IMG/VR virus record: IMGVR_UViG_3300032213_000694
Location: 1 to 64,000 of that record
Strand: one strand, 5' to 3'
Source of the DNA: a virus
DNA length: 64,000 nt
This document shows, piece after piece, positions 1 to 64,000 of the stretch; the stretch's first letter is position 1; each line of letters begins with the position of its first letter. Below the pieces are notes generated by a model, which saw only the letters and a program-made list of their open reading frames with translations, made no database searches and was not told where the DNA came from. The position numbers and the translations under genes were made by a program.

Positions 1-122
1 TACTTTACAGCATCGCCCTTGGTCTGCTGAATAAGTGTGTTCGCTAATAACTTTCCAGAATTAGCACCTTCTAGTTCTTTACCGTCTAAATCGGTTAGAT
101 TAAAATTAAAGTTTAGTTTCAT
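1..122 (-). CDS. Small phage protein, N-terminal part, cut by window edge
   Basis: A leftward reading frame starts with ATG at 122 and runs off the left edge. The 40 visible residues begin MKLNFNFNLTDLDGKEL and continue without a stop. The start lies just downstream of the 111-residue gene in the same leftward run, so it is probably the next gene of the late operon. I do not recognise a domain. The style, a short strand followed by an LDG turn, is seen in small structural or chaperone-like phage proteins, but that is only an impression. Confidence 0.6.
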   Translation of the reverse strand, partial: MKLNFNFNLTDLDGKELEGANSGKLLANTLIQQTKGDAVK

Positions 123-144
123 ATTTATGTTATTTTTAACAAAT

Positions 145-480
145 TTAAGAAATAGGTTCTTCAGATGCAACTTCTTCTTCTACAATAGGCTCAGGAGGAA
201 CCGGAGGAATATAATCTCCTGTAATAGTCAAGTTTAATTGTCCTGCAATCCAATCCCAAGCATATGAATCTTGTGACCAATCAGCATAAGCCTCCCCTGT
301 CATAGATAAATTACCTTGAGCAACTTGCATTCCTACATTGCCATCTTCAGTTGTAGTAAATAACCCGTACCAAAAAGTAGCGGATGTGTTAAGCGTTACA
401 TTAACTGCATATGAGTTAAGAATAGTTGCCTCTTGTACTGTACCATTGTCCCAAATTGAGACTGCTTCGATAGTTTTCAT
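145..480 (-). CDS. Hypothetical tail-region protein (111 aa)
   Basis: A 111-residue acidic protein, leftward, between the 144-aa gene and the partial gene at the window edge. It is rich in Thr, Asn and aromatic residues with alternating hydrophobics, so it is probably a beta-sandwich. The tail is Pro/Glu-rich (PPVPPEP followed by an acidic stretch). There is no signal peptide or membrane segment. Its place after the tail fibre suggests a virion accessory or fibre-attachment protein, but no family is recognised. Confidence 0.7.
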   Translation of the reverse strand: MKTIEAVSIWDNGTVQEATILNSYAVNVTLNTSATFWYGLFTTTEDGNVGMQVAQGNLSMTGEAYADWSQDSYAWDWIAGQLNLTITGDYIPPVPPEPIVEEEVASEEPIS

Positions 481-509
481 TTATATATTTTTTTTAAAAT
501 TACTAAAAA

Positions 510-944
510 TTAAGGACAACCTGTTTGTCCTGATACAATTTGTATTGATCCGTTGTACCCTGCAGGCAACGTAGTTTGATTAATCCCATTATAAGTATAG
601 AACACAGGACTGCCACTAGGCAGAACATATCTCTGCCCTACTCCTAATGTAGGAGCAATCTTTGTCCACGCAGCAGCACCACCTGAACAGTTATTAAGTT
701 GATAATAGGTAGCAGGAGTAGCAACTAAATTACTCTTTACTACCAATTGATTATTACTCTTGCCTGCCAATGGAGATGCTTGTATATCAACGGCTGATAA
801 TGCACCTGTTTTTGTTATCTCTCTATTGCTAGGTATGCCCGGAGGAGGGATTGAACCAATCTGTATGAACACATTATTGTTCACGGCACTTTGTAAGTTT
901 GCCCAAGTAACACATTGGTTATTTGCTAATGCTGCCCAAGACAT
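510..944 (-). CDS. Tail-associated protein sharing a C-terminal module with the large tail protein
   Basis: A 144-residue leftward protein directly after the tail fibre gene (1-base gap). Residues from about 78 on (YYQLNNCSG, then RYVLPSGSPVFYTY, PAGYNGSIQI and a final GCP) closely match the last 60 residues of the 1378-aa tail protein at 49127-53263, which has YYELAECSP, RYVLPSMSPVFYTY, PAYNGSIQI and a final CP. The two proteins therefore share a module, presumably a small receptor- or fibre-binding beta domain closed by a Cys pair. The N-terminal half (WAALANNQCVTWANLQSAV) is a separate short helical domain. The role in adsorption is inferred from position and sharing. Confidence 0.8.
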   Translation of the reverse strand: MSWAALANNQCVTWANLQSAVNNNVFIQIGSIPPPGIPSNREITKTGALSAVDIQASPLAGKSNNQLVVKSNLVATPATYYQLNNCSGGAAAWTKIAPTLGVGQRYVLPSGSPVFYTYNGINQTTLPAGYNGSIQIVSGQTGCP

Positions 945-945
945 A

Positions 946-3900
946 TTAGTTTAAGTTTAATTGTTGCTCTAGTTCTGCCACACGTTTCTCTAATCTAGCA
1001 ATCTTAGCTGTATGCACTTCACGATAGGAAAGACTCAATAATCCATCTGTTCCAATATTTACCGCACTTGGTAATATGCCCTGTACATCTTGTGCAAAAT
1101 ATCCAAGTTCCTGTTTACCATTCTTAGTGTATAATTTAGCTACTACAGACTCAATACTTTTTGCTTGGTAGTCATCTATGATTAATGTTTTTACTGTAGC
1201 ATCAGATATTTCAAAGAAAGATGAAGCTGTAATTGAACCTGACATATAAGAATCTCCTGTTACCTGAAGTGCATAGTTACCATAACTATTTACATTACGA
1301 ATCCTAAATTGGTTGTCAGATGAAAATAAAAACCCTTGCAATCCGTTATCATTACCAAACTTGGATTGAATATACATTGCTTTAGTAAACAATTGCATTT
1401 GTATGCTATAAAATGATGTTCCTACTGCACCCTGAGCACCACCTTCATTTACGCTGAATACAATTCCATTTCGCATATTTGTGCCAAACGAATATCCATC
1501 ATTCCCATCATCTAATCTACCTGTTAAAACTAAATTGTTACGTCCGTAGATATATGCATTATTAGTAATATAAACTCTATTTGACCCATCAAATCCTGCA
1601 TCTCCATAAAAGAACGCTGAATTACCTGTTCCTGCATTTACATTTAATTGACCACTAACATTTGCACTTCCATTAACATTTAATCTAAATCCATTATCCG
1701 TTGATGTAGCTATTAGTAAATTGCCTGATGAAGCAATCCGCATACGTTCTATTGAAGAGGAGCCATTACTCCTAGAACCAAATGCCATCGCATAAGAAAA
1801 GTTTCCATCAGTTCCGTTATCTTTTAGCGTATCAATAAAACCTGTACCACAAGTAGAACCTGCACTATTGTAAACTCCTCTAAAAACTAAACTACCACCA
1901 CTATTTGCCGCAAATCCTGAGTTATCGGTTATATTAACTACACCATTATCAGTGGAAACAATAGTTTGTTTTGTTCCAAATACTTCAAGTTTAACTCCCG
2001 GAGTTGTAATTCCTATGCCGACGTTTCCACCCGAAGTAATCCGCATACGTTCGGCGTCTCCAACTGCAAAAGCTAATGGATAACCACCACTACTCCAAAT
2101 TAATCTTGTATAATTTCCAAGCCCAAAACCTCCTGCCGTTGAACTATCAATCCCCATATACAATGCCCCACTATCATTTTGAGCTTGTAAAAGAGAAAAA
2201 TTAGTAGTTCCTACAACTCTAACTCTTGCTAATGATGCTCCTGTATTATAAACATCTAATGCATATAAAGGATTAGTCGTTCCGATGCCGACGTTGCCTC
2301 CTGTGGTAATAGTCATTCTCCTTGTAACAGTACCTACTCCACCTGTATCAAATCCTAATCCCATTGGAGCACCATCCCAAGCCGTTCTTTCGCCTGTTAT
2401 TCTCGCACCTAATCTATCAACTTCATCAGTAAAATTTATGTTTGCTAACCAACTAGCAGTGCTACTAATTATATGATTTTTGTATAAACGAATATCGCCT
2501 TCGTAAATTGTTAATCTACTAGCAGGCGAAGTCGTTCCGATACCAACTCTTTGACTTTGATTGTTTACTGTAAAATTTGGTTGCCTTGTACCACCTTCTA
2601 ACCAACCACCAATTGTAACTAAACCATTTACGTAATCAGTACCCGGCGAACCTAAAAATAATTCTGCCGACTCCATATAAAGTCCCCACCTTCCAACACC
2701 TGTTTTATTCCCACCTGTGAATGGATCCCAACCTCTTGTAATTAATGGTCTATCTGCACCTCTAAGCATTACACCATTACCTGTTGTTTGGCTATCATTG
2801 ACAAAAACATCGCCTGCTACTTGTAATTTTCTAGCTCCTCCAGTGTCAACTGTTGTTCCAATTAATACATTACCGCCATTAGGAGCAATAGTTGTGTTCT
2901 TATAAGAACTTGTTCCATAATCATAAGATTCTATTCTGCCACCATAACTTTCATATGACATAAAAACTCCTGCGCCACTATAACCATTTAAAGTTCCTTT
3001 TGCTACAAAATTATTGCCTGCTTGAACACTATTAATAAATGTAGCAGAATTAGATGTGTTAAACCCTAATACAGTTGTTCCATTATTTCTTAAAGTAAAT
3101 GTTGATGTTGCAGCAGCACTTGTGTTGTATGTCAAATATCCATCTTGTGTATATCTGTAATCGGTAGAAACTAAACTACTATTAAACACACCTGAACCTG
3201 CTGCACCATTTAAAGTAATATTTACAGCATTATCGGCAGCATTATAAATATCTAATCTTGGTGCTTGCGTATTACTTCCATTTGCACGTAACGCAATTAC
3301 AGGAATTGAACCATCTGTATTTTTTAGATTCAAATTATTTGAACTCCAACGTATTGATGGATTATCTCTAAATTGTAAATTAACGCCTGCTTGTAACACT
3401 AAAGCACCTGCTGTAAATCTATATTTTTCAGCACCTGTTGCAAAAATTCCTAATCCATTTGATGGAGAAGAACTTGAACGAATATTACCAATCGACCACG
3501 GTTCATCATACCAATTGAAGTTCAATAACTTTACAGGTTGGTCTGTTGTAAATGTTGGTTGTGTAATTGTAATTGAATTTGCCTCAGTAGCTGCAGCTAA
3601 AGTTGATGTTGCTCTACCTAAAACAACAGTAGTACCGTCATCAGTTACTGCACTATTACCAATTGTGCTTGCACCTGTAAATCTAGGTAATGTGTTTGTT
3701 GTACCTGAACCTGTAATCCCGCCCGCAGGCCCTGTTGAAACGGAGCCATCAGCCATTAAGAACTGAGATGCTGTGCCACCTGACTTGATAAATTTATTAG
3801 CAGTAATGTCTCCACTAAATGAGGCTGAACCATCTGAGTTTAGAGTTATTCCTCCAACCAATGATGTTGGTTCACATTTAAAAGCAAATCCATCTGCCTT

Positions 3901-6054
3901 AACATATATACCGTTACTACCTGCATCTGTATTAATAAAACTAGCAACAGCATTATCTACAGCAGCACCTGACACAGTAATAGCATTGCTAACTTCTGTA
4001 ATAATACTATTCCCTAATGTATTAGTACCAGTAGCTTTAGGTATTCTATTAGTTGTAAGCGTACCTGTAATCTGACCAACAGGAGTTGTTCCTGATGATC
4101 CTGAGGTACCGTTGACACCTGAAGTACCTGAGGTTCCATTGATTCCTGACGTACCGTTCACTCCTGATGTTCCATTGATACCTGATGTACCTGATACGCC
4201 ACTCGTGCCACTTGCTCCTGAGCTACCGCTTGTGCCGCTTTCTCCACTTGTACCACTGCTACCGCTAACACCGCTTGTACCATCTACTCCTGACGTGCCA
4301 CTCACTCCTGAAGTGCCGCTTACTCCGCTTGTACCGTCAGCTCCTGAGGTGCCACTAGTTCCTGATTCTCCGCTAGTACCCGAAGAACCTGTAAGTCCTG
4401 ACGAACCACTAGTACCGTTAACACCTGATGTACCTGATGTACCAGAGCTAGATGATATAATACCTACTGAAGTAATAACAAATGAGTAGTAAGAAGTACC
4501 TTCTGTTACCCAATTTAAAATATGTGTTGTGCTATCATTATTACTAGCATACAACTTAACAATCATCCTATTTGTAGGGTCAATTGTTGTTGTAGGTAAT
4601 GTTAAATCACAAACAACCTCTACGGGAGTTGTATTATCTACCCATCCAATCTCAGAAGCACCTGTTGCTAATATAGGGCCAAAACCAACCCCTGCTGAGT
4701 CAGCTAACTGAATTGTAGCATACGCTTGAATTTGGTCGTTACTAGCAGGCTTTAAGTAATGGAAATAAAATCTTTGTACTCCTCCTGGTATTACAGCAAA
4801 TTCTAATTGTGGAGTTATAAAACTCGACACTAAAACATTTTGCTGATTATTTGTTAGTGTTCTAGTTACTGTTTGTTGAGCAACACCTGATGGCTCTATA
4901 GATAAAACTCTATATGGAGAAACATCTGAAGCCTCACTTTGATTAAAATAATAAACTTGACCTGATGCAATACCATTCACACCTGATGTACCTGCACTAC
5001 CGTTAGTACCTGATGTACCTGATGAGCCTGTTAATCCTGATGAACCCGACGAACCCGATGATCCTGATGTGCCTGTAGTACCCGAAGTACCCGACTCACC
5101 TGAAGAACCACTAGAACCGCTAGTCCCATCAATACCTGATGTACCGTTTACTCCTGAAGTACCATCAATACCTGATGACCCACTAGAACCTGAAGTTCCA
5201 CTAGTTCCACCAGTACCATCTGTACCTGATGTACCACCTGTACCGTCTGTACCTGATGTACCACTAGTACCATCAAATCCATCAATACCTGATGTACCCG
5301 ATGTACCGTTTATTCCTGAGGTACCAGCTGAACCATTAGTACCACTTGAGCCTGATGTGCCTGTAGTCCCTGATGTTCCACTGGTTCCATCTGTACCACT
5401 TGAGCCTGATGTTCCTGTTGTACCGCTTGTACCTGAGGTACCTGTTGTACCTGACGTACCGCCCGTCCCGTTTGTACCGGATGAGCCGCTAGTACCTGTG
5501 GTGCCTGATGTACCACTAGTTCCTGTAGTACCTGACGTACCACTTACGCCTGAGAACAATCCAAATGTAACAGACTCATCTTCTTCGATGATACCTGAGT
5601 TACCTTGAATAAATGTTAAGTTTAAAAAATAATAATCGCCAGTTTGAACAACAGCCGTTACTCTATACAAGCCGTATTCACTAGGGAATCCAGGGCGATT
5701 AATTAAGATAATTTTATTCAACCAAACCTCTTCGATATATACGCCTGGCTCTGTATTGGCAAGAGTTAAGAAAGATACTTTAATAGTACCAGCAAGAGCT
5801 ATTACATCTACTGTATCATATGGATGGTTAACTAGCTGAAATGTTTTAGCAGGTTGGGTTTCATTTGGAGCATACATCTTGTATGTCCAGTTAAAACTGC
5901 CTGTATCAATAATACCAACTCGATTGAAATAATCGGCTACCGCATCTGCTGTAAAGTTTTTAGTTAATTTATCAGGAGTCTGCCAATCTGAACCAATCCA
6001 TCTGTCTTGACCGGTTACAAACGTATCCCTACTATAGGTTGATATTCTTGCCAT
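946..6054 (-). CDS. Tail fibre with collagen-like repeats and C-terminal S74 intramolecular chaperone
   Basis: A 1702-residue receptor-binding fibre. Residues 1-165 are the likely virion-attachment domain. Two blocks of Gly-X-Y triplets, mostly GTS, GTN, GSS and GVN (about residues 168-363 and 534-656), should form collagen-like triple helices; they flank a globular domain. Residues 700-1600 carry repeated beta modules with VGIGTT-type motifs, typical of trimeric fibre shafts. The end matches the peptidase S74 (endosialidase-type) domain: an ISDATVK cleavage motif at about 1616-1622 with the Ser-Asp bond at 1617/1618, then LGYFAQDVQ and a final coiled coil (ARLEKRVAELEQQL). In this family the domain trimerises the fibre and then cuts itself off. 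The long antisense Pro-Val reading frames here are artefacts of the repeats. Confidence 0.95.
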   Translation of the reverse strand: MARISTYSRDTFVTGQDRWIGSDWQTPDKLTKNFTADAVADYFNRVGIIDTGSFNWTYKMYAPNETQPAKTFQLVNHPYDTVDVIALAGTIKVSFLTLANTEPGVYIEEVWLNKIILINRPGFPSEYGLYRVTAVVQTGDYYFLNLTFIQGNSGIIEEDESVTFGLFSGVSGTSGTTGTSGTSGTTGTSGSSGTNGTGGTSGTTGTSGTSGTTGTSGSSGTDGTSGTSGTTGTSGSSGTNGSAGTSGINGTSGTSGIDGFDGTSGTSGTDGTGGTSGTDGTGGTSGTSGSSGSSGIDGTSGVNGTSGIDGTSGSSGSSGESGTSGTTGTSGSSGSSGSSGLTGSSGTSGTNGSAGTSGVNGIASGQVYYFNQSEASDVSPYRVLSIEPSGVAQQTVTRTLTNNQQNVLVSSFITPQLEFAVIPGGVQRFYFHYLKPASNDQIQAYATIQLADSAGVGFGPILATGASEIGWVDNTTPVEVVCDLTLPTTTIDPTNRMIVKLYASNNDSTTHILNWVTEGTSYYSFVITSVGIISSSSGTSGTSGVNGTSGSSGLTGSSGTSGESGTSGTSGADGTSGVSGTSGVSGTSGVDGTSGVSGSSGTSGESGTSGSSGASGTSGVSGTSGINGTSGVNGTSGINGTSGTSGVNGTSGSSGTTPVGQITGTLTTNRIPKATGTNTLGNSIITEVSNAITVSGAAVDNAVASFINTDAGSNGIYVKADGFAFKCEPTSLVGGITLNSDGSASFSGDITANKFIKSGGTASQFLMADGSVSTGPAGGITGSGTTNTLPRFTGASTIGNSAVTDDGTTVVLGRATSTLAAATEANSITITQPTFTTDQPVKLLNFNWYDEPWSIGNIRSSSSPSNGLGIFATGAEKYRFTAGALVLQAGVNLQFRDNPSIRWSSNNLNLKNTDGSIPVIALRANGSNTQAPRLDIYNAADNAVNITLNGAAGSGVFNSSLVSTDYRYTQDGYLTYNTSAAATSTFTLRNNGTTVLGFNTSNSATFINSVQAGNNFVAKGTLNGYSGAGVFMSYESYGGRIESYDYGTSSYKNTTIAPNGGNVLIGTTVDTGGARKLQVAGDVFVNDSQTTGNGVMLRGADRPLITRGWDPFTGGNKTGVGRWGLYMESAELFLGSPGTDYVNGLVTIGGWLEGGTRQPNFTVNNQSQRVGIGTTSPASRLTIYEGDIRLYKNHIISSTASWLANINFTDEVDRLGARITGERTAWDGAPMGLGFDTGGVGTVTRRMTITTGGNVGIGTTNPLYALDVYNTGASLARVRVVGTTNFSLLQAQNDSGALYMGIDSSTAGGFGLGNYTRLIWSSGGYPLAFAVGDAERMRITSGGNVGIGITTPGVKLEVFGTKQTIVSTDNGVVNITDNSGFAANSGGSLVFRGVYNSAGSTCGTGFIDTLKDNGTDGNFSYAMAFGSRSNGSSSIERMRIASSGNLLIATSTDNGFRLNVNGSANVSGQLNVNAGTGNSAFFYGDAGFDGSNRVYITNNAYIYGRNNLVLTGRLDDGNDGYSFGTNMRNGIVFSVNEGGAQGAVGTSFYSIQMQLFTKAMYIQSKFGNDNGLQGFLFSSDNQFRIRNVNSYGNYALQVTGDSYMSGSITASSFFEISDATVKTLIIDDYQAKSIESVVAKLYTKNGKQELGYFAQDVQGILPSAVNIGTDGLLSLSYREVHTAKIARLEKRVAELEQQLNLN

Positions 6055-6080
6055 TGAGAAATTCTTTGCTTATTATCTAG

Positions 6081-6088
6081 CAAAAATA
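6081..6088 (-). promoter_or_regulatory. Candidate Bacteroidota minus-7 box for the tail fibre gene
   Basis: On the minus strand this reads TATTTTTG, an exact fit to TAnnTTTG, about 27 bases before the fibre ATG at 6054. No clear TTG is seen 19-21 bases further upstream, so this is a half match in the only gap (6055-6099) of this stretch. Confidence 0.35.
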
Positions 6089-6099
6089 CGAAAAAGAAC

Positions 6100-7233
6100 T
6101 TATAAATTAATTTTAGTGCCTATCATGCCAAGGTATGACTGAGGAACCATAGGATTGGTATTAATGCCTGTCTTCAATGCAAAATTAAATTTAAAGCGTT
6201 TGCTTAGTGCAATATCAAACGAGGCTCCTGTCAAAAATCCAATATCATTACTTGTCACAAATACTTTTTGTTTGGTTAGGTATCCTGTTGACGATCCTGA
6301 TACGTATATATCAGGGCTAATTGACACGTATCGATTTATCTTGATTGGAACGGTGTAGAATAGCATAATATTATTAGACACGTTCAACTCTTCTCCCGCA
6401 CCCGCAAGTGATAATGTATAGTTGGCTCCTGTGGTGCCATACTTGCCCATAGGGACGATGTAAGCAGCCGTTCCGAAGCCTAACACATTTCCTGCTAAAT
6501 AAACGCCTGTAACGCCAAAGTTTGAGATGGACTCTAACTTACCACCATTAAAATTCATCATGGTGTAGCGTCCACCTAATGCAAATTGGTCGAAGGTTGA
6601 CCATATCATAGAGTTAATGCCCCACGATGAATTACCCATCAAGGAGGCTTGGCTCATGCCAACACTAGCAATAATAGATACTATTTCACTAGTCGGAGCG
6701 ACCGTAAAATCCGATGAATAAATAATTGGATTCGACGAAGAAGACTTTGCTTTACTTTCGCTCTTTTTCTCGGACTTGCTTTCTGACTTTTGCTCTTCAC
6801 TTTTAGATTCTGTTTTGGTTTCTACTGCTGTTTCTGATTTACTCTCAGCTACAGGAGCTGGAGTTGATGTAGCTGCTGAAGTAGCTGCCGATGTAGCAGC
6901 ACTAGTTGCCGCTGATGTTGCTGCACTTGTGGCTGTTGCTACTGCTTGAGATACTGCGTTGGCTACCGTCTGTTGTACAGCAAGAGTTGCTTGTGGACAA
7001 GGGAAGTTAACCGTTAACTCATTTATCCACGCTTGGAGTGCTCCACTTGTAATATCGTTTGCCGTCACTACCCTGTATTGTCCTCGGTAGACCACGGTAG
7101 TTCTGCCGCCCGCTAATGGTACTACTACAGTTGTTACCCTGCCACTGCACGGATCTACGAACACCTGCGTAAGTGTTTGTCCGTACGTAGTCGTGGCTAA
7201 GATAAGTATGGCTATAGTAACTAACCATTTCAT
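6100..7233 (-). CDS. Secreted protein with Ala/Thr/Ser repeat linker and outer-membrane barrel-like C-terminus
   Basis: A 377-residue protein with a clean signal peptide (MKWLVTIAILILATTTYGQ). Residues 20-85 form a small domain with two cysteines (DPCSGRVTT and NFPCPQ). Residues about 95-122 are tandem TSAA repeats, followed by a long Ser/Glu/Lys linker to about residue 170. The remaining 200 residues have the alternating pattern, Gly/Asn turns and final hydrophobic strand (LGMIGTKINL) of an outer-membrane beta barrel or surface adhesin. It overlaps the CsgG-like gene upstream by 4 bases, so the two are probably co-translated. Function is unknown; a partner or anchor of the CsgG-like pore is an inference. 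It is unlike a normal virion protein. Confidence 0.85.
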   Translation of the reverse strand: MKWLVTIAILILATTTYGQTLTQVFVDPCSGRVTTVVVPLAGGRTTVVYRGQYRVVTANDITSGALQAWINELTVNFPCPQATLAVQQTVANAVSQAVATATSAATSAATSAATSAATSAATSTPAPVAESKSETAVETKTESKSEEQKSESKSEKKSESKAKSSSSNPIIYSSDFTVAPTSEIVSIIASVGMSQASLMGNSSWGINSMIWSTFDQFALGGRYTMMNFNGGKLESISNFGVTGVYLAGNVLGFGTAAYIVPMGKYGTTGANYTLSLAGAGEELNVSNNIMLFYTVPIKINRYVSISPDIYVSGSSTGYLTKQKVFVTSNDIGFLTGASFDIALSKRFKFNFALKTGINTNPMVPQSYLGMIGTKINL

Positions 7234-7937
7234 TTAAAGATTTTCTTCTTAATCATTCTGACAATAATTTTACTTGTGGCATTCTCCAACGCTTTCTTTG
7301 TTGTTGTGCCTATTGTAGATTGATTAAATTTAATTTCTGCAAAGTTCCCATCGTTCATCAATGTTGCCTCACGTGTAGTCTTTGCCTCGCCTAATCCTGA
7401 GCCTGTAAAGTATTCGCCTGTCTCTGCGTTCACAAACTTAACTTGTAAACCCATTCTTGTTACCACAGTTTGCTTGGCTCCATCTTTTAAACTAATAGAT
7501 TCGTCTTCACTAACCGAGAAGTCGTAGCATTCAATGTATACAAAGTACTGAGCAAGTTTAATCTTGCCACGTCCGTCTAGTTTGTTCTCTGATATGCCTG
7601 CTTGACTAGCCTGAAACTGCTTGACCATTCGGTTCTTAATCTCCGCTTTGTCTTCTGTGAACGTAAAGCGATTAGTCTCTTCCAAGAACTCAACCACGAT
7701 ATTAGTTACGCCTAGACCCACCCGCTTGTCTTTTAACTCAGGGTATGCCGCATACACATCCTCATTAATGCCAACTGACAATAATTGGATGGAAACCTTT
7801 GGACCATCATAGTCCATCAACGAATCGATGTTAATCTTCTTCTCAAAACTAGCCTGATAAGCCTCCGTTTTGGTCGTTGCAATCTGCCCAAAGGACGCAA
7901 ACGATAAGAGCAATAAGCAAATATTCCATTTTACCAT
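7230..7937 (-). CDS. CsgG-like outer-membrane secretion pore protein
   Basis: A 235-residue protein with a signal peptide (cleavage near FASFGQ, no obvious lipobox Cys). The body resembles the CsgG/HfaB family: a VSIQLL strand, a region like 'VEFLEETNRFTFTEDKAEIKNRM' (loss of function/rF-x-V-x-E in family terms), then a KLAQYFVYIECYDFSV strand in place of the family's GADYLIVGSITEY, a VTRMGLQVKFVNAETGEYF strand like the family's variable-ligand strand, and a TTKKALENATSKII C-terminal helix. CsgG forms the outer-membrane nonamer that exports curli subunits. Here it sits between the barrel-like protein and a 100-aa anchored protein, overlapping both by 4-7 bases. The family call is from pattern memory; the pore role is inferred. 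Confidence 0.7.
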   Translation of the reverse strand: MVKWNICLLLLSFASFGQIATTKTEAYQASFEKKINIDSLMDYDGPKVSIQLLSVGINEDVYAAYPELKDKRVGLGVTNIVVEFLEETNRFTFTEDKAEIKNRMVKQFQASQAGISENKLDGRGKIKLAQYFVYIECYDFSVSEDESISLKDGAKQTVVTRMGLQVKFVNAETGEYFTGSGLGEAKTTREATLMNDGNFAEIKFNQSTIGTTTKKALENATSKIIVRMIKKKIFK

Positions 7938-8233
7938 TTTGGTTCTTCAGCTAACGCTTCTTTTTCAGTCTTCTTTTTAGGAGCTGCAGGTTTTTCTACA
8001 ACACGTTCAACAATCTTTGTGCCGCCAGCTGAAGCAACTTGCTTTTGTTGTTGGGTATTATTGGTTGTGATATTAATCACAGGTGCAGGTGCTGACACAG
8101 CAGCAGGCTGTGCTGCCTCCTCTTCTCCTGTCAATTGTTTTGTTACATAACCACCTACACCTAGTGCGATAGTACTTGCTAATCCGATAAGGATGCTCTT
8201 CAATGAGCCTCCGCCTTCTTGTTCTTCTGCCAT
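7931..8233 (-). CDS. Membrane-anchored protein with disordered basic/acidic tail (100 aa)
   Basis: A 100-residue protein with a short acidic start, a Gly-rich stretch and one hydrophobic segment (ILIGLASTIALGVGGYV, residues about 13-30). An Ala/Pro/Gln-rich linker then leads to a Lys/Glu-rich tail ending EEPKW. It is probably tethered to the inner membrane with a flexible tail. It ends 7 bases inside the CsgG-like gene and starts 1 base from the lipoprotein gene, so it belongs to the same translational unit. No family is recognised. A bridging or energising role for the envelope cassette is speculation. Confidence 0.75.
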   Translation of the reverse strand: MAEEQEGGGSLKSILIGLASTIALGVGGYVTKQLTGEEEAAQPAAVSAPAPVINITTNNTQQQKQVASAGGTKIVERVVEKPAAPKKKTEKEALAEEPKW

Positions 8234-8234
8234 T

Positions 8235-8597
8235 TTATAAATAGTTATTGTGGTTAATTGGTCTTTTTATTTCTTCTCCTGAGATGTTAATCACTTTTAG
8301 GTCATACATCCCGTGTTTTAATGTATCTAAACTAATCTTTTTAAAGCTAATAGGACTATCTGCAGTAAAGCCTAACTTTCTTACAGGCTCTTTGCCACCA
8401 AAAGTATATATTGCTAATGCATACTTTGCTCCTGGTGTTGTAGCTAATGTAACCTCAAGTGCATTATTCTTTACAACAGCTGAGTTAACAGCCATGACTT
8501 TTGACTCAGCACCTAGATTAATAGGTTCTTGAATCACGTCAATTTCCTGACACGAAATTACAAATAACAAAAATAAGAATATGATAAATCTTTGCAT
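8235..8597 (-). CDS. Small lipoprotein with Ig-like/T9SS-tail-like domain
   Basis: A 120-residue protein with a lipoprotein signal: MQRF, then a hydrophobic run ending in FVISCQE, so Cys16 would be lipidated. The mature part has the beta pattern of a Bacteroidota type IX sorting-tail-like or Ig-like domain (KYALAIYTFGGKEPVRKL ... LKHGMYDLKVINISGEEI). That resembles the end of secreted Flavobacteria proteins (..GxYxLxVxxxxG..). It is packed between the 579-aa secreted protein (1-base gap) and the 100-aa anchored protein. It is likely an outer-membrane lipoprotein of the cassette; the exact role is unknown. Confidence 0.8.
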   Translation of the reverse strand: MQRFIIFLFLLFVISCQEIDVIQEPINLGAESKVMAVNSAVVKNNALEVTLATTPGAKYALAIYTFGGKEPVRKLGFTADSPISFKKISLDTLKHGMYDLKVINISGEEIKRPINHNNYL

Positions 8598-8598
8598 C

Positions 8599-10338
8599 TT
8601 AGAAGTTGTTATAACCCGTCAACTTGATCGAGTCGGTTGATAAATTAATACCTAATTGATAGCCAGTCTTAGAGCTCGCATCCATATTAGGTGTTACTTT
8701 AATGTAGGTATTGATATCCAAAGGATTACCTATTGAACTAAAGCGTAATTTGAACGGAGTTAATTCACCTGAGATAGGAGTTTTTAATTCTCTGTCCAAT
8801 GAACCAAATCTAACCTTACCTTCTTGGTTATCTACAAATGTGTACCATGTGTTAGGTACCTCATTAATAAGTTGCTCAAACTTAACCTTAGTTGGGTCAT
8901 AAACAAACTCAAACTGCAACGCTGATACTTGTTTCGTATTAGTGTTAATTTTAACAGGAATGTCAATCGTACTAGAAGTAATGGTCACGTTCTTTAAACT
9001 CACATCAATCCCATCAGGCGTGGTTATTAATAATCTTGCTGTTTGAGACACATCAAAGTTCTTCTTTAAACTAGGTATAGCGTTGGTTGCAATCGCATTA
9101 TTAATCACCACCTGCGAGCTATGACTTCGGTTGATGTCGCCAGGTATTACATAGCGTAATTTTAATGGTAGATTCTGCCCAATTGTTGAGGTCTTAAAGC
9201 GAACATAGTTCTTAGTAAAGTTCTTCCAAGAAGATGCGGAGGCTGCATTAAACTCTGCCTCGGTGAATGTTGGTGCACTCATGTACATATCTGTGCCTGC
9301 TGCATAACCTGTAGGCAAAGTGACTAAATTATCTACGCCCGATACCTGAGAGAACAATCTAACTAAGTCTCCTGCATCAAATACTTTATTAAAGTTTACA
9401 TCAGCTGCATAATAGCCCATGCCTGTGATGATGGACTGATTCTTAAACGTTCCGTCTAAATTCTGTGAAATAAACTCAGCTTGTGCTGTAGTGTAATCTG
9501 AAACTGTTACAGCCGCAGAAGATAAGTCCTTAATCGTGTCCATGTTGAACATAACCCTAACGTGATAGACAGTATTAGCCGCAAATCTAGTTTGATCAAC
9601 AGGGATGGTGCCATCTGACAAAGCATCTACGGTGTATGTTTGATTAGTCACCGAGTCTGTAAATGCCACTCTGTGCAATGACATAGGAGTCACATTAGCG
9701 TTCGCATCAATAGAGGCCGTTAAGTATTTGCTCGCTGTTGGGTCAAGCATAATAACACTCGTTAATGGGGTAGTCATTACTGTTGATCCGTTGCTGCCAT
9801 TTTGATTGAACGCTGCAGCAAAGTTCATTTTAATCGGGTCCCATGCAAAACCTGGTGCATCAGTCTTTAATCTATACTTTAAGTTTAACAACCTGCCCTT
9901 ACCTAGGCCACCACTATTAACTGACCAGTTTAAGTAGACACGCATAATTGTTTTTGGACCACCTTGAGTAAAGGTGTAAGATGAATTATAATAACGCACA
10001 TTACCATCTGCTACATTATTAGCCGAGGTTGATTGCCAAGCATAGCCAGGGTATAGATAATAACTCATTGTTGACTGCGAGTTAGCAGGCAATATGGTAT
10101 TTGAGTTTGTTACATTGATTAACTGTAGTGCATTGTTAGGATACTCAAAATCAAAATACAAAGCACGAGTGGTTAGGTTGCCACTACCATCTGCGTGTAC
10201 TTCTACATCTAATGTGTCACCTTTGTTTATGACATTACCCTTAGTATTTAGATTATTAGTGTCATTAGGGAAGTAAAGTTTAACAGTCTGTGCGGAGGCA
10301 CTTACCGATAACAATAACAAGAAAATTAGGTGTTTCAT
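8599..10338 (-). CDS. Large secreted protein with cohesin-like and dockerin-like segments
   Basis: A 579-residue protein with a signal peptide (LIFLLLLSVSASAQ). Residues 17-200 look like a cohesin-type sandwich (VEVHADGSGNLTTRALYFDFEYPNNALQL). Residues about 310-330 contain YYAADVNFNKVFDAGDLVRLF, a good fit to one half of a dockerin calcium loop (D-x-N-x-x-x-x-x-x-D). Another GDIN motif follows at about 402. Residues 440-579 form a second cohesin-like domain (PVKINTNTKQVSALQFEFVYDPTKVKFEQL), the classic 'V.L.YDP..L.F' signature. Cohesin-dockerin pairs hold extracellular complexes together. It overlaps its upstream neighbour by 4 bases. A phage gene of this kind is rare; it could be the exported substrate of the CsgG-like system. 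Confidence 0.85.
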   Translation of the reverse strand: MKHLIFLLLLSVSASAQTVKLYFPNDTNNLNTKGNVINKGDTLDVEVHADGSGNLTTRALYFDFEYPNNALQLINVTNSNTILPANSQSTMSYYLYPGYAWQSTSANNVADGNVRYYNSSYTFTQGGPKTIMRVYLNWSVNSGGLGKGRLLNLKYRLKTDAPGFAWDPIKMNFAAAFNQNGSNGSTVMTTPLTSVIMLDPTASKYLTASIDANANVTPMSLHRVAFTDSVTNQTYTVDALSDGTIPVDQTRFAANTVYHVRVMFNMDTIKDLSSAAVTVSDYTTAQAEFISQNLDGTFKNQSIITGMGYYAADVNFNKVFDAGDLVRLFSQVSGVDNLVTLPTGYAAGTDMYMSAPTFTEAEFNAASASSWKNFTKNYVRFKTSTIGQNLPLKLRYVIPGDINRSHSSQVVINNAIATNAIPSLKKNFDVSQTARLLITTPDGIDVSLKNVTITSSTIDIPVKINTNTKQVSALQFEFVYDPTKVKFEQLINEVPNTWYTFVDNQEGKVRFGSLDRELKTPISGELTPFKLRFSSIGNPLDINTYIKVTPNMDASSKTGYQLGINLSTDSIKLTGYNNF

Positions 10339-10874
10339 TCTAGAAGTTTATTAATCAAAGTGTTACAAGTTTTCTTTAAAGCCGAACTCAAGTTTGTTTG
10401 ATTAAATTTGCCTCCTTCGTCTATTAGCAACGTAGACATTGATACTTCCTGTGCAGATTCTTGTGCTATAATTGTTTTCTTAACCTTGCCATCTTTAATT
10501 AGCTTGCCACGCATACGTATAACCACAGCGTCACTGTTGCGATGGAACACAGATAAATTAGACTGAGTCTTAATAATGTCTAGATATAATATCTCTACCT
10601 CAATCTTAGTTGTAGCATATGGGTTAAGCACATAGTCTTTCTCCTCCACATATTCTTCAAGCATACCTTTCACACCAAACTCTAGGTTGCGGTTGCCTGC
10701 TAGTGCACCAATCTGTACATTATTCTGTACAGATGAGATGTTAATACTCTCGTTACTGTGTAACACAATACTGCGAGCCAACTCTGGGTTAAAGAAATGC
10801 AGATACACAAAATAACCTTGTGTGCTAAGTCCAATTGCAACTATGCACGATACAATAAATAATAATCCTTTCAT
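10335..10874 (-). CDS. Membrane-anchored/exported protein of the envelope cassette (179 aa)
   Basis: I start this at the ATG at 10874 (MKGLLFIVSC...) rather than the in-frame TTG at 10889. The N-terminus is a signal anchor of about 20 residues. The rest (SESINISSVQNNVQIGALAGNR, a helix, then KIEVEILYLDIIK and VVIRMRGKLIKDGK) resembles the small alpha/beta fold of YajG/LpoB/CsgG-type periplasmic domains: an N-terminal strand, a regulatory helix and a parallel 'V.V.L' strand. Cys residues are few. Being first in the cassette, it may prime assembly of the CsgG-like pore or occupy the periplasm. The resemblance is weak and needs a profile search. Confidence 0.75.
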   Translation of the reverse strand: MKGLLFIVSCIVAIGLSTQGYFVYLHFFNPELARSIVLHSNESINISSVQNNVQIGALAGNRNLEFGVKGMLEEYVEEKDYVLNPYATTKIEVEILYLDIIKTQSNLSVFHRNSDAVVIRMRGKLIKDGKVKKTIIAQESAQEVSMSTLLIDEGGKFNQTNLSSALKKTCNTLINKLLE

Positions 10875-10890
10875 AATATAAAAGGACAAG

Positions 10891-11016
10891 TTATCCTTGC
10901 CCTCGTGATTTTTTAGTTCTTTTATCTTTTGGTCCCAACGTCTTAGCGTGTTTGCCTTTGCGACGTACTCCGAATGATATTTTCTTTGCTTCGGATGATG
11001 ATTTTGCTTTTGCCAT
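10891..11016 (-). CDS. Tiny basic protein (41 aa)
   Basis: ATG at 11016 overlaps the endolysin stop by one base (TAATG arrangement); the stop is at 10891. The 41 residues are strongly basic (MAKAKSSSEAKKISFGVRR then a Lys/Arg-rich end GQG). The size, charge and tight linkage match the series of tiny basic genes at 13159-16313. It probably binds DNA or RNA, or fills the virion, but nothing in the sequence proves this. Confidence 0.65.
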   Translation of the reverse strand: MAKAKSSSEAKKISFGVRRKGKHAKTLGPKDKRTKKSRGQG

Positions 11017-11855
11017 TAGCTTAGTAGGTTATAGTATTCTTTAAAATGTTTCTGACGGTCTGCAAGTCCAATTGTACCGCCATTTACCCGTTTGGTTACC
11101 AAAGTTACAACATCTGGAGAACTACCTCTGTCGCATATTGACCACAAGTTATTCTTCTTAAAGAAGAACCCTGCCGAAGCTAAAGCATATTTAGTTGCAA
11201 CCAAGTCTGGGTTAGCCATAATGTCTTCAGGTACTGTGGCATCAAATGCTTCATAATTGTCCTTACCCGTGAGCTGGATATAGCCTCTTCCACGGTGCTT
11301 CCACCCGTCTCCTGATGCTTCGCTACCATTACCCATTCTGTTACCATAAACTAAGTTAGCAATCTTCTCAGGCTTGCGTTCGTATGCTTTTGCTTTCTCA
11401 ATAGTCTTAAAGTATTTCTTAAAAATACTAAGTAAGCCTTTTGCACCATAGTTTAAGTTCTCTTGAACAGCTCTAAAACCTCCTGACTCATGGCCACACT
11501 GGGCCAAAAAGTGAGCAAGTCTTAATGTGTTAGTAATACCAAATCTAGCAGCTGTGTCAGGAATCTGATCAATCACTGCTTGTGGGATGTGGCCCTTTAA
11601 TCTATCTAATTTAAAAGAAGTATTCTGTACAACCGGTTGTGCAACTGGAGCAGGAGTTGGTGCTTCTTGTTTAGGAGCAAACATCTTTGCCCAAGTATTA
11701 GGCCCAACTATACCATCAGGAGTCAAGCCATTAGCAGACTGCCATCCTTTTACAGCGGCTTCTGTCTTAGGCCCAAACTTACCAATCACATCAACTCCTA
11801 ATAACTCTTGGAGCTTCTTTACTTCTTCTCCTGTTGATCCAACTCTTAGTAACAT
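11016..11855 (-). CDS. Endolysin: peptidoglycan-binding domain plus GH19 lysozyme/chitinase-type domain
   Basis: A 279-residue lysis enzyme. Residues 1-60 are a PG_binding_1 repeat (LRVGSTGEEVKKLQELLGV ... GPKTEAAVKGWQ ... GIVGPNTWAKM). A Pro/Ala linker follows. Residues 82-279 are a glycoside hydrolase family 19 domain, with the catalytic Glu in FLAQCGHESGGF (E123), the second Glu in QENLNYGAKGL (E132), then WKHRGRGYIQLTGKDNY and a late VTKRVNGG motif. GH19 enzymes of this kind cut peptidoglycan sugar strands. There is no signal peptide, so a holin must release it; holin-like and spanin-like genes lie just upstream. The identification is firm. Confidence 0.95.
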   Translation of the reverse strand: MLLRVGSTGEEVKKLQELLGVDVIGKFGPKTEAAVKGWQSANGLTPDGIVGPNTWAKMFAPKQEAPTPAPVAQPVVQNTSFKLDRLKGHIPQAVIDQIPDTAARFGITNTLRLAHFLAQCGHESGGFRAVQENLNYGAKGLLSIFKKYFKTIEKAKAYERKPEKIANLVYGNRMGNGSEASGDGWKHRGRGYIQLTGKDNYEAFDATVPEDIMANPDLVATKYALASAGFFFKKNNLWSICDRGSSPDVVTLVTKRVNGGTIGLADRQKHFKEYYNLLS

Positions 11856-11856
11856 A

Positions 11857-12471
11857 TTACTTTAATTTATAGAAGTAGTTTACACCGTACATCACATTGC
11901 CATTTATGTCAATGTTTGCACTTAGATTATAAATGGCATCTTTCTTAGTCTTGTACAACAGCCCAGCTTCTGCACCTCTTATGCCAATGGTATTGTTAAC
12001 CATAACGCCACCTCCAACATATAATTGACGGACTGGTGGTGCATACTTAGTAATAGTTTTAGTTTCCTTAACAACCGGTATATTAAAATTATCACGTGTG
12101 CGTCTGTATGTTATTTTATTTTCTTTAACTGTGTCCAAGACAGCAATGTACCCATAATCGCCTACCTTGATTGTATCTTTGTAAACAACTTTGTTTATAT
12201 ACAATTTCAATAGAGCCATATACTGCTCTTTCAAGCGAGCATAGTTTGTATCAGGTAGCATCTCTGGTTTGGATGCCACCTCTACAATAATCTCTTTGTA
12301 AATGGGTACTTTCTTGACGATTACTGAATCGTATCTCTTCCAAGTAGTATCGTGAACAGTAATCGTGTCATTAGGTTTTATCTCAGCATTCCTGCTTCTT
12401 TCTCTCATAAAGAGAACTAGAAGCACCATGCTGATCACAAACATAATAATACTAACCTTCAGACTCTTCAT
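11857..12471 (-). CDS. Spanin-like membrane-anchored protein with beta C-terminus
   Basis: A 204-residue protein with an N-terminal signal anchor (SIIMFVISMVLLVLFM, residues 5-20) and a charged middle segment that probably spans the periplasm (SKPEMLPDTNYARLKEQYMALLKLYI). The C-terminal part alternates like a few outer-membrane strands (RQLYVGGGVMVNNTIGIRG ... GNVMYGVNYFYKLK). It lies 1 base upstream of the endolysin, where Rz-type spanins usually are. A single protein anchored in the inner membrane with outer-membrane-like strands could serve as a one-component spanin. The frame extends to a GTG at 12489, but ATG 12471 is preferred. Confidence 0.75.
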   Translation of the reverse strand: MKSLKVSIIMFVISMVLLVLFMRERSRNAEIKPNDTITVHDTTWKRYDSVIVKKVPIYKEIIVEVASKPEMLPDTNYARLKEQYMALLKLYINKVVYKDTIKVGDYGYIAVLDTVKENKITYRRTRDNFNIPVVKETKTITKYAPPVRQLYVGGGVMVNNTIGIRGAEAGLLYKTKKDAIYNLSANIDINGNVMYGVNYFYKLK

Positions 12472-12739
12472 ATGGCTCGATTTGGCCACCTAGGGCTTTT
12501 TGTCTTTCTGTCTCGTTTTGGCGGTTCTTTACTTTCTCGAAAGCTGCGATACCAAAACATCCTGCTGTTAGACCAGCAAATACTTCTAAGATAATAGGCT
12601 CAATCACAAACTGCTGACCCATGTATCCTGTGATAACATCCACAATGCCATAAACAGCAAGGATGCCAAATGATAAGAATCCTAATACAGACTTCTCGTT
12701 TAAATCGTTCTCGTCTTTAAATAAATCAATTAGAGCCAT
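12452..12739 (-). CDS. Holin-like two-helix membrane protein (95 aa)
   Basis: A 95-residue protein with two hydrophobic helices (about residues 21-40 and 48-66) joined by a short loop, and a charged C-terminal tail (KVKNRQNETERQ...), the usual layout of a class II holin. It overlaps the spanin-like gene by 20 bases and sits in the lysis cluster. Membrane pores to release the GH19 endolysin are the likely role, inferred from topology and position. No specific holin family is recognised. Confidence 0.8.
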   Translation of the reverse strand: MALIDLFKDENDLNEKSVLGFLSFGILAVYGIVDVITGYMGQQFVIEPIILEVFAGLTAGCFGIAAFEKVKNRQNETERQKALGGQIEPYEESEG

Positions 12740-12894
12740 TTCTTTCTTTCTTTTATAAGTTTATATAGCTTAAACCCCGTGTACGCAATTGACAAAGCCA
12801 ATAACGCTACACGAAGCGTAGCCTCGATAGTGGTAAACGACAACATCAAAGTTATCGTGTTTAGTATTCCTATTTTCAAGTCGTCTTCTGTCAT
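12730..12894 (-). CDS. Single-helix membrane protein (54 aa), second holin/antiholin candidate
   Basis: ATG at 12894 to a TAA at 12730-12732, overlapping the holin-like gene by 10 bases and the 87-aa gene by one base. The protein starts MTEDDLKIGILNTITLML and has one or two hydrophobic stretches (residues 8-20 and 27-41), then a Lys-rich tail ending KKWL. The topology and linkage suggest a lysis-timing partner of the 95-aa holin candidate. Confidence 0.65.
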   Translation of the reverse strand: MTEDDLKIGILNTITLMLSFTTIEATLRVALLALSIAYTGFKLYKLIKERKKWL

Positions 12895-13157
12895 TACCAG
12901 AGAGCAACAATGTTTGTAGCTGCTGTGCCTGTTGAGAAAACACGAACAACTCTTACTTGAAGTGTTGTTCCTACTGGTACTGCGTTGAAAACAACATCGT
13001 CACCTCCAACGGTTAATACTCTTAAGTTACCAGCTCCACCAATGTAAAGGATACATCCCTCATCATTTGTGCCTCCTGATACGCTAGGAATGTTAGTAGT
13101 GTTAGATGGCGTTACTGCTGCAGCACGGCCAGATTGAACATAATTAAAAACCCCCAT
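12894..13157 (-). CDS. Small beta structural/decoration-like protein (87 aa)
   Basis: An 87-residue Gly/Val/Thr-rich protein (MGVFNYVQSGRAAAVTPS ... GGAGNLRVLTVGGDDVVF ... VRVVRVFSTGTAATNIVALW). The pattern of short strands and the ending 'VRV-STGTTA-IVALW' occurs in small structural proteins of many tailed phages, often annotated as head or tail decoration proteins. It has no signal peptide. It lies between the lysis genes and the basic small-protein cluster. A virion role is likely but the precise location in the particle is unknown. Confidence 0.8.
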   Translation of the reverse strand: MGVFNYVQSGRAAAVTPSNTTNIPSVSGGTNDEGCILYIGGAGNLRVLTVGGDDVVFNAVPVGTTLQVRVVRVFSTGTAATNIVALW

Positions 13158-13158
13158 C

Positions 13159-13287
13159 TTATTTCTTCTTTTTATTTTTCATTGCAGCTTGTGCATTCTC
13201 TGCGTAGTTCTTACGTGCCTTTGCTGTCAATTTTTGATTACTAGCTTCTTTGATGTCAAACGCTGTTTTTTTGCTAACCTTTTTCAT
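13159..13287 (-). CDS. Tiny basic protein (42 aa)
   Basis: ATG at 13287 to TAA at 13159. The sequence begins MKKVSKKTAFDIKEASN and ends in a run of Lys. It follows the 92-aa basic protein by 29 bases and precedes the 87-aa gene. It is a member of the local series of small Lys-rich proteins; no fold is recognised. Confidence 0.6.
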   Translation of the reverse strand: MKKVSKKTAFDIKEASNQKLTAKARKNYAENAQAAMKNKKKK

Positions 13288-13316
13288 AATTTATATCTTT
13301 TGAATTACAAAGTTAA

Positions 13317-13595
13317 TTATTTTTTTTTGCCTCCACGAGCACGTCTATCGCCTGCTGTATTTGACTTTGAACCACGGTTTTTACTAGCAGATTCTTCTAC
13401 TACACGGCCATTCTTTTTGTGGCTCATGTCTTTGCCATCCTTGTCAGCATATTGACCACGCTCTCGGTTAATACGATTGAGCTCCATACGCTTTCTTAAC
13501 TGTTCAGGCTTCTTGTTGTACTCAGCCTGATACTCTAAGCGTTTAGCTCTAGCCTCTGGATTTTTTTTATAATATTCAGATGTGCGTCCTGCCAT
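13317..13595 (-). CDS. Conserved small basic phage protein (92 aa)
   Basis: A 92-residue Arg/Lys-rich protein starting MAGRTSEYYKKNPEARAKRLEY and carrying 'KDGKDMSHKKNGRVV' and 'NRGSKSNTAGDRRARGG'. The pattern (YYxxNPxARxKRxxYQxxYN ... DLSHxKxG ... NRGSKxxxxGDRRARGG) is familiar from small conserved proteins of marine and freshwater phages. These have no assigned function but look like nucleic-acid binding or HNH-associated proteins. Its stop-start overlap with the 47-aa gene supports co-translation. Confidence 0.85.
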   Translation of the reverse strand: MAGRTSEYYKKNPEARAKRLEYQAEYNKKPEQLRKRMELNRINRERGQYADKDGKDMSHKKNGRVVEESASKNRGSKSNTAGDRRARGGKKK

Positions 13596-13738
13596 TATTT
13601 TTTCTTCTTTTCTTTAGCAACAATCTTCTTTTCTTGCTTTAGCATTTCTTTGGTAGGCTTCTTGCCACTTCCGGATTTGGCACGAATATTATTCCACAAA
13701 GAGTTTTCTACTCCTAACTTATTTAGTTTCTTTTTCAT
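13595..13738 (-). CDS. Tiny basic protein (47 aa), NIRAKSGSGKKP type
   Basis: ATG at 13738 inside the end of the endonuclease VII gene (20-base overlap); the stop at 13595 overlaps the next ATG by one base. The protein starts MKKKLNKLGVENSLWNNIR, followed by AKSGSGKKPTKEML and a poly-Lys end. 'LWxNIRAKxGSGKKPTKEM' is a recurring motif of very small phage proteins of unknown role. The overlaps on both sides make the frame credible. Confidence 0.7.
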   Translation of the reverse strand: MKKKLNKLGVENSLWNNIRAKSGSGKKPTKEMLKQEKKIVAKEKKKK

Positions 13739-14165
13739 TTTCTAATAATTTACCACCCCATTTAGTTTCGCATTCTCCACAAGCACATTCACCTCTTAAA
13801 TACATTGCTGCAAGTTCCAATAATTCTGGGTTATCTCTAAAATGTCCTAAACCCATATTACATCTATGACATAAACCGCCTCTTATTCTTTTTGTAATAT
13901 GATCGTGGTCTACAACCTCTGCTGGTAATCCACAAATTACGCACTCTTCGGAAGCATTAGCTTCTACAAATCTTTGGACTTCGCTTTCTGGTATACCCCA
14001 CTCTTTAGGAGGTATCAATTTTCTTCTTTTACTTCTATATTCATTAGCACAATCTCTACACCAACTATCTAATCCTGAAATTTTATTTTTATTAAGCCTA
14101 AAATGTTTAGCATCATATGGCTTTAATATATTGCATTTTGAGCAAGCCTTATCTAACAATTCCAT
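13719..14165 (-). CDS. Endonuclease VII-type HNH nuclease (Holliday junction resolvase-like)
   Basis: A 148-residue nuclease. An N-terminal zinc finger (C8, C11, C36, C39: CSKC and CRDC) precedes a His-Me finger of the recombination endonuclease VII family: CVIC (C75, C78), VDHDHITKRIRGGLCHRCNMGLG (His in DHDH 86-89; C99, C102) and a following helix with FRDNPELLELAAMYL. In T4 the family (gp49) cuts branched DNA before packaging. A similar debranching role is likely here. The C-terminal CACGEC adds an unusual extra Cys cluster. It overlaps genes on both sides. Confidence 0.92.
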   Translation of the reverse strand: MELLDKACSKCNILKPYDAKHFRLNKNKISGLDSWCRDCANEYRSKRRKLIPPKEWGIPESEVQRFVEANASEECVICGLPAEVVDHDHITKRIRGGLCHRCNMGLGHFRDNPELLELAAMYLRGECACGECETKWGGKLLENEKETK

Positions 14166-14428
14166 TTTTTTCGAGCTAGTCTTAATCTACTATTAGGGTC
14201 TTTTGCAGCCTCAGGGAATTGTTTCATTTGCCCTGCACTTCTAGCACAGAAAGACTTTCTGCGATTAGCATCTTTGCTGCCCGGCTTTAATTTTGAAGGA
14301 GGTGTAGTCACTGCTGTCTGCAGTTTACTACCAGGATTCTCACGTCTGTATGACGCTACGCCTTTAGCGTTAAGCCCACCCTTAGGGTCCTTGCCTTCTT
14401 TACGTGTCCAAGCTGCTGTCTTTGCCAT
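14153..14428 (-). CDS. DUF6321-like small basic phage protein (91 aa)
   Basis: A 91-residue basic protein with strong conserved features: AAWTRKEGKDPKGGLNAKGVASYRRENPGS, a middle KPGSKDANRRKSFCARSAG and an end AAKDPNSRLRLARKKWNC. This matches the DUF6321 pattern found in many marine and freshwater phages (W-R-KEGKxPxGGLN-KG, RRKSFCARM, DPNSRI-A-RKWKC). Function is unknown; the conserved Cys and RRKSFC motif suggest a nucleic-acid or virion-linked role. It overlaps both neighbours by 13 and 29 bases. Confidence 0.85.
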   Translation of the reverse strand: MAKTAAWTRKEGKDPKGGLNAKGVASYRRENPGSKLQTAVTTPPSKLKPGSKDANRRKSFCARSAGQMKQFPEAAKDPNSRLRLARKKWNC

Positions 14429-14600
14429 GCTTTATTTTTTCTGTATAATACTGATCCTTGCTTGTTTGGAATGGGAACATTGCGTTCATGCGTTCCTTCC
14501 TAGCAGCACAGCCGCAGTCATCACCTACTATGGCTTTAACAGCGGCTGCAATACCTGTTACTTGTGTAACTTTGGCGACTACGTCTCCTAATCCTTGCAT
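14400..14600 (-). CDS. Small conserved phage protein with CGC motif (66 aa)
   Basis: A 66-residue protein: MQGLGDVVAKVTQVTGIAAAV, then KAIVGDDCGCAARKERMNAMFPF. The 'GLGDxVxKVTxxTGI---VK-xxGDDCGC-xR-ExLNxxFP' pattern is conserved in small phage proteins of unknown function in similar gene clusters. It starts with an amphipathic helix followed by a CxC pair. It overlaps the DUF6321-like gene by 29 bases, so translation is probably coupled. Confidence 0.8.
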   Translation of the reverse strand: MQGLGDVVAKVTQVTGIAAAVKAIVGDDCGCAARKERMNAMFPFQTSKDQYYTEKIKHGKDSSLDT

Positions 14601-14604
14601 ACTA

Positions 14605-15048
14605 CTAATTACCTGATTTCTTATTAGTATCTAGATTTTCATCTGTATAGTAAGAACGTAATGTTGAGCGATTTTTTAAATATTTAGAAATGCTCATTCC
14701 TTTTTTACCAGTTAATGGACCCTTTGCCTCATAAACATCTTCAATTAATTGATTACGCTTATTTGGTTCGAACCACTGTTTAGATCCACCTTGCCAAACA
14801 TCTCTTCCCTTTTTTTCTGGCTTTGTTCCTGATATAAAACTAGCGGGTAAATTAGTAGCAATGTCTCTATTCTCTGCTGAATAATCAGTAGCGAATTTAT
14901 CCATCTTACCCTTAAGAGCATCAATTTGAGAATTTTTAAACCCAATTCTATCATATTCTGATGGAGCCAAAGGGTTTTTAATTGGAACTATTTTTTGAAC
15001 AGTTCTAACTAAAGAAGCTTTTTTTTGGTCTGGTTTTTTCTTTGCCAT
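14605..15048 (-). CDS. Basic small-cluster protein (147 aa) with internal NPLAPSEY motif
   Basis: A 147-residue, Lys/Arg-rich, mostly helical or disordered protein (MAKKKPDQKKASLVRTVQKI...). Near residue 25 it has KNPLAPSEYDRIGF, which echoes the I/M-P-L-P/A-P-S/T tail of the three genes that follow upstream (15202, 15589, 15918). It may belong to the same set of virion-internal or DNA-binding proteins. No domain is recognised. The GTD-like acidic middle (SAENRDIATNLPASF) and the basic ends give mixed charge. Confidence 0.75.
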   Translation of the reverse strand: MAKKKPDQKKASLVRTVQKIVPIKNPLAPSEYDRIGFKNSQIDALKGKMDKFATDYSAENRDIATNLPASFISGTKPEKKGRDVWQGGSKQWFEPNKRNQLIEDVYEAKGPLTGKKGMSISKYLKNRSTLRSYYTDENLDTNKKSGN

Positions 15049-15056
15049 TTTATTTT

Positions 15057-15200
15057 TTATTTAGACATCTTTTTCATTAATTTGGCTGCCTTCATTATCT
15101 TAGCCATCTTCATTTCTTTCTTAGCAGCAGCTAATTTTGTAATGCCCATAGTTGTTTTAGGCATTGGGCGTGTCATCGGTGTTTTCTCTTGCTTTGCCAT
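15057..15200 (-). CDS. Tiny Met-rich basic protein (47 aa)
   Basis: ATG at 15200 to TAA at 15057. It has 47 residues, with about ten Met and many Lys (MAKQEKTPMTRPMPKTTMG at the start, then short MK/AK helical repeats). The composition points to an amphipathic helix with a methionine face, which could bind membranes or metal, but it may simply be a basic packing protein. Spacing of 1-9 bases to both neighbours supports it being real. Confidence 0.6.
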   Translation of the reverse strand: MAKQEKTPMTRPMPKTTMGITKLAAAKKEMKMAKIMKAAKLMKKMSK

Positions 15201-15201
15201 A

Positions 15202-15582
15202 TTAACTGTTGAATTCTGTTGGAGGCAAAGGAATATCCCTACCTGTTGCTTTATTTATTGCTTTTATTGCCTTATCTCTATATTTAGTAGACTTTGACCC
15301 TTGCTCTTCAGATAAACGGAAGTAACCAGCCGAAGACTTTTTCATTCCTGCTTGATCTAGTACATTGCTCATAAACTTATTAGCCTCAGCTTCTTTTTCT
15401 AAGTTATTAGCATAGCTCCAAAGTTTTTTTGCATTAACCCTAGTGCTTTTAAGTGTTTTAGAACCCTTTGGTTGATTTTTCATATCATTTATTTTTCCTA
15501 CGTTACCTTTTAAGAAGCTCATATATCCATCTAAAGATTTAGCGGACTCAAATTTAGCAGCTTTCTTGATAACGTTTTTCAT
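15202..15582 (-). CDS. Basic helical protein (126 aa) ending in RDIPLPPTEF
   Basis: A 126-residue Lys-rich helical protein (MKNVIKKAAKFESAKSLDGY...). Its C-terminus is ATGRDIPLPPTEFNS. The same tail (GRDMPLPPSS and DSKIPLAPTQF) closes the next two genes upstream, while the bodies differ. The shared end suggests a common peptide signal, such as binding to a capsid or scaffold partner or a protease site. No domain is recognised. It lies in a run of tightly spaced leftward genes. Confidence 0.78.
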   Translation of the reverse strand: MKNVIKKAAKFESAKSLDGYMSFLKGNVGKINDMKNQPKGSKTLKSTRVNAKKLWSYANNLEKEAEANKFMSNVLDQAGMKKSSAGYFRLSEEQGSKSTKYRDKAIKAINKATGRDIPLPPTEFNS

Positions 15583-15588
15583 TTATTA

Positions 15589-15903
15589 CTAAGCACCAAA
15601 TAATTTAGAAGATGGAGGTAATGGCATATCACGACCTACTGCCTTATTAGCAGATGATACATCCATGCGGTATTCACGAATAACTCCACCTGATTTCTTG
15701 ATAGCTTCGTCAGCTCTCTTCTTTAGCATTTGAGACTTAAGTCTATCTGCTTCTTTAGATCTAAGGTCTGATTTAGCTTGTTGAGCAGAACCAAATCTAA
15801 CAGGTCTTGCACTTGCTTTTGCTAAAGAATCTGATAATTGGTAAGCACGTTCAGCAGTAATTTGACCCGGCTTTAATTTTTTTGTTGTTTTTGGCTTTTC
15901 CAT
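15589..15903 (-). CDS. Basic helical protein (104 aa) ending in GRDMPLPPSS
   Basis: A 104-residue basic protein with Lys/Arg/Ala-rich helices (QAKSDLRSKEADRLKSQMLKKR). It ends NKAVGRDMPLPPSSKLFGA, clearly related to the end of the 126-aa neighbour (NKATGRDIPLPPTEF); the helix just before the tail (S/KAINKA versus SSANKA) is also similar. It is probably a diverged paralogue at its C-terminus. Function is unknown. Confidence 0.78.
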   Translation of the reverse strand: MEKPKTTKKLKPGQITAERAYQLSDSLAKASARPVRFGSAQQAKSDLRSKEADRLKSQMLKKRADEAIKKSGGVIREYRMDVSSANKAVGRDMPLPPSSKLFGA

Positions 15904-15917
15904 ATTATTTTTTGTTA

Positions 15918-16313
15918 TTATTCTGGGAATTGTGTTGGAGCTAATGGTATTTTTGAATCACGGACCATTGCTCCTGGCTTAAGTTCGGGATTTGAATACA
16001 TTTCTGTTCTAAATCTTCTAAAATATGCTTCTTCTTTTCCCATTTGACCAGGACCAGATTGATAAGCTCCGTAGTTATACAGTCGACTTGGTTCCTTTGA
16101 TTTACCTCTTCTTTTATCTTCTGCTATTTGCTGCGTAAATCCTTTCTGATATAAAATAGAATCCTTTTTAGTTGGTTTACCAGAAACTCCTTCTTTTAGA
16201 TATTCATAAGTAGGTTTATCGCCAACCAACTCATTTACTCGCTTTCGAGCAACTCTAGTGTTGTCTTTTTTAGCAACTAATGCAGAAGGTTTTGATATTT
16301 TAATCTTTGGCAT
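15918..16313 (-). CDS. Basic protein (131 aa) ending in DSKIPLAPTQF
   Basis: The frame is open to 16490, but I start it at ATG 16313 (MPKIKISKPSALVAKK), because the extension would cover the divergent promoter region and the start of the rightward gene. The protein is basic, with a Tyr/Arg-rich middle (SRLYNYGAYQSGPGQMGKEEAYFRRFR), and ends MVRDSKIPLAPTQFPE, the third copy of the tail motif. It is the first gene of the leftward small-protein run. Confidence 0.75.
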   Translation of the reverse strand: MPKIKISKPSALVAKKDNTRVARKRVNELVGDKPTYEYLKEGVSGKPTKKDSILYQKGFTQQIAEDKRRGKSKEPSRLYNYGAYQSGPGQMGKEEAYFRRFRTEMYSNPELKPGAMVRDSKIPLAPTQFPE

Positions 16314-16331
16314 AATCTTATTATTATTTGG

Positions 16332-16349
16332 CAAAGATAAGTAATTTTG
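16332..16349. promoter_or_regulatory. Divergent pair of candidate minus-7 boxes
   Basis: In the 55-base gap between divergent genes, the plus strand has TAATTTTG (16342-16349) facing the gene at 16369, and the minus strand has TATCTTTG (RC of 16332-16339) facing the gene at 16313. Both fit TAnnTTTG exactly. Neither has a clear TTG 19-21 bases upstream, so these are half matches. Confidence 0.35.
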
Positions 16350-16368
16350 TAATACTAAATTTAATTTA

Positions 16369-16875
16369 ATGATCAAAACATATATGAAGCCTAGGCACAT
16401 AAAGCCAAGGGCTATTAAAGTGCGTGAATACAAGGTTAAGCCAATAGTTATCAGACGTGAGGCTGTCGACAAAGACTTTCTAAAATACATTAAAGTTGTG
16501 CGTGCTTGGGCCCGTCATAAGCATGGATTGAGTCTAGATGACTTTGAAATGCTGTGCTATTTGTACTCTGAACACGTATTTGATGCCAATCAGTTCGATC
16601 AATACTGCCAAATCTTTGGATTTACCCAAAATAGACGCAAAGATTTAATGGATAAGGGTCTAGTTGTGCACTTTAGGAAGCCTGAGCCTGGCAAAAGGGC
16701 TATTTATGAGCTATCATACCAAGCAAAGATCATCATGCGTCAAGTTTATGAGATGTTGCAAGGTGAAAAACCTATTCCAAAGCTATCTGACATCAAGCCT
16801 ATAAACAATAAACCCCATCACTTTGCCAAAAGGCAATATGACAGGGTCATTGAGCGTGCTAATAAGAACTTTTAG
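16369..16875 (+). CDS. MarR-like winged-helix protein (168 aa)
   Basis: The only rightward gene in the left 19 kb. It is a 168-residue basic protein. Residues 45-125 (LKYIKVVRAWARHKHGLSLDDFEMLCYLY ... FGFTQNRRKDLMDKGLVVHF ... RAIYELSYQAKIIMRQVYEML) have the helix order and wing of a MarR/PadR-type winged helix: L-x-x-D-F-E-x-L, a recognition segment, a wing 'GKRAIYELS' and a long dimer helix. It probably binds DNA as a regulator. It ends 4 bases into the groES stop from the other strand. The N-terminal 30 residues are very basic. Confidence 0.75.
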   Translation: MIKTYMKPRHIKPRAIKVREYKVKPIVIRREAVDKDFLKYIKVVRAWARHKHGLSLDDFEMLCYLYSEHVFDANQFDQYCQIFGFTQNRRKDLMDKGLVVHFRKPEPGKRAIYELSYQAKIIMRQVYEMLQGEKPIPKLSDIKPINNKPHHFAKRQYDRVIERANKNF

Positions 16876-17129
16876 AGCACCACCACCACATCTTTCTCAG
16901 TGATGACCGTATATAGGTCCTCATTGATGCGAATACTGTGGCCAGCTGCACGATCAAAGTAGATAAATGAGCCTGGTTTGATGCCATCTACTAGCGAGCC
17001 TTGTGATACCACGGTAGCTTTCTTGTAGCGTAGCTCATTTACGTCCGATGCGGACATGATAAGCCCCCCTTTTGATTTTGTGTCCTCTTCCATTGGGACT
17101 ATTAGAATATTCTTTCCAATTACCTTCAT
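16872..17129 (-). CDS. groES: Co-chaperonin GroES (phage-encoded)
   Basis: An 85-residue Cpn10. It fits the family from start to end: KVIGKNILIVPMEED (first strand), the mobile-loop region TKSKGGLIMSASDVNELRYKKATVV, the GSLVDGIKPGSFIYFDRAAGHSI barrel centre and the LYTVITEKDVVVVL final strands. It is shorter than E. coli GroES (97). The mobile loop keeps the GG-hydrophobic motif that binds GroEL. It lies 253 bases downstream of groEL in the same direction, so it is an unlinked operon member or has its own promoter. It caps the phage or host GroEL for capsid folding. Confidence 0.92.
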   Translation of the reverse strand: MKVIGKNILIVPMEEDTKSKGGLIMSASDVNELRYKKATVVSQGSLVDGIKPGSFIYFDRAAGHSIRINEDLYTVITEKDVVVVL

Positions 17130-17153
17130 AACATTAATTATATTTTAGATTTC

Positions 17154-17169
17154 TTTACAAATTTGTAAA
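17154..17169. promoter_or_regulatory. 16-bp perfect palindrome upstream of groES
   Basis: TTTACAAATTTGTAAA reads the same on both strands and lies 25-40 bases before the groES start codon. The minus-strand half CAAATTTG is one base off a TAnnTTTG minus-7 box. The 10-mer TTACAAATTT also occurs in the groEL promoter region (18955-18964). It could be an operator overlapping the groES promoter. Confidence 0.45.
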
Positions 17170-17219
17170 TTTTATTTAACCTTATTATCAGAACTTACAC
17201 TTTTTTACAAGTTTCGTCA

Positions 17220-17246
17220 ATAGTGTGCATTACTAATATACACTAT
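17220..17246. promoter_or_regulatory. Inverted repeat ATAGTGT-N13-ACACTAT
   Basis: Perfect 7-bp arms at 17220-17226 and 17240-17246. The geometry recalls heat-shock CIRCE operators (arms separated by 9) but the sequence is different. It lies between groEL and groES. Confidence 0.4.
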
Positions 17247-17299
17247 CGGTTTGTATTTTTGTCATTTACCTCACCATATTGGTTTGGATTTTTATCATT
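17244..17299. repeat. 23-bp direct repeat, two copies 33 bp apart
   Basis: Copy one at 17244-17266 and copy two at 17277-17299 match at 20 of 23 positions, with mismatches at positions 4, 11 and 18. The period of 33 is close to three helical turns, which fits two protein-binding sites on one DNA face. Confidence 0.6.
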
Positions 17300-17382
17300 A
17301 TCCGTAGTATTACTACCGAATTTGGCACTATTTTGTAACGTATTTTGGCAAAATTTGTTACACAACTCGGAATAATTCCGAA

Positions 17383-18939
17383 TTATGCTCTAATGTTGGT
17401 TATCACCGTCTCTGTGGATAGCAATGTGGTAGCCACTGACACCGCATTCTTGAGTGCTTCTTTAGTCACCTTGGTCGGGTCAATGATCCCAACGCTCATC
17501 ATGTGGCAGTAGGCCCCTGTTGCCACGTTTATGCCTAGACCCTCTTTTGACAACTGTTGTCCCTGGTCAAAGTCTTCTGCGTTCACGTCGATCCCAGCGT
17601 TAGCTAGTATGCGCATCATTGGTGCCACCATCGCTAGTCGTAGTATCTCATCACCCTTGTTATTCTCATCCATCTTAGCAGCGATGTCTTTTAGAGCCAC
17701 GCCACCACCTGGCAGGATGCCCTCTTCTAGTGCTGCTCTAACCGCACACACCGCATCGTCCACCCGGTCCTTCTTCTCCTTCTGCTCAATGTCTGAGTTA
17801 GCACCCACCTTGATGACACCCACGCCACCGCCTAGATTAGCGATGCGTTCTTTTAAGAACTCTTTCTCTATCGCCTGGCTCTCCACGGCCATCTGCTCAT
17901 TTAACTCCTCTACTCTCTCCTCGCCTGCACCCTCTGCATCGAAGATAATTGTATTGAAGCGAGAGCTGACAATCTTACTCGCCCGTCCACAGTCGTCAAT
18001 GGTCGCCATTAGCAAGTTGTCACCCGTCTGCTCCGAGAAGTACTTAGCACCCGTCGCAATTGCTATGTCCTGCATGATCTGATGACGCTTGTAGCCAAAT
18101 GATGGAGGAATAATTGTGCACACCTTTAGACCACTCTTAATCTTGTTCACATTAAGCGTGTTTAGCGCATTCTCATCTAACTCCCCAATGATCAATAGCG
18201 AGCCTCTGCCCTGGTGTACAAACTCAAGGATAGGCAAGATGTCGTTGATGTTTGTAATGGGTTGGTCAGTGACCAAGATGTATGGCTTGTCTAAGATGGC
18301 CTCTTGTTTCTTGTGGTCTGTTACAAAGTACTTACTAGCGAACCCTCTGTCCACCTTCATCCCGCTCACCACCTCAGCGTATGTCTCAGCGGTAGCCGAG
18401 CTCTCTACTGTCACCACGCCTGATAGGCCAACTTGATTGTACGCATCAGCGATAATCTGTCCAATCTCTGCGTCGCCATTAGCGGATATAGTTGCGACAT
18501 CGACCAACTTATCTGATGTAATCTCTGTCGACATAGCCGTTAGCTCATCAGCCACTTTAATAGCTGCAGCCTGCACATCTCTTAATACTTGTGTGGTATT
18601 GTCTTCTTTAGTTAGCACACCAGTTGCCGCATGGATAATGGCCTGTGCCAGCACCATACTTGTCGTCGTGCCATCGCCTGCCGAGTTGGCAGTCTTCTCA
18701 GATGCTTCTCGCATGATCATGACAGCTAGGTTCTCAGCTGGGTCCATTAAGTTAATTGACTTAGCGACCGTCACTCCATCCTTGGTGACCGTGATGCCAC
18801 CAATGTGTTGCTCGGACTCAATGAGCACCGTGCGACCACGAGCCCCTAGTGTTGACCCCACAGCGTTAGCTATGGTATTTACGCCTTTGATTAATTTCTG
18901 TCTGCCTTCACTTCCGAAGACGATATCTTTTACTATCAT
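17383..18939 (-). CDS. groEL: Chaperonin GroEL (phage-encoded)
   Basis: A 518-residue Cpn60. All ATPase motifs are present: LGARGRTVLIE, TKDGVTVAKSI and GDGTTT (88-93, catalytic Asp89), with VDDAVCAVRAALEEGILPGGGVAL near 385-410, which carries the second Asp. The apical domain is complete, and the protein lacks the usual GGM-rich tail and is about 30 residues shorter than E. coli GroEL. With groES downstream it would form a phage-specific folding chamber, probably for capsid or tail proteins. One 60-base line of this gene (17701-17760) is 62% GC by count, versus 32% in a structural gene (40141-40200), suggesting recent transfer or different selection. Confidence 0.97.
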   Translation of the reverse strand: MIVKDIVFGSEGRQKLIKGVNTIANAVGSTLGARGRTVLIESEQHIGGITVTKDGVTVAKSINLMDPAENLAVMIMREASEKTANSAGDGTTTSMVLAQAIIHAATGVLTKEDNTTQVLRDVQAAAIKVADELTAMSTEITSDKLVDVATISANGDAEIGQIIADAYNQVGLSGVVTVESSATAETYAEVVSGMKVDRGFASKYFVTDHKKQEAILDKPYILVTDQPITNINDILPILEFVHQGRGSLLIIGELDENALNTLNVNKIKSGLKVCTIIPPSFGYKRHQIMQDIAIATGAKYFSEQTGDNLLMATIDDCGRASKIVSSRFNTIIFDAEGAGEERVEELNEQMAVESQAIEKEFLKERIANLGGGVGVIKVGANSDIEQKEKKDRVDDAVCAVRAALEEGILPGGGVALKDIAAKMDENNKGDEILRLAMVAPMMRILANAGIDVNAEDFDQGQQLSKEGLGINVATGAYCHMMSVGIIDPTKVTKEALKNAVSVATTLLSTETVITNIRA

Positions 18940-19264
18940 GTTAGATTTTATTTGTTACAAATTTATATACAATAGTAACACCAAACAACTATCATGCCAC
19001 AAATTTGTTTGTGTACAAATGTAGAACTTTACCCCCCATTACGTAAATAATATTTTTTTATTTTAGAGAAAAAAAATTTTTTCTAATTTTCCTTTATATT
19101 TTGTTCATTTTATACATAATCTAATAATAAAATATATAAATAACTATATATCAATAAGTTATAAATGTAAACTTTAAAAAAAAGTGTACACAATTCAACA
19201 TCGTTTGTGTACAACTTTACAAATAGTACAATTCGTCTTGGAAAAGTGCAATGATATTTTAGGC
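18940..19264. other. Control region A: AT-rich, TGTACA palindromes, shared core
   Basis: A 325-base gene-free stretch upstream of groEL. TGTACA occurs at 19012, 19185 (inside GTGTACAC) and 19208. The 25-base core 19095-19119 matches 28183-28207 in control region B at 23 of 25 positions, and the 13-mer TTGTGTACAAATG (19009-19021) is identical to 28097-28109. The groEL promoter lies at the left end. It is a likely site for a phage regulator or replication protein. Confidence 0.7.
18958..18988 (-). promoter_or_regulatory. Bacteroidota-type promoter of groEL
   Basis: On the minus strand, TAAATTTG (RC of 18958-18965) matches TAnnTTTG, and a TTG (RC of 18986-18988) lies exactly 20 bases upstream. 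This is the TTG-N20-TAnnTTTG form used by the primary sigma factor of Bacteroidota. Transcription would begin near 18951, leaving a short leader before the ATG at 18939. Confidence 0.6.
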
Positions 19265-19300
19265 AAAAAAAGACCCAAGTCTTATGAACCTGGGTTTTTA
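19265..19300 (-). terminator. Rho-independent terminator after the 81-aa gene
   Basis: On the minus strand a stem ACCCAGG/CTTGGGT with a 9-base loop is followed by CTTTTTTT. The stem arms are 19273-19279 and 19289-19295 (one wobble). It lies directly after the stop of the gene at 19301, so it insulates control region A from upstream leftward transcription. It also has a T-run on the plus side, so it may work both ways. Confidence 0.75.
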
Positions 19301-19546
19301 TTATCTGTTTCTTAAAGTTGCCCTGTTAGTTAATCGATCGTAAACATATTCATTTTTACTTCTTCCCGAGGTCTTTGATGCACGGTCTATCGCACGCTCA
19401 CTAGCAGTCATCGCATTGCGTTTAGCACCCTTGGCTGTAAGCTTACCAAATGAATTTAAATCTCCACGCTTCTTAAGTATACCAATAGCCATGTCTCTAG
19501 AACCCACCTGTGAGGCAAGCCTATCAACCAATTGGTTACGACCCAT
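19301..19546 (-). CDS. Conserved small phage protein (81 aa)
   Basis: ATG at 19546 (MGRNQLVDRLASQVGSRD) is preferred over the upstream in-frame start at 19570. The pattern MxRxQLIxRLAxQxGxxxxAIAILxKRGxLN-xGxLTxxGxxRxxMTAxERAIDRAxKxSG ... YxxxTNRATLR is familiar from small proteins of many podophages, without known function. It is mostly helical and basic, and is the first gene of the leftward arm at the strand-switch region, with its own terminator. Confidence 0.8.
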   Translation of the reverse strand: MGRNQLVDRLASQVGSRDMAIGILKKRGDLNSFGKLTAKGAKRNAMTASERAIDRASKTSGRSKNEYVYDRLTNRATLRNR

Positions 19547-19712
19547 GTATTTCTGTGACTGCATACACAAAGATAAAAAGAATATGTCATATACAGGGGT
19601 TGAGGGTACCCACTAGGAATTTATTGCGGGCGGGTCGCGGGGAAACGCCTGGCCGATCGATAGGGGGGGTCGGATTTGGCAATTTTGCTTTCAGATTTTT
19701 AGCTTTTTTCTA

Positions 19713-19737
19713 GCTGTGCTATGCTATGCTGTGCTAG
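19713..19737. repeat. Five tandem GCTRT-like pentamers
   Basis: GCTGT GCTAT GCTAT GCTGT GCTAG in direct tandem within the strand-switch region. Confidence 0.7.
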
Positions 19738-19891
19738 GTTTACGACGTTGCGATTTTTCGGGCCGTGCCGTTTCATTATTTATTTAGCTATCTATCTAAA
19801 TACACTTCGGAAACGTTTAGACATTTGTCTAATTACCGAACTGCACTACATATTATTTAGACGTTTTTCAAACTGTCCCATTACAATCGCT

Positions 19892-19907
19892 CTAAAAAAT
19901 TTTTTAG
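19892..19907. repeat. 16-bp perfect palindrome CTA6T6AG
   Basis: CTAAAAAATTTTTTAG is fully self-complementary. Its right half begins one of three TTTAGAC copies in the candidate origin. Confidence 0.6.
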
Positions 19908-20260
19908 ACGCGCCTAAAAATAAAATTCGAGACGCGCGAAGCTTCACCTTTGCACCCGCTCGAAAATTCACATCCTTTTAAATTTTACATAACATTTCAC
20001 TATTTTTTCGCAATTTGTTTTACCAACAAAAAAATATTTTTCTTTGTACTTTTTTAATTCAAATATGCTTTAATTGACCGTAATCGATATATTTTATTGT
20101 ATTATTTCCGTAATTTCCAGGTAAACAGCATATTTTTTTCAACAATTATTCTACTTTTTTTCCACAAAATATTTGCACAATAAAAAAACGCGCCGTAGTA
20201 TTGCATCAACAAACGGAAACAACAAAAAAATATCATTTAATCTACTAAAATTATAGAGTT

Positions 20261-20557
20261 ATGAAAACATTTTATTTAAACTATGAAACGGCCGAGGATT
20301 TTAGCCTAGTATTCGAAAAAAGAATTAAAGCGAAAGATTTCGCACATGCGGAGTTTATAGCTTATCAATTGTGTCCGGATCAAGAACATGACTACCTTTT
20401 TAGCGTGCATGACATTTCGGCTTATTACTATTGGAGAAAAGACAATGTAATAAAAACAAAGGACGGCTATTTAACTCAATGCACGGGATATCGCAAAGCG
20501 TTCACTAAAAAAGAGCTATTCGCTTATTACGTCCGCGAGTATGCGCCACAATATTAA
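20261..20557 (+). CDS. Hypothetical first gene of rightward arm (98 aa)
   Basis: A 98-residue protein rich in Tyr and Phe (MKTFYLNYETAEDFSLVFEK ... YYYWRKDNVIKTKDGYL ... KKELFAYYVREYAPQY). No domain is recognised. It is compact alpha/beta with no membrane segment. As the first rightward gene after the putative origin it is probably expressed early. Its end overlaps the extended frame of the next gene. Confidence 0.7.
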   Translation: MKTFYLNYETAEDFSLVFEKRIKAKDFAHAEFIAYQLCPDQEHDYLFSVHDISAYYYWRKDNVIKTKDGYLTQCTGYRKAFTKKELFAYYVREYAPQY

Positions 20558-20582
20558 TTTATCACCTTTAAAAAATAACAAA

Positions 20583-21281
20583 ATGAAAAATTTATTAAGC
20601 AAAGGCACAACAAATGCCAAAACGGCTAAAAACATTTTAGAAACGCACATTTTGTACATGAGCCCTTACAATCAAAATTCAAAAGGTATAAACATTTGTA
20701 CCAAAGCTACAAAGGGATGTATTATAGGATGTTTATTTACGGCGGGCCGTGGTGCATTCAATAGCATACAACAAGCGCGCCAAAATAGAACGGAATTTTA
20801 TATAAATTCCAAAAAACAATTTTGCGAGCAAATCGCAAAGGAGTTAACTGCATTAAATAACAAGGCCCAAAAACAAGGGGCTAAAATTGCAATCCGATTA
20901 AACGGAACAAGCGATTTAGATTTCATTTCCATTATCAAAAATCAAATCGGTTTAGATATATTAGAAGCGTTTCAAAACTTAGAATTTTACGATTATACCA
21001 AAATCCTGGGAAAAGTGAAAAAATATGCGGGAACACGTTACAAGCTTACATTTTCACGCGCTGAAAACAACGAAGCGGAAGCGATCCAAGCCCTAATGTA
21101 CGGCGTGCCCGTGTCCGTAGTTTTTCACCACAAAAAAGACCTACCAAAAACCTACCTAGGCACAAAGGTAATAGACGGGGATAGCGCGGACGATTTAATG
21201 CTTGAGTCGGGTGCCGTCATCCTAGGACTAAAAGCAAAAGGACGGGCCAAAAAAGATTTAACGGGCTTCGTGGTAACTTAA
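20583..21281 (+). CDS. Gp88-like (Cys-containing) phage protein (232 aa)
   Basis: I use ATG 20583 (MKNLLSKGTTNAKT) rather than the in-frame 20541, which overlaps the preceding gene. The N-terminal half has MSPYNQNSKGINICTKATKGCIIGCLFTAGRG with three Cys in a C-x-x-x-x-x-x-C-x-x-x-C pattern, then LNGTSDLDF and FYDYTKILGK. It resembles the Gene product 88/DUF7227 type family of phages, which has a similar Cys cluster. No enzymatic function is established. A metal-binding or radical-like fold is a guess from the Cys. Confidence 0.75.
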   Translation: MKNLLSKGTTNAKTAKNILETHILYMSPYNQNSKGINICTKATKGCIIGCLFTAGRGAFNSIQQARQNRTEFYINSKKQFCEQIAKELTALNNKAQKQGAKIAIRLNGTSDLDFISIIKNQIGLDILEAFQNLEFYDYTKILGKVKKYAGTRYKLTFSRAENNEAEAIQALMYGVPVSVVFHHKKDLPKTYLGTKVIDGDSADDLMLESGAVILGLKAKGRAKKDLTGFVVT

Positions 21282-21331
21282 TTTTAAAACTTTAATACCT
21301 TTCGGTGCATAGGCTAACCGTATACAATCAA

Positions 21332-21673
21332 ATGGAAAAATTTATAGACTACACTAGGCCAAATTTTGGAACGGACAAAATACTGGATTTTACCCTTTAT
21401 TCAGACTTTCATTGCCAAAGTTTATTTTGGACGGACGGGAAAACAGACATTTATGCAAGCCCGCAGTGGGATGATTTAGAGGGCCTTTGCGCGCTACAAA
21501 TTCAAAACATTACCGATTTATCGGAGGGCTTCGAGTTTAGCCTAGGCGAGCCCTACAATTTAGAGGCACAAAACCAAAGATATTTGGCGATTGTTTCCGA
21601 CCTTATCGAGGCATTAGGCAAGCCTTATTCAAACTTAGATACATTAATTCAAAACGTTTTAAATAATTATTAA
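21332..21673 (+). CDS. Hypothetical early protein (113 aa)
   Basis: ATG 21332 (MEKFIDYTRPNFGTD) is preferred to 21305. It is an acidic, aromatic-rich protein, with strands and a final helix (YLAIVSDLIEALGKPYSNL). There is no signal peptide or membrane segment and the family is not recognised. It is spaced normally between the Gp88-like gene and a 33-aa membrane microprotein. Confidence 0.65.
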   Translation: MEKFIDYTRPNFGTDKILDFTLYSDFHCQSLFWTDGKTDIYASPQWDDLEGLCALQIQNITDLSEGFEFSLGEPYNLEAQNQRYLAIVSDLIEALGKPYSNLDTLIQNVLNNY

Positions 21674-21674
21674 C

Positions 21675-21776
21675 ATGGAAAATTTAATCTTAAATCTAAT
21701 ATTTGGTTTCATTGCATTTGTCACGGTATCCTTAGTGGTTGTACTAATTATAGATGCCTTTAACGCTACAAAATAA
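21675..21776 (+). CDS. Membrane microprotein (33 aa)
   Basis: ATG 21675 to TAA 21776 codes for 33 residues, nearly all one hydrophobic helix (LILNLIFGFIAFVTVSLVVV) with charged ends. It starts 1 base after the previous stop and ends 6 bases before the next ATG. A membrane role is clear; the function is not. Confidence 0.6.
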   Translation: MENLILNLIFGFIAFVTVSLVVVLIIDAFNATK

Positions 21777-21782
21777 TTTACT

Positions 21783-21977
21783 ATGCAAGTCACAAAGCAA
21801 AGCCGTATCAGTGGCAAAATATCCTCCATGGATCTTAATATCACAAGCGAACAACTAGATAGGGTAAACCTAGGCATTGAGTTGATCCAAAACATAGTGC
21901 CTCATTTATCTAGTGAGCAAAGAGAGTTTTTAATAACTGGAATTACTCCTGATGAGTGGAACGAATTATTTAACTAA
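21783..21977 (+). CDS. Small conserved phage protein, ITGITPDEW type (64 aa)
   Basis: 64 residues. The end LGIELIQNIVPHLSSEQREFLITGITPDEWNELF follows a pattern seen in small phage and host proteins (E-REFLITGITPEEW-xLF). This is a short helical motif that may bind a partner protein. No function is assigned. Confidence 0.7.
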   Translation: MQVTKQSRISGKISSMDLNITSEQLDRVNLGIELIQNIVPHLSSEQREFLITGITPDEWNELFN

Positions 21978-21981
21978 TCAT

Positions 21982-21997
21982 TCACGCGCAAGCGTGA
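21982..21997 (+). promoter_or_regulatory. 6-bp stem with GCAA tetraloop
   Basis: TCACGC-GCAA-GCGTGA lies 4 bases after the stop at 21977 and ahead of the ATG at 22019. It is a very stable GNRA-capped hairpin with no T-run, so it is more likely an mRNA-stability or processing element than a terminator. Confidence 0.6.
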
Positions 21998-22018
21998 TTG
22001 TGAACAAATCAAATTAAC

Positions 22019-22228
22019 ATGTCAAGAAAAATTATAAATCAGGGTGAATATACCCTCCATGTAGTGGCTTCCGAGGGCGGTGTCATTATCGTAAAAGTAT
22101 TTAATAGAGCTGATTCCGATTTACTGGAATTGTCAATTTTCACGGAAATAGGCGAAGCCCTAACCGATTATATCAGTAAGTATACTACTAAAACTCAATC
22201 AATTTTAAACTTTTTAAATACAATTTAA
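22019..22228 (+). CDS. Hypothetical small protein (69 aa)
   Basis: 69 residues, beginning MSRKIINQGEYTLHVVASE and continuing as strands with a GGVIIVKVFNRADSD hairpin and a final amphipathic helix. There is no membrane segment. The function is unknown. It follows the GCAA hairpin. Confidence 0.65.
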   Translation: MSRKIINQGEYTLHVVASEGGVIIVKVFNRADSDLLELSIFTEIGEALTDYISKYTTKTQSILNFLNTI

Positions 22229-22229
22229 G

Positions 22230-22571
22230 ATGGAAAATTTAACAATTCAATTAGCAACCATGGAGACAATATCTAGGTTGCGAGCAGACTTAACCGACAA
22301 AATAATGTCGTTGGTGGAGCAAAACAATTTACTTGGAGAGTATGAACTTGACACCCCTTTTGAAGTAGGCGATGGCAATGTAGCTTTCGCCTTTGAGGTT
22401 GAATGGTGTGACCACTTGCACCATGAAGATGGCAAGACAATTTACTTTTATCTGAAAGACATTGAAGGTGATATAACTGATGGCGAATTTATGTGGGATA
22501 TAAACATCCTTCCCTTGGATCATTTTTACACGAATGTATTATTAAACAATTCATTTAAACCTTGGTGGTAA
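22230..22571 (+). CDS. Hypothetical acidic protein (113 aa)
   Basis: A 113-residue protein with an N-terminal helix (LATMETISRLRADLTDKIMSL) and a strongly acidic beta part (VEWCDHLHHEDGKTIYFYLKDIEGDITDGEF). A His/Cys group (C-D-H-L-H-H) could hold metal. The family is not recognised. It ends 3 bases before the next gene. Confidence 0.65.
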   Translation: MENLTIQLATMETISRLRADLTDKIMSLVEQNNLLGEYELDTPFEVGDGNVAFAFEVEWCDHLHHEDGKTIYFYLKDIEGDITDGEFMWDINILPLDHFYTNVLLNNSFKPWW

Positions 22572-22573
22572 CA

Positions 22574-23059
22574 ATGGCAAACAACTGCTTTAATTACATC
22601 CAAGTTTTCGGGAGTGAAAAAGGGATGCGAATGTTTTACGATAACCTAATTAAAGATAGGTACGAAGATGAATTTGTGGTAGTAGGTTTAGGCGATTATA
22701 GCAAAGATCCTACTAGCCTGGAGTTTAGTGCGCAGTCTAAGTGGTCACCACCAAAAGAGAAACTGCAATCACTAAGCAAAGATTATAGTCTAGTAATAGA
22801 ATGTGAGTACGATGAGTGGGGATCAGACATAGCGGGTAAATTTGGGTTTGACAAGGGAGTACTAGTATTTAACTTAGAGTTCACATACCTTGAAGGCAAG
22901 TACCATTTTGAAGAGTGGAGTGACTTTTTAGAATCGGAAGCGATCCCTAGGCTAGATGACTGCGAATCTTTCAATGAGTTTATGGACATGTTTCATTTTG
23001 TGAATGCAAAAGAGCACGCTGAGTTAGTAGAAATTTATAGAGAACACGTAACTAAATAA
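22574..23059 (+). CDS. DUF1281/Api92-like ferredoxin-like fold protein (161 aa)
   Basis: The start is placed at ATG 22574 (MANNCFNYIQVFGSEKG); the longer frame uses GTG. The opening 'MANxCxNYIxVxGsexxMxxFYdNLI' and the later WSPPKEKLQSLSK, ECEYDEWGSDIAG, GKFGFDKGVLV match proteins of the YubB/DUF1281 type from plasmids and phages, whose ferredoxin-like fold has no proven role. Such genes travel with anti-restriction and single-strand DNA functions, which is why it is worth comparing. Confidence 0.8.
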   Translation: MANNCFNYIQVFGSEKGMRMFYDNLIKDRYEDEFVVVGLGDYSKDPTSLEFSAQSKWSPPKEKLQSLSKDYSLVIECEYDEWGSDIAGKFGFDKGVLVFNLEFTYLEGKYHFEEWSDFLESEAIPRLDDCESFNEFMDMFHFVNAKEHAELVEIYREHVTK

Positions 23060-23063
23060 GACA

Positions 23064-23372
23064 ATGAGATATTTTTTATTAGGAACATACGGCATAGATA
23101 TGTTCAACAAGAATGATTACAAATCATTAGCACAAAATAAAAACAAATGGGAACTAGTTGGTTATAGTTCTCATTGGGATGATATCACGGAATTAATAGA
23201 GCATGTGATAGGCTGGGATTCTTATTTAGAATTATTAGAGAGCGAAGTAAAAGAAATTAACGATACAATCGAGGTTTATGAGAAGCAAAATCGTGATTTT
23301 TATAGAGAGTTTTATGCCAATAGAAAGAAACAAATCAGCGATGAGTTTCAGCGTGAGCATACTGGATTTTAA
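23064..23372 (+). CDS. Hypothetical helical protein (102 aa)
   Basis: 102 residues. The N-terminus is a short beta unit (MRYFLLGTYGIDMF), followed by a long charged helix (SEVKEINDTIEVYEKQNRDFYREFYANRKK). It is likely a coiled coil. There is no known domain. It is tightly packed after the DUF1281-like gene. Confidence 0.65.
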   Translation: MRYFLLGTYGIDMFNKNDYKSLAQNKNKWELVGYSSHWDDITELIEHVIGWDSYLELLESEVKEINDTIEVYEKQNRDFYREFYANRKKQISDEFQREHTGF

Positions 23373-23400
23373 TTAATAACCTTATAAACAATAAAATACA

Positions 23401-23634
23401 ATGGAAAACAATTTAAAATTAGTTGAGCAGTTTTTAGCCGAGGCAAACATGACTGCATTAGATTTTTATTCAATTACAATTAGTCCTTATCGAATTGCAT
23501 TGCAAGGCTCATTTGATCGTGACCTGGGCCTTAAAGCTAGTCTATTTGGAGAGGGCAGACTAGGCAATACAACCGGGTTCATCGGGTTTAATTTTCAGTA
23601 CAAAGAAGCTAACATTGACATAACTTTAACATAA
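23401..23634 (+). CDS. Hypothetical protein (77 aa)
   Basis: 77 residues. An N-terminal helix (ENNLKLVEQFLAEANMTALDFY) precedes a strand-rich domain (ALQGSFDRDLGLKASLFGEGRLG and FIGFNFQYKEANIDITL). It lies one base before the methyltransferase start (overlapping TAATG), so the two are likely co-translated. No family is recognised. Confidence 0.65.
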   Translation: MENNLKLVEQFLAEANMTALDFYSITISPYRIALQGSFDRDLGLKASLFGEGRLGNTTGFIGFNFQYKEANIDITLT

Positions 23635-24305
23635 TGAAAAGGATATTAGTAGCATGTGAAGAAAGCCAAGCAGTCACTAAAGAACTGCGAGCACTAGGCC
23701 ATGAGGCATTCAGTTGCGATTTATTGCCATGTAGTGGTGGACATCCTGAGTGGCACATACAAGGGGATGTATTTGAGGTGATTAGTAATGGATGGGATAT
23801 AATGATCGCCCATCCACCTTGCACCTATCTATCCCAAAGTGGTACTCAATGGTTGTATCATCCTGAAGACAAGCATCTATTAAGTCAAGAGAGAAGACCC
23901 CATCCAAAATACCCTACACGTAAAAAAGATAGGGATGATGCAGTAGATTTTGTTAAAAGACTTTATGATTGTGATATTCCTTGCATAGCAATTGAGAATC
24001 CAATAGGATCACTTAGTTCACTATGGCGCAAGCCTGATCAGATAGTTCAGCCTTGGATGTTTGGTGACAAGGCAAGTAAGTCTACTTGTTTTTGGCTAAA
24101 GGGGCTACCTAAACTGGTTCCTACTGATATAGTAGATAGGGGTGAATTCTTTGAGTTTACCACTAAGAAAGGTGTAGTAAAGAAACAACCTATGTGGTAC
24201 TACAAAGCATTGAGTGAAGCCAAAACATCTGCTGAACGTAGAACATTGCGCAGTAAAACTTTTCAAGGAATGGCCAAGGCCATCGCTAAACAATGGAGCA
24301 AATGA
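23634..24305 (+). CDS. Putative DNA cytosine methyltransferase (C5-type)
   Basis: A 223-residue enzyme. It starts MKRILVACEESQAVTKELRALG with an alternative motif I, then GHEAFSCDLLPCSGGHPEWHIQGDV; motif IV is IMIAHPPCTYLSQSGTQW (Pro-Cys-type catalytic PPC), motif VI is IAIENPIGSLSS, and a RKPDQIVQPWMFGDKASKSTCFWLKGLP segment follows. Phage proteins of this layout are annotated as C5 cytosine methyltransferases; they are short and lack the usual long recognition domain. No restriction partner is nearby. The likely role is protection of phage DNA from host restriction or methylation of regulatory sites. Confidence 0.85.
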   Translation: MKRILVACEESQAVTKELRALGHEAFSCDLLPCSGGHPEWHIQGDVFEVISNGWDIMIAHPPCTYLSQSGTQWLYHPEDKHLLSQERRPHPKYPTRKKDRDDAVDFVKRLYDCDIPCIAIENPIGSLSSLWRKPDQIVQPWMFGDKASKSTCFWLKGLPKLVPTDIVDRGEFFEFTTKKGVVKKQPMWYYKALSEAKTSAERRTLRSKTFQGMAKAIAKQWSK

Positions 24306-24583
24306 CATACAACGAATGGTGCGAGTATGCTCAGTTCGGGCAGACTTGCGAATACGACAATCAAATCTTACAATTTGTGGAGCAATATAACAATGCGAAG
24401 CACCAACAATTTTTAAATCAGATAGATAATGATAGATCAAATAGATCGGTTCAGAGAGATGCTAATTTCTGGGACAAAAGGCGGGATGTTTCGCCTACCT
24501 ACGGCAACGGGTCGGATAGTTCAGTTGAATTTTACACGAGACCCTACGACCAAGAGGTACATACTGCAGTGCTACGATGGTAA
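24302..24583 (+). CDS. Hypothetical protein (93 aa), possibly frameshifted with next gene
   Basis: ATG 24302 overlaps the methyltransferase stop (ATGA). The first 45 residues (MTYNEWCEYAQFGQTCEYD ... NNAKHQQFLNQIDND) look like a normal coding region; the rest is a Ser/Arg-rich tail of low quality. A second frame starting at 24429 overlaps the last 155 bases and looks more protein-like. Either this gene is much shorter in function or a frameshift in the data joins the two. Confidence 0.5.
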   Translation: MTYNEWCEYAQFGQTCEYDNQILQFVEQYNNAKHQQFLNQIDNDRSNRSVQRDANFWDKRRDVSPTYGNGSDSSVEFYTRPYDQEVHTAVLRW

Positions 24584-24671
24584 CAACTTAATATGGGTTA
24601 GTAATAGCGGACTTAGTAAGGACTTAGTCCATGATTTTAATGAAATAATTTATCAATATACAGAACTATGA
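24429..24671 (+). CDS. Hypothetical protein (80 aa)
   Basis: 80 residues: MIDQIDRFREMLISGTKGGMF, then LPTATGRIVQLNFTRDPTTKRY and LQCYDGNNLIWVSNSG. It is a plausible small beta fold with a final helix. It shares 155 bases with the gene before it, in another frame, and the stop overlaps the next ATG (24668) by 4 bases. Of the two overlapping frames this one is the more convincing. Confidence 0.6.
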   Translation: MIDQIDRFREMLISGTKGGMFRLPTATGRIVQLNFTRDPTTKRYILQCYDGNNLIWVSNSGLSKDLVHDFNEIIYQYTEL

Positions 24672-24829
24672 ATTCACTATTTAAAATTTCATACGGCTTG
24701 TTTGCCTCGGTGCTACCAAGTAGTTACTTTGGATTTATGACGGCCACATTTTTATTGTTTACTGCTGGTTTGTTAGTATTAGCGATGGCGGTTTATGTAG
24801 ATAACTTAAATAAAAATAACAATGGATAA
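24668..24829 (+). CDS. Membrane microprotein (53 aa)
   Basis: ATG 24668 overlaps the preceding stop; TAA at 24829. There is one long hydrophobic segment (FMTATFLLFTAGLLVLAMAVYV) followed by an Asn/Lys-rich tail. It is the first of three overlapping membrane microgenes in a row. Confidence 0.6.
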   Translation: MNSLFKISYGLFASVLPSSYFGFMTATFLLFTAGLLVLAMAVYVDNLNKNNNG

Positions 24830-24923
24830 GAAAGAAAAAGCAATTGTATACAGTGCCATTACATTATGGTTAGTGTGGGCTGTTAGTTTATTTTTATACG
24901 CTCATTATATCCTGAACGTATGA
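24822..24923 (+). CDS. Membrane microprotein (33 aa)
   Basis: ATG 24822 overlaps the previous stop by 8 bases; TGA at 24921-24923 overlaps the next ATG. It starts MDKKEKAIVYSA and has one transmembrane helix (ITLWLVWAVSLFLYAHYIL). Confidence 0.6.
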   Translation: MDKKEKAIVYSAITLWLVWAVSLFLYAHYILNV

Positions 24924-24997
24924 ATGAGAGAAAACGTTTCGCAATCTTTATGATTGCCCTTTGGTTAATTACAATCACTTTATTAATTATTATATGA
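24920..24997 (+). CDS. Membrane microprotein (25 aa)
   Basis: ATG 24920 overlaps the preceding stop (ATGA); TGA at 24995-24997 overlaps the next ATG at 24994. A basic start (MNERKRF) and one helix (AIFMIALWLITITLLIII). At 25 codons it is near the lower limit of credible genes, but the ATGA couplings on both sides support it. Confidence 0.5.
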   Translation: MNERKRFAIFMIALWLITITLLIII

Positions 24998-25326
24998 TAT
25001 CAGATGTAGATAAGATAGATAGAATCTCAAGGAGAATATGCTATCGCCACCGAATTAGAAAGAAGGATATGTTTCTTAATACGAAGCTATCCCCTATTGT
25101 ATCAGCTCGACATCACTTCTATGCCTTATGCGATAGCGAGGGCATAAAGTTGTGGGAGATTCAAAGATACTGCGAGAGGTACGGGTATCCTATTGATCAC
25201 TCGTCCATACTATATGGCATTAATAAGATTAAAGAATTCGAGAAAAATCAAACAGGCACTACTAACCTGGTGACTGCAAAATCTAAACAAGAACTAGCTA
25301 GAGAACGCGATGGAAGAAAAATTTAA
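24994..25326 (+). CDS. DnaA domain IV-like DNA-binding protein (110 aa)
   Basis: ATG 24994 (MISDVDKIDRISRRICYRHR) is preferred to the TTG-started longer frame at 24961, which runs over the microprotein. Residues 25-75 resemble the C-terminal DNA-binding domain of the initiator DnaA: MFLNTKLSPIVSARHHFYALC corresponds to the A-R-Q-x-A-M-Y-L helix, GIKLWEIQRYCERYGYPIDHSSILYGINKI to 'S-L-xx-I-G-x-x-F-G-x-RDHSTVLYAxxKI' (D-H-S-S in place of D-H-S-T). Without an ATPase part it could direct the replication apparatus or act as a repressor at TGTACA-type sites. The match is by eye. Confidence 0.75.
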   Translation: MISDVDKIDRISRRICYRHRIRKKDMFLNTKLSPIVSARHHFYALCDSEGIKLWEIQRYCERYGYPIDHSSILYGINKIKEFEKNQTGTTNLVTAKSKQELARERDGRKI

Positions 25327-25441
25327 TTGCAAGGAAGTCTCAGAGGTTGCCTTCAGACAATTTGTAACTGGTGTCATCATTGGTGCATCAGGCACATTGA
25401 GTGCATTACTATCTATTTACATTTTAATCAGATTCAGCTAA
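25310..25441 (+). CDS. Membrane microprotein (43 aa)
   Basis: ATG 25310 overlaps the preceding gene by 17 bases; TAA at 25439-25441 overlaps the next ATG at 25441. Acidic start, then one helix (FVTGVIIGASGTLSALLSIYI). The fourth small membrane protein in this 800-base stretch. Confidence 0.6.
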   Translation: MEEKFNCKEVSEVAFRQFVTGVIIGASGTLSALLSIYILIRFS

Positions 25442-25743
25442 TGGAAAAGCTAATTAGATCCCGCAAAGGATTCGAGGAATCCGACATGCGATGCCCATGG
25501 TGTCAGCATGAGCACGACATAAAGGTAGTTGAGCGGTTGTTCATCAAGTCAGGCAATAAGCTAACGATGAACCTAGTATGTGATGATTGTGATAAAACGA
25601 TGCAGTTGCAAAAGCACAAGCAGGGTCACTTTACGTTTTACCCTTACATTGACCATAAGAAGCGTAGACTACGCAAGACTGGTTGGGTTCAAACAAAGTT
25701 CTATGCACCTATAGACTACTCAGAAGAATGGGCAAAAAGATAA
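25441..25743 (+). CDS. Zinc-ribbon protein (100 aa)
   Basis: ATG 25441 (MEKLIRSRKGFEESDMRCP) is the start, as the longer frame overlaps the microprotein. Four Cys in two pairs, RCPWCQHEHDIKVV and LVCDDCDKTMQL, form a zinc ribbon of about 30 residues. The rest is basic with many Lys, His and Arg (QKHKQGHFTFYPYIDHKKRRLRK). It probably binds nucleic acid. It is a small accessory replication or transcription factor by position; not a known family. Confidence 0.75.
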   Translation: MEKLIRSRKGFEESDMRCPWCQHEHDIKVVERLFIKSGNKLTMNLVCDDCDKTMQLQKHKQGHFTFYPYIDHKKRRLRKTGWVQTKFYAPIDYSEEWAKR

Positions 25744-25988
25744 CTACTGTTGGCTTATGTAATAAGACTAAGCGTTCCCTCAGGGAGAAAGGGCTACGCT
25801 ATGCTAGTGTGCTTGGTGGCAACAATTTATTGGTGCTTAAGTCTAGTGGTGACTACCATTACCTACTTATTCAGTTTGACCATTTGCCTGAGCATTGGAT
25901 AACTGATAGAAAGTATTTTAACATTAAGATAGCTTATGCTATTGATCACGATCAAATTTTAAACGCTATAGACAGATACTTAAAATGA
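25728..25988 (+). CDS. Hypothetical protein (86 aa)
   Basis: ATG 25728 (MGKKITTVGLCNKTKRSL) overlaps the zinc ribbon gene by 16 bases; the track frame starts earlier. 86 residues with a small alpha/beta fold (GGNNLLVLKSSGDYHYLLIQF). It overlaps the next ATG by 4 bases. No family is recognised. Confidence 0.65.
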   Translation: MGKKITTVGLCNKTKRSLREKGLRYASVLGGNNLLVLKSSGDYHYLLIQFDHLPEHWITDRKYFNIKIAYAIDHDQILNAIDRYLK

Positions 25989-26116
25989 TAACATACGTAG
26001 CATTATTTATAATCCATGCACTGGTGCTTGCACCGCTTGTTTACCTATGGGTTAACGGCATAGATGACATGAACAAAAACCATCCTGACTACAAGGGTGA
26101 AGACTTTTTAAATTAA
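25985..26116 (+). CDS. Membrane microprotein, NHPDYKGEDF type (43 aa)
   Basis: ATG 25985 to TAA 26116. An N-terminal transmembrane helix (TYVALFIIHALVLAPLVYLW) is followed by a conserved-looking soluble tail (DDMNKNHPDYKGEDFLN). The 'NKNHPDYKGEDF' end recurs in small membrane proteins of Bacteroidota phages, in my recollection. Its function is unknown. Confidence 0.65.
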   Translation: MITYVALFIIHALVLAPLVYLWVNGIDDMNKNHPDYKGEDFLN

Positions 26117-26122
26117 AATCAA

Positions 26123-26431
26123 ATGACACAAGAACAATTCAACGAAGCGTACGATACGCTCTACAACCATGCGATGTCCATCAGAGAGGCAAAGCAACCT
26201 GAGTACACGCTAGAGAACATAGATATCCTCAACAATTTTAAGGAGTCTGCCAAGCGAGCTGGTGTCACTCCATTACAAGTGTGGTCTATCTTTTTTGATA
26301 AGCAATTGAGCTCTATTCAGGCACATATCAAGAATCCTGATCTAAAAGCGGCCGAACCTTTGTCATCAAGATTTGCCGATTTGTATAATTATTTATTGCT
26401 TGGCTATTGCTTATTCCAAGAAAAAAATTAA
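26123..26431 (+). CDS. All-helical DUF1599/MazG-like small protein (102 aa)
   Basis: 102 residues, all helical: MTQEQFNEAYDTLYNHAMSI, REAKQPEYTLENIDILNNFKESAKRAG, VTPLQVWSIFFDKQLSSIQ and SSRFADLYNYLLLGYCLF. The E-Y-T-x-x-x-D-I-L-x-N-F-K and D-L-x-N-Y-L-L patterns resemble the DUF1599 (Nmad1-type) group, related to MazG-like NTP pyrophosphohydrolases. A nucleotide-pool or DNA-modification role would fit the surrounding replication genes. The match is weak to moderate. Confidence 0.7.
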   Translation: MTQEQFNEAYDTLYNHAMSIREAKQPEYTLENIDILNNFKESAKRAGVTPLQVWSIFFDKQLSSIQAHIKNPDLKAAEPLSSRFADLYNYLLLGYCLFQEKN

Positions 26432-26460
26432 ATTTGTGGCTCACTTTAACTTAATATAAT

Positions 26461-27054
26461 ATGTCTAACAAATCAGTCTTTGAGCAGTTATCTGCTCTCA
26501 ACCTCTCATCTAAAGTAGAAAAGAGAGGTCAATTATCTTACCTTTCTTGGGCTACTGCTTGGGCAGAATGCAAGAAATTATTTCCTGACATGACACGTAC
26601 TGTGTACGAGTCTGAAACTGGGATGAACTACTTTTCAGATGGGGCTACGGCTTGGGTCAAGGTAGGGGTTACAATCAATGGCTTAGAGTACATTGACTAC
26701 CTACCAGTGATGAACCACATGAACAAGTCAATACCACTAGCTAGTCTTACATCGTTCGATGTGAACAAAACTATTCAGCGTTCAACGGTGAAGGCATTGG
26801 CTCTACATGGCTTGGCTCTTAACATCTATGCCAAAGAAGATTTCCCTGAGGCAACTGATGGCACACCTGCTAAGGTGGTGGCTAAACCTGCAGGCAAGAT
26901 TGCTCTTGCAATAGGCGATGCTAACTGGGAGAAGGTGGTCAACTATGTGGTTGATAACATAGGGCTCAAGTCTGAGGATGTGTTCAAGAACCTATCCAAG
27001 AAGTACGATTTATCTAATGAAGTAAAAAACGCAATTAATAAACTTAAAAAGTAA
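26461..27054 (+). CDS. DUF1071 single-strand annealing recombinase
   Basis: A 197-residue protein of the DUF1071 family (RGQLSYLSWATAWAECKKLFPD ... MNYFSDGATAWVKVGVTI ... YIDYLPVMNHMNKSIPL ... DVNKTIQRSTVKALALHGLAL). DUF1071 proteins are distant relatives of the Rad52-like annealing proteins (Sak3 group). They pair complementary single strands during phage recombination. The stop overlaps the following exonuclease start, and an SSB-like gene comes next, the standard phage recombination trio. The helix-rich C-terminus (VVDNIGLKSEDVFKNL) is typical. Confidence 0.88.
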   Translation: MSNKSVFEQLSALNLSSKVEKRGQLSYLSWATAWAECKKLFPDMTRTVYESETGMNYFSDGATAWVKVGVTINGLEYIDYLPVMNHMNKSIPLASLTSFDVNKTIQRSTVKALALHGLALNIYAKEDFPEATDGTPAKVVAKPAGKIALAIGDANWEKVVNYVVDNIGLKSEDVFKNLSKKYDLSNEVKNAINKLKK

Positions 27055-27782
27055 TGGGAATTTTAGAAACATTAAAGAATGACACCGAGTACTACTCAGG
27101 TGTAGGTAAGAACTACTTATCCAACTCCGACATCGGAGCGTTATTATATAACCCATCGCAGTATGGTGTGCCGAAAGAGAAGACTCCTGCTATGCTTGCA
27201 GGGTCTTACTTTCATACGTTCATCCTTGAGCCTGAGAAGTTAAAAAACTTTGTGGCCGTGGACTGCTCAACACGTACGACTAACATCTACAAGGAGGCAT
27301 TGGCCTCATCAGGCACAGACATGCTATTGCTTCAGAAAGAAGTTGATGATTGTGAAAGAATGGCTAAGGCGTTGATGGGCAACCTGACATTCTACGACAT
27401 GATCCGTGATTCATCAAACTCTTATGAGGTTCCGGCCATCGGAGAGATTGGTGGCATTCAATGGAAAGGTAAGTCGGACATTGTAGGTGATGAAATTCTT
27501 ATTGACCTCAAGACCACGGCTAATCTAGATGACTTTAAGTTCTCTGCTCGCAAGTATAACTACGACTCTCAGGCTTACATCTACAACCAGTTATTTGGCA
27601 AACCTATGGTGTTTATCGCAGTAGAGAAAGATAGTTGCCGTACGGGTTTATTTGAGTGCTCAGATGAATTCTTAGATCGGGGCAGAGAGAAGGTCTACAA
27701 GGCCATCGAGGTGTACCAAAAGTTCTTCGGGCCAAACGCGACCGATGACATTACTCAGTATTTTAAATTAGAAACTTTATAA
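27054..27782 (+). CDS. RecE-like PD-(D/E)XK exonuclease
   Basis: A 242-residue nuclease. It begins with the helical entry (YLSNSDIGALLYNPSQYG), followed by AMLAGSYFHTFILEPEKL and the catalytic core: GIQWKGKSDIVGDEILIDLKTTANLDDF (GKxD-x(n)-LIDLKTT is the D-x-x-K active site), and the KYNYDSQAYIYNQLFGKP helix that corresponds to the Q-x-x-Y motif of RecB/RecE-type exonucleases. It resects DNA ends to make strands for the DUF1071 partner. The ATG overlaps the preceding stop by one base. Confidence 0.88.
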   Translation: MGILETLKNDTEYYSGVGKNYLSNSDIGALLYNPSQYGVPKEKTPAMLAGSYFHTFILEPEKLKNFVAVDCSTRTTNIYKEALASSGTDMLLLQKEVDDCERMAKALMGNLTFYDMIRDSSNSYEVPAIGEIGGIQWKGKSDIVGDEILIDLKTTANLDDFKFSARKYNYDSQAYIYNQLFGKPMVFIAVEKDSCRTGLFECSDEFLDRGREKVYKAIEVYQKFFGPNATDDITQYFKLETL

Positions 27783-27794
27783 ACAAAAACAATT

Positions 27795-28094
27795 ATGGCA
27801 CAATTAATTTCAGCATCTATTGATGTATCAAAAATCTCTAAGGATAAGTTAATCAAAGGAGATAAGGGCACGTACCTTAACATTACTGTATCTATCAATG
27901 ATGAGGTAGACCAGTACGGAAACCAAGCAGGTATCTATGAGTCTCAATCTAAGGAAGAGCGTGAGGCTAAGGAGAAGAAGAACTACCTAGGTAATGGTAA
28001 GATTGCTTGGTCATCTGAAGGTGGGTCAACTGCTAAGAAAGCACCAGCTCCTGCACCAACTCCAACGGTAGAAGAGACTGACCTTCCGTTCTAG
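27795..28094 (+). CDS. SSB-like single-strand DNA-binding protein (99 aa)
   Basis: A 99-residue protein with an OB-like beta domain (ASIDVSKISKDKLIKGDKG then YLNITVSINDEVDQYGNQ) and a Ser/Lys middle, then a Pro/Ala linker (APAPAPTPTVEE) ending in TDLPF. The acidic-aromatic tip resembles the DDIPF of bacterial SSB, where it recruits repair enzymes. Being the third of a recombination trio supports the role. The OB-fold itself is short and the match is by pattern. Confidence 0.8.
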   Translation: MAQLISASIDVSKISKDKLIKGDKGTYLNITVSINDEVDQYGNQAGIYESQSKEEREAKEKKNYLGNGKIAWSSEGGSTAKKAPAPAPTPTVEETDLPF

Positions 28095-28307
28095 TCTTGT
28101 GTACAAATGAACAAAATATGTCTGACTTAGATGAAATATATTTTTTTCTTTTACAGGTAAATTATTTTTTCTCTTTTTCTTATATATTTTGTTCACTTTG
28201 TACATAAAAGAATATAATATACTAATAATCAATTAGTTAACTAGTGTACAAATTAAAAATTTTGTACACAAAACAGTGTACAAAGTGCTCACTTTAATTA
28301 AAACGAC
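28095..28307. other. Control region B: TGTACA array upstream of primase-helicase
   Basis: A 213-base gene-free stretch with five TGTACA sites (28100, 28199, 28245, 28263, 28277) and the 25-base core at 28183-28207 shared with control region A (23 of 25 bases). The sequence up to the core is T-rich. It is the likely promoter/operator for the primase-helicase, and may be a second replication element. Confidence 0.7.
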
Positions 28308-30686
28308 GTGCAAGTAACTATTTTTTCTAACATAAAAGAGACATCTGTCCCATTCTATCGGGATGTCTTGGCTATACTCTCTAGAGTTAAAGAGGGTAAG
28401 TCCAAAGACATTGTCCGCAAGATTAGATTGGAGAAAGATAAGGAGCTACGTAACAAGCTCAAGCAAGAGTTGCCTGCGATATGTTTCTCAGGTACGTTCT
28501 CTAAGCGTGAAGACTCGGCTCTTATGGAGCATAGTGGTCTTATATGTTTAGACTTTGATAACTTCCCATCCAATGATGAGATACTAGCCAAGAAAGATGA
28601 ATTGGCTAATGACCCTTATACGTTTTCAGTTTTTATATCCCCATCAGGCAATGGCCTGAAGGTATTGGTTAAGATACCAAAGGATGCTAACAAGCACAAG
28701 TCATTCTTCAATGCACTGGAGGCTTACTATAACTGCGAGCAGTTTGATAAGACATCCAAGAATGTGTCACGTGTGTGCTATGAGTCCTACGATCCGACCA
28801 TCTTTGTTAACATCAACTCTATTGAGTGGAACAAGATTGATGATGCAGAGATTGAGCACGTGACTAAGGATATGAGGCCGACCATCCCTATCGATGATGA
28901 GGATGAGATTATTAATAGACTATCTAAGTGGTGGGATAATAAGTTTGGCTTTGTGTCAGGTGCACGCAACAACAATCTGTTCGTGTTAGCTATGGCGTTC
29001 AATGAGTATGGTGTGTCTAAGTCTGAGGCGATGTATCGCATGATGGCATTCGCATCTGAGGACTTTACAACCAAGGAGATCCAATCCATCATTGACTCAG
29101 CCTATCGCCATACTGACAAGTATGCCACCAAGTATTTTGAGGATACCTCACGTGTTGACTTTGCAAAGAATCAACTAAGCCGTGGTGTGCCAAAAAAGGA
29201 CATCCGTTCTCAACTGAAAGCCTCCGGAGTGGAGGACGGAACGATTGATTCAGTACTAACTAGAATCGAGGAGGAGCAAAGCAAGAATACATTTTGGACT
29301 AAGAGTGACAAGGGTGTGGTGACATTGATACATTACGAGCTCAAGACATTCTTAGAAAATAATGGGTATCGCAAGTATGTACCTGAGGGTAACAAGGGCT
29401 TCATCTTTGTACGCATCAATCAGAATCTAATCGAGATGTGCACGGAGGATGACATCAAGGACTTTGTGTTAAACCACATACTTGATAACTTTCAGGATCT
29501 AAGCGTGTACAATTACTTTGCGGACAAGACTCGATTCTTTAGAGAGGACTTCTTGTCTATGCTTGACTCAGTCAACATCTATTTTGTGGAGGACACAAAG
29601 GATGAGGCGTACCTATACTTCAAGAATGGTGTAGTCAAGGTGACTAAGAACCAAACTGTCCTGCTTAACTATGAGGACTTAGGTGGCTACGTGTGGTCTG
29701 ACCAAGTCATCCAACGTGACTTTGTTTTCTGCCCCGCAGATGAGTGTGACTACAAGACATTCATTCGCAACATCGGTGGTAATGATGACCAACGTGTAGC
29801 CTCCATCGAGTCGACCATCGGGTTCATCCTGCATGCATTTAAGAATGGTGGCTACTGCCCTGCGGTAATCATTAATGATGAGGTGATATCAGAGAACCCT
29901 GAGGGTGGTACTGGTAAGGGTTTATTCATGAACGGCATAAGCCGAATGAAGAAGGCTGTCACCATTGATGGTAAGTCATTCTCGTTCGATAAGTCTTTTG
30001 CTTATCAGTTAGTGAGCACAGACACGCAGGTGTTGGTGTTCGATGATGTGAAGAAGAACTTTGACTTTGAGCGATTATTCTCGGTAGTTACTGAGGGTAT
30101 CACGGTTGAGCGTAAGAACAAGGATGCGATTAAGATCCCATTCCATAAGTCACCTAAGGTGGTCATAACGACTAACTACGCTATCCAAGGTAAGGGTAAC
30201 TCATTTGAGAGGCGTAAGTGGGAGATGGAGTTCAAGCAATTCTATTCTAAAGACTTCACACCTCAGGATGAGTTTGGTCGGTTGTTATTCAACGACTGGA
30301 GTCAAGATGATTGGTGTGCGTTCGACAACTACATGATCAAAGTATTGCAGGGCTACCTAAATACCGGCTTGGTTAAGTGTAACTTTGTAAACCTTAAAGA
30401 ACGCAAGTTCAGGGCAGAGACTAACGCTGAGTTTGCTGAGTGGGCTCATGAGTTTGGGCCATCATTCATACCAACAAATCAGCGATTCAGACCTGATGAT
30501 GTGTTTGATAAGTTTATAGCGGATAACAACGGCATGTTCCGTATGCTATCTAAGCAACGATTTAATTCGTGGCTACGTACCTACTGCTTGCACATGACAG
30601 GAAGTAACCCTGTAGAGGGTCGTGATGGTGCAGGTAAGTGGATGGTGTTCCCATTAAAAGAAGATAAACAATTAGAATTATTATGA
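28308..30686 (+). CDS. Primase-helicase (BT4734/VirE-N domain plus SF3-type helicase)
   Basis: A 792-residue replication enzyme starting with GTG. Residues 1-170 match the BT4734/VirE N-terminal domain, common in Bacteroidota mobile elements and phages (VPFYRDVLAILSRV ... SGLICLDFDNFPS ... FISPSGNGLKVLVKI ... TSKNVSRVCYESYDP). A primase C-terminal domain follows at about 190-270 (a helical EYGVSKSEAMYRM). Residues 500-720 are a helicase of the D5/SF3 type, with Walker A GGTGKGLF at about 533-540, Walker B VLVFDDV at 574 and sensor VVITTNY at 618. It primes and unwinds phage DNA. Confidence 0.92.
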   Translation: MQVTIFSNIKETSVPFYRDVLAILSRVKEGKSKDIVRKIRLEKDKELRNKLKQELPAICFSGTFSKREDSALMEHSGLICLDFDNFPSNDEILAKKDELANDPYTFSVFISPSGNGLKVLVKIPKDANKHKSFFNALEAYYNCEQFDKTSKNVSRVCYESYDPTIFVNINSIEWNKIDDAEIEHVTKDMRPTIPIDDEDEIINRLSKWWDNKFGFVSGARNNNLFVLAMAFNEYGVSKSEAMYRMMAFASEDFTTKEIQSIIDSAYRHTDKYATKYFEDTSRVDFAKNQLSRGVPKKDIRSQLKASGVEDGTIDSVLTRIEEEQSKNTFWTKSDKGVVTLIHYELKTFLENNGYRKYVPEGNKGFIFVRINQNLIEMCTEDDIKDFVLNHILDNFQDLSVYNYFADKTRFFREDFLSMLDSVNIYFVEDTKDEAYLYFKNGVVKVTKNQTVLLNYEDLGGYVWSDQVIQRDFVFCPADECDYKTFIRNIGGNDDQRVASIESTIGFILHAFKNGGYCPAVIINDEVISENPEGGTGKGLFMNGISRMKKAVTIDGKSFSFDKSFAYQLVSTDTQVLVFDDVKKNFDFERLFSVVTEGITVERKNKDAIKIPFHKSPKVVITTNYAIQGKGNSFERRKWEMEFKQFYSKDFTPQDEFGRLLFNDWSQDDWCAFDNYMIKVLQGYLNTGLVKCNFVNLKERKFRAETNAEFAEWAHEFGPSFIPTNQRFRPDDVFDKFIADNNGMFRMLSKQRFNSWLRTYCLHMTGSNPVEGRDGAGKWMVFPLKEDKQLELL

Positions 30687-31537
30687 CAACAGTCAACTCT
30701 TTAAGTGGAGGCAAAACATCATCGTATATGGCGGCTCATTTCCCAGCTGACGTAGATTTATTTTCTTTGGTTAGAACCACAGATGAGTCGTGTAAGTTTA
30801 AGGACGATGCAATCAGAAAGATTGTAGAGGACAGACTTCAGACTGATTTTATTGGTACGCTAGAAGAGGATGCAATTATCTACACGATGCTAGATTTAGA
30901 GCAGTATCTAGGCAGAAAGATTACTTGGATAACCGGCCCAACTTTTGACTCAATCGTTAACAAGAATCGCAAAGACAATGGGGAGTATTATAAATACTTG
31001 CCTAACGTAATGCAAAGATTCTGCACGGTGCATATGAAAGTTAACCCAATCTTTGAATGGTGTAGAGCCAACACGGATCTACCTGTTGAAATGAGAATTG
31101 GGTTCAGGGCTAATGAGACTAGACGTGCCAACAATATGTTGAAGCGTTGTGTAGATGGAATTGAGAACTTTAGGGTTATCAAGTCAACTAACGAGCGTGG
31201 CAGACATAAGTGGCACTCTATCCCATACCGCACACCAAGATTCCCTTTGATAGAAGAGAACATTTTAAGAGAGCAGGTTCACGAGTATTGGAAAGATAAA
31301 CCAGTTAGGTTCGCTTACATGAACAACTGTGTTGGATGTTTCCATCGTAATCCTGCTTTACTTAAGTTAATGTCGGAAATTCAACCCACTAAGTTTGATT
31401 GGTTCGCTAATCAGGAGACCGACTCGGCTAGATTTATCAAGGGTACATCCTATAATAAAATCAAAGAATCATTTAAACAAGTGGAATTATTTGAGTCGGA
31501 CTTTAACGAATGCGACTCAGGTTTCTGCGGACTATAA
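30683..31537 (+). CDS. PAPS reductase/PP-loop-family protein
   Basis: A 284-residue protein with an N-terminal PP-loop (VNSLSGGKTSSYMAAHF), the ATP-pyrophosphatase motif of the adenylyl-sulfate reductase family. Conserved Cys lie in LPNVMQRFCTVHMKV and NNCVGCFHRNP, and the end is CDSGFCG, suggesting an iron-sulfur or thiol role. In phages this family is annotated PAPS reductase, but DndC and tRNA-thiolation enzymes also belong here. It overlaps the primase-helicase by 4 bases and precedes a Cys-rich small protein. The true substrate, nucleic acid or sulfate, is unknown. Confidence 0.85.
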   Translation: MTTVNSLSGGKTSSYMAAHFPADVDLFSLVRTTDESCKFKDDAIRKIVEDRLQTDFIGTLEEDAIIYTMLDLEQYLGRKITWITGPTFDSIVNKNRKDNGEYYKYLPNVMQRFCTVHMKVNPIFEWCRANTDLPVEMRIGFRANETRRANNMLKRCVDGIENFRVIKSTNERGRHKWHSIPYRTPRFPLIEENILREQVHEYWKDKPVRFAYMNNCVGCFHRNPALLKLMSEIQPTKFDWFANQETDSARFIKGTSYNKIKESFKQVELFESDFNECDSGFCGL

Positions 31538-31539
31538 CT

Positions 31540-31734
31540 ATGCCAGATATAGCAATGTGCACCGGAGATGAGTGCCAAAAGAAGCAGATGTGCTACAGGT
31601 ACACAGCAAAAGCGAGTGACTACCAATCTTATTTCATGACACCACCTGTAAAGGAAGATGGTACATGTGAGTATTTTTGGAACAACGAAAAATATAATAA
31701 TAAAACAGAAGAAGATGCCATACTTGAATCATAA
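31540..31734 (+). CDS. Cys-rich small protein (64 aa), MCTGDEC type
   Basis: ATG 31540 (MPDIAMCTGDECQKKQMCY) starts the protein. Four Cys (C7, C12, C18 and one before the end) with the pattern C-x4-C-x5-CYRYTAKASDYQSYF ... GTCEYFW. A very similar small protein is common in marine and freshwater phages, with no function proved. The Cys pattern and the adjacent PAPS-reductase-like gene suggest a metal cluster or a redox/thiol partner. The last 20 bases overlap the next gene. Confidence 0.8.
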   Translation: MPDIAMCTGDECQKKQMCYRYTAKASDYQSYFMTPPVKEDGTCEYFWNNEKYNNKTEEDAILES

Positions 31735-32347
31735 CATTCCAACACTAACTTGTTTCATACGTAACGAGTTTTTATTTAACCATACCAAAGGGCATGGAGA
31801 GCACACGCTATGTGACGTTCACTCAGTCGCATCCATTGAGAAAAGAATCCCTTTGTTTGAGGCGTTCTTGGAGAATGGTGTGAACTGGACACGTAGACCT
31901 ATCCACGCATTTTGTTGGAGAAAAGATGCTGAGGAGCTACCACTTACTGAGTACATGTATTGGGATTGCTTTAGCTCATACGTAGATGTTCAGGTAAGAG
32001 CACGCATGTCAGGGCTAAGAGCTGACCTGATCTCAATAACAGGAGTCAAAAGACAAGGTATTTACTTGTTTACTCTGGACTGGGCATTTGAGAATAAGGG
32101 TATGCTAGATACTAACTTCTCTGAGACGCCTGAGCACAAGTGTGGTCACGTGTTTAAAATGGACAATGGCAACTACTTTATCTATCCTAATAACAGAATT
32201 ATTTGGATGGACAATGCTTGGACTTACAATCGAATTGATAAGAACCCGGGATATCAAATTGACATGTCGGTTTACTCTATTGAGAACAAAACAAACTACG
32301 AGACTGATTATAGTTATGTAACTGAATTTAAAGACAATGAAGGATAA
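31715..32347 (+). CDS. Conserved phage protein (210 aa), YLNHNIPTLTCFIRNEFL type
   Basis: ATG 31715 (MPYLNHNIPTLTCFIRNEF) is preferred to the upstream frame at 31658, because that extension lies inside the Cys-rich gene. It reads LYNHTKGHGEHTLCDVHSVASIEKR, then RRPIHAFCWRKDAEELPLTEYMYWDCF and later DNGNYFIYPNNRIIWMD. Highly conserved in gene order after the Cys-rich protein in phages of several habitats. Function is not assigned. Its Cys and His residues could bind metal. Confidence 0.78.
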   Translation: MPYLNHNIPTLTCFIRNEFLFNHTKGHGEHTLCDVHSVASIEKRIPLFEAFLENGVNWTRRPIHAFCWRKDAEELPLTEYMYWDCFSSYVDVQVRARMSGLRADLISITGVKRQGIYLFTLDWAFENKGMLDTNFSETPEHKCGHVFKMDNGNYFIYPNNRIIWMDNAWTYNRIDKNPGYQIDMSVYSIENKTNYETDYSYVTEFKDNEG

Positions 32348-32537
32348 ACAAACACCAGTCGACTTTCTATTCAGTGAATTAGAAAGATGTCAATACTTTA
32401 TTGGCAATGACATTTATCAGGCTTACAAAGAAGCTAAAGAGATGGAAAAAGAATTCTATTATAATCTAACTTATACCAATGATACAACTGAGGGATTACC
32501 AAAAGAAGATAGTAAGCGACGGGCTTGGCATTATTAA
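32337..32537 (+). CDS. Hypothetical protein (66 aa)
   Basis: 66 residues: MKDKQTPVDFLFSELERCQYF, then an amphipathic helix DIYQAYKEAKEMEKEFYY and a basic end. The pattern 'TPVDFLFSELE' resembles a short domain that appears in many phage small ORFs. It overlaps the SF2 helicase start by 59 bases, a large overlap, so the helicase start or the end of this gene may be different. Confidence 0.65.
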   Translation: MKDKQTPVDFLFSELERCQYFIGNDIYQAYKEAKEMEKEFYYNLTYTNDTTEGLPKEDSKRRAWHY

Positions 32538-33714
32538 AGAGCACGGTCTACTATATCTATCCATGGAGGTAAGAACTGGTAAGACCATGACATCCTTAGC
32601 TATCTGCGATGCGTTAGGTGCTAAAGAAGTATTGTTCATCACTAAGCTAAAGGTGGTACCGGGTATCAAGAAAGACCATAAAGATTTAGGTTGTAACTTT
32701 AACCTTACGTGCGTAAACTATGAATCGATTCATAAACTTGAGGGGACAAATTGGAACCTCATAATTTGTGATGAAGCACACACGATGGGTGCATTCCCTA
32801 AGCCTAGCAAAAGAGCGAAGCAGGTTAAAGATTTGGTAAAGAAGTCTAACGCAAAGGTTATATTTCTATCGGGTACACCGACACCTGAGAGTTACTCTCA
32901 GATATACCACCAGCTTTATGTGCATCCTAACAACCCATTTAGATCATATGTCAACTTTTATAGGTGGGCTAATGACTATGTTAAAGTTAAAATAAAATAC
33001 ATAGGTGCAATGAAAGTTAATGACTACTCAGGTGCAATGAAGGATAAGATTATGGATGCCATCAAGCATCTAATGATTTCGTTCACCCAAGAGAAGGCAG
33101 GCTTTACTACATCAGTAGAGGAGGCCGTACTTAGAATTGCAATGAAGCCAATGACATACAAGTTAGCTAACAAGCTAAAGAAGGACTCGGTTGTTCAAGG
33201 TGATGACGATGTGATTCTTGCTGACACTGGTGCTAAGATGATGAATAAACTTCATCAGATGTATTCCGGTACCATCATCCTTGAATCAGGCAAGCGGTTA
33301 GTGTTTGACTATACCAAGGCTGAGTATATCAAGGAGCAGTTTAGAAACAAAAAGATAGGAATCTTTTATAAGTTCAAAGCTGAATGGGATGCATTGAAGT
33401 TTGTTTTTGGAGAGGACTTAACAGATAATCTCGATGAGTTCAATACCACTCGCAAGAACATCGCTCTTCAGATTGTATCAGGCCGTGAGGGGATCAGTCT
33501 CCGCAATGCCGACTTCTTGGTGTACTATAACATAGACTTTAGTGCGACATCATATTGGCAGAGCAAGGACAGGATGACCACCATCGACAGAAAGTTTAAC
33601 AAGGTGTATTGGGTATTTACGATTGGAGGAATCGAGGAAAAGATTTACGAAGTGGTTCAACAAAAAAAGGATTACACTCTAAATTTTTTCAAGAAAGATT
33701 TCTTAAATTCGTAG
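32479..33714 (+). CDS. SF2 (SNF2-like) DNA helicase
   Basis: A 411-residue helicase. The N-terminus has the Q-like motif (IQLRDYQKKIV), Walker A YLSMEVRTGKTMTSLAI, motif Ia ITKLKVVPGIKK, motif II NLIICDEAHTMG (DEAH), motif III VIFLSGTPTPES, motif V REGISLRNADFLVYYNIDFS and motif VI SYWQSKDRM. The layout fits compact phage SF2 enzymes of the SNF2/UvsW type, which remodel forks and recombination intermediates. It precedes a VRR-NUC nuclease, the usual phage neighbour pair. Confidence 0.92.
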   Translation: MIQLRDYQKKIVSDGLGIIKEHGLLYLSMEVRTGKTMTSLAICDALGAKEVLFITKLKVVPGIKKDHKDLGCNFNLTCVNYESIHKLEGTNWNLIICDEAHTMGAFPKPSKRAKQVKDLVKKSNAKVIFLSGTPTPESYSQIYHQLYVHPNNPFRSYVNFYRWANDYVKVKIKYIGAMKVNDYSGAMKDKIMDAIKHLMISFTQEKAGFTTSVEEAVLRIAMKPMTYKLANKLKKDSVVQGDDDVILADTGAKMMNKLHQMYSGTIILESGKRLVFDYTKAEYIKEQFRNKKIGIFYKFKAEWDALKFVFGEDLTDNLDEFNTTRKNIALQIVSGREGISLRNADFLVYYNIDFSATSYWQSKDRMTTIDRKFNKVYWVFTIGGIEEKIYEVVQQKKDYTLNFFKKDFLNS

Positions 33715-33718
33715 CCCC

Positions 33719-34024
33719 ATGTCAGAACAACAAATCCAATCCAAACGAATTAAGCAACTAGAGAAAGAAGGGTACTACGTTCTTAAGTTAATTAAGACTA
33801 ACAAGAACGGCATACCTGACTTACTAGCTTTGCACCCGACGAAAGGAGTTTTGTTTAGTGAGGTGAAGACACCAACAGGAAAAGTATCAGACTTACAAAA
33901 ATTTAGACTAGATGAGCTTAGAAAACATGGATTTAGAGTCGAAGTATTTCGAGGACAGACAGATGGTAGCAGTACCGAGGAGTCTTTTCGGGTGGATAAA
34001 CTCGATGAAGGCAGATGCTTTTGA
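33719..34024 (+). CDS. VRR-NUC nuclease (101 aa)
   Basis: 101 residues of the VRR-NUC type of PD-(D/E)XK fold. It has an N-terminal helix (EQQIQSKRIKQLEKEGYYVLKLI), then KNGIPDLLALHPTKGVLFSEVKTPTGKVSDLQKFRLDELRKHGF. The catalytic residues are D in GIPDLL and E-x-K in EVKT. Stand-alone phage VRR-NUC proteins often act on branched or flap DNA next to an SF2 helicase. It overlaps the following gene. Confidence 0.92.
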   Translation: MSEQQIQSKRIKQLEKEGYYVLKLIKTNKNGIPDLLALHPTKGVLFSEVKTPTGKVSDLQKFRLDELRKHGFRVEVFRGQTDGSSTEESFRVDKLDEGRCF

Positions 34025-34304
34025 TCAGGTAACTGATGCATTGGTATACTTCTCAAACGAAATAAACGAAAATGATGATAGAAGTATCGTATTTAACGTG
34101 GTAGGCGAAGAGCCAAAATATTTTAGGTTCTTAGCTTCTAAAGGAGAGATAACATTTGACAACCAACCTCCTGAAGATATGGTAGCTGTTGAATTACTAG
34201 AGCAGATAGACATCGACGAATTTTTAGACGAGGTACTAGCTGGCAATCAAATTATTAAAGACAAAACAATAAAACGATTTATCGCATCTTATGAGCTTAT
34301 TTGA
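33927..34304 (+). CDS. Hypothetical acidic protein (125 aa)
   Basis: The frame can start at 33912, 33927 or 33963 (MVAVPRSLFGWINSM). I pick 33927 because a start at 33963 still overlaps, and the region before FGWINSM looks coding. It is acidic, with VTDALVYFSNEINENDDRSIVF and VAVELLEQIDIDEFLDEVLAG helices. It overlaps the VRR-NUC gene by about 98 bases and the nrdB ATG by 14 bases. No family is recognised. Confidence 0.6.
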   Translation: MDLESKYFEDRQMVAVPRSLFGWINSMKADAFDQVTDALVYFSNEINENDDRSIVFNVVGEEPKYFRFLASKGEITFDNQPPEDMVAVELLEQIDIDEFLDEVLAGNQIIKDKTIKRFIASYELI

Positions 34305-35283
34305 AAAAAGAATTGCATACAAACCTTTTGAATACCCTGAGTACTACACAGAAGGTTGGCTTAAACAAGCTCAGGCGTTTTGGTTACACACAGAGATTCC
34401 CATGTCATCCGATGTAAAAGATTGGAATGAGAATCTGACAGAGAATGAGAAGCACGTGGTAGGTAACATCCTACTTGGCTTTGCTCAAACAGAATGTGCT
34501 GTATCAGACTACTGGACAGGCATGGTGACTGATTGGTTTCCTAAGTATGAAATCATTCAGATGGCTATGATGTTCGGGGCTCAAGAAACTGTTCATGCAA
34601 CGGCTTACTCGTATCTTAATGATACCCTTGGTCTTGATGACTATGAAGGATTCATGCACGAGCCTGCTATTGCTAGTCGTGTGGAGGCATTAACATCTGT
34701 GCCTCACCATTACAATTATAAGATTCTTTGCACCAGTGCACCGGCCCGTAGAGATGTGGCTAGATCACTAGCAATCTTCTCAGCGTTCACCGAAGGGGTT
34801 GCATTGTACAGCTCATTTGCTGTGCTCTACTCGTTCCAATTGAACAACAAGCTAAAAGGTGTTGGCCAACAGATGAAGTGGTCTGTAAGGGATGAGGCTT
34901 TGCATTCTAAGATGGGATGTCAATTGTTCCGTCACATGTGTGAGGAGTTCCCTGACCTGAAGACAGATGCTAAGGACGCCATCATTGAGGCCGCTAAGTT
35001 AACGCTTGATATGGAGATGAAATTCATCGACAAGATATTTGAAAGAGGTGACTTAGAGAACTTAAAGGCTTACGACCTTAAACACTTTATGCACAAACGC
35101 ATCAACGACAAGTTAGTAGAGCTAGGCTACGATGCCATCTTTGCTTACGACCCAGGTGCTGCCGAGCAATTGGATTGGTTCTACCAATTGACAGCAGGAG
35201 TTGAGCATTCTGATTTCTTTGCAACTAGACCAACAGCATACAGTAAAGCCAACGAAGGCGAGGACTGGAGTGACATGTTTTAA
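34291..35283 (+). CDS. nrdB: Ribonucleotide reductase small subunit (class I beta)
   Basis: A 330-residue radical-generating subunit. By alignment the iron ligands are E68, E99, H102, E168, E202 and H205, and the radical Tyr is Y106 (HATAY). E99-H102-Y106 spacing equals E115-H118-Y122 in E. coli. Position 68 is Glu where E. coli has Asp84 (both 31 residues before the next ligand). Class Ic enzymes also have Glu here but lose the Tyr. With nrdA 407 bases downstream it supplies dNTPs. The C-terminus EGEDWSDMF resembles the docking tail. Confidence 0.95.
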   Translation: MSLFEKRIAYKPFEYPEYYTEGWLKQAQAFWLHTEIPMSSDVKDWNENLTENEKHVVGNILLGFAQTECAVSDYWTGMVTDWFPKYEIIQMAMMFGAQETVHATAYSYLNDTLGLDDYEGFMHEPAIASRVEALTSVPHHYNYKILCTSAPARRDVARSLAIFSAFTEGVALYSSFAVLYSFQLNNKLKGVGQQMKWSVRDEALHSKMGCQLFRHMCEEFPDLKTDAKDAIIEAAKLTLDMEMKFIDKIFERGDLENLKAYDLKHFMHKRINDKLVELGYDAIFAYDPGAAEQLDWFYQLTAGVEHSDFFATRPTAYSKANEGEDWSDMF

Positions 35284-35306
35284 CTTTAACTAAATTAAAT
35301 AAAACG

Positions 35307-35603
35307 ATGATCAAGCATCACCCAATTCACGAACAAGACCTAATAGATTTAGGTTTTGAGAAAGTCTTTGTCTCTCAGCATGAGTCAGGACATCCTGAGG
35401 ATTTTTACTACTACGTGTATGTAATATCCAACCACACTACCTTAATAACTAACGCTGATGATGAAGCAAAAGTTGGGAGGTGGCACGTGTACTTATTCGA
35501 TGATGATTTTTACTTTGACGAGATAGAACCTCTAACAAACTTTTTAACATCTTTTAGCTATGCCAAACTCCCCAATAAAAATGGAGATAGTGTTGCCAGA
35601 TAA
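35307..35603 (+). CDS. Hypothetical protein between nrdB and nrdA (98 aa)
   Basis: 98 residues: MIKHHPIHEQDLIDLGFEKVF, a beta part FYYYVYVISNHTTLITNADD, WHVYLFDDDFYFDEIEPL. The pattern of a small alpha/beta fold has no recognised family. The start lies in the nrdB-nrdA interval; the overlap with the 45-aa gene is 44 bases. Confidence 0.65.
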   Translation: MIKHHPIHEQDLIDLGFEKVFVSQHESGHPEDFYYYVYVISNHTTLITNADDEAKVGRWHVYLFDDDFYFDEIEPLTNFLTSFSYAKLPNKNGDSVAR

Positions 35604-35697
35604 GTCAACAGCTTCAATAGATGCAAGCAATGCAGAGAGTGCTGTGCAAATGATAGAATTTTTACTTGAACTAATTAAATCTTTAGAAAATGATTAA
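35560..35697 (+). CDS. Tiny protein upstream of nrdA (45 aa)
   Basis: ATG 35560 to TAA 35697. A short protein (MPNSPIKMEIVLPDKSTAS, then helix SAVQMIEFLLELIKSLEND) with a beta-helix layout. It overlaps the nrdA ATG at 35690 by 8 bases and the preceding gene by 44. Function is unknown. Confidence 0.55.
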   Translation: MPNSPIKMEIVLPDKSTASIDASNAESAVQMIEFLLELIKSLEND

Positions 35698-37453
35698 TCA
35701 CGCAGAGAGCCTAGGATGGGAACTAGATATAGATTTCCCAGCTTGGGGTAACTCACCCGAATACGTAAAGACAATCTCAGGTGGATACCTGCTTGCAGGA
35801 GAGAAACCAATTAATGCATACGCACGTGTGTCTCGTGCCGTAGCTGATAGACTTGGTAAGCCTGAGATGGCTGACAAGTTCTTTCAATACATTTGGAATG
35901 GATGGTTAAACTTAGCCACACCTGTGCTATCTAACACAGGCACAGACAGAGGCTTGCCTATCTCTTGTTATGGTATTGACATTGAGGACTCAGTGTTTGA
36001 TATTGGAACCAAGAACTTAGAGATGATGCTACTAGCCAAGCATGGTGGTGGAGTAGGTGTGGGCTTTAACCGCATCCGTCCTGCAGGATCAAAGATATCT
36101 AAGAACGGTACGTCTGATGGTGTTATCCCATTCAGTAAGATATTTGACTCTACTATTCTTGCAACATCACAGGGCAATGTCCGTCGTGGTGCGGCATCTA
36201 GTAATCTAAACATTGAGCACAAAGACTTTGAGGATTGGTTAGAGATTCGTGAGCCTAAAGGTGATGTGAATCGCCAGTGCTTGAACCTACACCAGTGTGC
36301 TGTGGTGGGTGATAAGTTTATGCGTAAGCTAGAAGATGGCGATGTGGATGCACGTCGTAAGTGGGGTAAGTTACTGCAGAAGCGTAAGGCCACAGGTGAG
36401 CCGTACATTATGTTCAAAGGCAACGTGAATAAGCAGAACCCTGAGGCATACAAGAAGAATAGCTTGAAGGTATACATGACCAACATCTGCTCTGAAATCG
36501 TATTGCACACAGATGAAAACCATAGCTTTGTTTGTTGCCTGTCATCAGTCAACCTAGCTAAGTACGATGAGTGGAAAGACACAGACTTAATCTATGTAGC
36601 TACATGGTTCCTAGATGGTGTGCTAGAGGAGTTCATCCAAAAAGCTAAGAACATGAAAGGATTCGAGAACGTAGTTCGCTTCGCTGAGAAAGGTCGTGCT
36701 ATTGGCCTAGGTGTACTTGGGTGGCATACATACTTACAGCAGAAAGGTATCCCATTCGAAGGACTACTTGCTCAGTTTGAGACACGTAAGATATTCTCTC
36801 AGATTAAGATTGAGTCTGAGCGTGCATCACGTGACATGGCCGCTGAGTATGGTGAGCCACTATGGTGCGTAGAGACAGGGATGCGTAACACACACTTACG
36901 TGCTATTGCTCCCACGGTATCCAACTCTAAGCTAAGTGGTAACGTGTCAGCTGGTGTTGAGCCTTGGGCCGCTAACGTATTCACAGACCAATCAGCTAAG
37001 GGTACATTCATTCGCAAGAATAAAGAACTTGAGAAGGTGCTAAAGAAGATTGGCATTAACACTAGAGAGATATGGGATAAGATTCTTGCCGATGGTGGAT
37101 CAATCCAAGACATACCTGAGCTAGATAATTGGTTCTATGTGAACGGTAAGTTGACAGAGAATCCTGAGGGCGATGACCACATCCCAGTTAAAGATGTATT
37201 CAAAACATTCAAGGAGATAAACCAATTAGAATTAATTAAACAGGCAGGTATCCGTCAGCAGTACATCGACCAATCTGTTTCGTTGAATCTAGCATTCCCA
37301 TCTCAGGCTACACCTAAATGGATTAATCAGGTACACATGGAGGCATGGAGACAACGCATCAAAACATTGTATTATATGCGTACTGAGTCTGTTTTACGTG
37401 CTGATATTGCTACACGTGCAACCGACCCTGATTGCTTATCTTGCGATGGTTAA
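35690..37453 (+). CDS. nrdA: Ribonucleotide reductase large subunit (class I alpha), ATP-cone-less
   Basis: A 587-residue catalytic subunit. It starts directly with the alpha/beta barrel region (no ATP cone at the N-terminus), so it would lack the dATP off-switch. The reaction Cys of the first pair is in GLPISCYG, and the active-site triplet N-x-C-x-E is TNICSEIVL near 263-268. The radical-transfer Tyr pair appears as YYMRTESV, and the C-terminal redox Cys pair is CLSCDG (C582, C585). The short form is typical of phage enzymes. It works with NrdB to turn host ribonucleotides into phage dNTPs. Confidence 0.95.
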   Translation: MINHAESLGWELDIDFPAWGNSPEYVKTISGGYLLAGEKPINAYARVSRAVADRLGKPEMADKFFQYIWNGWLNLATPVLSNTGTDRGLPISCYGIDIEDSVFDIGTKNLEMMLLAKHGGGVGVGFNRIRPAGSKISKNGTSDGVIPFSKIFDSTILATSQGNVRRGAASSNLNIEHKDFEDWLEIREPKGDVNRQCLNLHQCAVVGDKFMRKLEDGDVDARRKWGKLLQKRKATGEPYIMFKGNVNKQNPEAYKKNSLKVYMTNICSEIVLHTDENHSFVCCLSSVNLAKYDEWKDTDLIYVATWFLDGVLEEFIQKAKNMKGFENVVRFAEKGRAIGLGVLGWHTYLQQKGIPFEGLLAQFETRKIFSQIKIESERASRDMAAEYGEPLWCVETGMRNTHLRAIAPTVSNSKLSGNVSAGVEPWAANVFTDQSAKGTFIRKNKELEKVLKKIGINTREIWDKILADGGSIQDIPELDNWFYVNGKLTENPEGDDHIPVKDVFKTFKEINQLELIKQAGIRQQYIDQSVSLNLAFPSQATPKWINQVHMEAWRQRIKTLYYMRTESVLRADIATRATDPDCLSCDG

Positions 37454-37526
37454 AATTTTTTATTAAAAATATACAAGTAATTAGATATTTAACTAAATTT
37501 ACAAAGGTTAAAGTGATAATTTTTTG

Positions 37527-37563
37527 AAGGGGAGGTGTTTATCGTTTTACACTTCCCCTTTAT
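37527..37563 (+). terminator. Strong rho-independent terminator after nrdA
   Basis: A 12-bp stem (arms 37527-37538 and 37549-37560, one wobble) with a 10-base loop, followed by TATTTG. It lies 73 bases after the nrdA stop and ends only about 10 bases before the next ATG at 37570, so it may act as an attenuator for that gene. Confidence 0.8.
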
Positions 37564-37569
37564 TTGTTT

Positions 37570-37770
37570 ATGAAAGAGCATATTGACTATACTAACACAA
37601 CAATTCGCTTCATCAATAAGATGACGGATGAGATATATGAGGCTCTTATGGACAAAGAGTACGAGGATCTTCAGGATTCCATTTACATTCTAATCGAAAA
37701 ATTAAATCAATTACGTGATGAAACCTTACCTAGAATACGCACTAGAACTACACCAGCAGGGAGACCTTAA
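37570..37770 (+). CDS. Hypothetical small helical protein (66 aa)
   Basis: ATG 37570 (MKEHIDYTNTTIRFINKMTD) is preferred over the TTG at 37564. Two helices with charged faces and an Arg/Thr/Pro-rich tail (RTRTTPAGRP). It lies directly behind the terminator hairpin and overlaps the phosphoesterase start by 53 bases. The family is unknown. Confidence 0.65.
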   Translation: MKEHIDYTNTTIRFINKMTDEIYEALMDKEYEDLQDSIYILIEKLNQLRDETLPRIRTRTTPAGRP

Positions 37771-38848
37771 TAAAGCTGAGATTGCTAAAAGAGTACAGGA
37801 ACACTACAATATGCACGACCGCAACGTAGAGACTCTTCGCAAGAAAATATCCGCATACATTTTAAAGATAGAGCACAAGAGCCTCAGTGATGAGTGTGAT
37901 GCGCAAGGTGCACCCGCAGGTGAGGTATCGCACTATTGGCTAAAAACAGACAAGCATTCTATATTTGTTAAGGTTGACAAGAAAGACCCGATAGAAGCCT
38001 ACCATGATATGCGAGCAGACATCGTGGCTGAGATGCAAAAGCACGCACCTGTATACCCTAAGTTAGAACGTAACAACAATCAAGATGGTCACCTGTTAGT
38101 AGTTGACCCAGCTGACATTCACATCGGTAAGTTAGCCTCCTCTTTTGAGACTGGAGATGACTACAATAATCACATCGCTGTTCAGCGTGTACTTGATGGT
38201 GTACGTGGTATTATTCAAAAAGCATCAGGGTTTAACATCGACAAGATTCTTTTTGTAGGTGGCAATGACATCCTTCACATAGACACACCAAAGCGTACGA
38301 CTACGGGCGGAACTCCACAAGATACAGATGGAATGTGGTACGACAACTTTAGAGTCGCTAAGAAGCTATATATCGACGTCATCGAGATGCTCATTAGTAT
38401 TGCCGACGTTCACTTTGTGTTCAACCCATCAAACCACGACTATACTAATGGTTTCTTTTTAGCTGATGCTATTGAGTCTTGGTTCCATAACAACCCCAAC
38501 ATTACATTTGATTGCTCTATCGCACACAGAAAGTATACAAAATATGGAAACAATTTAATTGGGACTACGCATGGCGATGGTGCGAAGACTCAAGACTTAC
38601 CTTTATTAATGGCTCATGAAGCAAGCAAGGAGTGGGCAGACTCCAAACACCGTTACGTATATACTCACCATGTGCACCACAAGTCTTCTAAGGATTATAT
38701 GGGCGTTTGCGTCGAGTCTCTCCGATCTCCCAGTGGTACCGATTCATGGCACCATAGAAATGGCTATCAACACGCACCTAAAGCGGTTGAGGGATTCATC
38801 CACCACAAAGAGAATGGGCAGGTTGCACGACTAGTTAATATATTTTAG
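37718..38848 (+). CDS. Metallophosphoesterase with N-terminal HTH-like region
   Basis: A 376-residue protein with a calcineurin-like fold. The five metal motifs are: DPADIHIG at about 130, GGNDILH at 181, NPSNHD at 236, THGDG at 283 and THHVHH at 315. Residues 1-50 look like a helix-turn-helix (LHQQGDLNKAEIAKRV ... YNMHDRNVETLRKKI). It resembles phage SbcD-like or DNA-repair phosphoesterases. The ATG follows a possible GTG; it overlaps the previous gene. A DNA-end processing role is likely but a nucleotide or small-molecule substrate is possible. Confidence 0.88.
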   Translation: MKPYLEYALELHQQGDLNKAEIAKRVQEHYNMHDRNVETLRKKISAYILKIEHKSLSDECDAQGAPAGEVSHYWLKTDKHSIFVKVDKKDPIEAYHDMRADIVAEMQKHAPVYPKLERNNNQDGHLLVVDPADIHIGKLASSFETGDDYNNHIAVQRVLDGVRGIIQKASGFNIDKILFVGGNDILHIDTPKRTTTGGTPQDTDGMWYDNFRVAKKLYIDVIEMLISIADVHFVFNPSNHDYTNGFFLADAIESWFHNNPNITFDCSIAHRKYTKYGNNLIGTTHGDGAKTQDLPLLMAHEASKEWADSKHRYVYTHHVHHKSSKDYMGVCVESLRSPSGTDSWHHRNGYQHAPKAVEGFIHHKENGQVARLVNIF

Positions 38849-38871
38849 TATTTTTGTGAAAACATAATATC

Positions 38872-39225
38872 ATGACAGTACAAGAATATGTTAGTGCATT
38901 GATGGAGATTGAGAATATATCTCACATCGCACACCTACAGACATCATCATTTGCAGAGCATAAGGCTTTGAATGAATTATACGACGGAATTGCTGACCAG
39001 TTCGACGCATTCGTGGAGGCTTACCAAGGTAAGTATGGCATCATCAAAGGATACAAGTCTTTTAAATTAGATGAGTCTGTTGATATGGTATCTTACTTGA
39101 AAGAAAAGATGTCAGCATTTGAAATGTATAAGGCTACATTAACTGATGGCTACTTGCAACAAATGGTTGATAATACACAAGAGTTATTGAGTACAACTCT
39201 ATATAAATTAAGATTTTTAAGTTAA
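38872..39225 (+). CDS. DUF5856-like, Dps/ferritin-like protein (117 aa)
   Basis: 117 residues, nearly all helical: NISHIAHLQTSSFAEHKALNELYDGIADQFDAFVEAYQGKYG, then two further helices. The pattern of helix 1 with H, E and D residues at regular places (H-x-x-H, E-H-x-x-x-x-x-x-Y-D) is like a ferritin-like/Dps half, and matches what I know of the phage family DUF5856. It may bind metal or protect DNA. It is the last rightward gene before the terminator at 39.26 kb. Confidence 0.75.
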   Translation: MTVQEYVSALMEIENISHIAHLQTSSFAEHKALNELYDGIADQFDAFVEAYQGKYGIIKGYKSFKLDESVDMVSYLKEKMSAFEMYKATLTDGYLQQMVDNTQELLSTTLYKLRFLS

Positions 39226-39248
39226 AATTGCGTATAAGGTGATTAGTT

Positions 39249-39276
39249 AAAAAGGGGGCTCTTGGCCCCCATTTTT
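39249..39276. terminator. Bidirectional terminator between convergent arms
   Basis: AAAAA-GGGGGC-TCTTG-GCCCCC-A-TTTTT: a 6-bp GC stem (39254-39259 with 39265-39270), a run of A before and T after, in the gap between the rightward gene ending at 39225 and the leftward gene ending at 39280. It should end both transcripts. Confidence 0.85.
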
Positions 39277-39279
39277 ATT

Positions 39280-42200
39280 TTAGAACTTCACTTTTGTTTT
39301 TGATTTAGAAGCAGTTTTTTCTTCTTTAGCTTTCTTTTTATTTTTCAAAGCTTGATTCTTTACAATCTTCTCGATGTTTGTTCCATAACTCAAGAATTCT
39401 CTTGGCCCTAATGTACTAGCAGTTATGGCTCTAGGTATCAAGGATAATTTTAGTTGTTTCTTCTGCTCCTCTGTGTATTCTGTTTTATTCCCATACTTAT
39501 CAGTGAAGTAACCTTTGTCTGCATCTTTATACGTTTGGTATATTTTATACAATGTTTCATAAGCGACATTCGGAACACCACCAATTAAGGACATTAAACT
39601 TTCTCCCTCTTTCGGGTCTTTTACATAGAATCTAAATGGAGTATCTAGCCTTTCTTTTTTCTTTGCTGTCTCTCTTTCTTGTAATGTTTTTCTAGGTTTA
39701 CGTTTGCCCTTTACTTTTTTGCCTAATAATGATTCTGCATTTTTAGCAGCTTCTTTCTCGGCTTCTTTTTCAGTTTCTTTTTTAGCTTTTAGTTGTTCAT
39801 CTGGAGTACCTCCTTCAATCATATCTAAAGCTGAATTAAGGCTTAATAATACTAAATCAGATGTAAATTCAGGTAAATTAAGAGCAAATTCATTAAAAAG
39901 TTTACCATAAAATATCTTATCCTTAAATTGTTCGTCTAGTAATTTATCCTCTTCGTCTCTATCGTCTCCACCTAAAGAAGCATATGCTGCTGCTAATAAC
40001 CATCCTTGTATACCTCTTTGAACCCATTCGAATATATATGATTCAGCAATACCGGATGCTAAAGATTGTAAAGCAACAGCTTTATCTTCAATGTTAGAGT
40101 TTTTAGATGTAAGTATTGTTATATTTCTTGCATTCTTATCCTTTAAGTTAAATTGATAAGACGCAAACGGAAATACCAATTGACGAATAATCTTTGTGGT
40201 TGGATTTTTAGATGCAAGTAACTTTCCTCCCAACTCAGATACGTTCATATTTTGCTGATCTTGAACCATATATTCAGCGTAATCAGCAGCCTCTTCGTTT
40301 ATTTCGTGAGTTTTCCAGTCAATATTTGTATCTAAACCTAAGTCCTTTAGTTTCTTTCTGTAGTATGCAAACCAAGAAACTTTAGCTACAAAAACGTCAG
40401 GCTTTTTTAAGAATGTTTCAATATAGAAATCACTTATATTTGAAGCACCATCTACCAATTGGTTTACATTCTTATTTTTATTCCTCTCTATTAAATTCTC
40501 TGCATAGTCTATGGATGTTTGAGACTCTGCACCACGCAAAGAAATACCATATCCAGAATTATTTAATGCTTTTATAGCATCATCATTCATATAATCTGCA
40601 AAGCTATTAAGATAAGCCTGTGGGTCGTCAATAGTATTGATTAATGTATTAAATGTCATAGGCAATGATTGCTTAACAGCAGCATTCATAGATCCTAAAC
40701 CAATCTTTGTACCCATACGACTTACAGTAGAGAGTACCTTAGCTGCAATCTTAGTTTCATATAAACTAGATGTATCTGATCGCTCTCTTAATGCATTTAT
40801 ATTAAACATCAAACGATCCTTAATCATTTGTCTTTGATTGTAATCAGGAATCATTTCTTTGAATGCGTTTGAGTTTATATAACCCATATACCTTTGAACA
40901 AAAGGAGTTGTTCTTACATCTATTATGGTTCTTTCTAAAGCTTTAATATTACCAGAATCAAAGTCATAATCTCTAACACGGGTAACTTCATTATTCGTCA
41001 TAGGAAGACCTTCTATTCTATTTATTTTTTGTAACGTACCAACACGCTCAGTTTTTATTGCATCAAAATCCATTTTAAACGAACCTTTAGTCAATAAATC
41101 AACGCTTGTATCTGAGGCTAATTTTTCATACATCTCAGGGGTATAGTTTGTATCTTCACCTAGAATTATACCATAATAATCGGCCGCCATTCTCTTAAAT
41201 TCAGGATAGTATTTTTTCCATTCGTTTTGGAATTCCTGAACAGCAGTTTGATTTATAGGATCAATTTCTTTCTTAACACCATCGATATCTTTTTTATCTT
41301 TTATTTTTTGATATACCTGGTCATATAGGTCAGCTTTCTTGACCAATAAACTGTCTTTCGTCTTTTTCAATTCTTCAATCGTAAGACGTAATTGCTTCAT
41401 CTTTCTATCGAACTCTTTTTTAATTTCCTCAGGAGTTCCATTTAGAATGGTTCTAGATAAATCAGCAAATATACCACGCTCGTATGCATTATATGCTGTA
41501 TAGAAATCTTGGTCATTTGGTCTAGAGCCTTTAAATCTTTCTGAGTATTTATCAGCAAACTTATTAGCAATACTTTTACCATCAACAAATCCCTTAACAA
41601 TTCCAGAAAACCCAGAGTTTCTTAAGAACTTAATACCCTTGGCTGTGCTTCTAAACATATTGACAACCAAAGAGTCCACCTTTGATACATAGCGACCCCA
41701 TAGAGAACTATATATCTTACCAGCAAGAGGAATTCGTCCTAATAATCCATAGATTAATGGTTGGGCGACTAAACCTGCATTTAAATCTTTATCGGAATTA
41801 GTAACACCAACGTATGATTCATACACAGCTCCCATTCGAGTTGTAATACCATTAACGATTAAGTTCTCTAATGCATTTACAGCAGCCAATTGTTTATCAA
41901 GAGGCAATGCTTCAATGTCCATATTTAAGAAATTGTTAATCAAATCAAAATCGGCATCCAACTCATCAATCTCCCCGTTGGCCATCATATCACGTACAAC
42001 ATCAGAGAACCCTTCAAAGGCATTCTTAGTATATTCTTTTACTATGTCGGACTTAGTAGAATCTGCATTCTCGACATTCTCTTCCACTGATGAGATGTAA
42101 TCTTGAATTTCTTCTAATGACATCGTGTCGTCAATTAGTTTTGCATCCACCAAATATTGGTATTGATCCAATAAGATATTTTTATTTATCTCATCTTGGA

Positions 42201-45200
42201 TATCTTTCTGCTCTTTAACATAGTCATTTATTTCAGACAATACAGCTGCACGTCTTGCTAATACCTCTCCTTTAACTACTTTTACACCACGTACCGCATT
42301 GAACATTTGCTCAGCATAATCAATATACTCATCAATATCCTCTACTAAACTTGGTCTGATAGCTACGAGTCCTCTTGCTGCAATCTTAATATCATCAACT
42401 ACAGTATCTGACTTAATAGCTTTCTTAATCTTAGATCGTAAATCATTAGCCTGAGCAACTTTAGCTGCATATTCAGCGTTATCTAATACACGTTCAACTC
42501 TATTGAAGAAGTTCTCACGTATAGTAGGATTCATCAAATTAGATTTCAACCCATTCAATAAAACATTAGCCTGAGCTTGAGTTAACTTGTTCCCTTTCTG
42601 AAGTGACTTTATTTTATCTACCGCATTAGCAATGCTTGTTTGCACTGCTTTAGTGGCAACCTTTGCTCCTTTAGCTTCTGCTTTTAATGTAGCTTTCAAT
42701 GCATCTAATTCATTGATAGCAATCTTATCTAAAGATCCTTTTAGAATACTATTTACTTTCTCTATGAATTTTTTTCTAGCATCTACTGTGTCTAGCTTTT
42801 TGCCTAATGCATTGAATACAATATTAAGGTCTCTTTTACTTAATGCACCTTTGATATTTTTCTTTACATAATCATTAATAAGCTTTCTTGCTTTTTCTGC
42901 AAAATCAAATCCTGTCTTAGCAGCCTTAGATTCTACTCGCAACTTTTCTTTTAATCCTGTAACTTCATTAACAGGAACTTTCTTACCAGGCTCTTGACCT
43001 AATATCTTTTTAGTTGATGAGGCTTTCTTACCTTTTGTAGGTGTGACAGGCTCTTCTGTTACTTGCTCAACTACTTCTTCAGGTTGAACTTCTTCAGTAA
43101 CTGTAACCGTTGGGCCACCGGTAACTTGCTCAGTGACTCCTTGAGTTGTTGGAGTTTGTTCGATGGCTCCGAAGACTTCATCGATGTCTTGTTCTGTTGC
43201 ATTTTGCTCAAAGTTTTTAAGTGTGTATTGGTAAGCTATCTCTTGAGCACGTTGCCCACGGATTGTTCTTTTTTGATTGTTATCGGTATCTAAGTTTACA
43301 GATACTACATCACCATTTTCATCATAATTAATAGCAGCCATTGGATCGCTATAATTATTTAGTAAAGTATTACCCTCTATTGTTACAGAGTTGTCATCGT
43401 TTACTGTGATTTCTAAAGGTGCCTCCTCAGAAAGACCTAACTCTTCTAGAGATTGGTCTTGTATTTCATTGATGTTGCCAAGTTCAGTAATTCTATCGTC
43501 AGATTCAAACACAACTGTGCCATTCTCTTCAGTATACAAACTGCCTCTTTTGCCATCTAATGTAAATACTTTAGGCTTATTTACTGCATCAATTATTGTT
43601 ACAGCTGGGGTAACGACCTCTTCTGTAGTAGTTACTACTTCTTCAGCAGGAGTTACTTCTTCTGCTTTAACTTCTTCGGTAACGACTTCAGGTTCTGCTT
43701 GGGGTTCTCCTTGCGCCACTTCTCCGCTAACTCCGGTTTCTGGCTGTACAGGTACTTCACTTGTTGTTTGCTCTTGAACGGCATTTTCTGGTATTTTAGA
43801 TAGTTGTTCGTTATTTTTATTTATTATCGCTTGCTTACTTTCAATTTCAGCTGCAATGTTTTTAACTAATTGCGGATTTTTATTTGCCATATAAGCAGAT
43901 AAATCATCAATCTCATTTTGGACTTTCTGATTCTGTGCAATTAAAGCAAAAGCTTCCCTTTGTCCTTTAGTAGAAAGATTGTCAGGTATTTCCTGCAATA
44001 TTTTTTTGCTATTAGCTAGTTCTTTTATAGATGCCTTAGCTTGATCTTCAGTAATCTTACCTTCGATAAATTGCACTTGCAAGTTTGCTAAAGTGGCTGT
44101 CATATGGTTGTCATCCAACACCAAGTCTCTCCACTCTTCAAAGTCAGCATCACTCATTTGCTTTCCTGACAAAGCTCTTTGGGCTCCTGAAATTGTACCA
44201 CCCATAATAAGACCACCTAAGCCTTCTACGTGTGCATCATATAAAACCTTATCTAAAAATTCACCTGAAAGTAATTTAGGGTTTTCAAATAAGTCAATAT
44301 TATTTGCCTTATCATAAATTTCCTTAGTAACAGTTTCTGTAAAGGACTGAAGACCACCAGTTTCAAATTCACTTAAGTAGGCTTTTGCTGCGGTAGTTCC
44401 GCCTTGTAAAATCATCTTACCTACAGCACTTTCTGCAACCTTTTTAGTAGCTAATTCTATAGCTCCTAACGTAGCATTTTTAGGAACCTGAGACAATACC
44501 ATATTGGTAAATCTACCCAACAAAGGAGTGCCTTTACCTAATACATTTCTAAATCCAAAATCCTCTAAGAATCCAGATACAATCGCAATGGGAAGTGTTA
44601 TCTTCTTTCTTTCGTTCTCATCCATTGAAGCTGTCTGAGGATTGTTATCCATCTCTTCATTTAGATTAGCATACATTTGCATTGCACCTGTAGCAAAACG
44701 ACCATATCCACCTGAAGCCATCATAGGAATACTTTCAGCAACACCTAATACGGCCTGAGCAATATCCCCTGACTTCTTTTTTTCTTGAATAAATTCCTCG
44801 GTAGTACCCTCAGATTTTACTCCTTCATAACCTTTCTTTAGAATTGGTTTAAACTCATTAATAACTTCTTTCTTAGAAAGGTCTTTAACTTTAGTTTGTA
44901 TTTGATCTTCGGTAAGTTTGCCTTTTGATTCTTTTATAACCTTGTTTCTTAGCTCAGATTCCTTTTGCTTGCTTGCATAAGGTATCCCCATTAAATCAAG
45001 TATTTCAATACCTGCATCAATGGTTGCCCTTTGCATACCTTGGCCATACTTTTCGAATCCAGTTACAACAGAATTCCAAAGAGCACCACCCCAATTACCT
45101 TGCTTGGCTTTTTCTGCATAGTTTTGAGTGACTAATTTATTTAATCCCTTTACATCTTGATTTAACTGTGCAATATCTTGGTTTACAGTTTCAGCCTCTT

Positions 45201-45804
45201 TATTTAATGATTCTTTTTGATTTTCTAAAGTAGCAATCTTAGCATTGACCGATGGGTCATTAGGGTTTAATTCGATGTAAGCATTTAACTCATCGTATTG
45301 TTTTGACAACAAATCAGCCCTCTTTTTAAAATCGGCTTGTTTAATAGATAAGTCTTTTGATTTACCGCTTAAAGCTTTACCAACAAAATCAACATCTTTA
45401 GTAACACTCCCTTTAGGAGCGAAAAAAACGGGATTGGTATAATCAAATTTATTCTTCTTTTTTGATGGGTCTAATAATAGCAATCCCATGCTTTCTCCTT
45501 GTGTAGGAGATTTTAATATAGAACCCTTTTGACGAGGAGCCGTAGGTGAAGCAGACGCCCCAGAAACAGACAGAACTTCTTCTGTAGGTTGTGACGGATT
45601 TTTTTTTTTAGCTTCGCCAAAAAACTGAGTATAAAACTCTGTTTCAGGCTTGGTATATAAATCTTCAGAAACTAATAATCCATGTAATTTTTTTTGAGAT
45701 TCAGGATTTGAAAACTGCTTCTCAAAATCATCAAATGATTTAGTGTAAAGATTCTCACTTACCAATAAATTATGTAATTTTTTTCTGCTAGTGTTATCCA
45801 TCAA
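39280..45804 (-). CDS. Giant internal virion/ejection protein (2174 aa)
   Basis: The largest gene. Residues 1-60 hold a tandem repeat (KKLHNLLVSENLYTKSFDDFEKQF, then KKLHGLLVSEDLYTKPETEFYTQF). A Glu/Val/Thr-rich disordered segment at about 680-980 and long helices follow. Near residues 1930-1990 there is an amphipathic/hydrophobic run (SGIAESYIFEWVQRGIQGWLLAAAYASLGG); the end is Lys-rich. Large proteins in this place, after two Ala/Gln-rich neighbours, are the gp16-type ejection proteins of podophages. They are ejected into the host and form a conduit. I saw no lysozyme or RNA-polymerase motif. Confidence 0.85.
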   Translation of the reverse strand: MMDNTSRKKLHNLLVSENLYTKSFDDFEKQFSNPESQKKLHGLLVSEDLYTKPETEFYTQFFGEAKKKNPSQPTEEVLSVSGASASPTAPRQKGSILKSPTQGESMGLLLLDPSKKKNKFDYTNPVFFAPKGSVTKDVDFVGKALSGKSKDLSIKQADFKKRADLLSKQYDELNAYIELNPNDPSVNAKIATLENQKESLNKEAETVNQDIAQLNQDVKGLNKLVTQNYAEKAKQGNWGGALWNSVVTGFEKYGQGMQRATIDAGIEILDLMGIPYASKQKESELRNKVIKESKGKLTEDQIQTKVKDLSKKEVINEFKPILKKGYEGVKSEGTTEEFIQEKKKSGDIAQAVLGVAESIPMMASGGYGRFATGAMQMYANLNEEMDNNPQTASMDENERKKITLPIAIVSGFLEDFGFRNVLGKGTPLLGRFTNMVLSQVPKNATLGAIELATKKVAESAVGKMILQGGTTAAKAYLSEFETGGLQSFTETVTKEIYDKANNIDLFENPKLLSGEFLDKVLYDAHVEGLGGLIMGGTISGAQRALSGKQMSDADFEEWRDLVLDDNHMTATLANLQVQFIEGKITEDQAKASIKELANSKKILQEIPDNLSTKGQREAFALIAQNQKVQNEIDDLSAYMANKNPQLVKNIAAEIESKQAIINKNNEQLSKIPENAVQEQTTSEVPVQPETGVSGEVAQGEPQAEPEVVTEEVKAEEVTPAEEVVTTTEEVVTPAVTIIDAVNKPKVFTLDGKRGSLYTEENGTVVFESDDRITELGNINEIQDQSLEELGLSEEAPLEITVNDDNSVTIEGNTLLNNYSDPMAAINYDENGDVVSVNLDTDNNQKRTIRGQRAQEIAYQYTLKNFEQNATEQDIDEVFGAIEQTPTTQGVTEQVTGGPTVTVTEEVQPEEVVEQVTEEPVTPTKGKKASSTKKILGQEPGKKVPVNEVTGLKEKLRVESKAAKTGFDFAEKARKLINDYVKKNIKGALSKRDLNIVFNALGKKLDTVDARKKFIEKVNSILKGSLDKIAINELDALKATLKAEAKGAKVATKAVQTSIANAVDKIKSLQKGNKLTQAQANVLLNGLKSNLMNPTIRENFFNRVERVLDNAEYAAKVAQANDLRSKIKKAIKSDTVVDDIKIAARGLVAIRPSLVEDIDEYIDYAEQMFNAVRGVKVVKGEVLARRAAVLSEINDYVKEQKDIQDEINKNILLDQYQYLVDAKLIDDTMSLEEIQDYISSVEENVENADSTKSDIVKEYTKNAFEGFSDVVRDMMANGEIDELDADFDLINNFLNMDIEALPLDKQLAAVNALENLIVNGITTRMGAVYESYVGVTNSDKDLNAGLVAQPLIYGLLGRIPLAGKIYSSLWGRYVSKVDSLVVNMFRSTAKGIKFLRNSGFSGIVKGFVDGKSIANKFADKYSERFKGSRPNDQDFYTAYNAYERGIFADLSRTILNGTPEEIKKEFDRKMKQLRLTIEELKKTKDSLLVKKADLYDQVYQKIKDKKDIDGVKKEIDPINQTAVQEFQNEWKKYYPEFKRMAADYYGIILGEDTNYTPEMYEKLASDTSVDLLTKGSFKMDFDAIKTERVGTLQKINRIEGLPMTNNEVTRVRDYDFDSGNIKALERTIIDVRTTPFVQRYMGYINSNAFKEMIPDYNQRQMIKDRLMFNINALRERSDTSSLYETKIAAKVLSTVSRMGTKIGLGSMNAAVKQSLPMTFNTLINTIDDPQAYLNSFADYMNDDAIKALNNSGYGISLRGAESQTSIDYAENLIERNKNKNVNQLVDGASNISDFYIETFLKKPDVFVAKVSWFAYYRKKLKDLGLDTNIDWKTHEINEEAADYAEYMVQDQQNMNVSELGGKLLASKNPTTKIIRQLVFPFASYQFNLKDKNARNITILTSKNSNIEDKAVALQSLASGIAESYIFEWVQRGIQGWLLAAAYASLGGDDRDEEDKLLDEQFKDKIFYGKLFNEFALNLPEFTSDLVLLSLNSALDMIEGGTPDEQLKAKKETEKEAEKEAAKNAESLLGKKVKGKRKPRKTLQERETAKKKERLDTPFRFYVKDPKEGESLMSLIGGVPNVAYETLYKIYQTYKDADKGYFTDKYGNKTEYTEEQKKQLKLSLIPRAITASTLGPREFLSYGTNIEKIVKNQALKNKKKAKEEKTASKSKTKVKF

Positions 45805-45811
45805 TTATTAT

Positions 45812-47245
45812 TTATAATGCGTCTGCTTTACCCGCCTTCTTAGTCTTTTGTTTTGCTGCAGCCTTAGGCTTTGCAGCAGATTTTGCTGCAGGCTTACTAC
45901 CAGACAAAAGTAACCAATCTTTTTCAATAATTCCGCTTTTTTTGGATGGGTGAATAGCTTTAAATGTACTCTTTAAATCACTTACAGTGTATACAGTTTT
46001 ACCATTAGCATCAACGTATTTAACACCACCTGGTATGGTTATAATATTTGTAATTGAATAACCTTTCAAATTCAAATCATTTGCTATATCTTTTGCAGCT
46101 TCGCTATCTTTACCTCTTGACTGTATATCCGTAAAGTTATTTACAGCTACTTGTCTTAATGTGGCTCTATTTGTATCAGATACATTAGGTTTAGTTCCAC
46201 CACCACCACCACTTGCTTTAGGAGCATTAGGATTAGTTGTTAATGACTTTTTTTGTCCTGTTTTAGCTGCAATTAATTTATCCAAACTATCTACTGCAAC
46301 CTCTTTCATTTTTTCATCAATGACAGGTGCAGGGAATCCATTAGCATCTTTTGTTATAAATATAAGTTTTGCATTAGGATTTGATTTTAACTTTTCTTTC
46401 TTTTCTGATTCTGTTCTATAGAAATCATAACCCTCTCTTTCAGAAAGCACACGTGCTACATCATAAGGTGTAGCTACATAACTAGCAATGAATGTATCTT
46501 TAGCATTCTTGTACTCAGGATTACTTTCCATAGAGGATGTCTTAAGCAAACCTCTAGTTCCTAAATTAGATAATACATCATAAGTTGCTACCTTAAATTT
46601 ATCGGCAGCTAAATCGTAGTTAACTATTTCATCTTGGAACTTATCATATCTAGCTACAATGCCAGGAGTTGATTCAGTACCTTCAATAACCTCTTGTGTG
46701 ACAGGATCTATCTTAGCAAACATTAATCGCTTGTCTTTAATAATAGGAGATGTGTTTTCTAAATCTCCTGTTTGCAAAAATATTTCATTAAAATATCTTC
46801 CCAATGGAGATTGTTTTTCAGCATCTGCAATTATTCTTTGTTCTGCACTAGCATAACCATCAATAGAAGACTTTAAATCGTTTACATCTTGAACTAGATT
46901 TTCTCTCTCAATCTTAGCATCCATTTTAGATATTTGGCCCGACTTTTGTAGATTCTCTAATTCTTGTAATCTATTAGCTATTCCATCTACTGCTTTGAAT
47001 TTAATCTCCTTTATAGTAGGTGCAGACACAGCTTTAAACCCAGACCGAAGAGGAGCCATAGCTTTTTCAGTTTCTGAAGCTAATAACAAATCTTGTTTCT
47101 CTTGGAGTTTTTCTTGTTGCAATAAAGCCTTTTCATCCTCAACTCTTTTTCTTTCTTGCAAATCAATAACATTGGAAACTAATCCAGTGCCGATTTTACC
47201 AAAATCAATTGGTTGGGTTGCTACATATCCTGCGTATTCTGCCAT
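45812..47245 (-). CDS. Internal virion protein, gp15-like (477 aa)
   Basis: A 477-residue helical, charged protein with a coiled coil at 30-60 (RVEDEKALLQQEKLQEKQDLL). A Gly-rich hinge (GGGGG, about 355) precedes a Lys/Ala-rich tail. Placed between the 2174-aa protein and the Ala/Gln-rich gp14-like protein, it matches gp15 of the T7-type internal core. The family is called by gene order rather than homology. It is spaced 7 bases after the neighbour upstream. Confidence 0.8.
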   Translation of the reverse strand: MAEYAGYVATQPIDFGKIGTGLVSNVIDLQERKRVEDEKALLQQEKLQEKQDLLLASETEKAMAPLRSGFKAVSAPTIKEIKFKAVDGIANRLQELENLQKSGQISKMDAKIERENLVQDVNDLKSSIDGYASAEQRIIADAEKQSPLGRYFNEIFLQTGDLENTSPIIKDKRLMFAKIDPVTQEVIEGTESTPGIVARYDKFQDEIVNYDLAADKFKVATYDVLSNLGTRGLLKTSSMESNPEYKNAKDTFIASYVATPYDVARVLSEREGYDFYRTESEKKEKLKSNPNAKLIFITKDANGFPAPVIDEKMKEVAVDSLDKLIAAKTGQKKSLTTNPNAPKASGGGGGTKPNVSDTNRATLRQVAVNNFTDIQSRGKDSEAAKDIANDLNLKGYSITNIITIPGGVKYVDANGKTVYTVSDLKSTFKAIHPSKKSGIIEKDWLLLSGSKPAAKSAAKPKAAAKQKTKKAGKADAL

Positions 47246-47247
47246 AA

Positions 47248-47940
47248 TTATTGTCTTATTTTAGAGTATGGATTAGCATAGTATCCTGTTATACCACTAG
47301 GCATATTGAAATTCATGGGAGTTGTATTCAATTGGTTTGAATAATCTTTTACTGATTGACCAAAAGCTGTATCTCCCAAAGTACCTTTGTTACCATAAAT
47401 GTCTTTATATGATGCCAATGTTGCAATATCAGAAGCACCTTGTGCTAAACCGCCAACCCCCGCAGCAATATTACTAGCTCCTTCAGCAGCGGCAATCTGA
47501 GCCCCTTGAATTCTACTTTGTGCTAATGATGCTTCTCTGTTAGCTCTATTAGCTTCAATTTGCTGTGCATTTTGAGCTCTAGCTATATCACGTGCATATT
47601 GGGCTTCTTGTGCTTGTGCAGCTAATTGTAAATCTTGAGCTTGCGCTTGTTGATTTGCTGCAGTCAATCCTCCAAGAACAGTAGCTGCGCCACCCTCTTG
47701 TAATGCTTGTATATTACTAGCTTGTCTTGCTTGCATATTTTGTTGAGCCAACTCAAGCCCTAATGTAGGAACTTGAATATCCGCAAATTTATTAGCTTCA
47801 TTAATGGCTGCAAATTGTTGGGCAGCCTTACTAGCCGCATTACTAGCATCTGTTCTTGCTTTTTGCCCTTGGTATATCTGGTAGCCAGAACCTAAGGCAG
47901 ATATTCCTAAACCTATAGCGGCAGCTGTTCCTATTCCCAT
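47248..47940 (-). CDS. Internal virion protein, gp14-like (230 aa)
   Basis: 230 residues with an N-terminal hydrophobic, Gly/Ala-rich segment (GIGTAAAIGLGISALGSGYQIY) and then a long Ala/Gln/Asn-rich helix. That is the layout of T7 gp14-like proteins, which insert in the outer membrane. It is followed by gp15-like and gp16-like genes in the right order. The ejectosome assignment rests on layout and order. Confidence 0.85.
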   Translation of the reverse strand: MGIGTAAAIGLGISALGSGYQIYQGQKARTDASNAASKAAQQFAAINEANKFADIQVPTLGLELAQQNMQARQASNIQALQEGGAATVLGGLTAANQQAQAQDLQLAAQAQEAQYARDIARAQNAQQIEANRANREASLAQSRIQGAQIAAAEGASNIAAGVGGLAQGASDIATLASYKDIYGNKGTLGDTAFGQSVKDYSNQLNTTPMNFNMPSGITGYYANPYSKIRQ

Positions 47941-47941
47941 G

Positions 47942-48349
47942 TTATAATAATTTTATCATTTCGGTACATCCTTCTTGCGTTTTAATAAATCCGCAATTTT
48001 CGTATTTATCTATTAAGCTCTTATTGCGTAAAACAGTCCAAACAGCTTTGTGTCCTGAGTTTTTACACACAACAGAAATAGATTCAATTAAAAATTCAAT
48101 TGCTTCTTTTCTGTCTTCTTCTTTATATTCAAAATTGGATATAATAAACTCACAAAAAGCAATACCTGAATTGGTTAAATAAGCAAAACCTGCACAAATA
48201 TTTATGTCTCCTTTCGAAACCATAAATCCTCCTACCCCATTATTCGGTAACATTTCTTTTGCCGGGGCCTCCCATCTCCAATCTTCCCACCACTTAACCA
48301 ATGTTTCATCGTAGTCACTTTCGTTTAGTAACCTTATATTAAATTCCAT
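47942..48349 (-). CDS. GNAT-like acetyltransferase (135 aa)
   Basis: 135 residues: IRLLNESDYDETLVKWWEDWRWEAP, GVGGFMVSKGDINICAGFAYLTNSGIAFCEFIISNF, DRKEAIEFLIESISVVCKNSGHKAVWTV and the end NKSLIDKYENCGFIKTQEG. The strand order fits the GNAT fold (acetyl-CoA binding near the AIEFLIE helix), and proteins of this type occur among structural genes of several phages. The target is unknown; acetylation of a virion or host protein is possible. It is next to the ejection genes with a 1-base gap. Confidence 0.78.
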   Translation of the reverse strand: MEFNIRLLNESDYDETLVKWWEDWRWEAPAKEMLPNNGVGGFMVSKGDINICAGFAYLTNSGIAFCEFIISNFEYKEEDRKEAIEFLIESISVVCKNSGHKAVWTVLRNKSLIDKYENCGFIKTQEGCTEMIKLL

Positions 48350-48370
48350 TCTACAAATATAATTAAATTA

Positions 48371-49099
48371 TCAAGGATAACTCTTAAATACATCAGAAGT
48401 TACCATATACATTTCAGTATAATCTGTATCGTTATTTGTAAATTCCACGCTTAAGTAAGTTCCTCTTGTTGGGCTTGATTCTGCAACCGGGCTTTTTTCG
48501 TAAAGAATAAATCTACCATTTGTTGGTGCGGTGCCTGTCACACTCACGGTTACTGTATTTGCAGTATGTGCAGTAATTGGTCCAATGCGTGTAAGCACGC
48601 CTGCGTTTACCCAATAAAGAATATCTCCTGTGCTAATTATATCGCCTATATTAAAAGCAAATGTCAACACACCTGCCGCATAAGTAGTCACATTTCCTAT
48701 GCCTTGAACAGAGGTCATGGATACATCATTAGCAGACAATTCAGTCCTTCTAATATACCCATACCATGTGCCTTCTTTTAAGTCATACCAATCTGCATCA
48801 ATGTAACCTTCTCCTTGATCAGATAAAATATCTGTTTCCCAAGCAGTAGTTGAATTAGTAGCTATGGTTTTAAATGACTTTGTTTGAGACGGTTCAGTAT
48901 TAAAAATGGTAGTTATTTTAGATGGGTATAATACACCATAATAGCTATTTCTAGTTACATTGGAATTATGCTTATATAAATTACCGTTCTTAAATGTGTA
49001 CAAATAATTATTCATAGACACCATCCACTCAGGTAAATATGAGTGGTATGATGTCCATCCTGATAATCTCGGAGAATATGTTATTGTATAGTTAGCCAT
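48371..49099 (-). CDS. Tail-tube/stabiliser-like protein (242 aa)
   Basis: 242 residues. The first 100 look like a tail-tubular-B-type beta domain (YTITYSPRLSGWTSYHSYLPEWMVSMNNYLYTF, then KITTIFNTEPSQTKSFKTI). That end is often fused to the larger stabiliser protein in related phages. The C-terminal half is beta (VQGIGNVTTYAAGVLTFAF). It follows the 1378-aa protein in the transcript, in keeping with a split tail protein. The exact position in the tail is inferred. Confidence 0.78.
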   Translation of the reverse strand: MANYTITYSPRLSGWTSYHSYLPEWMVSMNNYLYTFKNGNLYKHNSNVTRNSYYGVLYPSKITTIFNTEPSQTKSFKTIATNSTTAWETDILSDQGEGYIDADWYDLKEGTWYGYIRRTELSANDVSMTSVQGIGNVTTYAAGVLTFAFNIGDIISTGDILYWVNAGVLTRIGPITAHTANTVTVSVTGTAPTNGRFILYEKSPVAESSPTRGTYLSVEFTNNDTDYTEMYMVTSDVFKSYP

Positions 49100-49126
49100 A
49101 TGCTTACAAATTTACTTATTTTAATA

Positions 49127-52100
49127 TTACGGACAACTATAGAACGATGTAATTTGAATTGAGCCATTGTATGCAGGCGGAGGTGAGCTTTGTGTAAGCG
49201 TAGCTCCTGTGTAAGTGTAGAATACAGGACTCATACTAGGCAACACATATCTCCTACCTACAGATCCTGGAACTATCGTAGTGTATGCAATGCCAACACC
49301 AGGAGAACATTCAGCTAACTCATAATAAGTTGTCAGTGTAGGACATCCTGTCAATCCTGTATCTGTAATTGATATTAACGTTCCACCAGGGCTTGATCCC
49401 AACACGCTAGTTACAGTGTAAGTAGACCCACCTGATTCAACTCTATCATTTACAGCAAATGTGCCTATCGCATATGCTTGAGAGTTAGCAGTAGCTCCAT
49501 CAGAGCATCTATACAATGCATACCAATCAAACGTAGGGCCAGGACAACCTGTACTTCCTGTTGTGACAATTGGTAATAATGTTCCAACAGGTGCCGTATT
49601 AAGAATGTTTGTAATAGTATATGTAGCACTACCAGAAGTTACTCTTTCGTTCAAGTCAAATGCATTTTGTGCATATTGCTGAGAATAAGCAACAGCAAGC
49701 GTAGTGCAATTTAATAATTGATACCAATCATACACGACTGGTTTAGTAGCTTGTGTAACAGGTATTGTGATATTACCTGAGCAACCCGACACAGTTATAT
49801 TTAAGTTACGTGGAGAACCTAAATTCTCTAAAACCTCAACATATATCAATTGGTTATTTGACCCAAATCTATCACTAACAGTCAACCAACTATTAGTAGG
49901 CACTGTTATTGACCAATCTGTATTAGATTGAATATAGAATGATTTCTTTTGTGTTGTACCGTTAAACGATAAGCTAGTAGGCGTTACTGAAATAGAACAA
50001 TTTTTAATCTTTCTATTATTATCTACAGCTAAAACATAATGCTCGAAGTATGGATCAAACATGCCCAGTTTTACCGTGTTGGTATCTAGGTTCGCCTTAA
50101 ACCAGTTCTTCATACCTTGAGATGATATCTCAAACAATCCATTAGGTTGTAATGCCATTACAGCACCACGTCTAGCATCTGTGAAGAACAAATCATTACC
50201 CCACTTAGTAAAACTCTCTGGGTTTAAACTAATACCATACTCGCCTTCATAAGAAATCTGAGTACCCAATACCTCAGGGATGGATGCAACAACGCCTCCA
50301 CCTGTAGAGTCACTCAATAAATTCTTACCATAAAGAACCTTAGAAACCTTATTTTCTTGTAATACAATTAAATCTGTGTCACGAGAGAATAACTTTTGAA
50401 TAGATCCAAAAAATCTATCTAAGTATTTAAAGTTACCAAGTGATAAGTTAAACTCATTCAGCCTATTAATTGCAGTTGTTTCAGTATAAATACCACTGTA
50501 AGTTAATGCTTGAACAACTGTTTGCTCTTCGTACCCTTCAATAGTTGAGTTAGCACGTGGACTGAATTGCATTGTTGCTGAATTAAAGTCGTCTCTAATT
50601 CTAAAACTTTCTACTCCATTACCAAATGAGAATGCGTTGAAATCGGCATTAAAGTTAAACGTATTTAAATCTATTATCGCCGGAGCACCCAATGCAATAT
50701 TCTGATTGTCAACATTTCCATAGTGATTGCCATCGATAATAGGATACGTTTGTGAAAGCTCATAATATATATCTTGGTTAGTGTCTATTGGGACTGTTTC
50801 AAACAAAGATGGGAACTCAGACTGCTGTAATGAAAACTGTGTATCAATAGCAGGCTCAACTCCTCCTTGGAATGAATAAAAATACATGTACACAGGGTAC
50901 GTCAGTGTACTTGGGGCAATCGTTGATCCTTGTGATATAAGACCTGGTCTACCAGTAGAAACTAATACTCCACGTCTAAAGCAAACATTCTTAGGCCCAA
51001 TACTTTGGTCTGATTCATCTAAAGCAATCCATTTCTGATATGCTCCATCTTCAATAAACCACTCCTCAATATTTACGTAATCTTTTGTTGATATAAACGT
51101 TTGGGTAATCCATTGATTAGTTCCGTTAGTCTCCTTGTATTTAAACGTCAAAATAGCACCAGCATTAATAGGTCTATCTTGATTATTACCAGGTGATGGA
51201 CTCCATCCATCTAAAGTAAAAAATACGCCAGGTACAGGAGTGCTATGGTCAATAAGTCCTCCAAATATATTTAAACATACATTTTCTAAATTACCTCTAC
51301 AATTAACAACCCAATAATCTTTTGTTCTGTGACCTGTGTTTGACAAGAATCTAATAGAACAAGTACTACCTGAATAAGTTAGCGTTTGGTCTGCAGCTGA
51401 GTTAATAGTAATTCCACTAGCAACTAATACTTTATAGTTGCCATCATATGAAACATAATACTTAAATGTATCAGCTATACCTGATGTAGAGTCAATCTCA
51501 ACATAGAACCTAGCATCATTTGCTCCTGTGTAAGCATTGCTTGCTCCTACTATCATATCGTTGATACCAACCCCATAAAATATAGCGTTCTCAGCAACAT
51601 TAAATCTATTCGTAACTAGTGTGCTAGGTGGATCTTCTCCACCGCCAACATTGTAATCGTAGAAGTATGTAATAGGAGGCAATACAGATGACTCTATCTT
51701 AATTCTAAAGTATACACCAGCAGGCTGATTTGAATCAGCACTATTTAAGAAGTTTGCATTCTTAGATTGAATATCTAATATCTTATACTGTTCATTAGTA
51801 TTAGTTGTTGCGCTCTTAAGATATACGTAAGAACCAACAGATATTTTATCTTGGTCTGCTTGGTTAATTAAGAACCACTTGAATTGCCCGTCTTCAAAAT
51901 AAGTCAATGGGAATACGTTGTAGTATTCTTGCTTATCTTGCTTAATTACAAATCTGTAATGAGTTGCAAAAGAAGGTGGTTCATAAGTACCATTAATAGT
52001 TACACGGATATTATTTCCAGTGATAGCATTTGATGCAGGAATATAAATTGTGTTAGTATTCTCTGTTGGTGTAATTACAGTAGTCATTCTACCATAATCA

Positions 52101-53263
52101 TCCAAATAAACAATACCAATCTCGTAGTCTCTATTACTCTTAAATGTAGGAGTAGGAGTTCCACTTGTAATAGATTGCGTTACTAATGATAATGAGAAAG
52201 CTGGGTTAATTGGCTCCTTATTATCCTTTAATAAATTAAAGAACTGAGTATAATTACCATACACCAATCTGCTACCAATTAATTCTTGAGACTTCGCCTT
52301 AATTGGAACGTTGTCAAAAAGTCTATTTAATTGCTCAACAGGAAGTAACGTGAATACTTTATTGTTTTTAAACTTAAAAGAATACTCTGTGTTGTCGTCA
52401 TAATTATTTAGCTCTTTAACTAAACTATCAATTATGTATGTGTTGGTACTTTGAGTATCTCTAAATACTAATTGAATTTCTTTTACGTTCTTTGACCCAG
52501 AGTTAAAAGTTATATCTGCTGTGTTAAAGTTATTAACCATCGATATATTCTCTGATACTCCATAGTCGTAAGCATATTCTTTTGGGAAAAATGCTACAGG
52601 AGAGAATGGAGACAAAGCACTGTACTCATTATCCAAATACTTGTATCTGTAAGAAAAGTAAAGAAACTTATTCTCTAAGTTATTGGCCTCTCCTTCTGAA
52701 TATAAATTAATTGTAGGAGCCTCTAATGGAGGAGCCAAGATAACATTTATGTCAGCCTGAGTAAAACCATTGATTGCATAGTTCTTGGCACGATCAACAT
52801 TAATCCTACGTGGAGGATTTAAGTTGTCAGTCCAAAAAAGAAGACCGTTGATATAATTGATACCTGTTACGAAATACTCCTTGTTAAAGCCAAGCAATGA
52901 AGGCGTAGTTGGTGTTGATTTAGTAGCCCGAAGTACAGGTGTTGTTACATTTAATGTTTCGTTATACTCGTAAACAGCATCCAAAGTGTCTGATGCTACT
53001 AACCAATAAATTGTATTGTTAGCTTCGACAGCAAGTGATCCGATACAAGTTGCATTAGTTAAATTGTAGTTAGTCCCTTTTAATATATTACCCAAGTAAT
53101 TTTGAGCAACTCCATTACGTGAGCCGTCTTCTTCGACAAATGCTCCGTCAGAATCGCCAACAATAATATTAAGCGCATCTCTATATGTGCCATCAGGTAA
53201 AAAGTGAGGGTCAAGATCTTTATTCATGACCCCCGAAAGGAAATTTCTTTGAAGTTCTATCAT
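49127..53263 (-). CDS. Large tail stabilisation/tubular protein B-like with BACON domain
   Basis: 1378 residues. It begins IELQRNFLSGVMNKDLDPHFLPDGTYRDALNIIVGDSDGAFVEED, the signature of podophage tail stabilisation (gp12-like) proteins of Bacteroidota phages. At about 1120-1210 (CSISVTPTSLSFNGTTQKKS ... SNTDWSITVPTNSWLTVS ... NITIPVTQ) it carries a BACON domain, known from crAss-like phages. The remaining 170 residues are three tandem modules with Y-W/Y-x-L-x-x-C and GCP marks; the last matches the 144-aa protein at 510. It likely forms the tail tube with surface domains for sugar binding. Confidence 0.9.
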   Translation of the reverse strand: MIELQRNFLSGVMNKDLDPHFLPDGTYRDALNIIVGDSDGAFVEEDGSRNGVAQNYLGNILKGTNYNLTNATCIGSLAVEANNTIYWLVASDTLDAVYEYNETLNVTTPVLRATKSTPTTPSLLGFNKEYFVTGINYINGLLFWTDNLNPPRRINVDRAKNYAINGFTQADINVILAPPLEAPTINLYSEGEANNLENKFLYFSYRYKYLDNEYSALSPFSPVAFFPKEYAYDYGVSENISMVNNFNTADITFNSGSKNVKEIQLVFRDTQSTNTYIIDSLVKELNNYDDNTEYSFKFKNNKVFTLLPVEQLNRLFDNVPIKAKSQELIGSRLVYGNYTQFFNLLKDNKEPINPAFSLSLVTQSITSGTPTPTFKSNRDYEIGIVYLDDYGRMTTVITPTENTNTIYIPASNAITGNNIRVTINGTYEPPSFATHYRFVIKQDKQEYYNVFPLTYFEDGQFKWFLINQADQDKISVGSYVYLKSATTNTNEQYKILDIQSKNANFLNSADSNQPAGVYFRIKIESSVLPPITYFYDYNVGGGEDPPSTLVTNRFNVAENAIFYGVGINDMIVGASNAYTGANDARFYVEIDSTSGIADTFKYYVSYDGNYKVLVASGITINSAADQTLTYSGSTCSIRFLSNTGHRTKDYWVVNCRGNLENVCLNIFGGLIDHSTPVPGVFFTLDGWSPSPGNNQDRPINAGAILTFKYKETNGTNQWITQTFISTKDYVNIEEWFIEDGAYQKWIALDESDQSIGPKNVCFRRGVLVSTGRPGLISQGSTIAPSTLTYPVYMYFYSFQGGVEPAIDTQFSLQQSEFPSLFETVPIDTNQDIYYELSQTYPIIDGNHYGNVDNQNIALGAPAIIDLNTFNFNADFNAFSFGNGVESFRIRDDFNSATMQFSPRANSTIEGYEEQTVVQALTYSGIYTETTAINRLNEFNLSLGNFKYLDRFFGSIQKLFSRDTDLIVLQENKVSKVLYGKNLLSDSTGGGVVASIPEVLGTQISYEGEYGISLNPESFTKWGNDLFFTDARRGAVMALQPNGLFEISSQGMKNWFKANLDTNTVKLGMFDPYFEHYVLAVDNNRKIKNCSISVTPTSLSFNGTTQKKSFYIQSNTDWSITVPTNSWLTVSDRFGSNNQLIYVEVLENLGSPRNLNITVSGCSGNITIPVTQATKPVVYDWYQLLNCTTLAVAYSQQYAQNAFDLNERVTSGSATYTITNILNTAPVGTLLPIVTTGSTGCPGPTFDWYALYRCSDGATANSQAYAIGTFAVNDRVESGGSTYTVTSVLGSSPGGTLISITDTGLTGCPTLTTYYELAECSPGVGIAYTTIVPGSVGRRYVLPSMSPVFYTYTGATLTQSSPPPAYNGSIQITSFYSCP

Positions 53264-54160
53264 TTACTTAATCCACTTAGATTGGCCTCTCATGCTCATC
53301 AATAAGCGACCTGGGTGTAAATTACTTAATCTAATCTTTGTGTTTCTCCAATTAGAAACCTTTTCTTTGCGAGCTCTGTTAATAACATACTCAGGCTGAT
53401 TTGCTTTGGTATTTAAAATAGCCCACTTAATATATGAGTATATATATTCTTCTGCTAACTTATTGATAACGATTTTGCTGTCGTCACCTGGATACAAACC
53501 ATCTGAAATATATTCAACTACAACAGATTGATTAAACATTCCTGAGCTAAAGTTAATAACTCCAGCTACCTTATCAACTCTGAATGATGGATTAACATTA
53601 GCTACCTCTGTATTTAAACCATAAGCAGCACCAAATCCCCAAGTGAAATACCACAATCCATCTACGTACCATCCCCACTGGTTATTGAATGGACAAACCA
53701 TATAGCTTTCTCCGTCGATACGAGACAAATCTAACTTTGATGTTCCTTGTAATGCATTGCCTTGGTCATCAAATAAGATTTGATATTCGTCATCCTGCAA
53801 GAATTCAATAGCTGTGTTTGCTTGAGGGTTTTCGTACATTGGGTACAAATTACCTCCCCAGAATAAAGAAACACGAACGTAGTTCACATAATCGGGAGGC
53901 AATACAAATTTCAAGTCATGTCCAACTTCTAATTGCAAGGCGTTAACTTGGCGATTTCCATCATAGTTTAACTCCTGTACCGCTCTTTTAGCATGGAACA
54001 AAATCTTATATCTGTTGATATTATTCAACAAGTCACCGTCATCAGTATACATTAAGATGAAGTTATTCACAACATCTCCTAATGTTACATTCTGATACGA
54101 TCCCCAATTGGCATCGGTAGGGGTGACCCCGTCATTGGTGTAATATTCTTCCTGATTCAT
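53264..54160 (-). CDS. Head-tail adaptor/tail tubular protein A-like (298 aa)
   Basis: 298 residues, starting MNQEEYYTNDGVTPTD and continuing with a strongly conserved-looking body (YKILFHAKRAVQELNYDGNRQ ... DLKFVLPPDYVNYVRVSLF). A C-terminal helix (KLAEEYIYSYIKWAILNTKANQPEYVINRARKEKVS) is common in adaptor and ring proteins. Placed between the 230-aa EF-hand-containing protein and the tail tube protein, it is probably part of the neck. It overlaps the upstream gene by one base. Confidence 0.82.
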   Translation of the reverse strand: MNQEEYYTNDGVTPTDANWGSYQNVTLGDVVNNFILMYTDDGDLLNNINRYKILFHAKRAVQELNYDGNRQVNALQLEVGHDLKFVLPPDYVNYVRVSLFWGGNLYPMYENPQANTAIEFLQDDEYQILFDDQGNALQGTSKLDLSRIDGESYMVCPFNNQWGWYVDGLWYFTWGFGAAYGLNTEVANVNPSFRVDKVAGVINFSSGMFNQSVVVEYISDGLYPGDDSKIVINKLAEEYIYSYIKWAILNTKANQPEYVINRARKEKVSNWRNTKIRLSNLHPGRLLMSMRGQSKWIK

Positions 54161-54852
54161 TATTGTTGTTTTTGATCAGTGTACGCTTCTTCTGATTTAG
54201 CTGCTTGTACCACATCGGCTTCTCTAATACTTACTCCTGCATATTGGCAAATCTTAACCACTAACTTAGGGAAATCAGATATAGCTAACTCAAAATCTTG
54301 ATAGTCATTTGCTGATTGGTTAAATAAAGGGCTACCGTTTACTACTGTATAAGTCCACTTAGGGTCAGCTGGGTAGCGAACATAGTAGATATTAATATTA
54401 TCAGTAATAGTAGTTGGATATACAGTTATTTGATTCCCCTGCATAACGTATGTAGGGTATGTTTCTGTAGGTGCCGTTAAATTAGAATTAAGTAAATAGT
54501 ATAACTTCTCTTGATTAACGTGAGTTACTTCTTTCCCATTATAGTACAGTACATTTAATAAGAAAAAGTTTTCGGGCAATTCAAATTTATCGTCTGTGTT
54601 ATTATAAACCAAGTCTGCATTCCTAGAAAAGAAATCAATTGTTTGGTCTATTTGCTTAGTAATATCTGAGTAGCCGCTAGTCTCCATGCCCTTCATATCC
54701 TTTATTTTGGACTGCTGAAAGTCAAAGAAGTATTGCATGAACAATTCTAACTGAGCCTGCTTTGCAAAGCTGTTGAATTCTTCTGGTGTAATAAACCCAT
54801 TATTATCCTTATTGATAATATTTAGGACAGTATTTCGTACGGAATTTATCAT
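54160..54852 (-). CDS. Neck/adaptor protein with EF-hand-like loop (230 aa)
   Basis: 230 residues. Residues 15-27 (NKDNNGFITPEEF) form a canonical EF-hand loop (positions 1 N, 3 D, 5 N, 6 G, 8 I, 12 E), a possible calcium site. The middle is helical (DITKQIDQTIDFFSRN), then strands such as YPTYVMQGNQITVYPTTI. The structural gene context makes it a connector or tail protein; Ca-binding would fit stabilisation of the neck. It overlaps the next gene by one base. Confidence 0.82.
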   Translation of the reverse strand: MINSVRNTVLNIINKDNNGFITPEEFNSFAKQAQLELFMQYFFDFQQSKIKDMKGMETSGYSDITKQIDQTIDFFSRNADLVYNNTDDKFELPENFFLLNVLYYNGKEVTHVNQEKLYYLLNSNLTAPTETYPTYVMQGNQITVYPTTITDNINIYYVRYPADPKWTYTVVNGSPLFNQSANDYQDFELAISDFPKLVVKICQYAGVSIREADVVQAAKSEEAYTDQKQQ

Positions 54853-54867
54853 AATGACAAAGATAAT

Positions 54868-54900
54868 AAAAAAAGGGCACTAGATGTGCCCTCTTAATTT
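54868..54900 (-). terminator. Rho-independent terminator after the 248-aa gene
   Basis: On the minus strand GGGCAC-ATCTA-GTGCCC is followed by TTTTTTT. The stem is 54875-54880 with 54886-54891. It lies right after the stop of the gene at 54899-55645 and before the EF-hand gene. Confidence 0.8.
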
Positions 54901-55645
54901 AGCGATATTTTTTAGATAATAACTCGTATATCTCTAAACCATCGTTGCTCTGAAGCCACGATGCAAGTAGCTTGGCGGGTTCTTCTCCAAAAGGGACACC
55001 CATTAGCTTCTTCTTGTTATCTTGTAGGTTAAAGAATATGTCTCTATTCTTATTCTTTAAGATAAACGTACCGTCTTGCAACGCTTTAACTGCAATGTTT
55101 TGCAACTTAAGTTCTGGATCGTTTAGTAATTGCAAGAACTCATACGGGTTATTCCTAGCATATAACATTAAATCTCTTCTTAATTCTTCGCTAGATAAAT
55201 TATCTACACGAGAATCCATCATTACACGAGCAATAGCTTCTGCTGTAGCAATATCTACTTCACGTGCTGCAATCTGAGCATCTAATTGAATATTAATGTT
55301 GTCGATTTGAACTGAAGCATCACGCTTAGTATCAACCTCCTCGAATACTGATCCATTATCTGGATGGTAAGCCAAGAACATTTGCAATACTTGATTCTCC
55401 TTAGGAACCGATAACAAACCATCGTCAAAGATGATTGGCTCTAAAATGAAGTTACCATCTTGCTCATCCTCAAAAGGAGACTTTTGGTTAACCGCATATC
55501 GTAGTGGTCTGTTAGTATTTGTTTTTGTATCGAAGTACAATAGAGAGCGACGTGTAGTATTACGTGACGCTAACATGAATGAGATAGGAAAAGTTCTTCT
55601 CTTTAGGACATACAATTTGTCCACAATTTCTCTGGGATTTGACAT
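54899..55645 (-). CDS. Structural/morphogenesis protein of unknown type (248 aa)
   Basis: 248 residues with a beta N-terminus (LYVLKRRTFPISFMLASRNTT) and a long acidic helical middle (DVDTKRDASVQIDNINIQLDAQIAAREVDIATAEAIARVMM), ending KLLASWLQSNDGLEIYELLSKKYR. Proteins of this type sit after the major capsid gene in marine and freshwater podophages. The function is unknown; it could be a head-completion or neck component. It has its own downstream terminator. Confidence 0.75.
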   Translation of the reverse strand: MSNPREIVDKLYVLKRRTFPISFMLASRNTTRRSLLYFDTKTNTNRPLRYAVNQKSPFEDEQDGNFILEPIIFDDGLLSVPKENQVLQMFLAYHPDNGSVFEEVDTKRDASVQIDNINIQLDAQIAAREVDIATAEAIARVMMDSRVDNLSSEELRRDLMLYARNNPYEFLQLLNDPELKLQNIAVKALQDGTFILKNKNRDIFFNLQDNKKKLMGVPFGEEPAKLLASWLQSNDGLEIYELLSKKYR

Positions 55646-55669
55646 TATATTTGATTTTAAAATTTAAAC

Positions 55670-55703
55670 AAAATTAAATAAGGGGAGACCGAAGCCTCCC
55701 CCT
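55670..55703 (-). terminator. Terminator with UUCG tetraloop after the major capsid gene
   Basis: On the minus strand the arms 55694-55703 and 55680-55689 form a 10-bp stem with two G-U wobbles, closed by a UUCG loop (RC of 55690-55693) and followed by a T-rich stretch. It begins 8 bases after the capsid stop and should end or limit transcription into the 248-aa gene, allowing higher capsid expression. Confidence 0.82.
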
Positions 55704-55710
55704 AAGTTTA

Positions 55711-57126
55711 CTAGTTCTCGAAGATGAAGAAGTTGTTCGCACCAAGAGTACATAAAGCACGCTCAGATAAGAAGTTAACCTCCATTGCATCAAGGTCGCT
55801 AGTTTGAGCACCACCAGCAGAACCAGTGATCCAAGTTTTGTAGCGACGATCTTCAGTTTCAGAAGCACGGTAACGAACGTGTAAGAACGGACGCTTTGCA
55901 TTCTTTCCTAAGATTTGATCGTATACGTTAGTAGAACCTGCAGGTACTAAGATACCATTGATACCACCACCAACGATTCCACCACGAGTAGTAGCATCGT
56001 TTAAGTATTTCCAATCAGTCTTGTAGAAGTCATAACCACGACGGAATCCTGTGAAACCTAATTCTAACGCCATGTCTTCTTTGTTGTCGAACAAACCGTA
56101 TGAAGTACCACCTGATCCGTAAGAGTTTTGAGAAGCTAACATGTCGTTGATATCGAAAGAGAACTTACGATTAACGAACAATACGTTCTCTTGGATAGCT
56201 CCTTGCTTGTCAAGACGTTGGATGATAGCATCGAAGTCAGACAAAGTAGTAGGGTTACCACCAGACCATACGTTACCACGAGTTTGAACTGCATCAAATA
56301 AACCTTGAGTACCAGCGTCGCCAGGTTGAACTTGAGAAGAAGCAACTGTCAAGTAAGTTAAAGCACCTGAACCAGCTTCTGCAGGAACACCTTCAACCAT
56401 TGACATCTCTAAGTAGTCTTCGAAACGCAAACGAGTCTCGTGCTCAGATTTGATGTACCATAAGTAACCAGTAGCACCATTCTCAGAAGTTACTTCAACC
56501 CATCCGATTTGAGCCATGTCAGAACCAGATACAGTGTACTTGTCTTTGATGATGATTGGCTTGTTCTCGAAGAATAAGTCTTGAGACTCTAAAGAACCGA
56601 TCATACCAGTTGAACCCTTAGTGAATTCAGAACCGTAAACGAATGCAGTAGAAGCAGTCGACGCAGCGATTGTTTGTCCTGGACCGTTGTAGTAAGCAAC
56701 TGTGAAAGTGTTAGCAGAAGTATTTACTGCAGTGATAACCGCTTTATCAGAAGCAGAACCAGTGTTAGCAGATAAAAATACAGTTTGGTTAACACGGAAG
56801 TTAACGATTACGTTAGAATCATTAACTGTCCAAGTTGCGGTGTCAGCACCAGCAACAGCAGTAGTTGTTACGTTAACATATTTAGTATGTAAACGACCTT
56901 GCTCTGCCCACTTAATTAAGTCAGAGTTAGAAGGTAATTCTGCACCTACCATACGTAAGAAAGATGCAATAGAGCGATTACCATAACGTTCGAATTCTGA
57001 CTCGTAAGTATCAGGAAGATACTGGTTTAAGAAGTCGAAGTTAGTAATGTAGTTAGTAGGCAATGTTGCCCGTACCGCAGAGGGTTGCAATTGAAACCCC
57101 GGGGATGCTTGAACTGATCCAGCCAT
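55711..57126 (-). CDS. Major capsid protein (471 aa)
   Basis: 471 residues, starting MAGSVQASPGFQLQPSAVR. The gene follows the scaffold in the canonical place. Early helices are NYITNFDFLNQYLPDTYESEFERYGNRSIASFLRMVG, followed by a Thr/Val-rich insertion (about residues 85-170, TTAVAGADTATWTVNDSNVIVNFRV) that could be a surface domain. The HK97-type axial part follows (YEDYLEMSMVEGVPAEAG). The family resembles capsids of the marine/freshwater Bacteroidota podophages. The A-rich leader before ATG (AACAAACAACAAAACA) is Bacteroidota-style. Its terminator has a UUCG loop. Confidence 0.9.
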   Translation of the reverse strand: MAGSVQASPGFQLQPSAVRATLPTNYITNFDFLNQYLPDTYESEFERYGNRSIASFLRMVGAELPSNSDLIKWAEQGRLHTKYVNVTTTAVAGADTATWTVNDSNVIVNFRVNQTVFLSANTGSASDKAVITAVNTSANTFTVAYYNGPGQTIAASTASTAFVYGSEFTKGSTGMIGSLESQDLFFENKPIIIKDKYTVSGSDMAQIGWVEVTSENGATGYLWYIKSEHETRLRFEDYLEMSMVEGVPAEAGSGALTYLTVASSQVQPGDAGTQGLFDAVQTRGNVWSGGNPTTLSDFDAIIQRLDKQGAIQENVLFVNRKFSFDINDMLASQNSYGSGGTSYGLFDNKEDMALELGFTGFRRGYDFYKTDWKYLNDATTRGGIVGGGINGILVPAGSTNVYDQILGKNAKRPFLHVRYRASETEDRRYKTWITGSAGGAQTSDLDAMEVNFLSERALCTLGANNFFIFEN

Positions 57127-57149
57127 TGTTTTGTTGTTTGTTTTTTAGT

Positions 57150-58235
57150 TTATAATTTTCTTATTTTTAGTCTGCTACCATGATCATTATCCAAAGCCTT
57201 AACTGAGAACCCACCTTTTTCAACATGTTGTGGAGCGTTTCTTACGCTCATGTCGATGTTTTTGCTTTGACGAACTGAGTCATCAATTGCATCTGCTTTG
57301 CCCATATCATAAAAGAATTTGGCCATTGCATCAGGGTTCATTGCCGCAGCAATTGTTTTATGATACTGTTTAGCATCCTTAATGTATCCATCTTCATTAA
57401 CAAAATTGTTAAAGAATTTAGAAATGTCTGTTTGTTGAGCTTTCAGCTGCTCTGGAGTTCCCGGTTTGTAAGAAATCTCTTTATCTCCAATCTTGAAATC
57501 AAAACCTTTGAATTCATCAGAGAATAAATCGTTTGTCTTATTAATAAAGTACTCCGATTTTTTAGCCTGCTCCTGCTGCATAGCAGTAGATTGGCTAATA
57601 TATTGCTTGTAAGATTCCAAAGCAACTTTGTCTTCATCAGGAATTGAGTACTCCATCCTCGACTCAAGGGGAGCTTTATATTTTTCCTTTTGTTCTTCAA
57701 AGTACTTTGACGCCTTGCCAAGTTCTTTTTTAAGTGCTAATTTTTTGCGCTTGATTTCTTTCTCATCATCCTCATCTTCATCATAGCTAAATCTTGATTC
57801 GTACTCGAATGCAATATCCTCATCATCAAAATCAGGATTAGTTTCACGCATATAATCAGCTAGAAGCCTTTCTGGTGTAACCTTAGAAAAATCTTGGTTA
57901 ACACGGTAGAAGTCTTCTAAACCACGCCCTGTCTCTTTCTTAAATTTTAAGAAAGCATTAACATCTTCAGGCAATAACTCCTGTTGAGGCTGTGGTTTTT
58001 CTGTAAACAATTCATCCAAAGAGTCTACCTCCTTGTTGAATTTCGTTTTCAAATATGAAAGAACGTCGTTATCACCAAAACTAGGTGATTCTATTACTGG
58101 CTCTTGTATATGCACTTCCTCAACAGGAGCTACATCTTCAGCCATCTTTTGTTCGTGGTCATCAAGCAATTGTTGCTCGATTTCTTGCACAGACTTTTCC
58201 TCAAAGTCTACAAGTTTTACTTTAATATTTTCCAT
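57150..58235 (-). CDS. Scaffolding protein (361 aa)
   Basis: 361 residues, very acidic and charged, mostly helical (KVKLVDFEEKSVQEIEQQLLDDHEQ at the start and FYRVNQDFSKVTPERLL later). It lies between portal and major capsid. The charge, the helix content, the place and the lack of a domain all fit a phage scaffold, with a C-terminal basic end (DHGSRLKIRKL) that could bind the capsid. No protease motif (His-Ser) was seen. Confidence 0.85.
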   Translation of the reverse strand: MENIKVKLVDFEEKSVQEIEQQLLDDHEQKMAEDVAPVEEVHIQEPVIESPSFGDNDVLSYLKTKFNKEVDSLDELFTEKPQPQQELLPEDVNAFLKFKKETGRGLEDFYRVNQDFSKVTPERLLADYMRETNPDFDDEDIAFEYESRFSYDEDEDDEKEIKRKKLALKKELGKASKYFEEQKEKYKAPLESRMEYSIPDEDKVALESYKQYISQSTAMQQEQAKKSEYFINKTNDLFSDEFKGFDFKIGDKEISYKPGTPEQLKAQQTDISKFFNNFVNEDGYIKDAKQYHKTIAAAMNPDAMAKFFYDMGKADAIDDSVRQSKNIDMSVRNAPQHVEKGGFSVKALDNDHGSRLKIRKL

Positions 58236-58254
58236 TTAATTTAATTTAGTTACA

Positions 58255-58262
58255 CAAAAGTA
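58255..58262 (-). promoter_or_regulatory. Candidate minus-7 box upstream of the scaffold/capsid genes
   Basis: On the minus strand TACTTTTG (RC of 58255-58262) matches TAnnTTTG and lies 20 bases before the scaffold ATG at 58235. No TTG is seen at 20 bases upstream. It sits in the only gap (58236-58272) between portal and scaffold. Confidence 0.4.
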
Positions 58263-58272
58263 ATAATAAAAT

Positions 58273-60705
58273 TTATCTTGGGTTAAACTGCTCTAAGCTG
58301 AAGCCGTCTAACGAATCTTCTTGAGACTCAAAGTTCATCGCAGGTAGGTCTTTTTGACGTTGCTCAATTAACTTTGATTGCTGAGTAGCTTGGAGTTTTG
58401 TGCGATCATCCTTAGCTTTCTCTTTGTCCATATCTAGTTGCTTAATCTTCTCAACCTCCATACCTTTTAGTTGCATGTTGTAATTGAATTCAACCGACAT
58501 TAATTGCTCTTTAATCTGAGCTTCAGCTTGCATTCTTTGTACATCCAACTGCATTTGGTTTTGAGCAATCATAGCTTTAGCTTGTGCCTCAGCTTGAATA
58601 GCTTGTAACTTAAATTGAGCTGCCGCTTGAGAAGATTGGATATTACCTTGAGTTTGCATTTGGATTTTTGCTTGCTCATTATCCATATCTTGCTTCTGCT
58701 TATTCTTACGTTTAAGTTTTAGCAATTCGTTGGCAATCTTAATATTCTTCATTTGACGAATATCAATAGCGTCCTCAAGTGTGATTTGATCACGTTGTAA
58801 AGCCATCTGAATATTCGCTTCTAGCTGACCTCTTTCTTCTTCGTCAGGAGCAACCTCAATAAATATACCAAAGTCATGTAAGTACAAGTCCTTAATTTCT
58901 TCTAAAATAGCAACATTGTATTTACCAATTTGCATTGTAAACTCTTCTTTGAAATCAGAGTATTCTAATATATCCGCAACACGAAGAGACAACGCCTCCG
59001 ATAATCTGCGAGTAATAAATAAACTTCCCTCTAAGATGTGACGAGTTGCAGTATTTGAATTAAGTGCTGCAAGCTTTTGAACACCTACTAATGCATCAGG
59101 GTTTGGAGTAGAAGCATCACGTGCTTCGTTCAATCCTGTTACATCACGTATCATGCTAAGATACTGATTGTATGCATTAATCAATGCAGTAATCTTACCT
59201 TGGCCACTATTAGTGTTGAGTTCTTGAATTGGTATACGGCCATGGTTTAAGTCACCATCAGTTGTCATGCTGCGTCCAATAACACTACCCGTTTGGAAAT
59301 ATAAACGTAAAGCATCTTCAGGATTGTAAGAAGCACCTGTACCCAAGTCAACTTCATTGATACCATCAGCATCGATGAATACACCATCTGGTACAACACG
59401 TTGTAGAACTTGTTGTAATTTAAGATGGGTCATTTGAATTAAGTCAGCAAAAGGAATCATACGACGAGTCAACGACTCAACAATTCCTTTGTACATTCTT
59501 GGTGCTACAGCTATATATTGTGGTAATGCATACTGAGAAGCAGATTTAGGGCGAACCATATTACGAGCAAGCTCCCACTTAAGTAGATAAGGAGATCCAG
59601 GTACCATAATACCTTCGTACCATACGTCAATTCTCTTCTCAATTCTCTCAAACCTTTCTTCAGTTCCTTCCGGAGGATTAAAGTTCTCATCTTTTTGTAT
59701 TACACGAACACCATTGTTCTCAAGATATTTCTTCTTGTAAACAAATGTCTTATCTGTTTTATAATTAAAATATAATAACGTAACCACATCTCTGTTAAAG
59801 ATGTCGCTACGGTACGGACGCATGATGCCGTAATAATTGTACCACGCAGTTCCTAATTGCTGAATCTCTGCCAACTCCTCTTTTGTAATGTCTGGCTTAA
59901 TCTTAATTAGTTCTGTGATTGGTACTTGCTTTACTTCTCCCCAATAGAAACAATCGTCAAATGTTGGGGATTCTGTGTAACTATATACAATGTTAGCGGG
60001 GTCAACATACTCCACACGAACTCCGGTTCCTGGTACAAAGGAGTGTTTTACTACGCCTATGCCGATTGTTGTGATGTCGTAGTCGACCCTTTTACGAACG
60101 TCTTGGTAATGGTTTAAATCTAAGATAGTATTGATTGCCTCTTCTTCTGCAATCTCAATAGCAGGCTTATATTTAAGCTGCATATATAAAGATAACTCTT
60201 GCTCGTTCTCAGGGATATCTTGCTCAGGAATGTTATAAGCATCAACACCTAATTGTTCTTTACCTATTTTTAAAACATCTTTTGCAATCATATCCCTTTC
60301 AACCATCTGTTGAAATCCAAATCGATTGTCCATTGACATTGCGTCTTGCGCATATGCTTTAACCTCAAATAAGCGATCGTGCATACCGTTAACAACGATG
60401 TCAACAAACTTAGGGATAATAGGGACAGGAGTCCAATCAAGGTTAAGGTGCGACATATCGCCATCTACCTCTAATTGGCTTTTGTATTTTGCAATAGGTT
60501 GCTCGCCACGAGCATAAAGCCTAACTCTATGGAAATCAATCCATTGTGAATAGTATCGGCAACTATTGCCTGTCTTTGCAAACCATTCGTATGAAATGCT
60601 TTGCCCAATTCTTAAGCCATATTCCCAAGATGCCTTTTCCTGATCAGTCGCTAACTGCGAGGGGAATTGGGTATCTGGCATTAATATTCCAAGAGGTTTG
60701 TTCAT
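58273..60705 (-). CDS. Portal protein (810 aa)
   Basis: 810 residues. The N-terminal domain (DQEKASWEYGLRIGQSISYEWF ... RVRLYARGEQPIAKYKSQLEVDGDMSHLNLDWTPVPIIPKFVDIVVNGM) is that of the portal of Bacteroidota podophages, and the middle has the stem helices. The last 200 residues are Gln/Ala/Lys coiled coil (QAAAQFKLQAIQAEAQAKAMIAQNQMQ), usual for the crown or barrel. It overlaps the terminase by 4 bases. It is the 12-fold ring for DNA packaging and neck attachment. Confidence 0.92.
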   Translation of the reverse strand: MNKPLGILMPDTQFPSQLATDQEKASWEYGLRIGQSISYEWFAKTGNSCRYYSQWIDFHRVRLYARGEQPIAKYKSQLEVDGDMSHLNLDWTPVPIIPKFVDIVVNGMHDRLFEVKAYAQDAMSMDNRFGFQQMVERDMIAKDVLKIGKEQLGVDAYNIPEQDIPENEQELSLYMQLKYKPAIEIAEEEAINTILDLNHYQDVRKRVDYDITTIGIGVVKHSFVPGTGVRVEYVDPANIVYSYTESPTFDDCFYWGEVKQVPITELIKIKPDITKEELAEIQQLGTAWYNYYGIMRPYRSDIFNRDVVTLLYFNYKTDKTFVYKKKYLENNGVRVIQKDENFNPPEGTEERFERIEKRIDVWYEGIMVPGSPYLLKWELARNMVRPKSASQYALPQYIAVAPRMYKGIVESLTRRMIPFADLIQMTHLKLQQVLQRVVPDGVFIDADGINEVDLGTGASYNPEDALRLYFQTGSVIGRSMTTDGDLNHGRIPIQELNTNSGQGKITALINAYNQYLSMIRDVTGLNEARDASTPNPDALVGVQKLAALNSNTATRHILEGSLFITRRLSEALSLRVADILEYSDFKEEFTMQIGKYNVAILEEIKDLYLHDFGIFIEVAPDEEERGQLEANIQMALQRDQITLEDAIDIRQMKNIKIANELLKLKRKNKQKQDMDNEQAKIQMQTQGNIQSSQAAAQFKLQAIQAEAQAKAMIAQNQMQLDVQRMQAEAQIKEQLMSVEFNYNMQLKGMEVEKIKQLDMDKEKAKDDRTKLQATQQSKLIEQRQKDLPAMNFESQEDSLDGFSLEQFNPR

Positions 60706-62915
60706 ATCTTGTTAATTCTACTGAAGGAACCAGTGTTATCGTAAGTTGCAAATTTAATGCTTATTTTTGACTCTTTTTTCTCAGGCAAATATACGTGCTT
60801 TTGATTTGCCATAATAGCATACCCTGAACTAATTGAAGCATCATACTTTGTTCTGTCATTTACATCGAATCTAGCCCAATCTTGAAGTGTTTTATTAAAC
60901 GGCATATCTCCTATCTCATCAGGCTGACGGTAGTTACCCTCCATATCTAAACCGATAAATCGCTCAATGTATGTCTCAATTGCTGTAGCGTGTGCCTGCT
61001 TAATATCTTCACTTGATGATGGTATGCCACCAATCTCTCTTTCTGTGAATGATAGTTTGTGAGCTGGCTTGTCGGGCCTGTTCATTGAGAACCCACGGTA
61101 GCCTCTATTCTTAAAGTGATAAAGAAGACGTGCCTTGTTATTCTCGCAAAGTATAGGCATGCCGTAGAACACACAAGCCATCAGCACCTCTTCAAAGAAT
61201 ATCTCTGCCGTCTGTGGACGAGCAATGTATTCTAAAAAGAAAGTATTGGATGGGGCTCCTGTCATATTAAACTTGGTCAATCCGTGGAGCGAACCGTTTG
61301 ATCCACCAAAGGTCGCACCTGAGATGTCGTAGGGGTCACAACCAAACGCACCAATATGCTCATTACCCGGATATCTATTCCCATTTTTAGTAATATAATT
61401 ATTGTTCACCCCGGGCCCTGGTATCCAAGATACTAAGAACCTACCGTTCTTATCAGGTGTCCAAATAACCTTGGTGTCTTTCTCTCCGTTAGCCCAGTGA
61501 AAGTAGCCACGTGTTATGACGTGGTCTTGAATTAAGCTATCATTGTAGTCTATCTGCTGATAGATTTTAGTCAAGTTAAACAAAGATGACTTGGTCTCAT
61601 CACGGAAAGCGTGTGACTCTGTTCTAGGAAACTGACGATAAAATTCATTTAGTGCATCAGGGTTAGCCTTTAGCGATGACACCTCATTATTCCAATACTC
61701 AATTACCCCTTGCGTTATCCAAGTCCCCTCTGCCGAACGTACAGGCTTCTCAGGTTTTTCTAAGACTGCGTGACCATACTCGTCAATATATCCCTCAAAG
61801 TTATACTCCATCGGGATAAAGAGCGAATACAGACCTGATATAGTCTGACCATTCTGGTTTCTTTTCTTAACGTTTGAGTCATAGTAAATCCGTTTATAGT
61901 TTTCTCCGCCTTTGTCGAGTGCATTTGATGTTGATCCCATCATACACTTGCCAATAATTCTAGCACCTAAACGAAGACAAGTTTTTCTGACACGCCAACC
62001 GTTCTCTATGTTCATAGGACGCTCTAACTTAGCAGCCTCATCCTCAACCAAATATAACAATTTTTCTCCATCATAACTGTTGTCCGCTGTGTTACGCCAG
62101 TCAATAGTTGTATCCAATCCGTCAATCTCTTCCTCATTCTCCTCGTGCATATTCTTACGAGTAATCTTAGAAGCTGGAACACGGAAGGCAAGCTCTGTCT
62201 TTGGAGCAGACATACCATCACGCACGGGTTGGAAAAAGAATGGATAGTTATTTGCAATCGGAACTACCTTATCGGTAAACATCTTCTTAGCATCGGGGCC
62301 CGTCTTAGATGTTAAACCTATACGAGCATCCTTAGCTAAGGTTGCAATGTTGACTGCTTCTGATGAAGCCATAAAAGAGAAACCTGAACGACGGTTCTTA
62401 AGGTAACACATGCCAAAGCATCTGCTGTCAGCCTTACACGCTTCCCAAAATATAAAGAATATCCTGTTTGATTCACGGAAGTCAGGATGACCTACGTCAG
62501 TCTTTGACCATTGCAGATACATATAATGTGCACCTGTGATGTAAGTCTTCTCACTATTGTTGATAAACCAATACCCTAACTCACGTCTGTCAAACTCTTT
62601 CTCGATGTAGTCTACCCATTGAGACTTAAATGAATTGTCACGACGGTTCCAATCAAAGATGGTCTTGATGCGAGATAGTTCTTTAGGTAGCTCTGTGGCT
62701 TTCCATTTGTTGCCATCGTAGTCAACCTTGTCAGGAGCCAATGGCAGGGCAACTCTTAGCCCACTAATATTGTACACCTCCCCAATCGTGCCATCTTTTG
62801 ACACGACCACAAAGTCGTACTCAGGGTCCCAGCCATACTCCCAATCTTTCTTTGCATTTCTTTTTGCAAGAATCTTATTAGGAACATTAGACTCATCAAT
62901 ATAGAATAAACTCAT
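60702..62915 (-). CDS. Terminase large subunit (737 aa)
   Basis: 737 residues. The ATPase domain has a deviant Walker A KNRRSGFS at 173-180 and Walker B LLYLVEDE at about 287-293, with the catalytic Glu. The nuclease domain (RNase H-like) has GAFGCDPYDISG (first Asp) and the GMPILCENNKARLL strand (the Glu/Asn region), then a helix with SSEDIKQAHATAIETYIERF. The motor and cutter translocate DNA into the head. The gene overlaps the 93-aa gene by 4 bases and the portal by 4. Confidence 0.95.
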   Translation of the reverse strand: MSLFYIDESNVPNKILAKRNAKKDWEYGWDPEYDFVVVSKDGTIGEVYNISGLRVALPLAPDKVDYDGNKWKATELPKELSRIKTIFDWNRRDNSFKSQWVDYIEKEFDRRELGYWFINNSEKTYITGAHYMYLQWSKTDVGHPDFRESNRIFFIFWEACKADSRCFGMCYLKNRRSGFSFMASSEAVNIATLAKDARIGLTSKTGPDAKKMFTDKVVPIANNYPFFFQPVRDGMSAPKTELAFRVPASKITRKNMHEENEEEIDGLDTTIDWRNTADNSYDGEKLLYLVEDEAAKLERPMNIENGWRVRKTCLRLGARIIGKCMMGSTSNALDKGGENYKRIYYDSNVKKRNQNGQTISGLYSLFIPMEYNFEGYIDEYGHAVLEKPEKPVRSAEGTWITQGVIEYWNNEVSSLKANPDALNEFYRQFPRTESHAFRDETKSSLFNLTKIYQQIDYNDSLIQDHVITRGYFHWANGEKDTKVIWTPDKNGRFLVSWIPGPGVNNNYITKNGNRYPGNEHIGAFGCDPYDISGATFGGSNGSLHGLTKFNMTGAPSNTFFLEYIARPQTAEIFFEEVLMACVFYGMPILCENNKARLLYHFKNRGYRGFSMNRPDKPAHKLSFTEREIGGIPSSSEDIKQAHATAIETYIERFIGLDMEGNYRQPDEIGDMPFNKTLQDWARFDVNDRTKYDASISSGYAIMANQKHVYLPEKKESKISIKFATYDNTGSFSRINKI

Positions 62916-63193
62916 TTAGTTTTTGCTCTTTGTTCTGCGAATCCACGATTAGTAGGTGCAGAGTTACCAACTACTCCCTCAATAATATTATTCTCCTCCT
63001 CGACTCTTTTAAGAATCTCAAAAGCATCCATGATAGCAAGTTTCTTTGCTGCCGCTGCGTTCTTAAGTTTGTCTGCAGACAAGTCATCATCCATGTGGGT
63101 GACAATCTTCTCTTCAGCAACTTTAATCAACTCCTCAACGGCTTTATACCCAGAGTCAATAATACGCTTTTTTAACTCGGTTATTTTATTCAT
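62912..63193 (-). CDS. Small terminase-like helical protein (93 aa)
   Basis: 93 residues, all helical and charged (ITELKKRIIDSGYKAVEELIKVAEEKIVTHM ... ADKLKNAAAAKKLAIMDAFEILKRVEEE). It lies directly upstream of the large terminase (4-base overlap), the place of small terminases. The helical composition and the A-A-A-A-K-K-L-A-I-x-D-A pattern are similar to short phage TerS-like proteins. The assignment is by position and composition, not by a clear domain. Confidence 0.72.
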   Translation of the reverse strand: MNKITELKKRIIDSGYKAVEELIKVAEEKIVTHMDDDLSADKLKNAAAAKKLAIMDAFEILKRVEEENNIIEGVVGNSAPTNRGFAEQRAKTK

Positions 63194-63740
63194 TTAATTT
63201 GATTGTTACATTCTTAGTGTACACACGATATAGAATCTCGCCATCTAGGTCGAACTCATACTCGCTATCAGGCTCAAACGTGACCATGTCGCCATCTTTT
63301 ACACCTAAGTCTAGTATCTCATCGTTCGTGTATCTTATCGTGCCTGTAAGAGGCTTCTTTGCGTCTGCTGTAGTAATGCCTTCAAAGTCATTATCGATTG
63401 GCTTGATGAATAGATATCTACCGATTCCTTTCCACTCACCACCTGGCTTCTTATACGCATATGGATCGTCGACAAAGAACAAATCCTCTCGGAAGTAATT
63501 CCAAGCAGACTTCTCTCTACCACGCATGTCATAGTACAACCTGAAAGTATTATGATGGCACACAATTGTGTCGCCAGGCTCGATAGGCCCAGTGTAATTA
63601 ATAGGGGTTGAGATAACAACAGCTTCTCTTGTCGTTACACGATGATCTTCTTTAGAGGTGGAAATGTAAAGTTCTCCTCTTTGATTATCATACCTGTTGC
63701 CCCCCTTCGGTGTTACCAAATAATAGTAAGGGCTCCGCAT
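63186..63740 (-). CDS. Double GroES-like barrel protein (184 aa)
   Basis: 184 residues, beside the terminase. The second half (ITTADAKKPLTGTIRYTNDEILDLGVKDGDMVTFEPDSEYEFDLDGEILYRVYTKNVTIKL) has the pattern of a GroES barrel: TGxI...LGVKDGDxVxF...E...DGExLYRV...NV. The first half (AVVISTPINYTGPIEPGDTIVCHHNTFRLYYDMRGREKSAWNYFREDLFFVDD) repeats it, with GPIEPGDTIVxHHN. So it looks like two GroES-like domains in tandem, separate from the 85-aa groES. It could be a capsid co-chaperonin (like gp31) or an unrelated barrel. Confidence 0.7.
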   Translation of the reverse strand: MRSPYYYLVTPKGGNRYDNQRGELYISTSKEDHRVTTREAVVISTPINYTGPIEPGDTIVCHHNTFRLYYDMRGREKSAWNYFREDLFFVDDPYAYKKPGGEWKGIGRYLFIKPIDNDFEGITTADAKKPLTGTIRYTNDEILDLGVKDGDMVTFEPDSEYEFDLDGEILYRVYTKNVTIKLNE

Positions 63741-63742
63741 AT

Positions 63743-63961
63743 TTAAAAATCTATATTATATTCAATTAAGAATGGCATGTTGCCATTAATCTTTTTCCAT
63801 AAGACCACCTCATCATTAGCCTCGATGTAGATTTCAATATCTCCTGCATCGGTCTGACGAATCAAATGAATCTTATAGTTCCCTTGTAGCACAGATTGGT
63901 TGTGCATGTAGTTCATTGCATTCTTGTAATCTGAACCAACTGATATCTTACGAATTACCAT
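63743..63961 (-). CDS. Small hypothetical protein (72 aa)
   Basis: ATG 63961 (MVIRKISVGSDYKNAMNYM) is preferred over 63994. It is a 72-residue alpha/beta protein (NYKIHLIRQTDAGDIEIYIE). It overlaps the end of the partial gene at the window edge by 14 bases. The function is unknown; it precedes the GroES-like and terminase genes. Confidence 0.7.
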   Translation of the reverse strand: MVIRKISVGSDYKNAMNYMHNQSVLQGNYKIHLIRQTDAGDIEIYIEANDEVVLWKKINGNMPFLIEYNIDF

Positions 63962-64000
63962 CTTTGTTCTTGATTTCTCCAGTAGCAAAGTCAATCGTGA
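63948..64000 (-). CDS. C-terminal end of a gene cut by the window edge
   Basis: Leftward frame entering from the right edge with TAA at 63948-63950. The visible 16 residues are TIDFATGEIKNKDGNS. Too short to identify. It is upstream of the packaging genes. Confidence 0.4.
   Translation of the reverse strand, partial: TIDFATGEIKNKDGNS

Follow-up and report, generated by a model that had tools for sequence, protein, structure and literature searches.

A groEL–groES pair and a second Cpn10-like gene in a probable podovirus of Bacteroidota

The chaperonin genes and their surroundings

The window, by which we mean the whole stretch of DNA analysed, is the first 64 kb of an IMG/VR virus record of 66.5 kb. 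Its minus strand carries groEL and groES on either side of a spacer and, next to the terminase gene, a second co-chaperonin-like gene of the same phage that the initial annotation did not mention:

16872–17129, minus strand: groES, a co-chaperonin of 85 aa with the mobile loop GGLIM and without a roof hairpin (Pfam, alignment with E. coli, predicted fold)
17130–17382, minus strand: groEL–groES spacer of 253 bp with 27% GC, apparently an insertion-prone junction in relatives
17220–17246, no strand assigned: second palindrome or hairpin, within the spacer, 13-nt arms that are 85% complementary, −10.4 kcal/mol as RNA
17361–17387, no strand assigned: palindrome or hairpin across the groEL stop codon, 13-nt arms that are 85% complementary, −15.9 kcal/mol as RNA
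17383–18939, minus strand: groEL, a group I chaperonin of 518 aa without a GGM tail (Pfam, PHROG, NCBIfam, catalytic residues, dN/dS)
18958–18988, minus strand: promoter-like element TTG-N20-TAAATTTG upstream of groEL, retained with both boxes by 14 of 18 relatives
60702–62915, minus strand: terminase large subunit gene terL (PHROG 6681, 564 bits), a kept neighbour of the Cpn10-like gene
63186–63740, minus strand: gene for a Cpn10-like protein of 184 aa, upstream of terL (PHROG 13932, profile comparison, Foldseek)

PHROG matches in the window include portal, terminase, virion structural proteins, tail fibre, endolysin, ribonucleotide reductase and primase, and a sub-threshold match to T7 gp14 is consistent with an ejection apparatus of the podovirus type. 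TerL has 67% identity with that of Podoviridae sp. ctfjg026, 44% with those of the Flavobacterium elemo phages and 36–38% with those of Cellulophaga podoviruses. Judged from its sequence, the phage is probably a podovirus of Bacteroidota, and since the named hosts in its neighbourhood all belong to Flavobacteriia, its own host probably belongs to that class too. Elsewhere in the window, a protein of 579 aa (8599–10338, minus strand) with a signal-peptide-like N terminus has a cohesin-domain match (PF00963, 45 bits), which is unusual for a phage. An adjacent gene pair (30683–32347, plus strand) has PHROG matches to PAPS reductase and ferredoxin and no Pfam match at E ≤ 0.01, and a protein of 2174 aa in the structural module (39280–45804, minus strand) has no PHROG match.

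Both chaperonin genes proved real and intact where they had first been placed, with diagnostic motifs and Pfam scores above the curated cut-offs. GroEL scores 174 bits against Cpn60_TCP1 (PF00118, cut-off 34.3), spanning residues 23–515, and 436 bits against PHROG 5725. It passes the NCBIfam GroEL subfamily model NF000592 (495 bits, cut-off 397) and falls below the cut-off of the GroEL equivalog TIGR02348 (484.5 bits against 582.1), so that it is a divergent GroEL and no equivalog under NCBI's rule. As first described, the protein has no GGM tail, its C terminus reading ...TETVITNIRA, and at 518 aa it is about 30 residues shorter than the E. coli GroEL of 548 aa. Because Flavobacteriaceae GroELs (542–544 aa) keep the GGM tail, with C termini such as GGGMPGMM, its loss is a property of the phage protein.

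The ATPase residues are as in E. coli at 15 of 15 positions (T30, G32, K51, D52, D87, GTTT, D398, N479 and D495 among them), as are 10 of the 12 apical residues for substrate and GroES, the exceptions being Y199F and V263N. All seven inter-ring residues are unlike those of E. coli (K105G, A109K, E434 deleted, R452M, E461D, S463N and V464A), and they include the four positions of the classic single-ring mutant. With every one of them changed, the contact between rings may be weaker in the phage GroEL, as predicted from a stretch where the alignment is gappy. Values of dN/dS are low (0.07–0.14 for groEL and 0.02–0.14 for groES); such purifying selection supports function for both genes.

GroES scores 39.4 bits against Cpn10 (PF00166, cut-off 21.1) and stays under every NCBIfam GroES cut-off. 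Its segment KSKGGLIMSA aligns with KSAGGIVLTG of E. coli and contains the Gly-hydrophobic tripeptide of the mobile loop; in the predicted model this loop is disordered (pLDDT below 50 at residues 16–19 and 22–26) on a Cpn10 barrel. Foldseek matches the model to GroES structures with E down to 1.5e-5, and 1g31, of T4 Gp31, is also among the matches. The roof β-hairpin is deleted when the protein is aligned with E. coli GroES.

The spacer between the two genes, initially described as repeat-rich, deserves that name for its palindromes and not for direct repeats. Its eight duplicated 7-mer pairs are at chance level (shuffled mean 13.6), and two near-perfect palindromes occurred together in 0 of 300 dinucleotide shuffles. 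The spacer measures 127–1349 bp among relatives, some of which have ORFs inside it for HTH proteins or small unknown ORFs. Given this variable length and the inserted ORFs, it looks like an insertion-prone junction whose flanking genes stay together. Three relatives have an extra HTH_3 ORF between groEL and groES, possibly a mobile or regulatory insertion, and the spacer HTH ORF of one relative also matches GIY-YIG below threshold (19.1 against 22.6 bits).

Upstream of groEL, TTG-N20-TAAATTTG fits the Bacteroidota promoter type. The pattern occurs 24 times in the window against 12.3 expected, about twofold above chance; as it is weak by itself, the case for a putative groEL promoter comes from its conservation. 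No groES promoter common to the lineage was found among the relatives compared, because several of them have other ORFs in place of the stretch upstream of groES. A 27-nt repeat also lies upstream of groEL, in two copies 196 bp apart (19000–19026 and 19196–19222), and its core GTTTGTGTACAA has no further copy in the window on the same strand.

The 184-aa protein encoded upstream of terL matches PHROG 13932 ('co-chaperonin GroES') with E 2.8e-20. Profile comparison rates its C-terminal half GroES-like at 96% and its N-terminal half at 4.5–13.6%. Its predicted model (pLDDT 76, with low-confidence segments at 27–32 and 121–128) has as its best Foldseek match the double-domain Cpn20 chain 7ekq_R, over both domains (E 4e-4, TM 0.54), and the N-terminal half is therefore Cpn10-like by predicted fold only, not by sequence profile. 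A GroES-like Gly-hydrophobic mobile loop was not seen in its sequence. The gene lies upstream of terL at all 51 testable loci, and at least 583 relatives of the protein occur in viral contigs. Cultured relatives already carry a cpn10 annotation for this gene, so its existence is not new. The protein may act as a second lid, or it may be a derivative linked to packaging, and the position of its gene beside terL points to an unexplored tie of chaperonin lids with head assembly or with DNA packaging.

Occurrence and origin of the pair

The initial annotation held that both genes in one phage are uncommon. Within this group they are the rule: every contig of 58 kb or more that we examined, 16 in all, carries groEL and groES. 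The window's own group has both together with the second Cpn10-like gene in 11 of 11 contigs. Further contigs were found through the Cpn10-like gene: the five of them that measure at least 58 kb all carry the pair, and two shorter ones, which may be fragments, are without groEL. One related contig, IMGVR_UViG_3300044825_000904, has 104 kb, where other large contigs have 58–69 kb; it could be chimeric, a concatemer or a larger genome. Both genes also occur in cultured phages, namely the Flavobacterium elemo phages, Cellulophaga phi38:1 and Calle_2, and Maribacter phage Panino, whose GroEL and GroES have already been reported (PMC11590407). Cpn10 has been listed as a core gene of Pervagoviridae (PMC8776804), and a 2020 paper stated that GroEL and GroES occur together in some phages (PMC7185714). 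The related podoviruses phi19:3 and Gundel_1 are without groEL, and the chaperonin system is thus not essential across the wider group. The complete GroEL–GroES pair is a fixed, inherited trait of a known, widespread group of Bacteroidota podoviruses and not a one-off acquisition.

Among phages at large, a GroEL-like match was present in 265 records of a phage collection. Some of these are plainly bacterial contigs (a 501-kb Salmonella record, for example), which inflates raw counts of phage groEL; AFYI01000007.1, OR847602.1 and MT835992.1 are among the bacterial-looking records. In 19 records examined whole, a Cpn10 match exceeded the cut-off in 12 and reached only sub-threshold level in crAss-like cr108_1, and Cpn10 was absent from four jumbo phages, Halocynthia JM-2012 and ctf1B273.

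If the phage had recently captured a host groE operon, the donor's GC content and codon usage could still be visible, and groEL does stand out. Its GC3 of 0.546 is the highest in the window (mean 0.37) and its codon use is atypical (z = −10.5). The figure of 62% GC in the initial annotation is correct for a single 60-bp line (at 18640) and does not extend to the gene, which has 49.3% overall, compared with 44.6% in groES and 38.3% in the window. Codon analysis of the whole gene did set groEL apart from the window; the primase gene, however, is equally atypical (z = −10.4), and the primase and exonuclease genes have a GC3 of 0.52, so the contrast is mainly against AT-rich structural genes. Moreover, groEL GC3 is just as high (0.47–0.59) in relatives down to 70% identity, which makes it a lasting trait with no sign of recent transfer and rules out high GC as a mark of transfer. 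The raised GC of groEL could perhaps be linked to expression.

Phylogeny also speaks against such a capture. Phage relatives of the GroEL share 70–98% identity with it, and the closest cellular GroELs among the matches listed, from a collection of 84,980 species, reach only about 44% and are spread across many phyla. We built GroEL trees of 78 and 63 sequences, leaving out GroES, which at 85 aa is too divergent. The GroEL of the window falls outside all sampled cellular GroELs, in a group formed by its own lineage and ctfjg026 (SH-aLRT 99), and the elemo GroEL joins this group more weakly (support 90 and 77 in the two trees). Instead of branching inside the chaperonins of Bacteroidota, it groups with GroELs of Bacteroidota podoviruses, and a tree constrained to place it within Bacteroidota is worse by 61 log-likelihood units (AU p = 0.004). 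Captures are visible in the GroEL tree, with Bacteroides phage SJC03 within Bacteroidales and two Vibrio phages beside E. coli; the placement of the phi38:1, crAss cr108_1 and Panino GroELs is tentative because they form long branches. Gene order agrees with the tree on an origin outside recent host capture: groEL precedes groES in the window's lineage, ctfjg026, elemo and Panino, and groES precedes groEL in SJC03 and immuto. The possible transfer from another host that had been suggested is thus contradicted as a recent event by the cellular GroELs sampled, and we regard a recent capture as highly improbable. An ancient derivation from some cellular GroEL is possible.

Proposed function and alternatives

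We consider it likely that this Bacteroidota podovirus has a group I chaperonin pair that is complete in itself and is inherited within the phage lineage. Its most likely function is that of a phage-dedicated GroEL and GroES, the latter a roofless lid like T4 Gp31, which would fold virion proteins. An independent folding system had been suggested at the outset, and the idea is well supported as an interpretation by the conserved ATPase and apical residues, the low dN/dS and the presence of the pair in every large contig. The groEL gene would be driven by its own Bacteroidota-type promoter, the phage GroEL ring would capture unfolded phage proteins, and ATP and the phage GroES would close the folding chamber, whose roofless dome could accept larger virion proteins. 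Our best guess is that the substrates are major virion proteins, such as the candidate capsid protein (55711–57126), the portal and the ejection proteins. Cultured relatives (elemo on Flavobacterium sp. BAL314, Cellulophaga phi38:1 and Calle_2) make the phage-dedicated function testable.

The changed inter-ring residues could also mean that this chaperonin works as a single ring and without GroES, as in the jumbo phages EL, OBP and AR9, with the groES-like gene serving another role. EL is published to dissociate into single rings with ATP, and AR9 to be a single ring. The GroEL described here, though, does not fall in the jumbo-phage branch (21% identity to AR9), most of its GroES-binding apical residues are kept, and its GroES is conserved, mobile loop included, whereas the jumbo phages checked have no Cpn10; we find this reading quite unlikely. 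Alternatively, the phage proteins might mainly modify the host chaperonin, through mixed rings or phage lids on host GroEL that redirect folding capacity. T4 and RB49 encode lids only and work with host GroEL (PMC9598537), and in Cellulophaga phi19:3 the two kinds of Cpn10 gene occur without groEL, so that any lid there would depend on host GroEL. Here, by contrast, a full-length GroEL with an intact active site lies beside groES in every large contig, and an identity of about 44% to Flavobacteriaceae GroEL would make mixed rings unlikely. Mainly modifying the host chaperonin is therefore an improbable role for these proteins.

Returning to the phage-dedicated chaperonin, it is tempting to speculate that the phage has a folding machine of three parts: its own GroEL with altered, perhaps single-ring contacts, the roofless GroES, and the double-domain, terL-linked lid, which would pass folded head or packaging subunits to assembly. 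We hold this extension as tentative and somewhat doubtful. Our search of open-licence papers turned up no characterised phage that combines a chaperonin of its own with two distinct lids.

Comparison with known systems

The jumbo phages EL, OBP and AR9 resemble the window in encoding GroEL-like ATPases. In published work these are co-chaperonin-independent, and they occupy a branch separate from the window GroEL; the records checked (EL type, AR9) have no Cpn10, whereas groES is adjacent to groEL here. Bacteroides phage SJC03, Vibrio 2.275.O and KT1024 likewise have a group I GroEL and a GroES. Unlike in the window, their GroELs nest within host GroELs, and SJC03 retains the bacterial order groES–groEL.

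T4 Gp31, like the phage GroES, has a mobile loop and no roof loops, an absence thought to help accommodate the capsid protein gp23 (PMC6318259). It is larger, has a longer loop and uses host GroEL, whereas the phage of the window has its own. The predicted fold of the 184-aa protein resembles that of Cpn20 (7ekq_R) over both domains, yet the two share only 14% identity.

Like the window, Cellulophaga phi38:1 and Calle_2 (Pervagoviridae) have groEL and two cpn10 genes, one with a single domain and the other of double length and upstream of terL. Their GroEL is 37% identical to that of the window and is placed, tentatively, apart from it in the tree, on a long branch, and their cpn10 is upstream of groEL with one gene between, unlike in the window. 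Podoviridae sp. ctfjg026 (MW202828) and the elemo phages (Elemovirus) have the order groEL–groES, a single-domain roofless GroES and a Cpn10-like gene beside terL, as the window does. Their GroELs are 48% (ctfjg026) and 41% (elemo, on a long branch) identical to that of the window and differ from it at some apical residues (Y203, L234). The two genes overlap by one base in elemo and are a few bases apart in ctfjg026, whereas in the window 253 bp lie between them.
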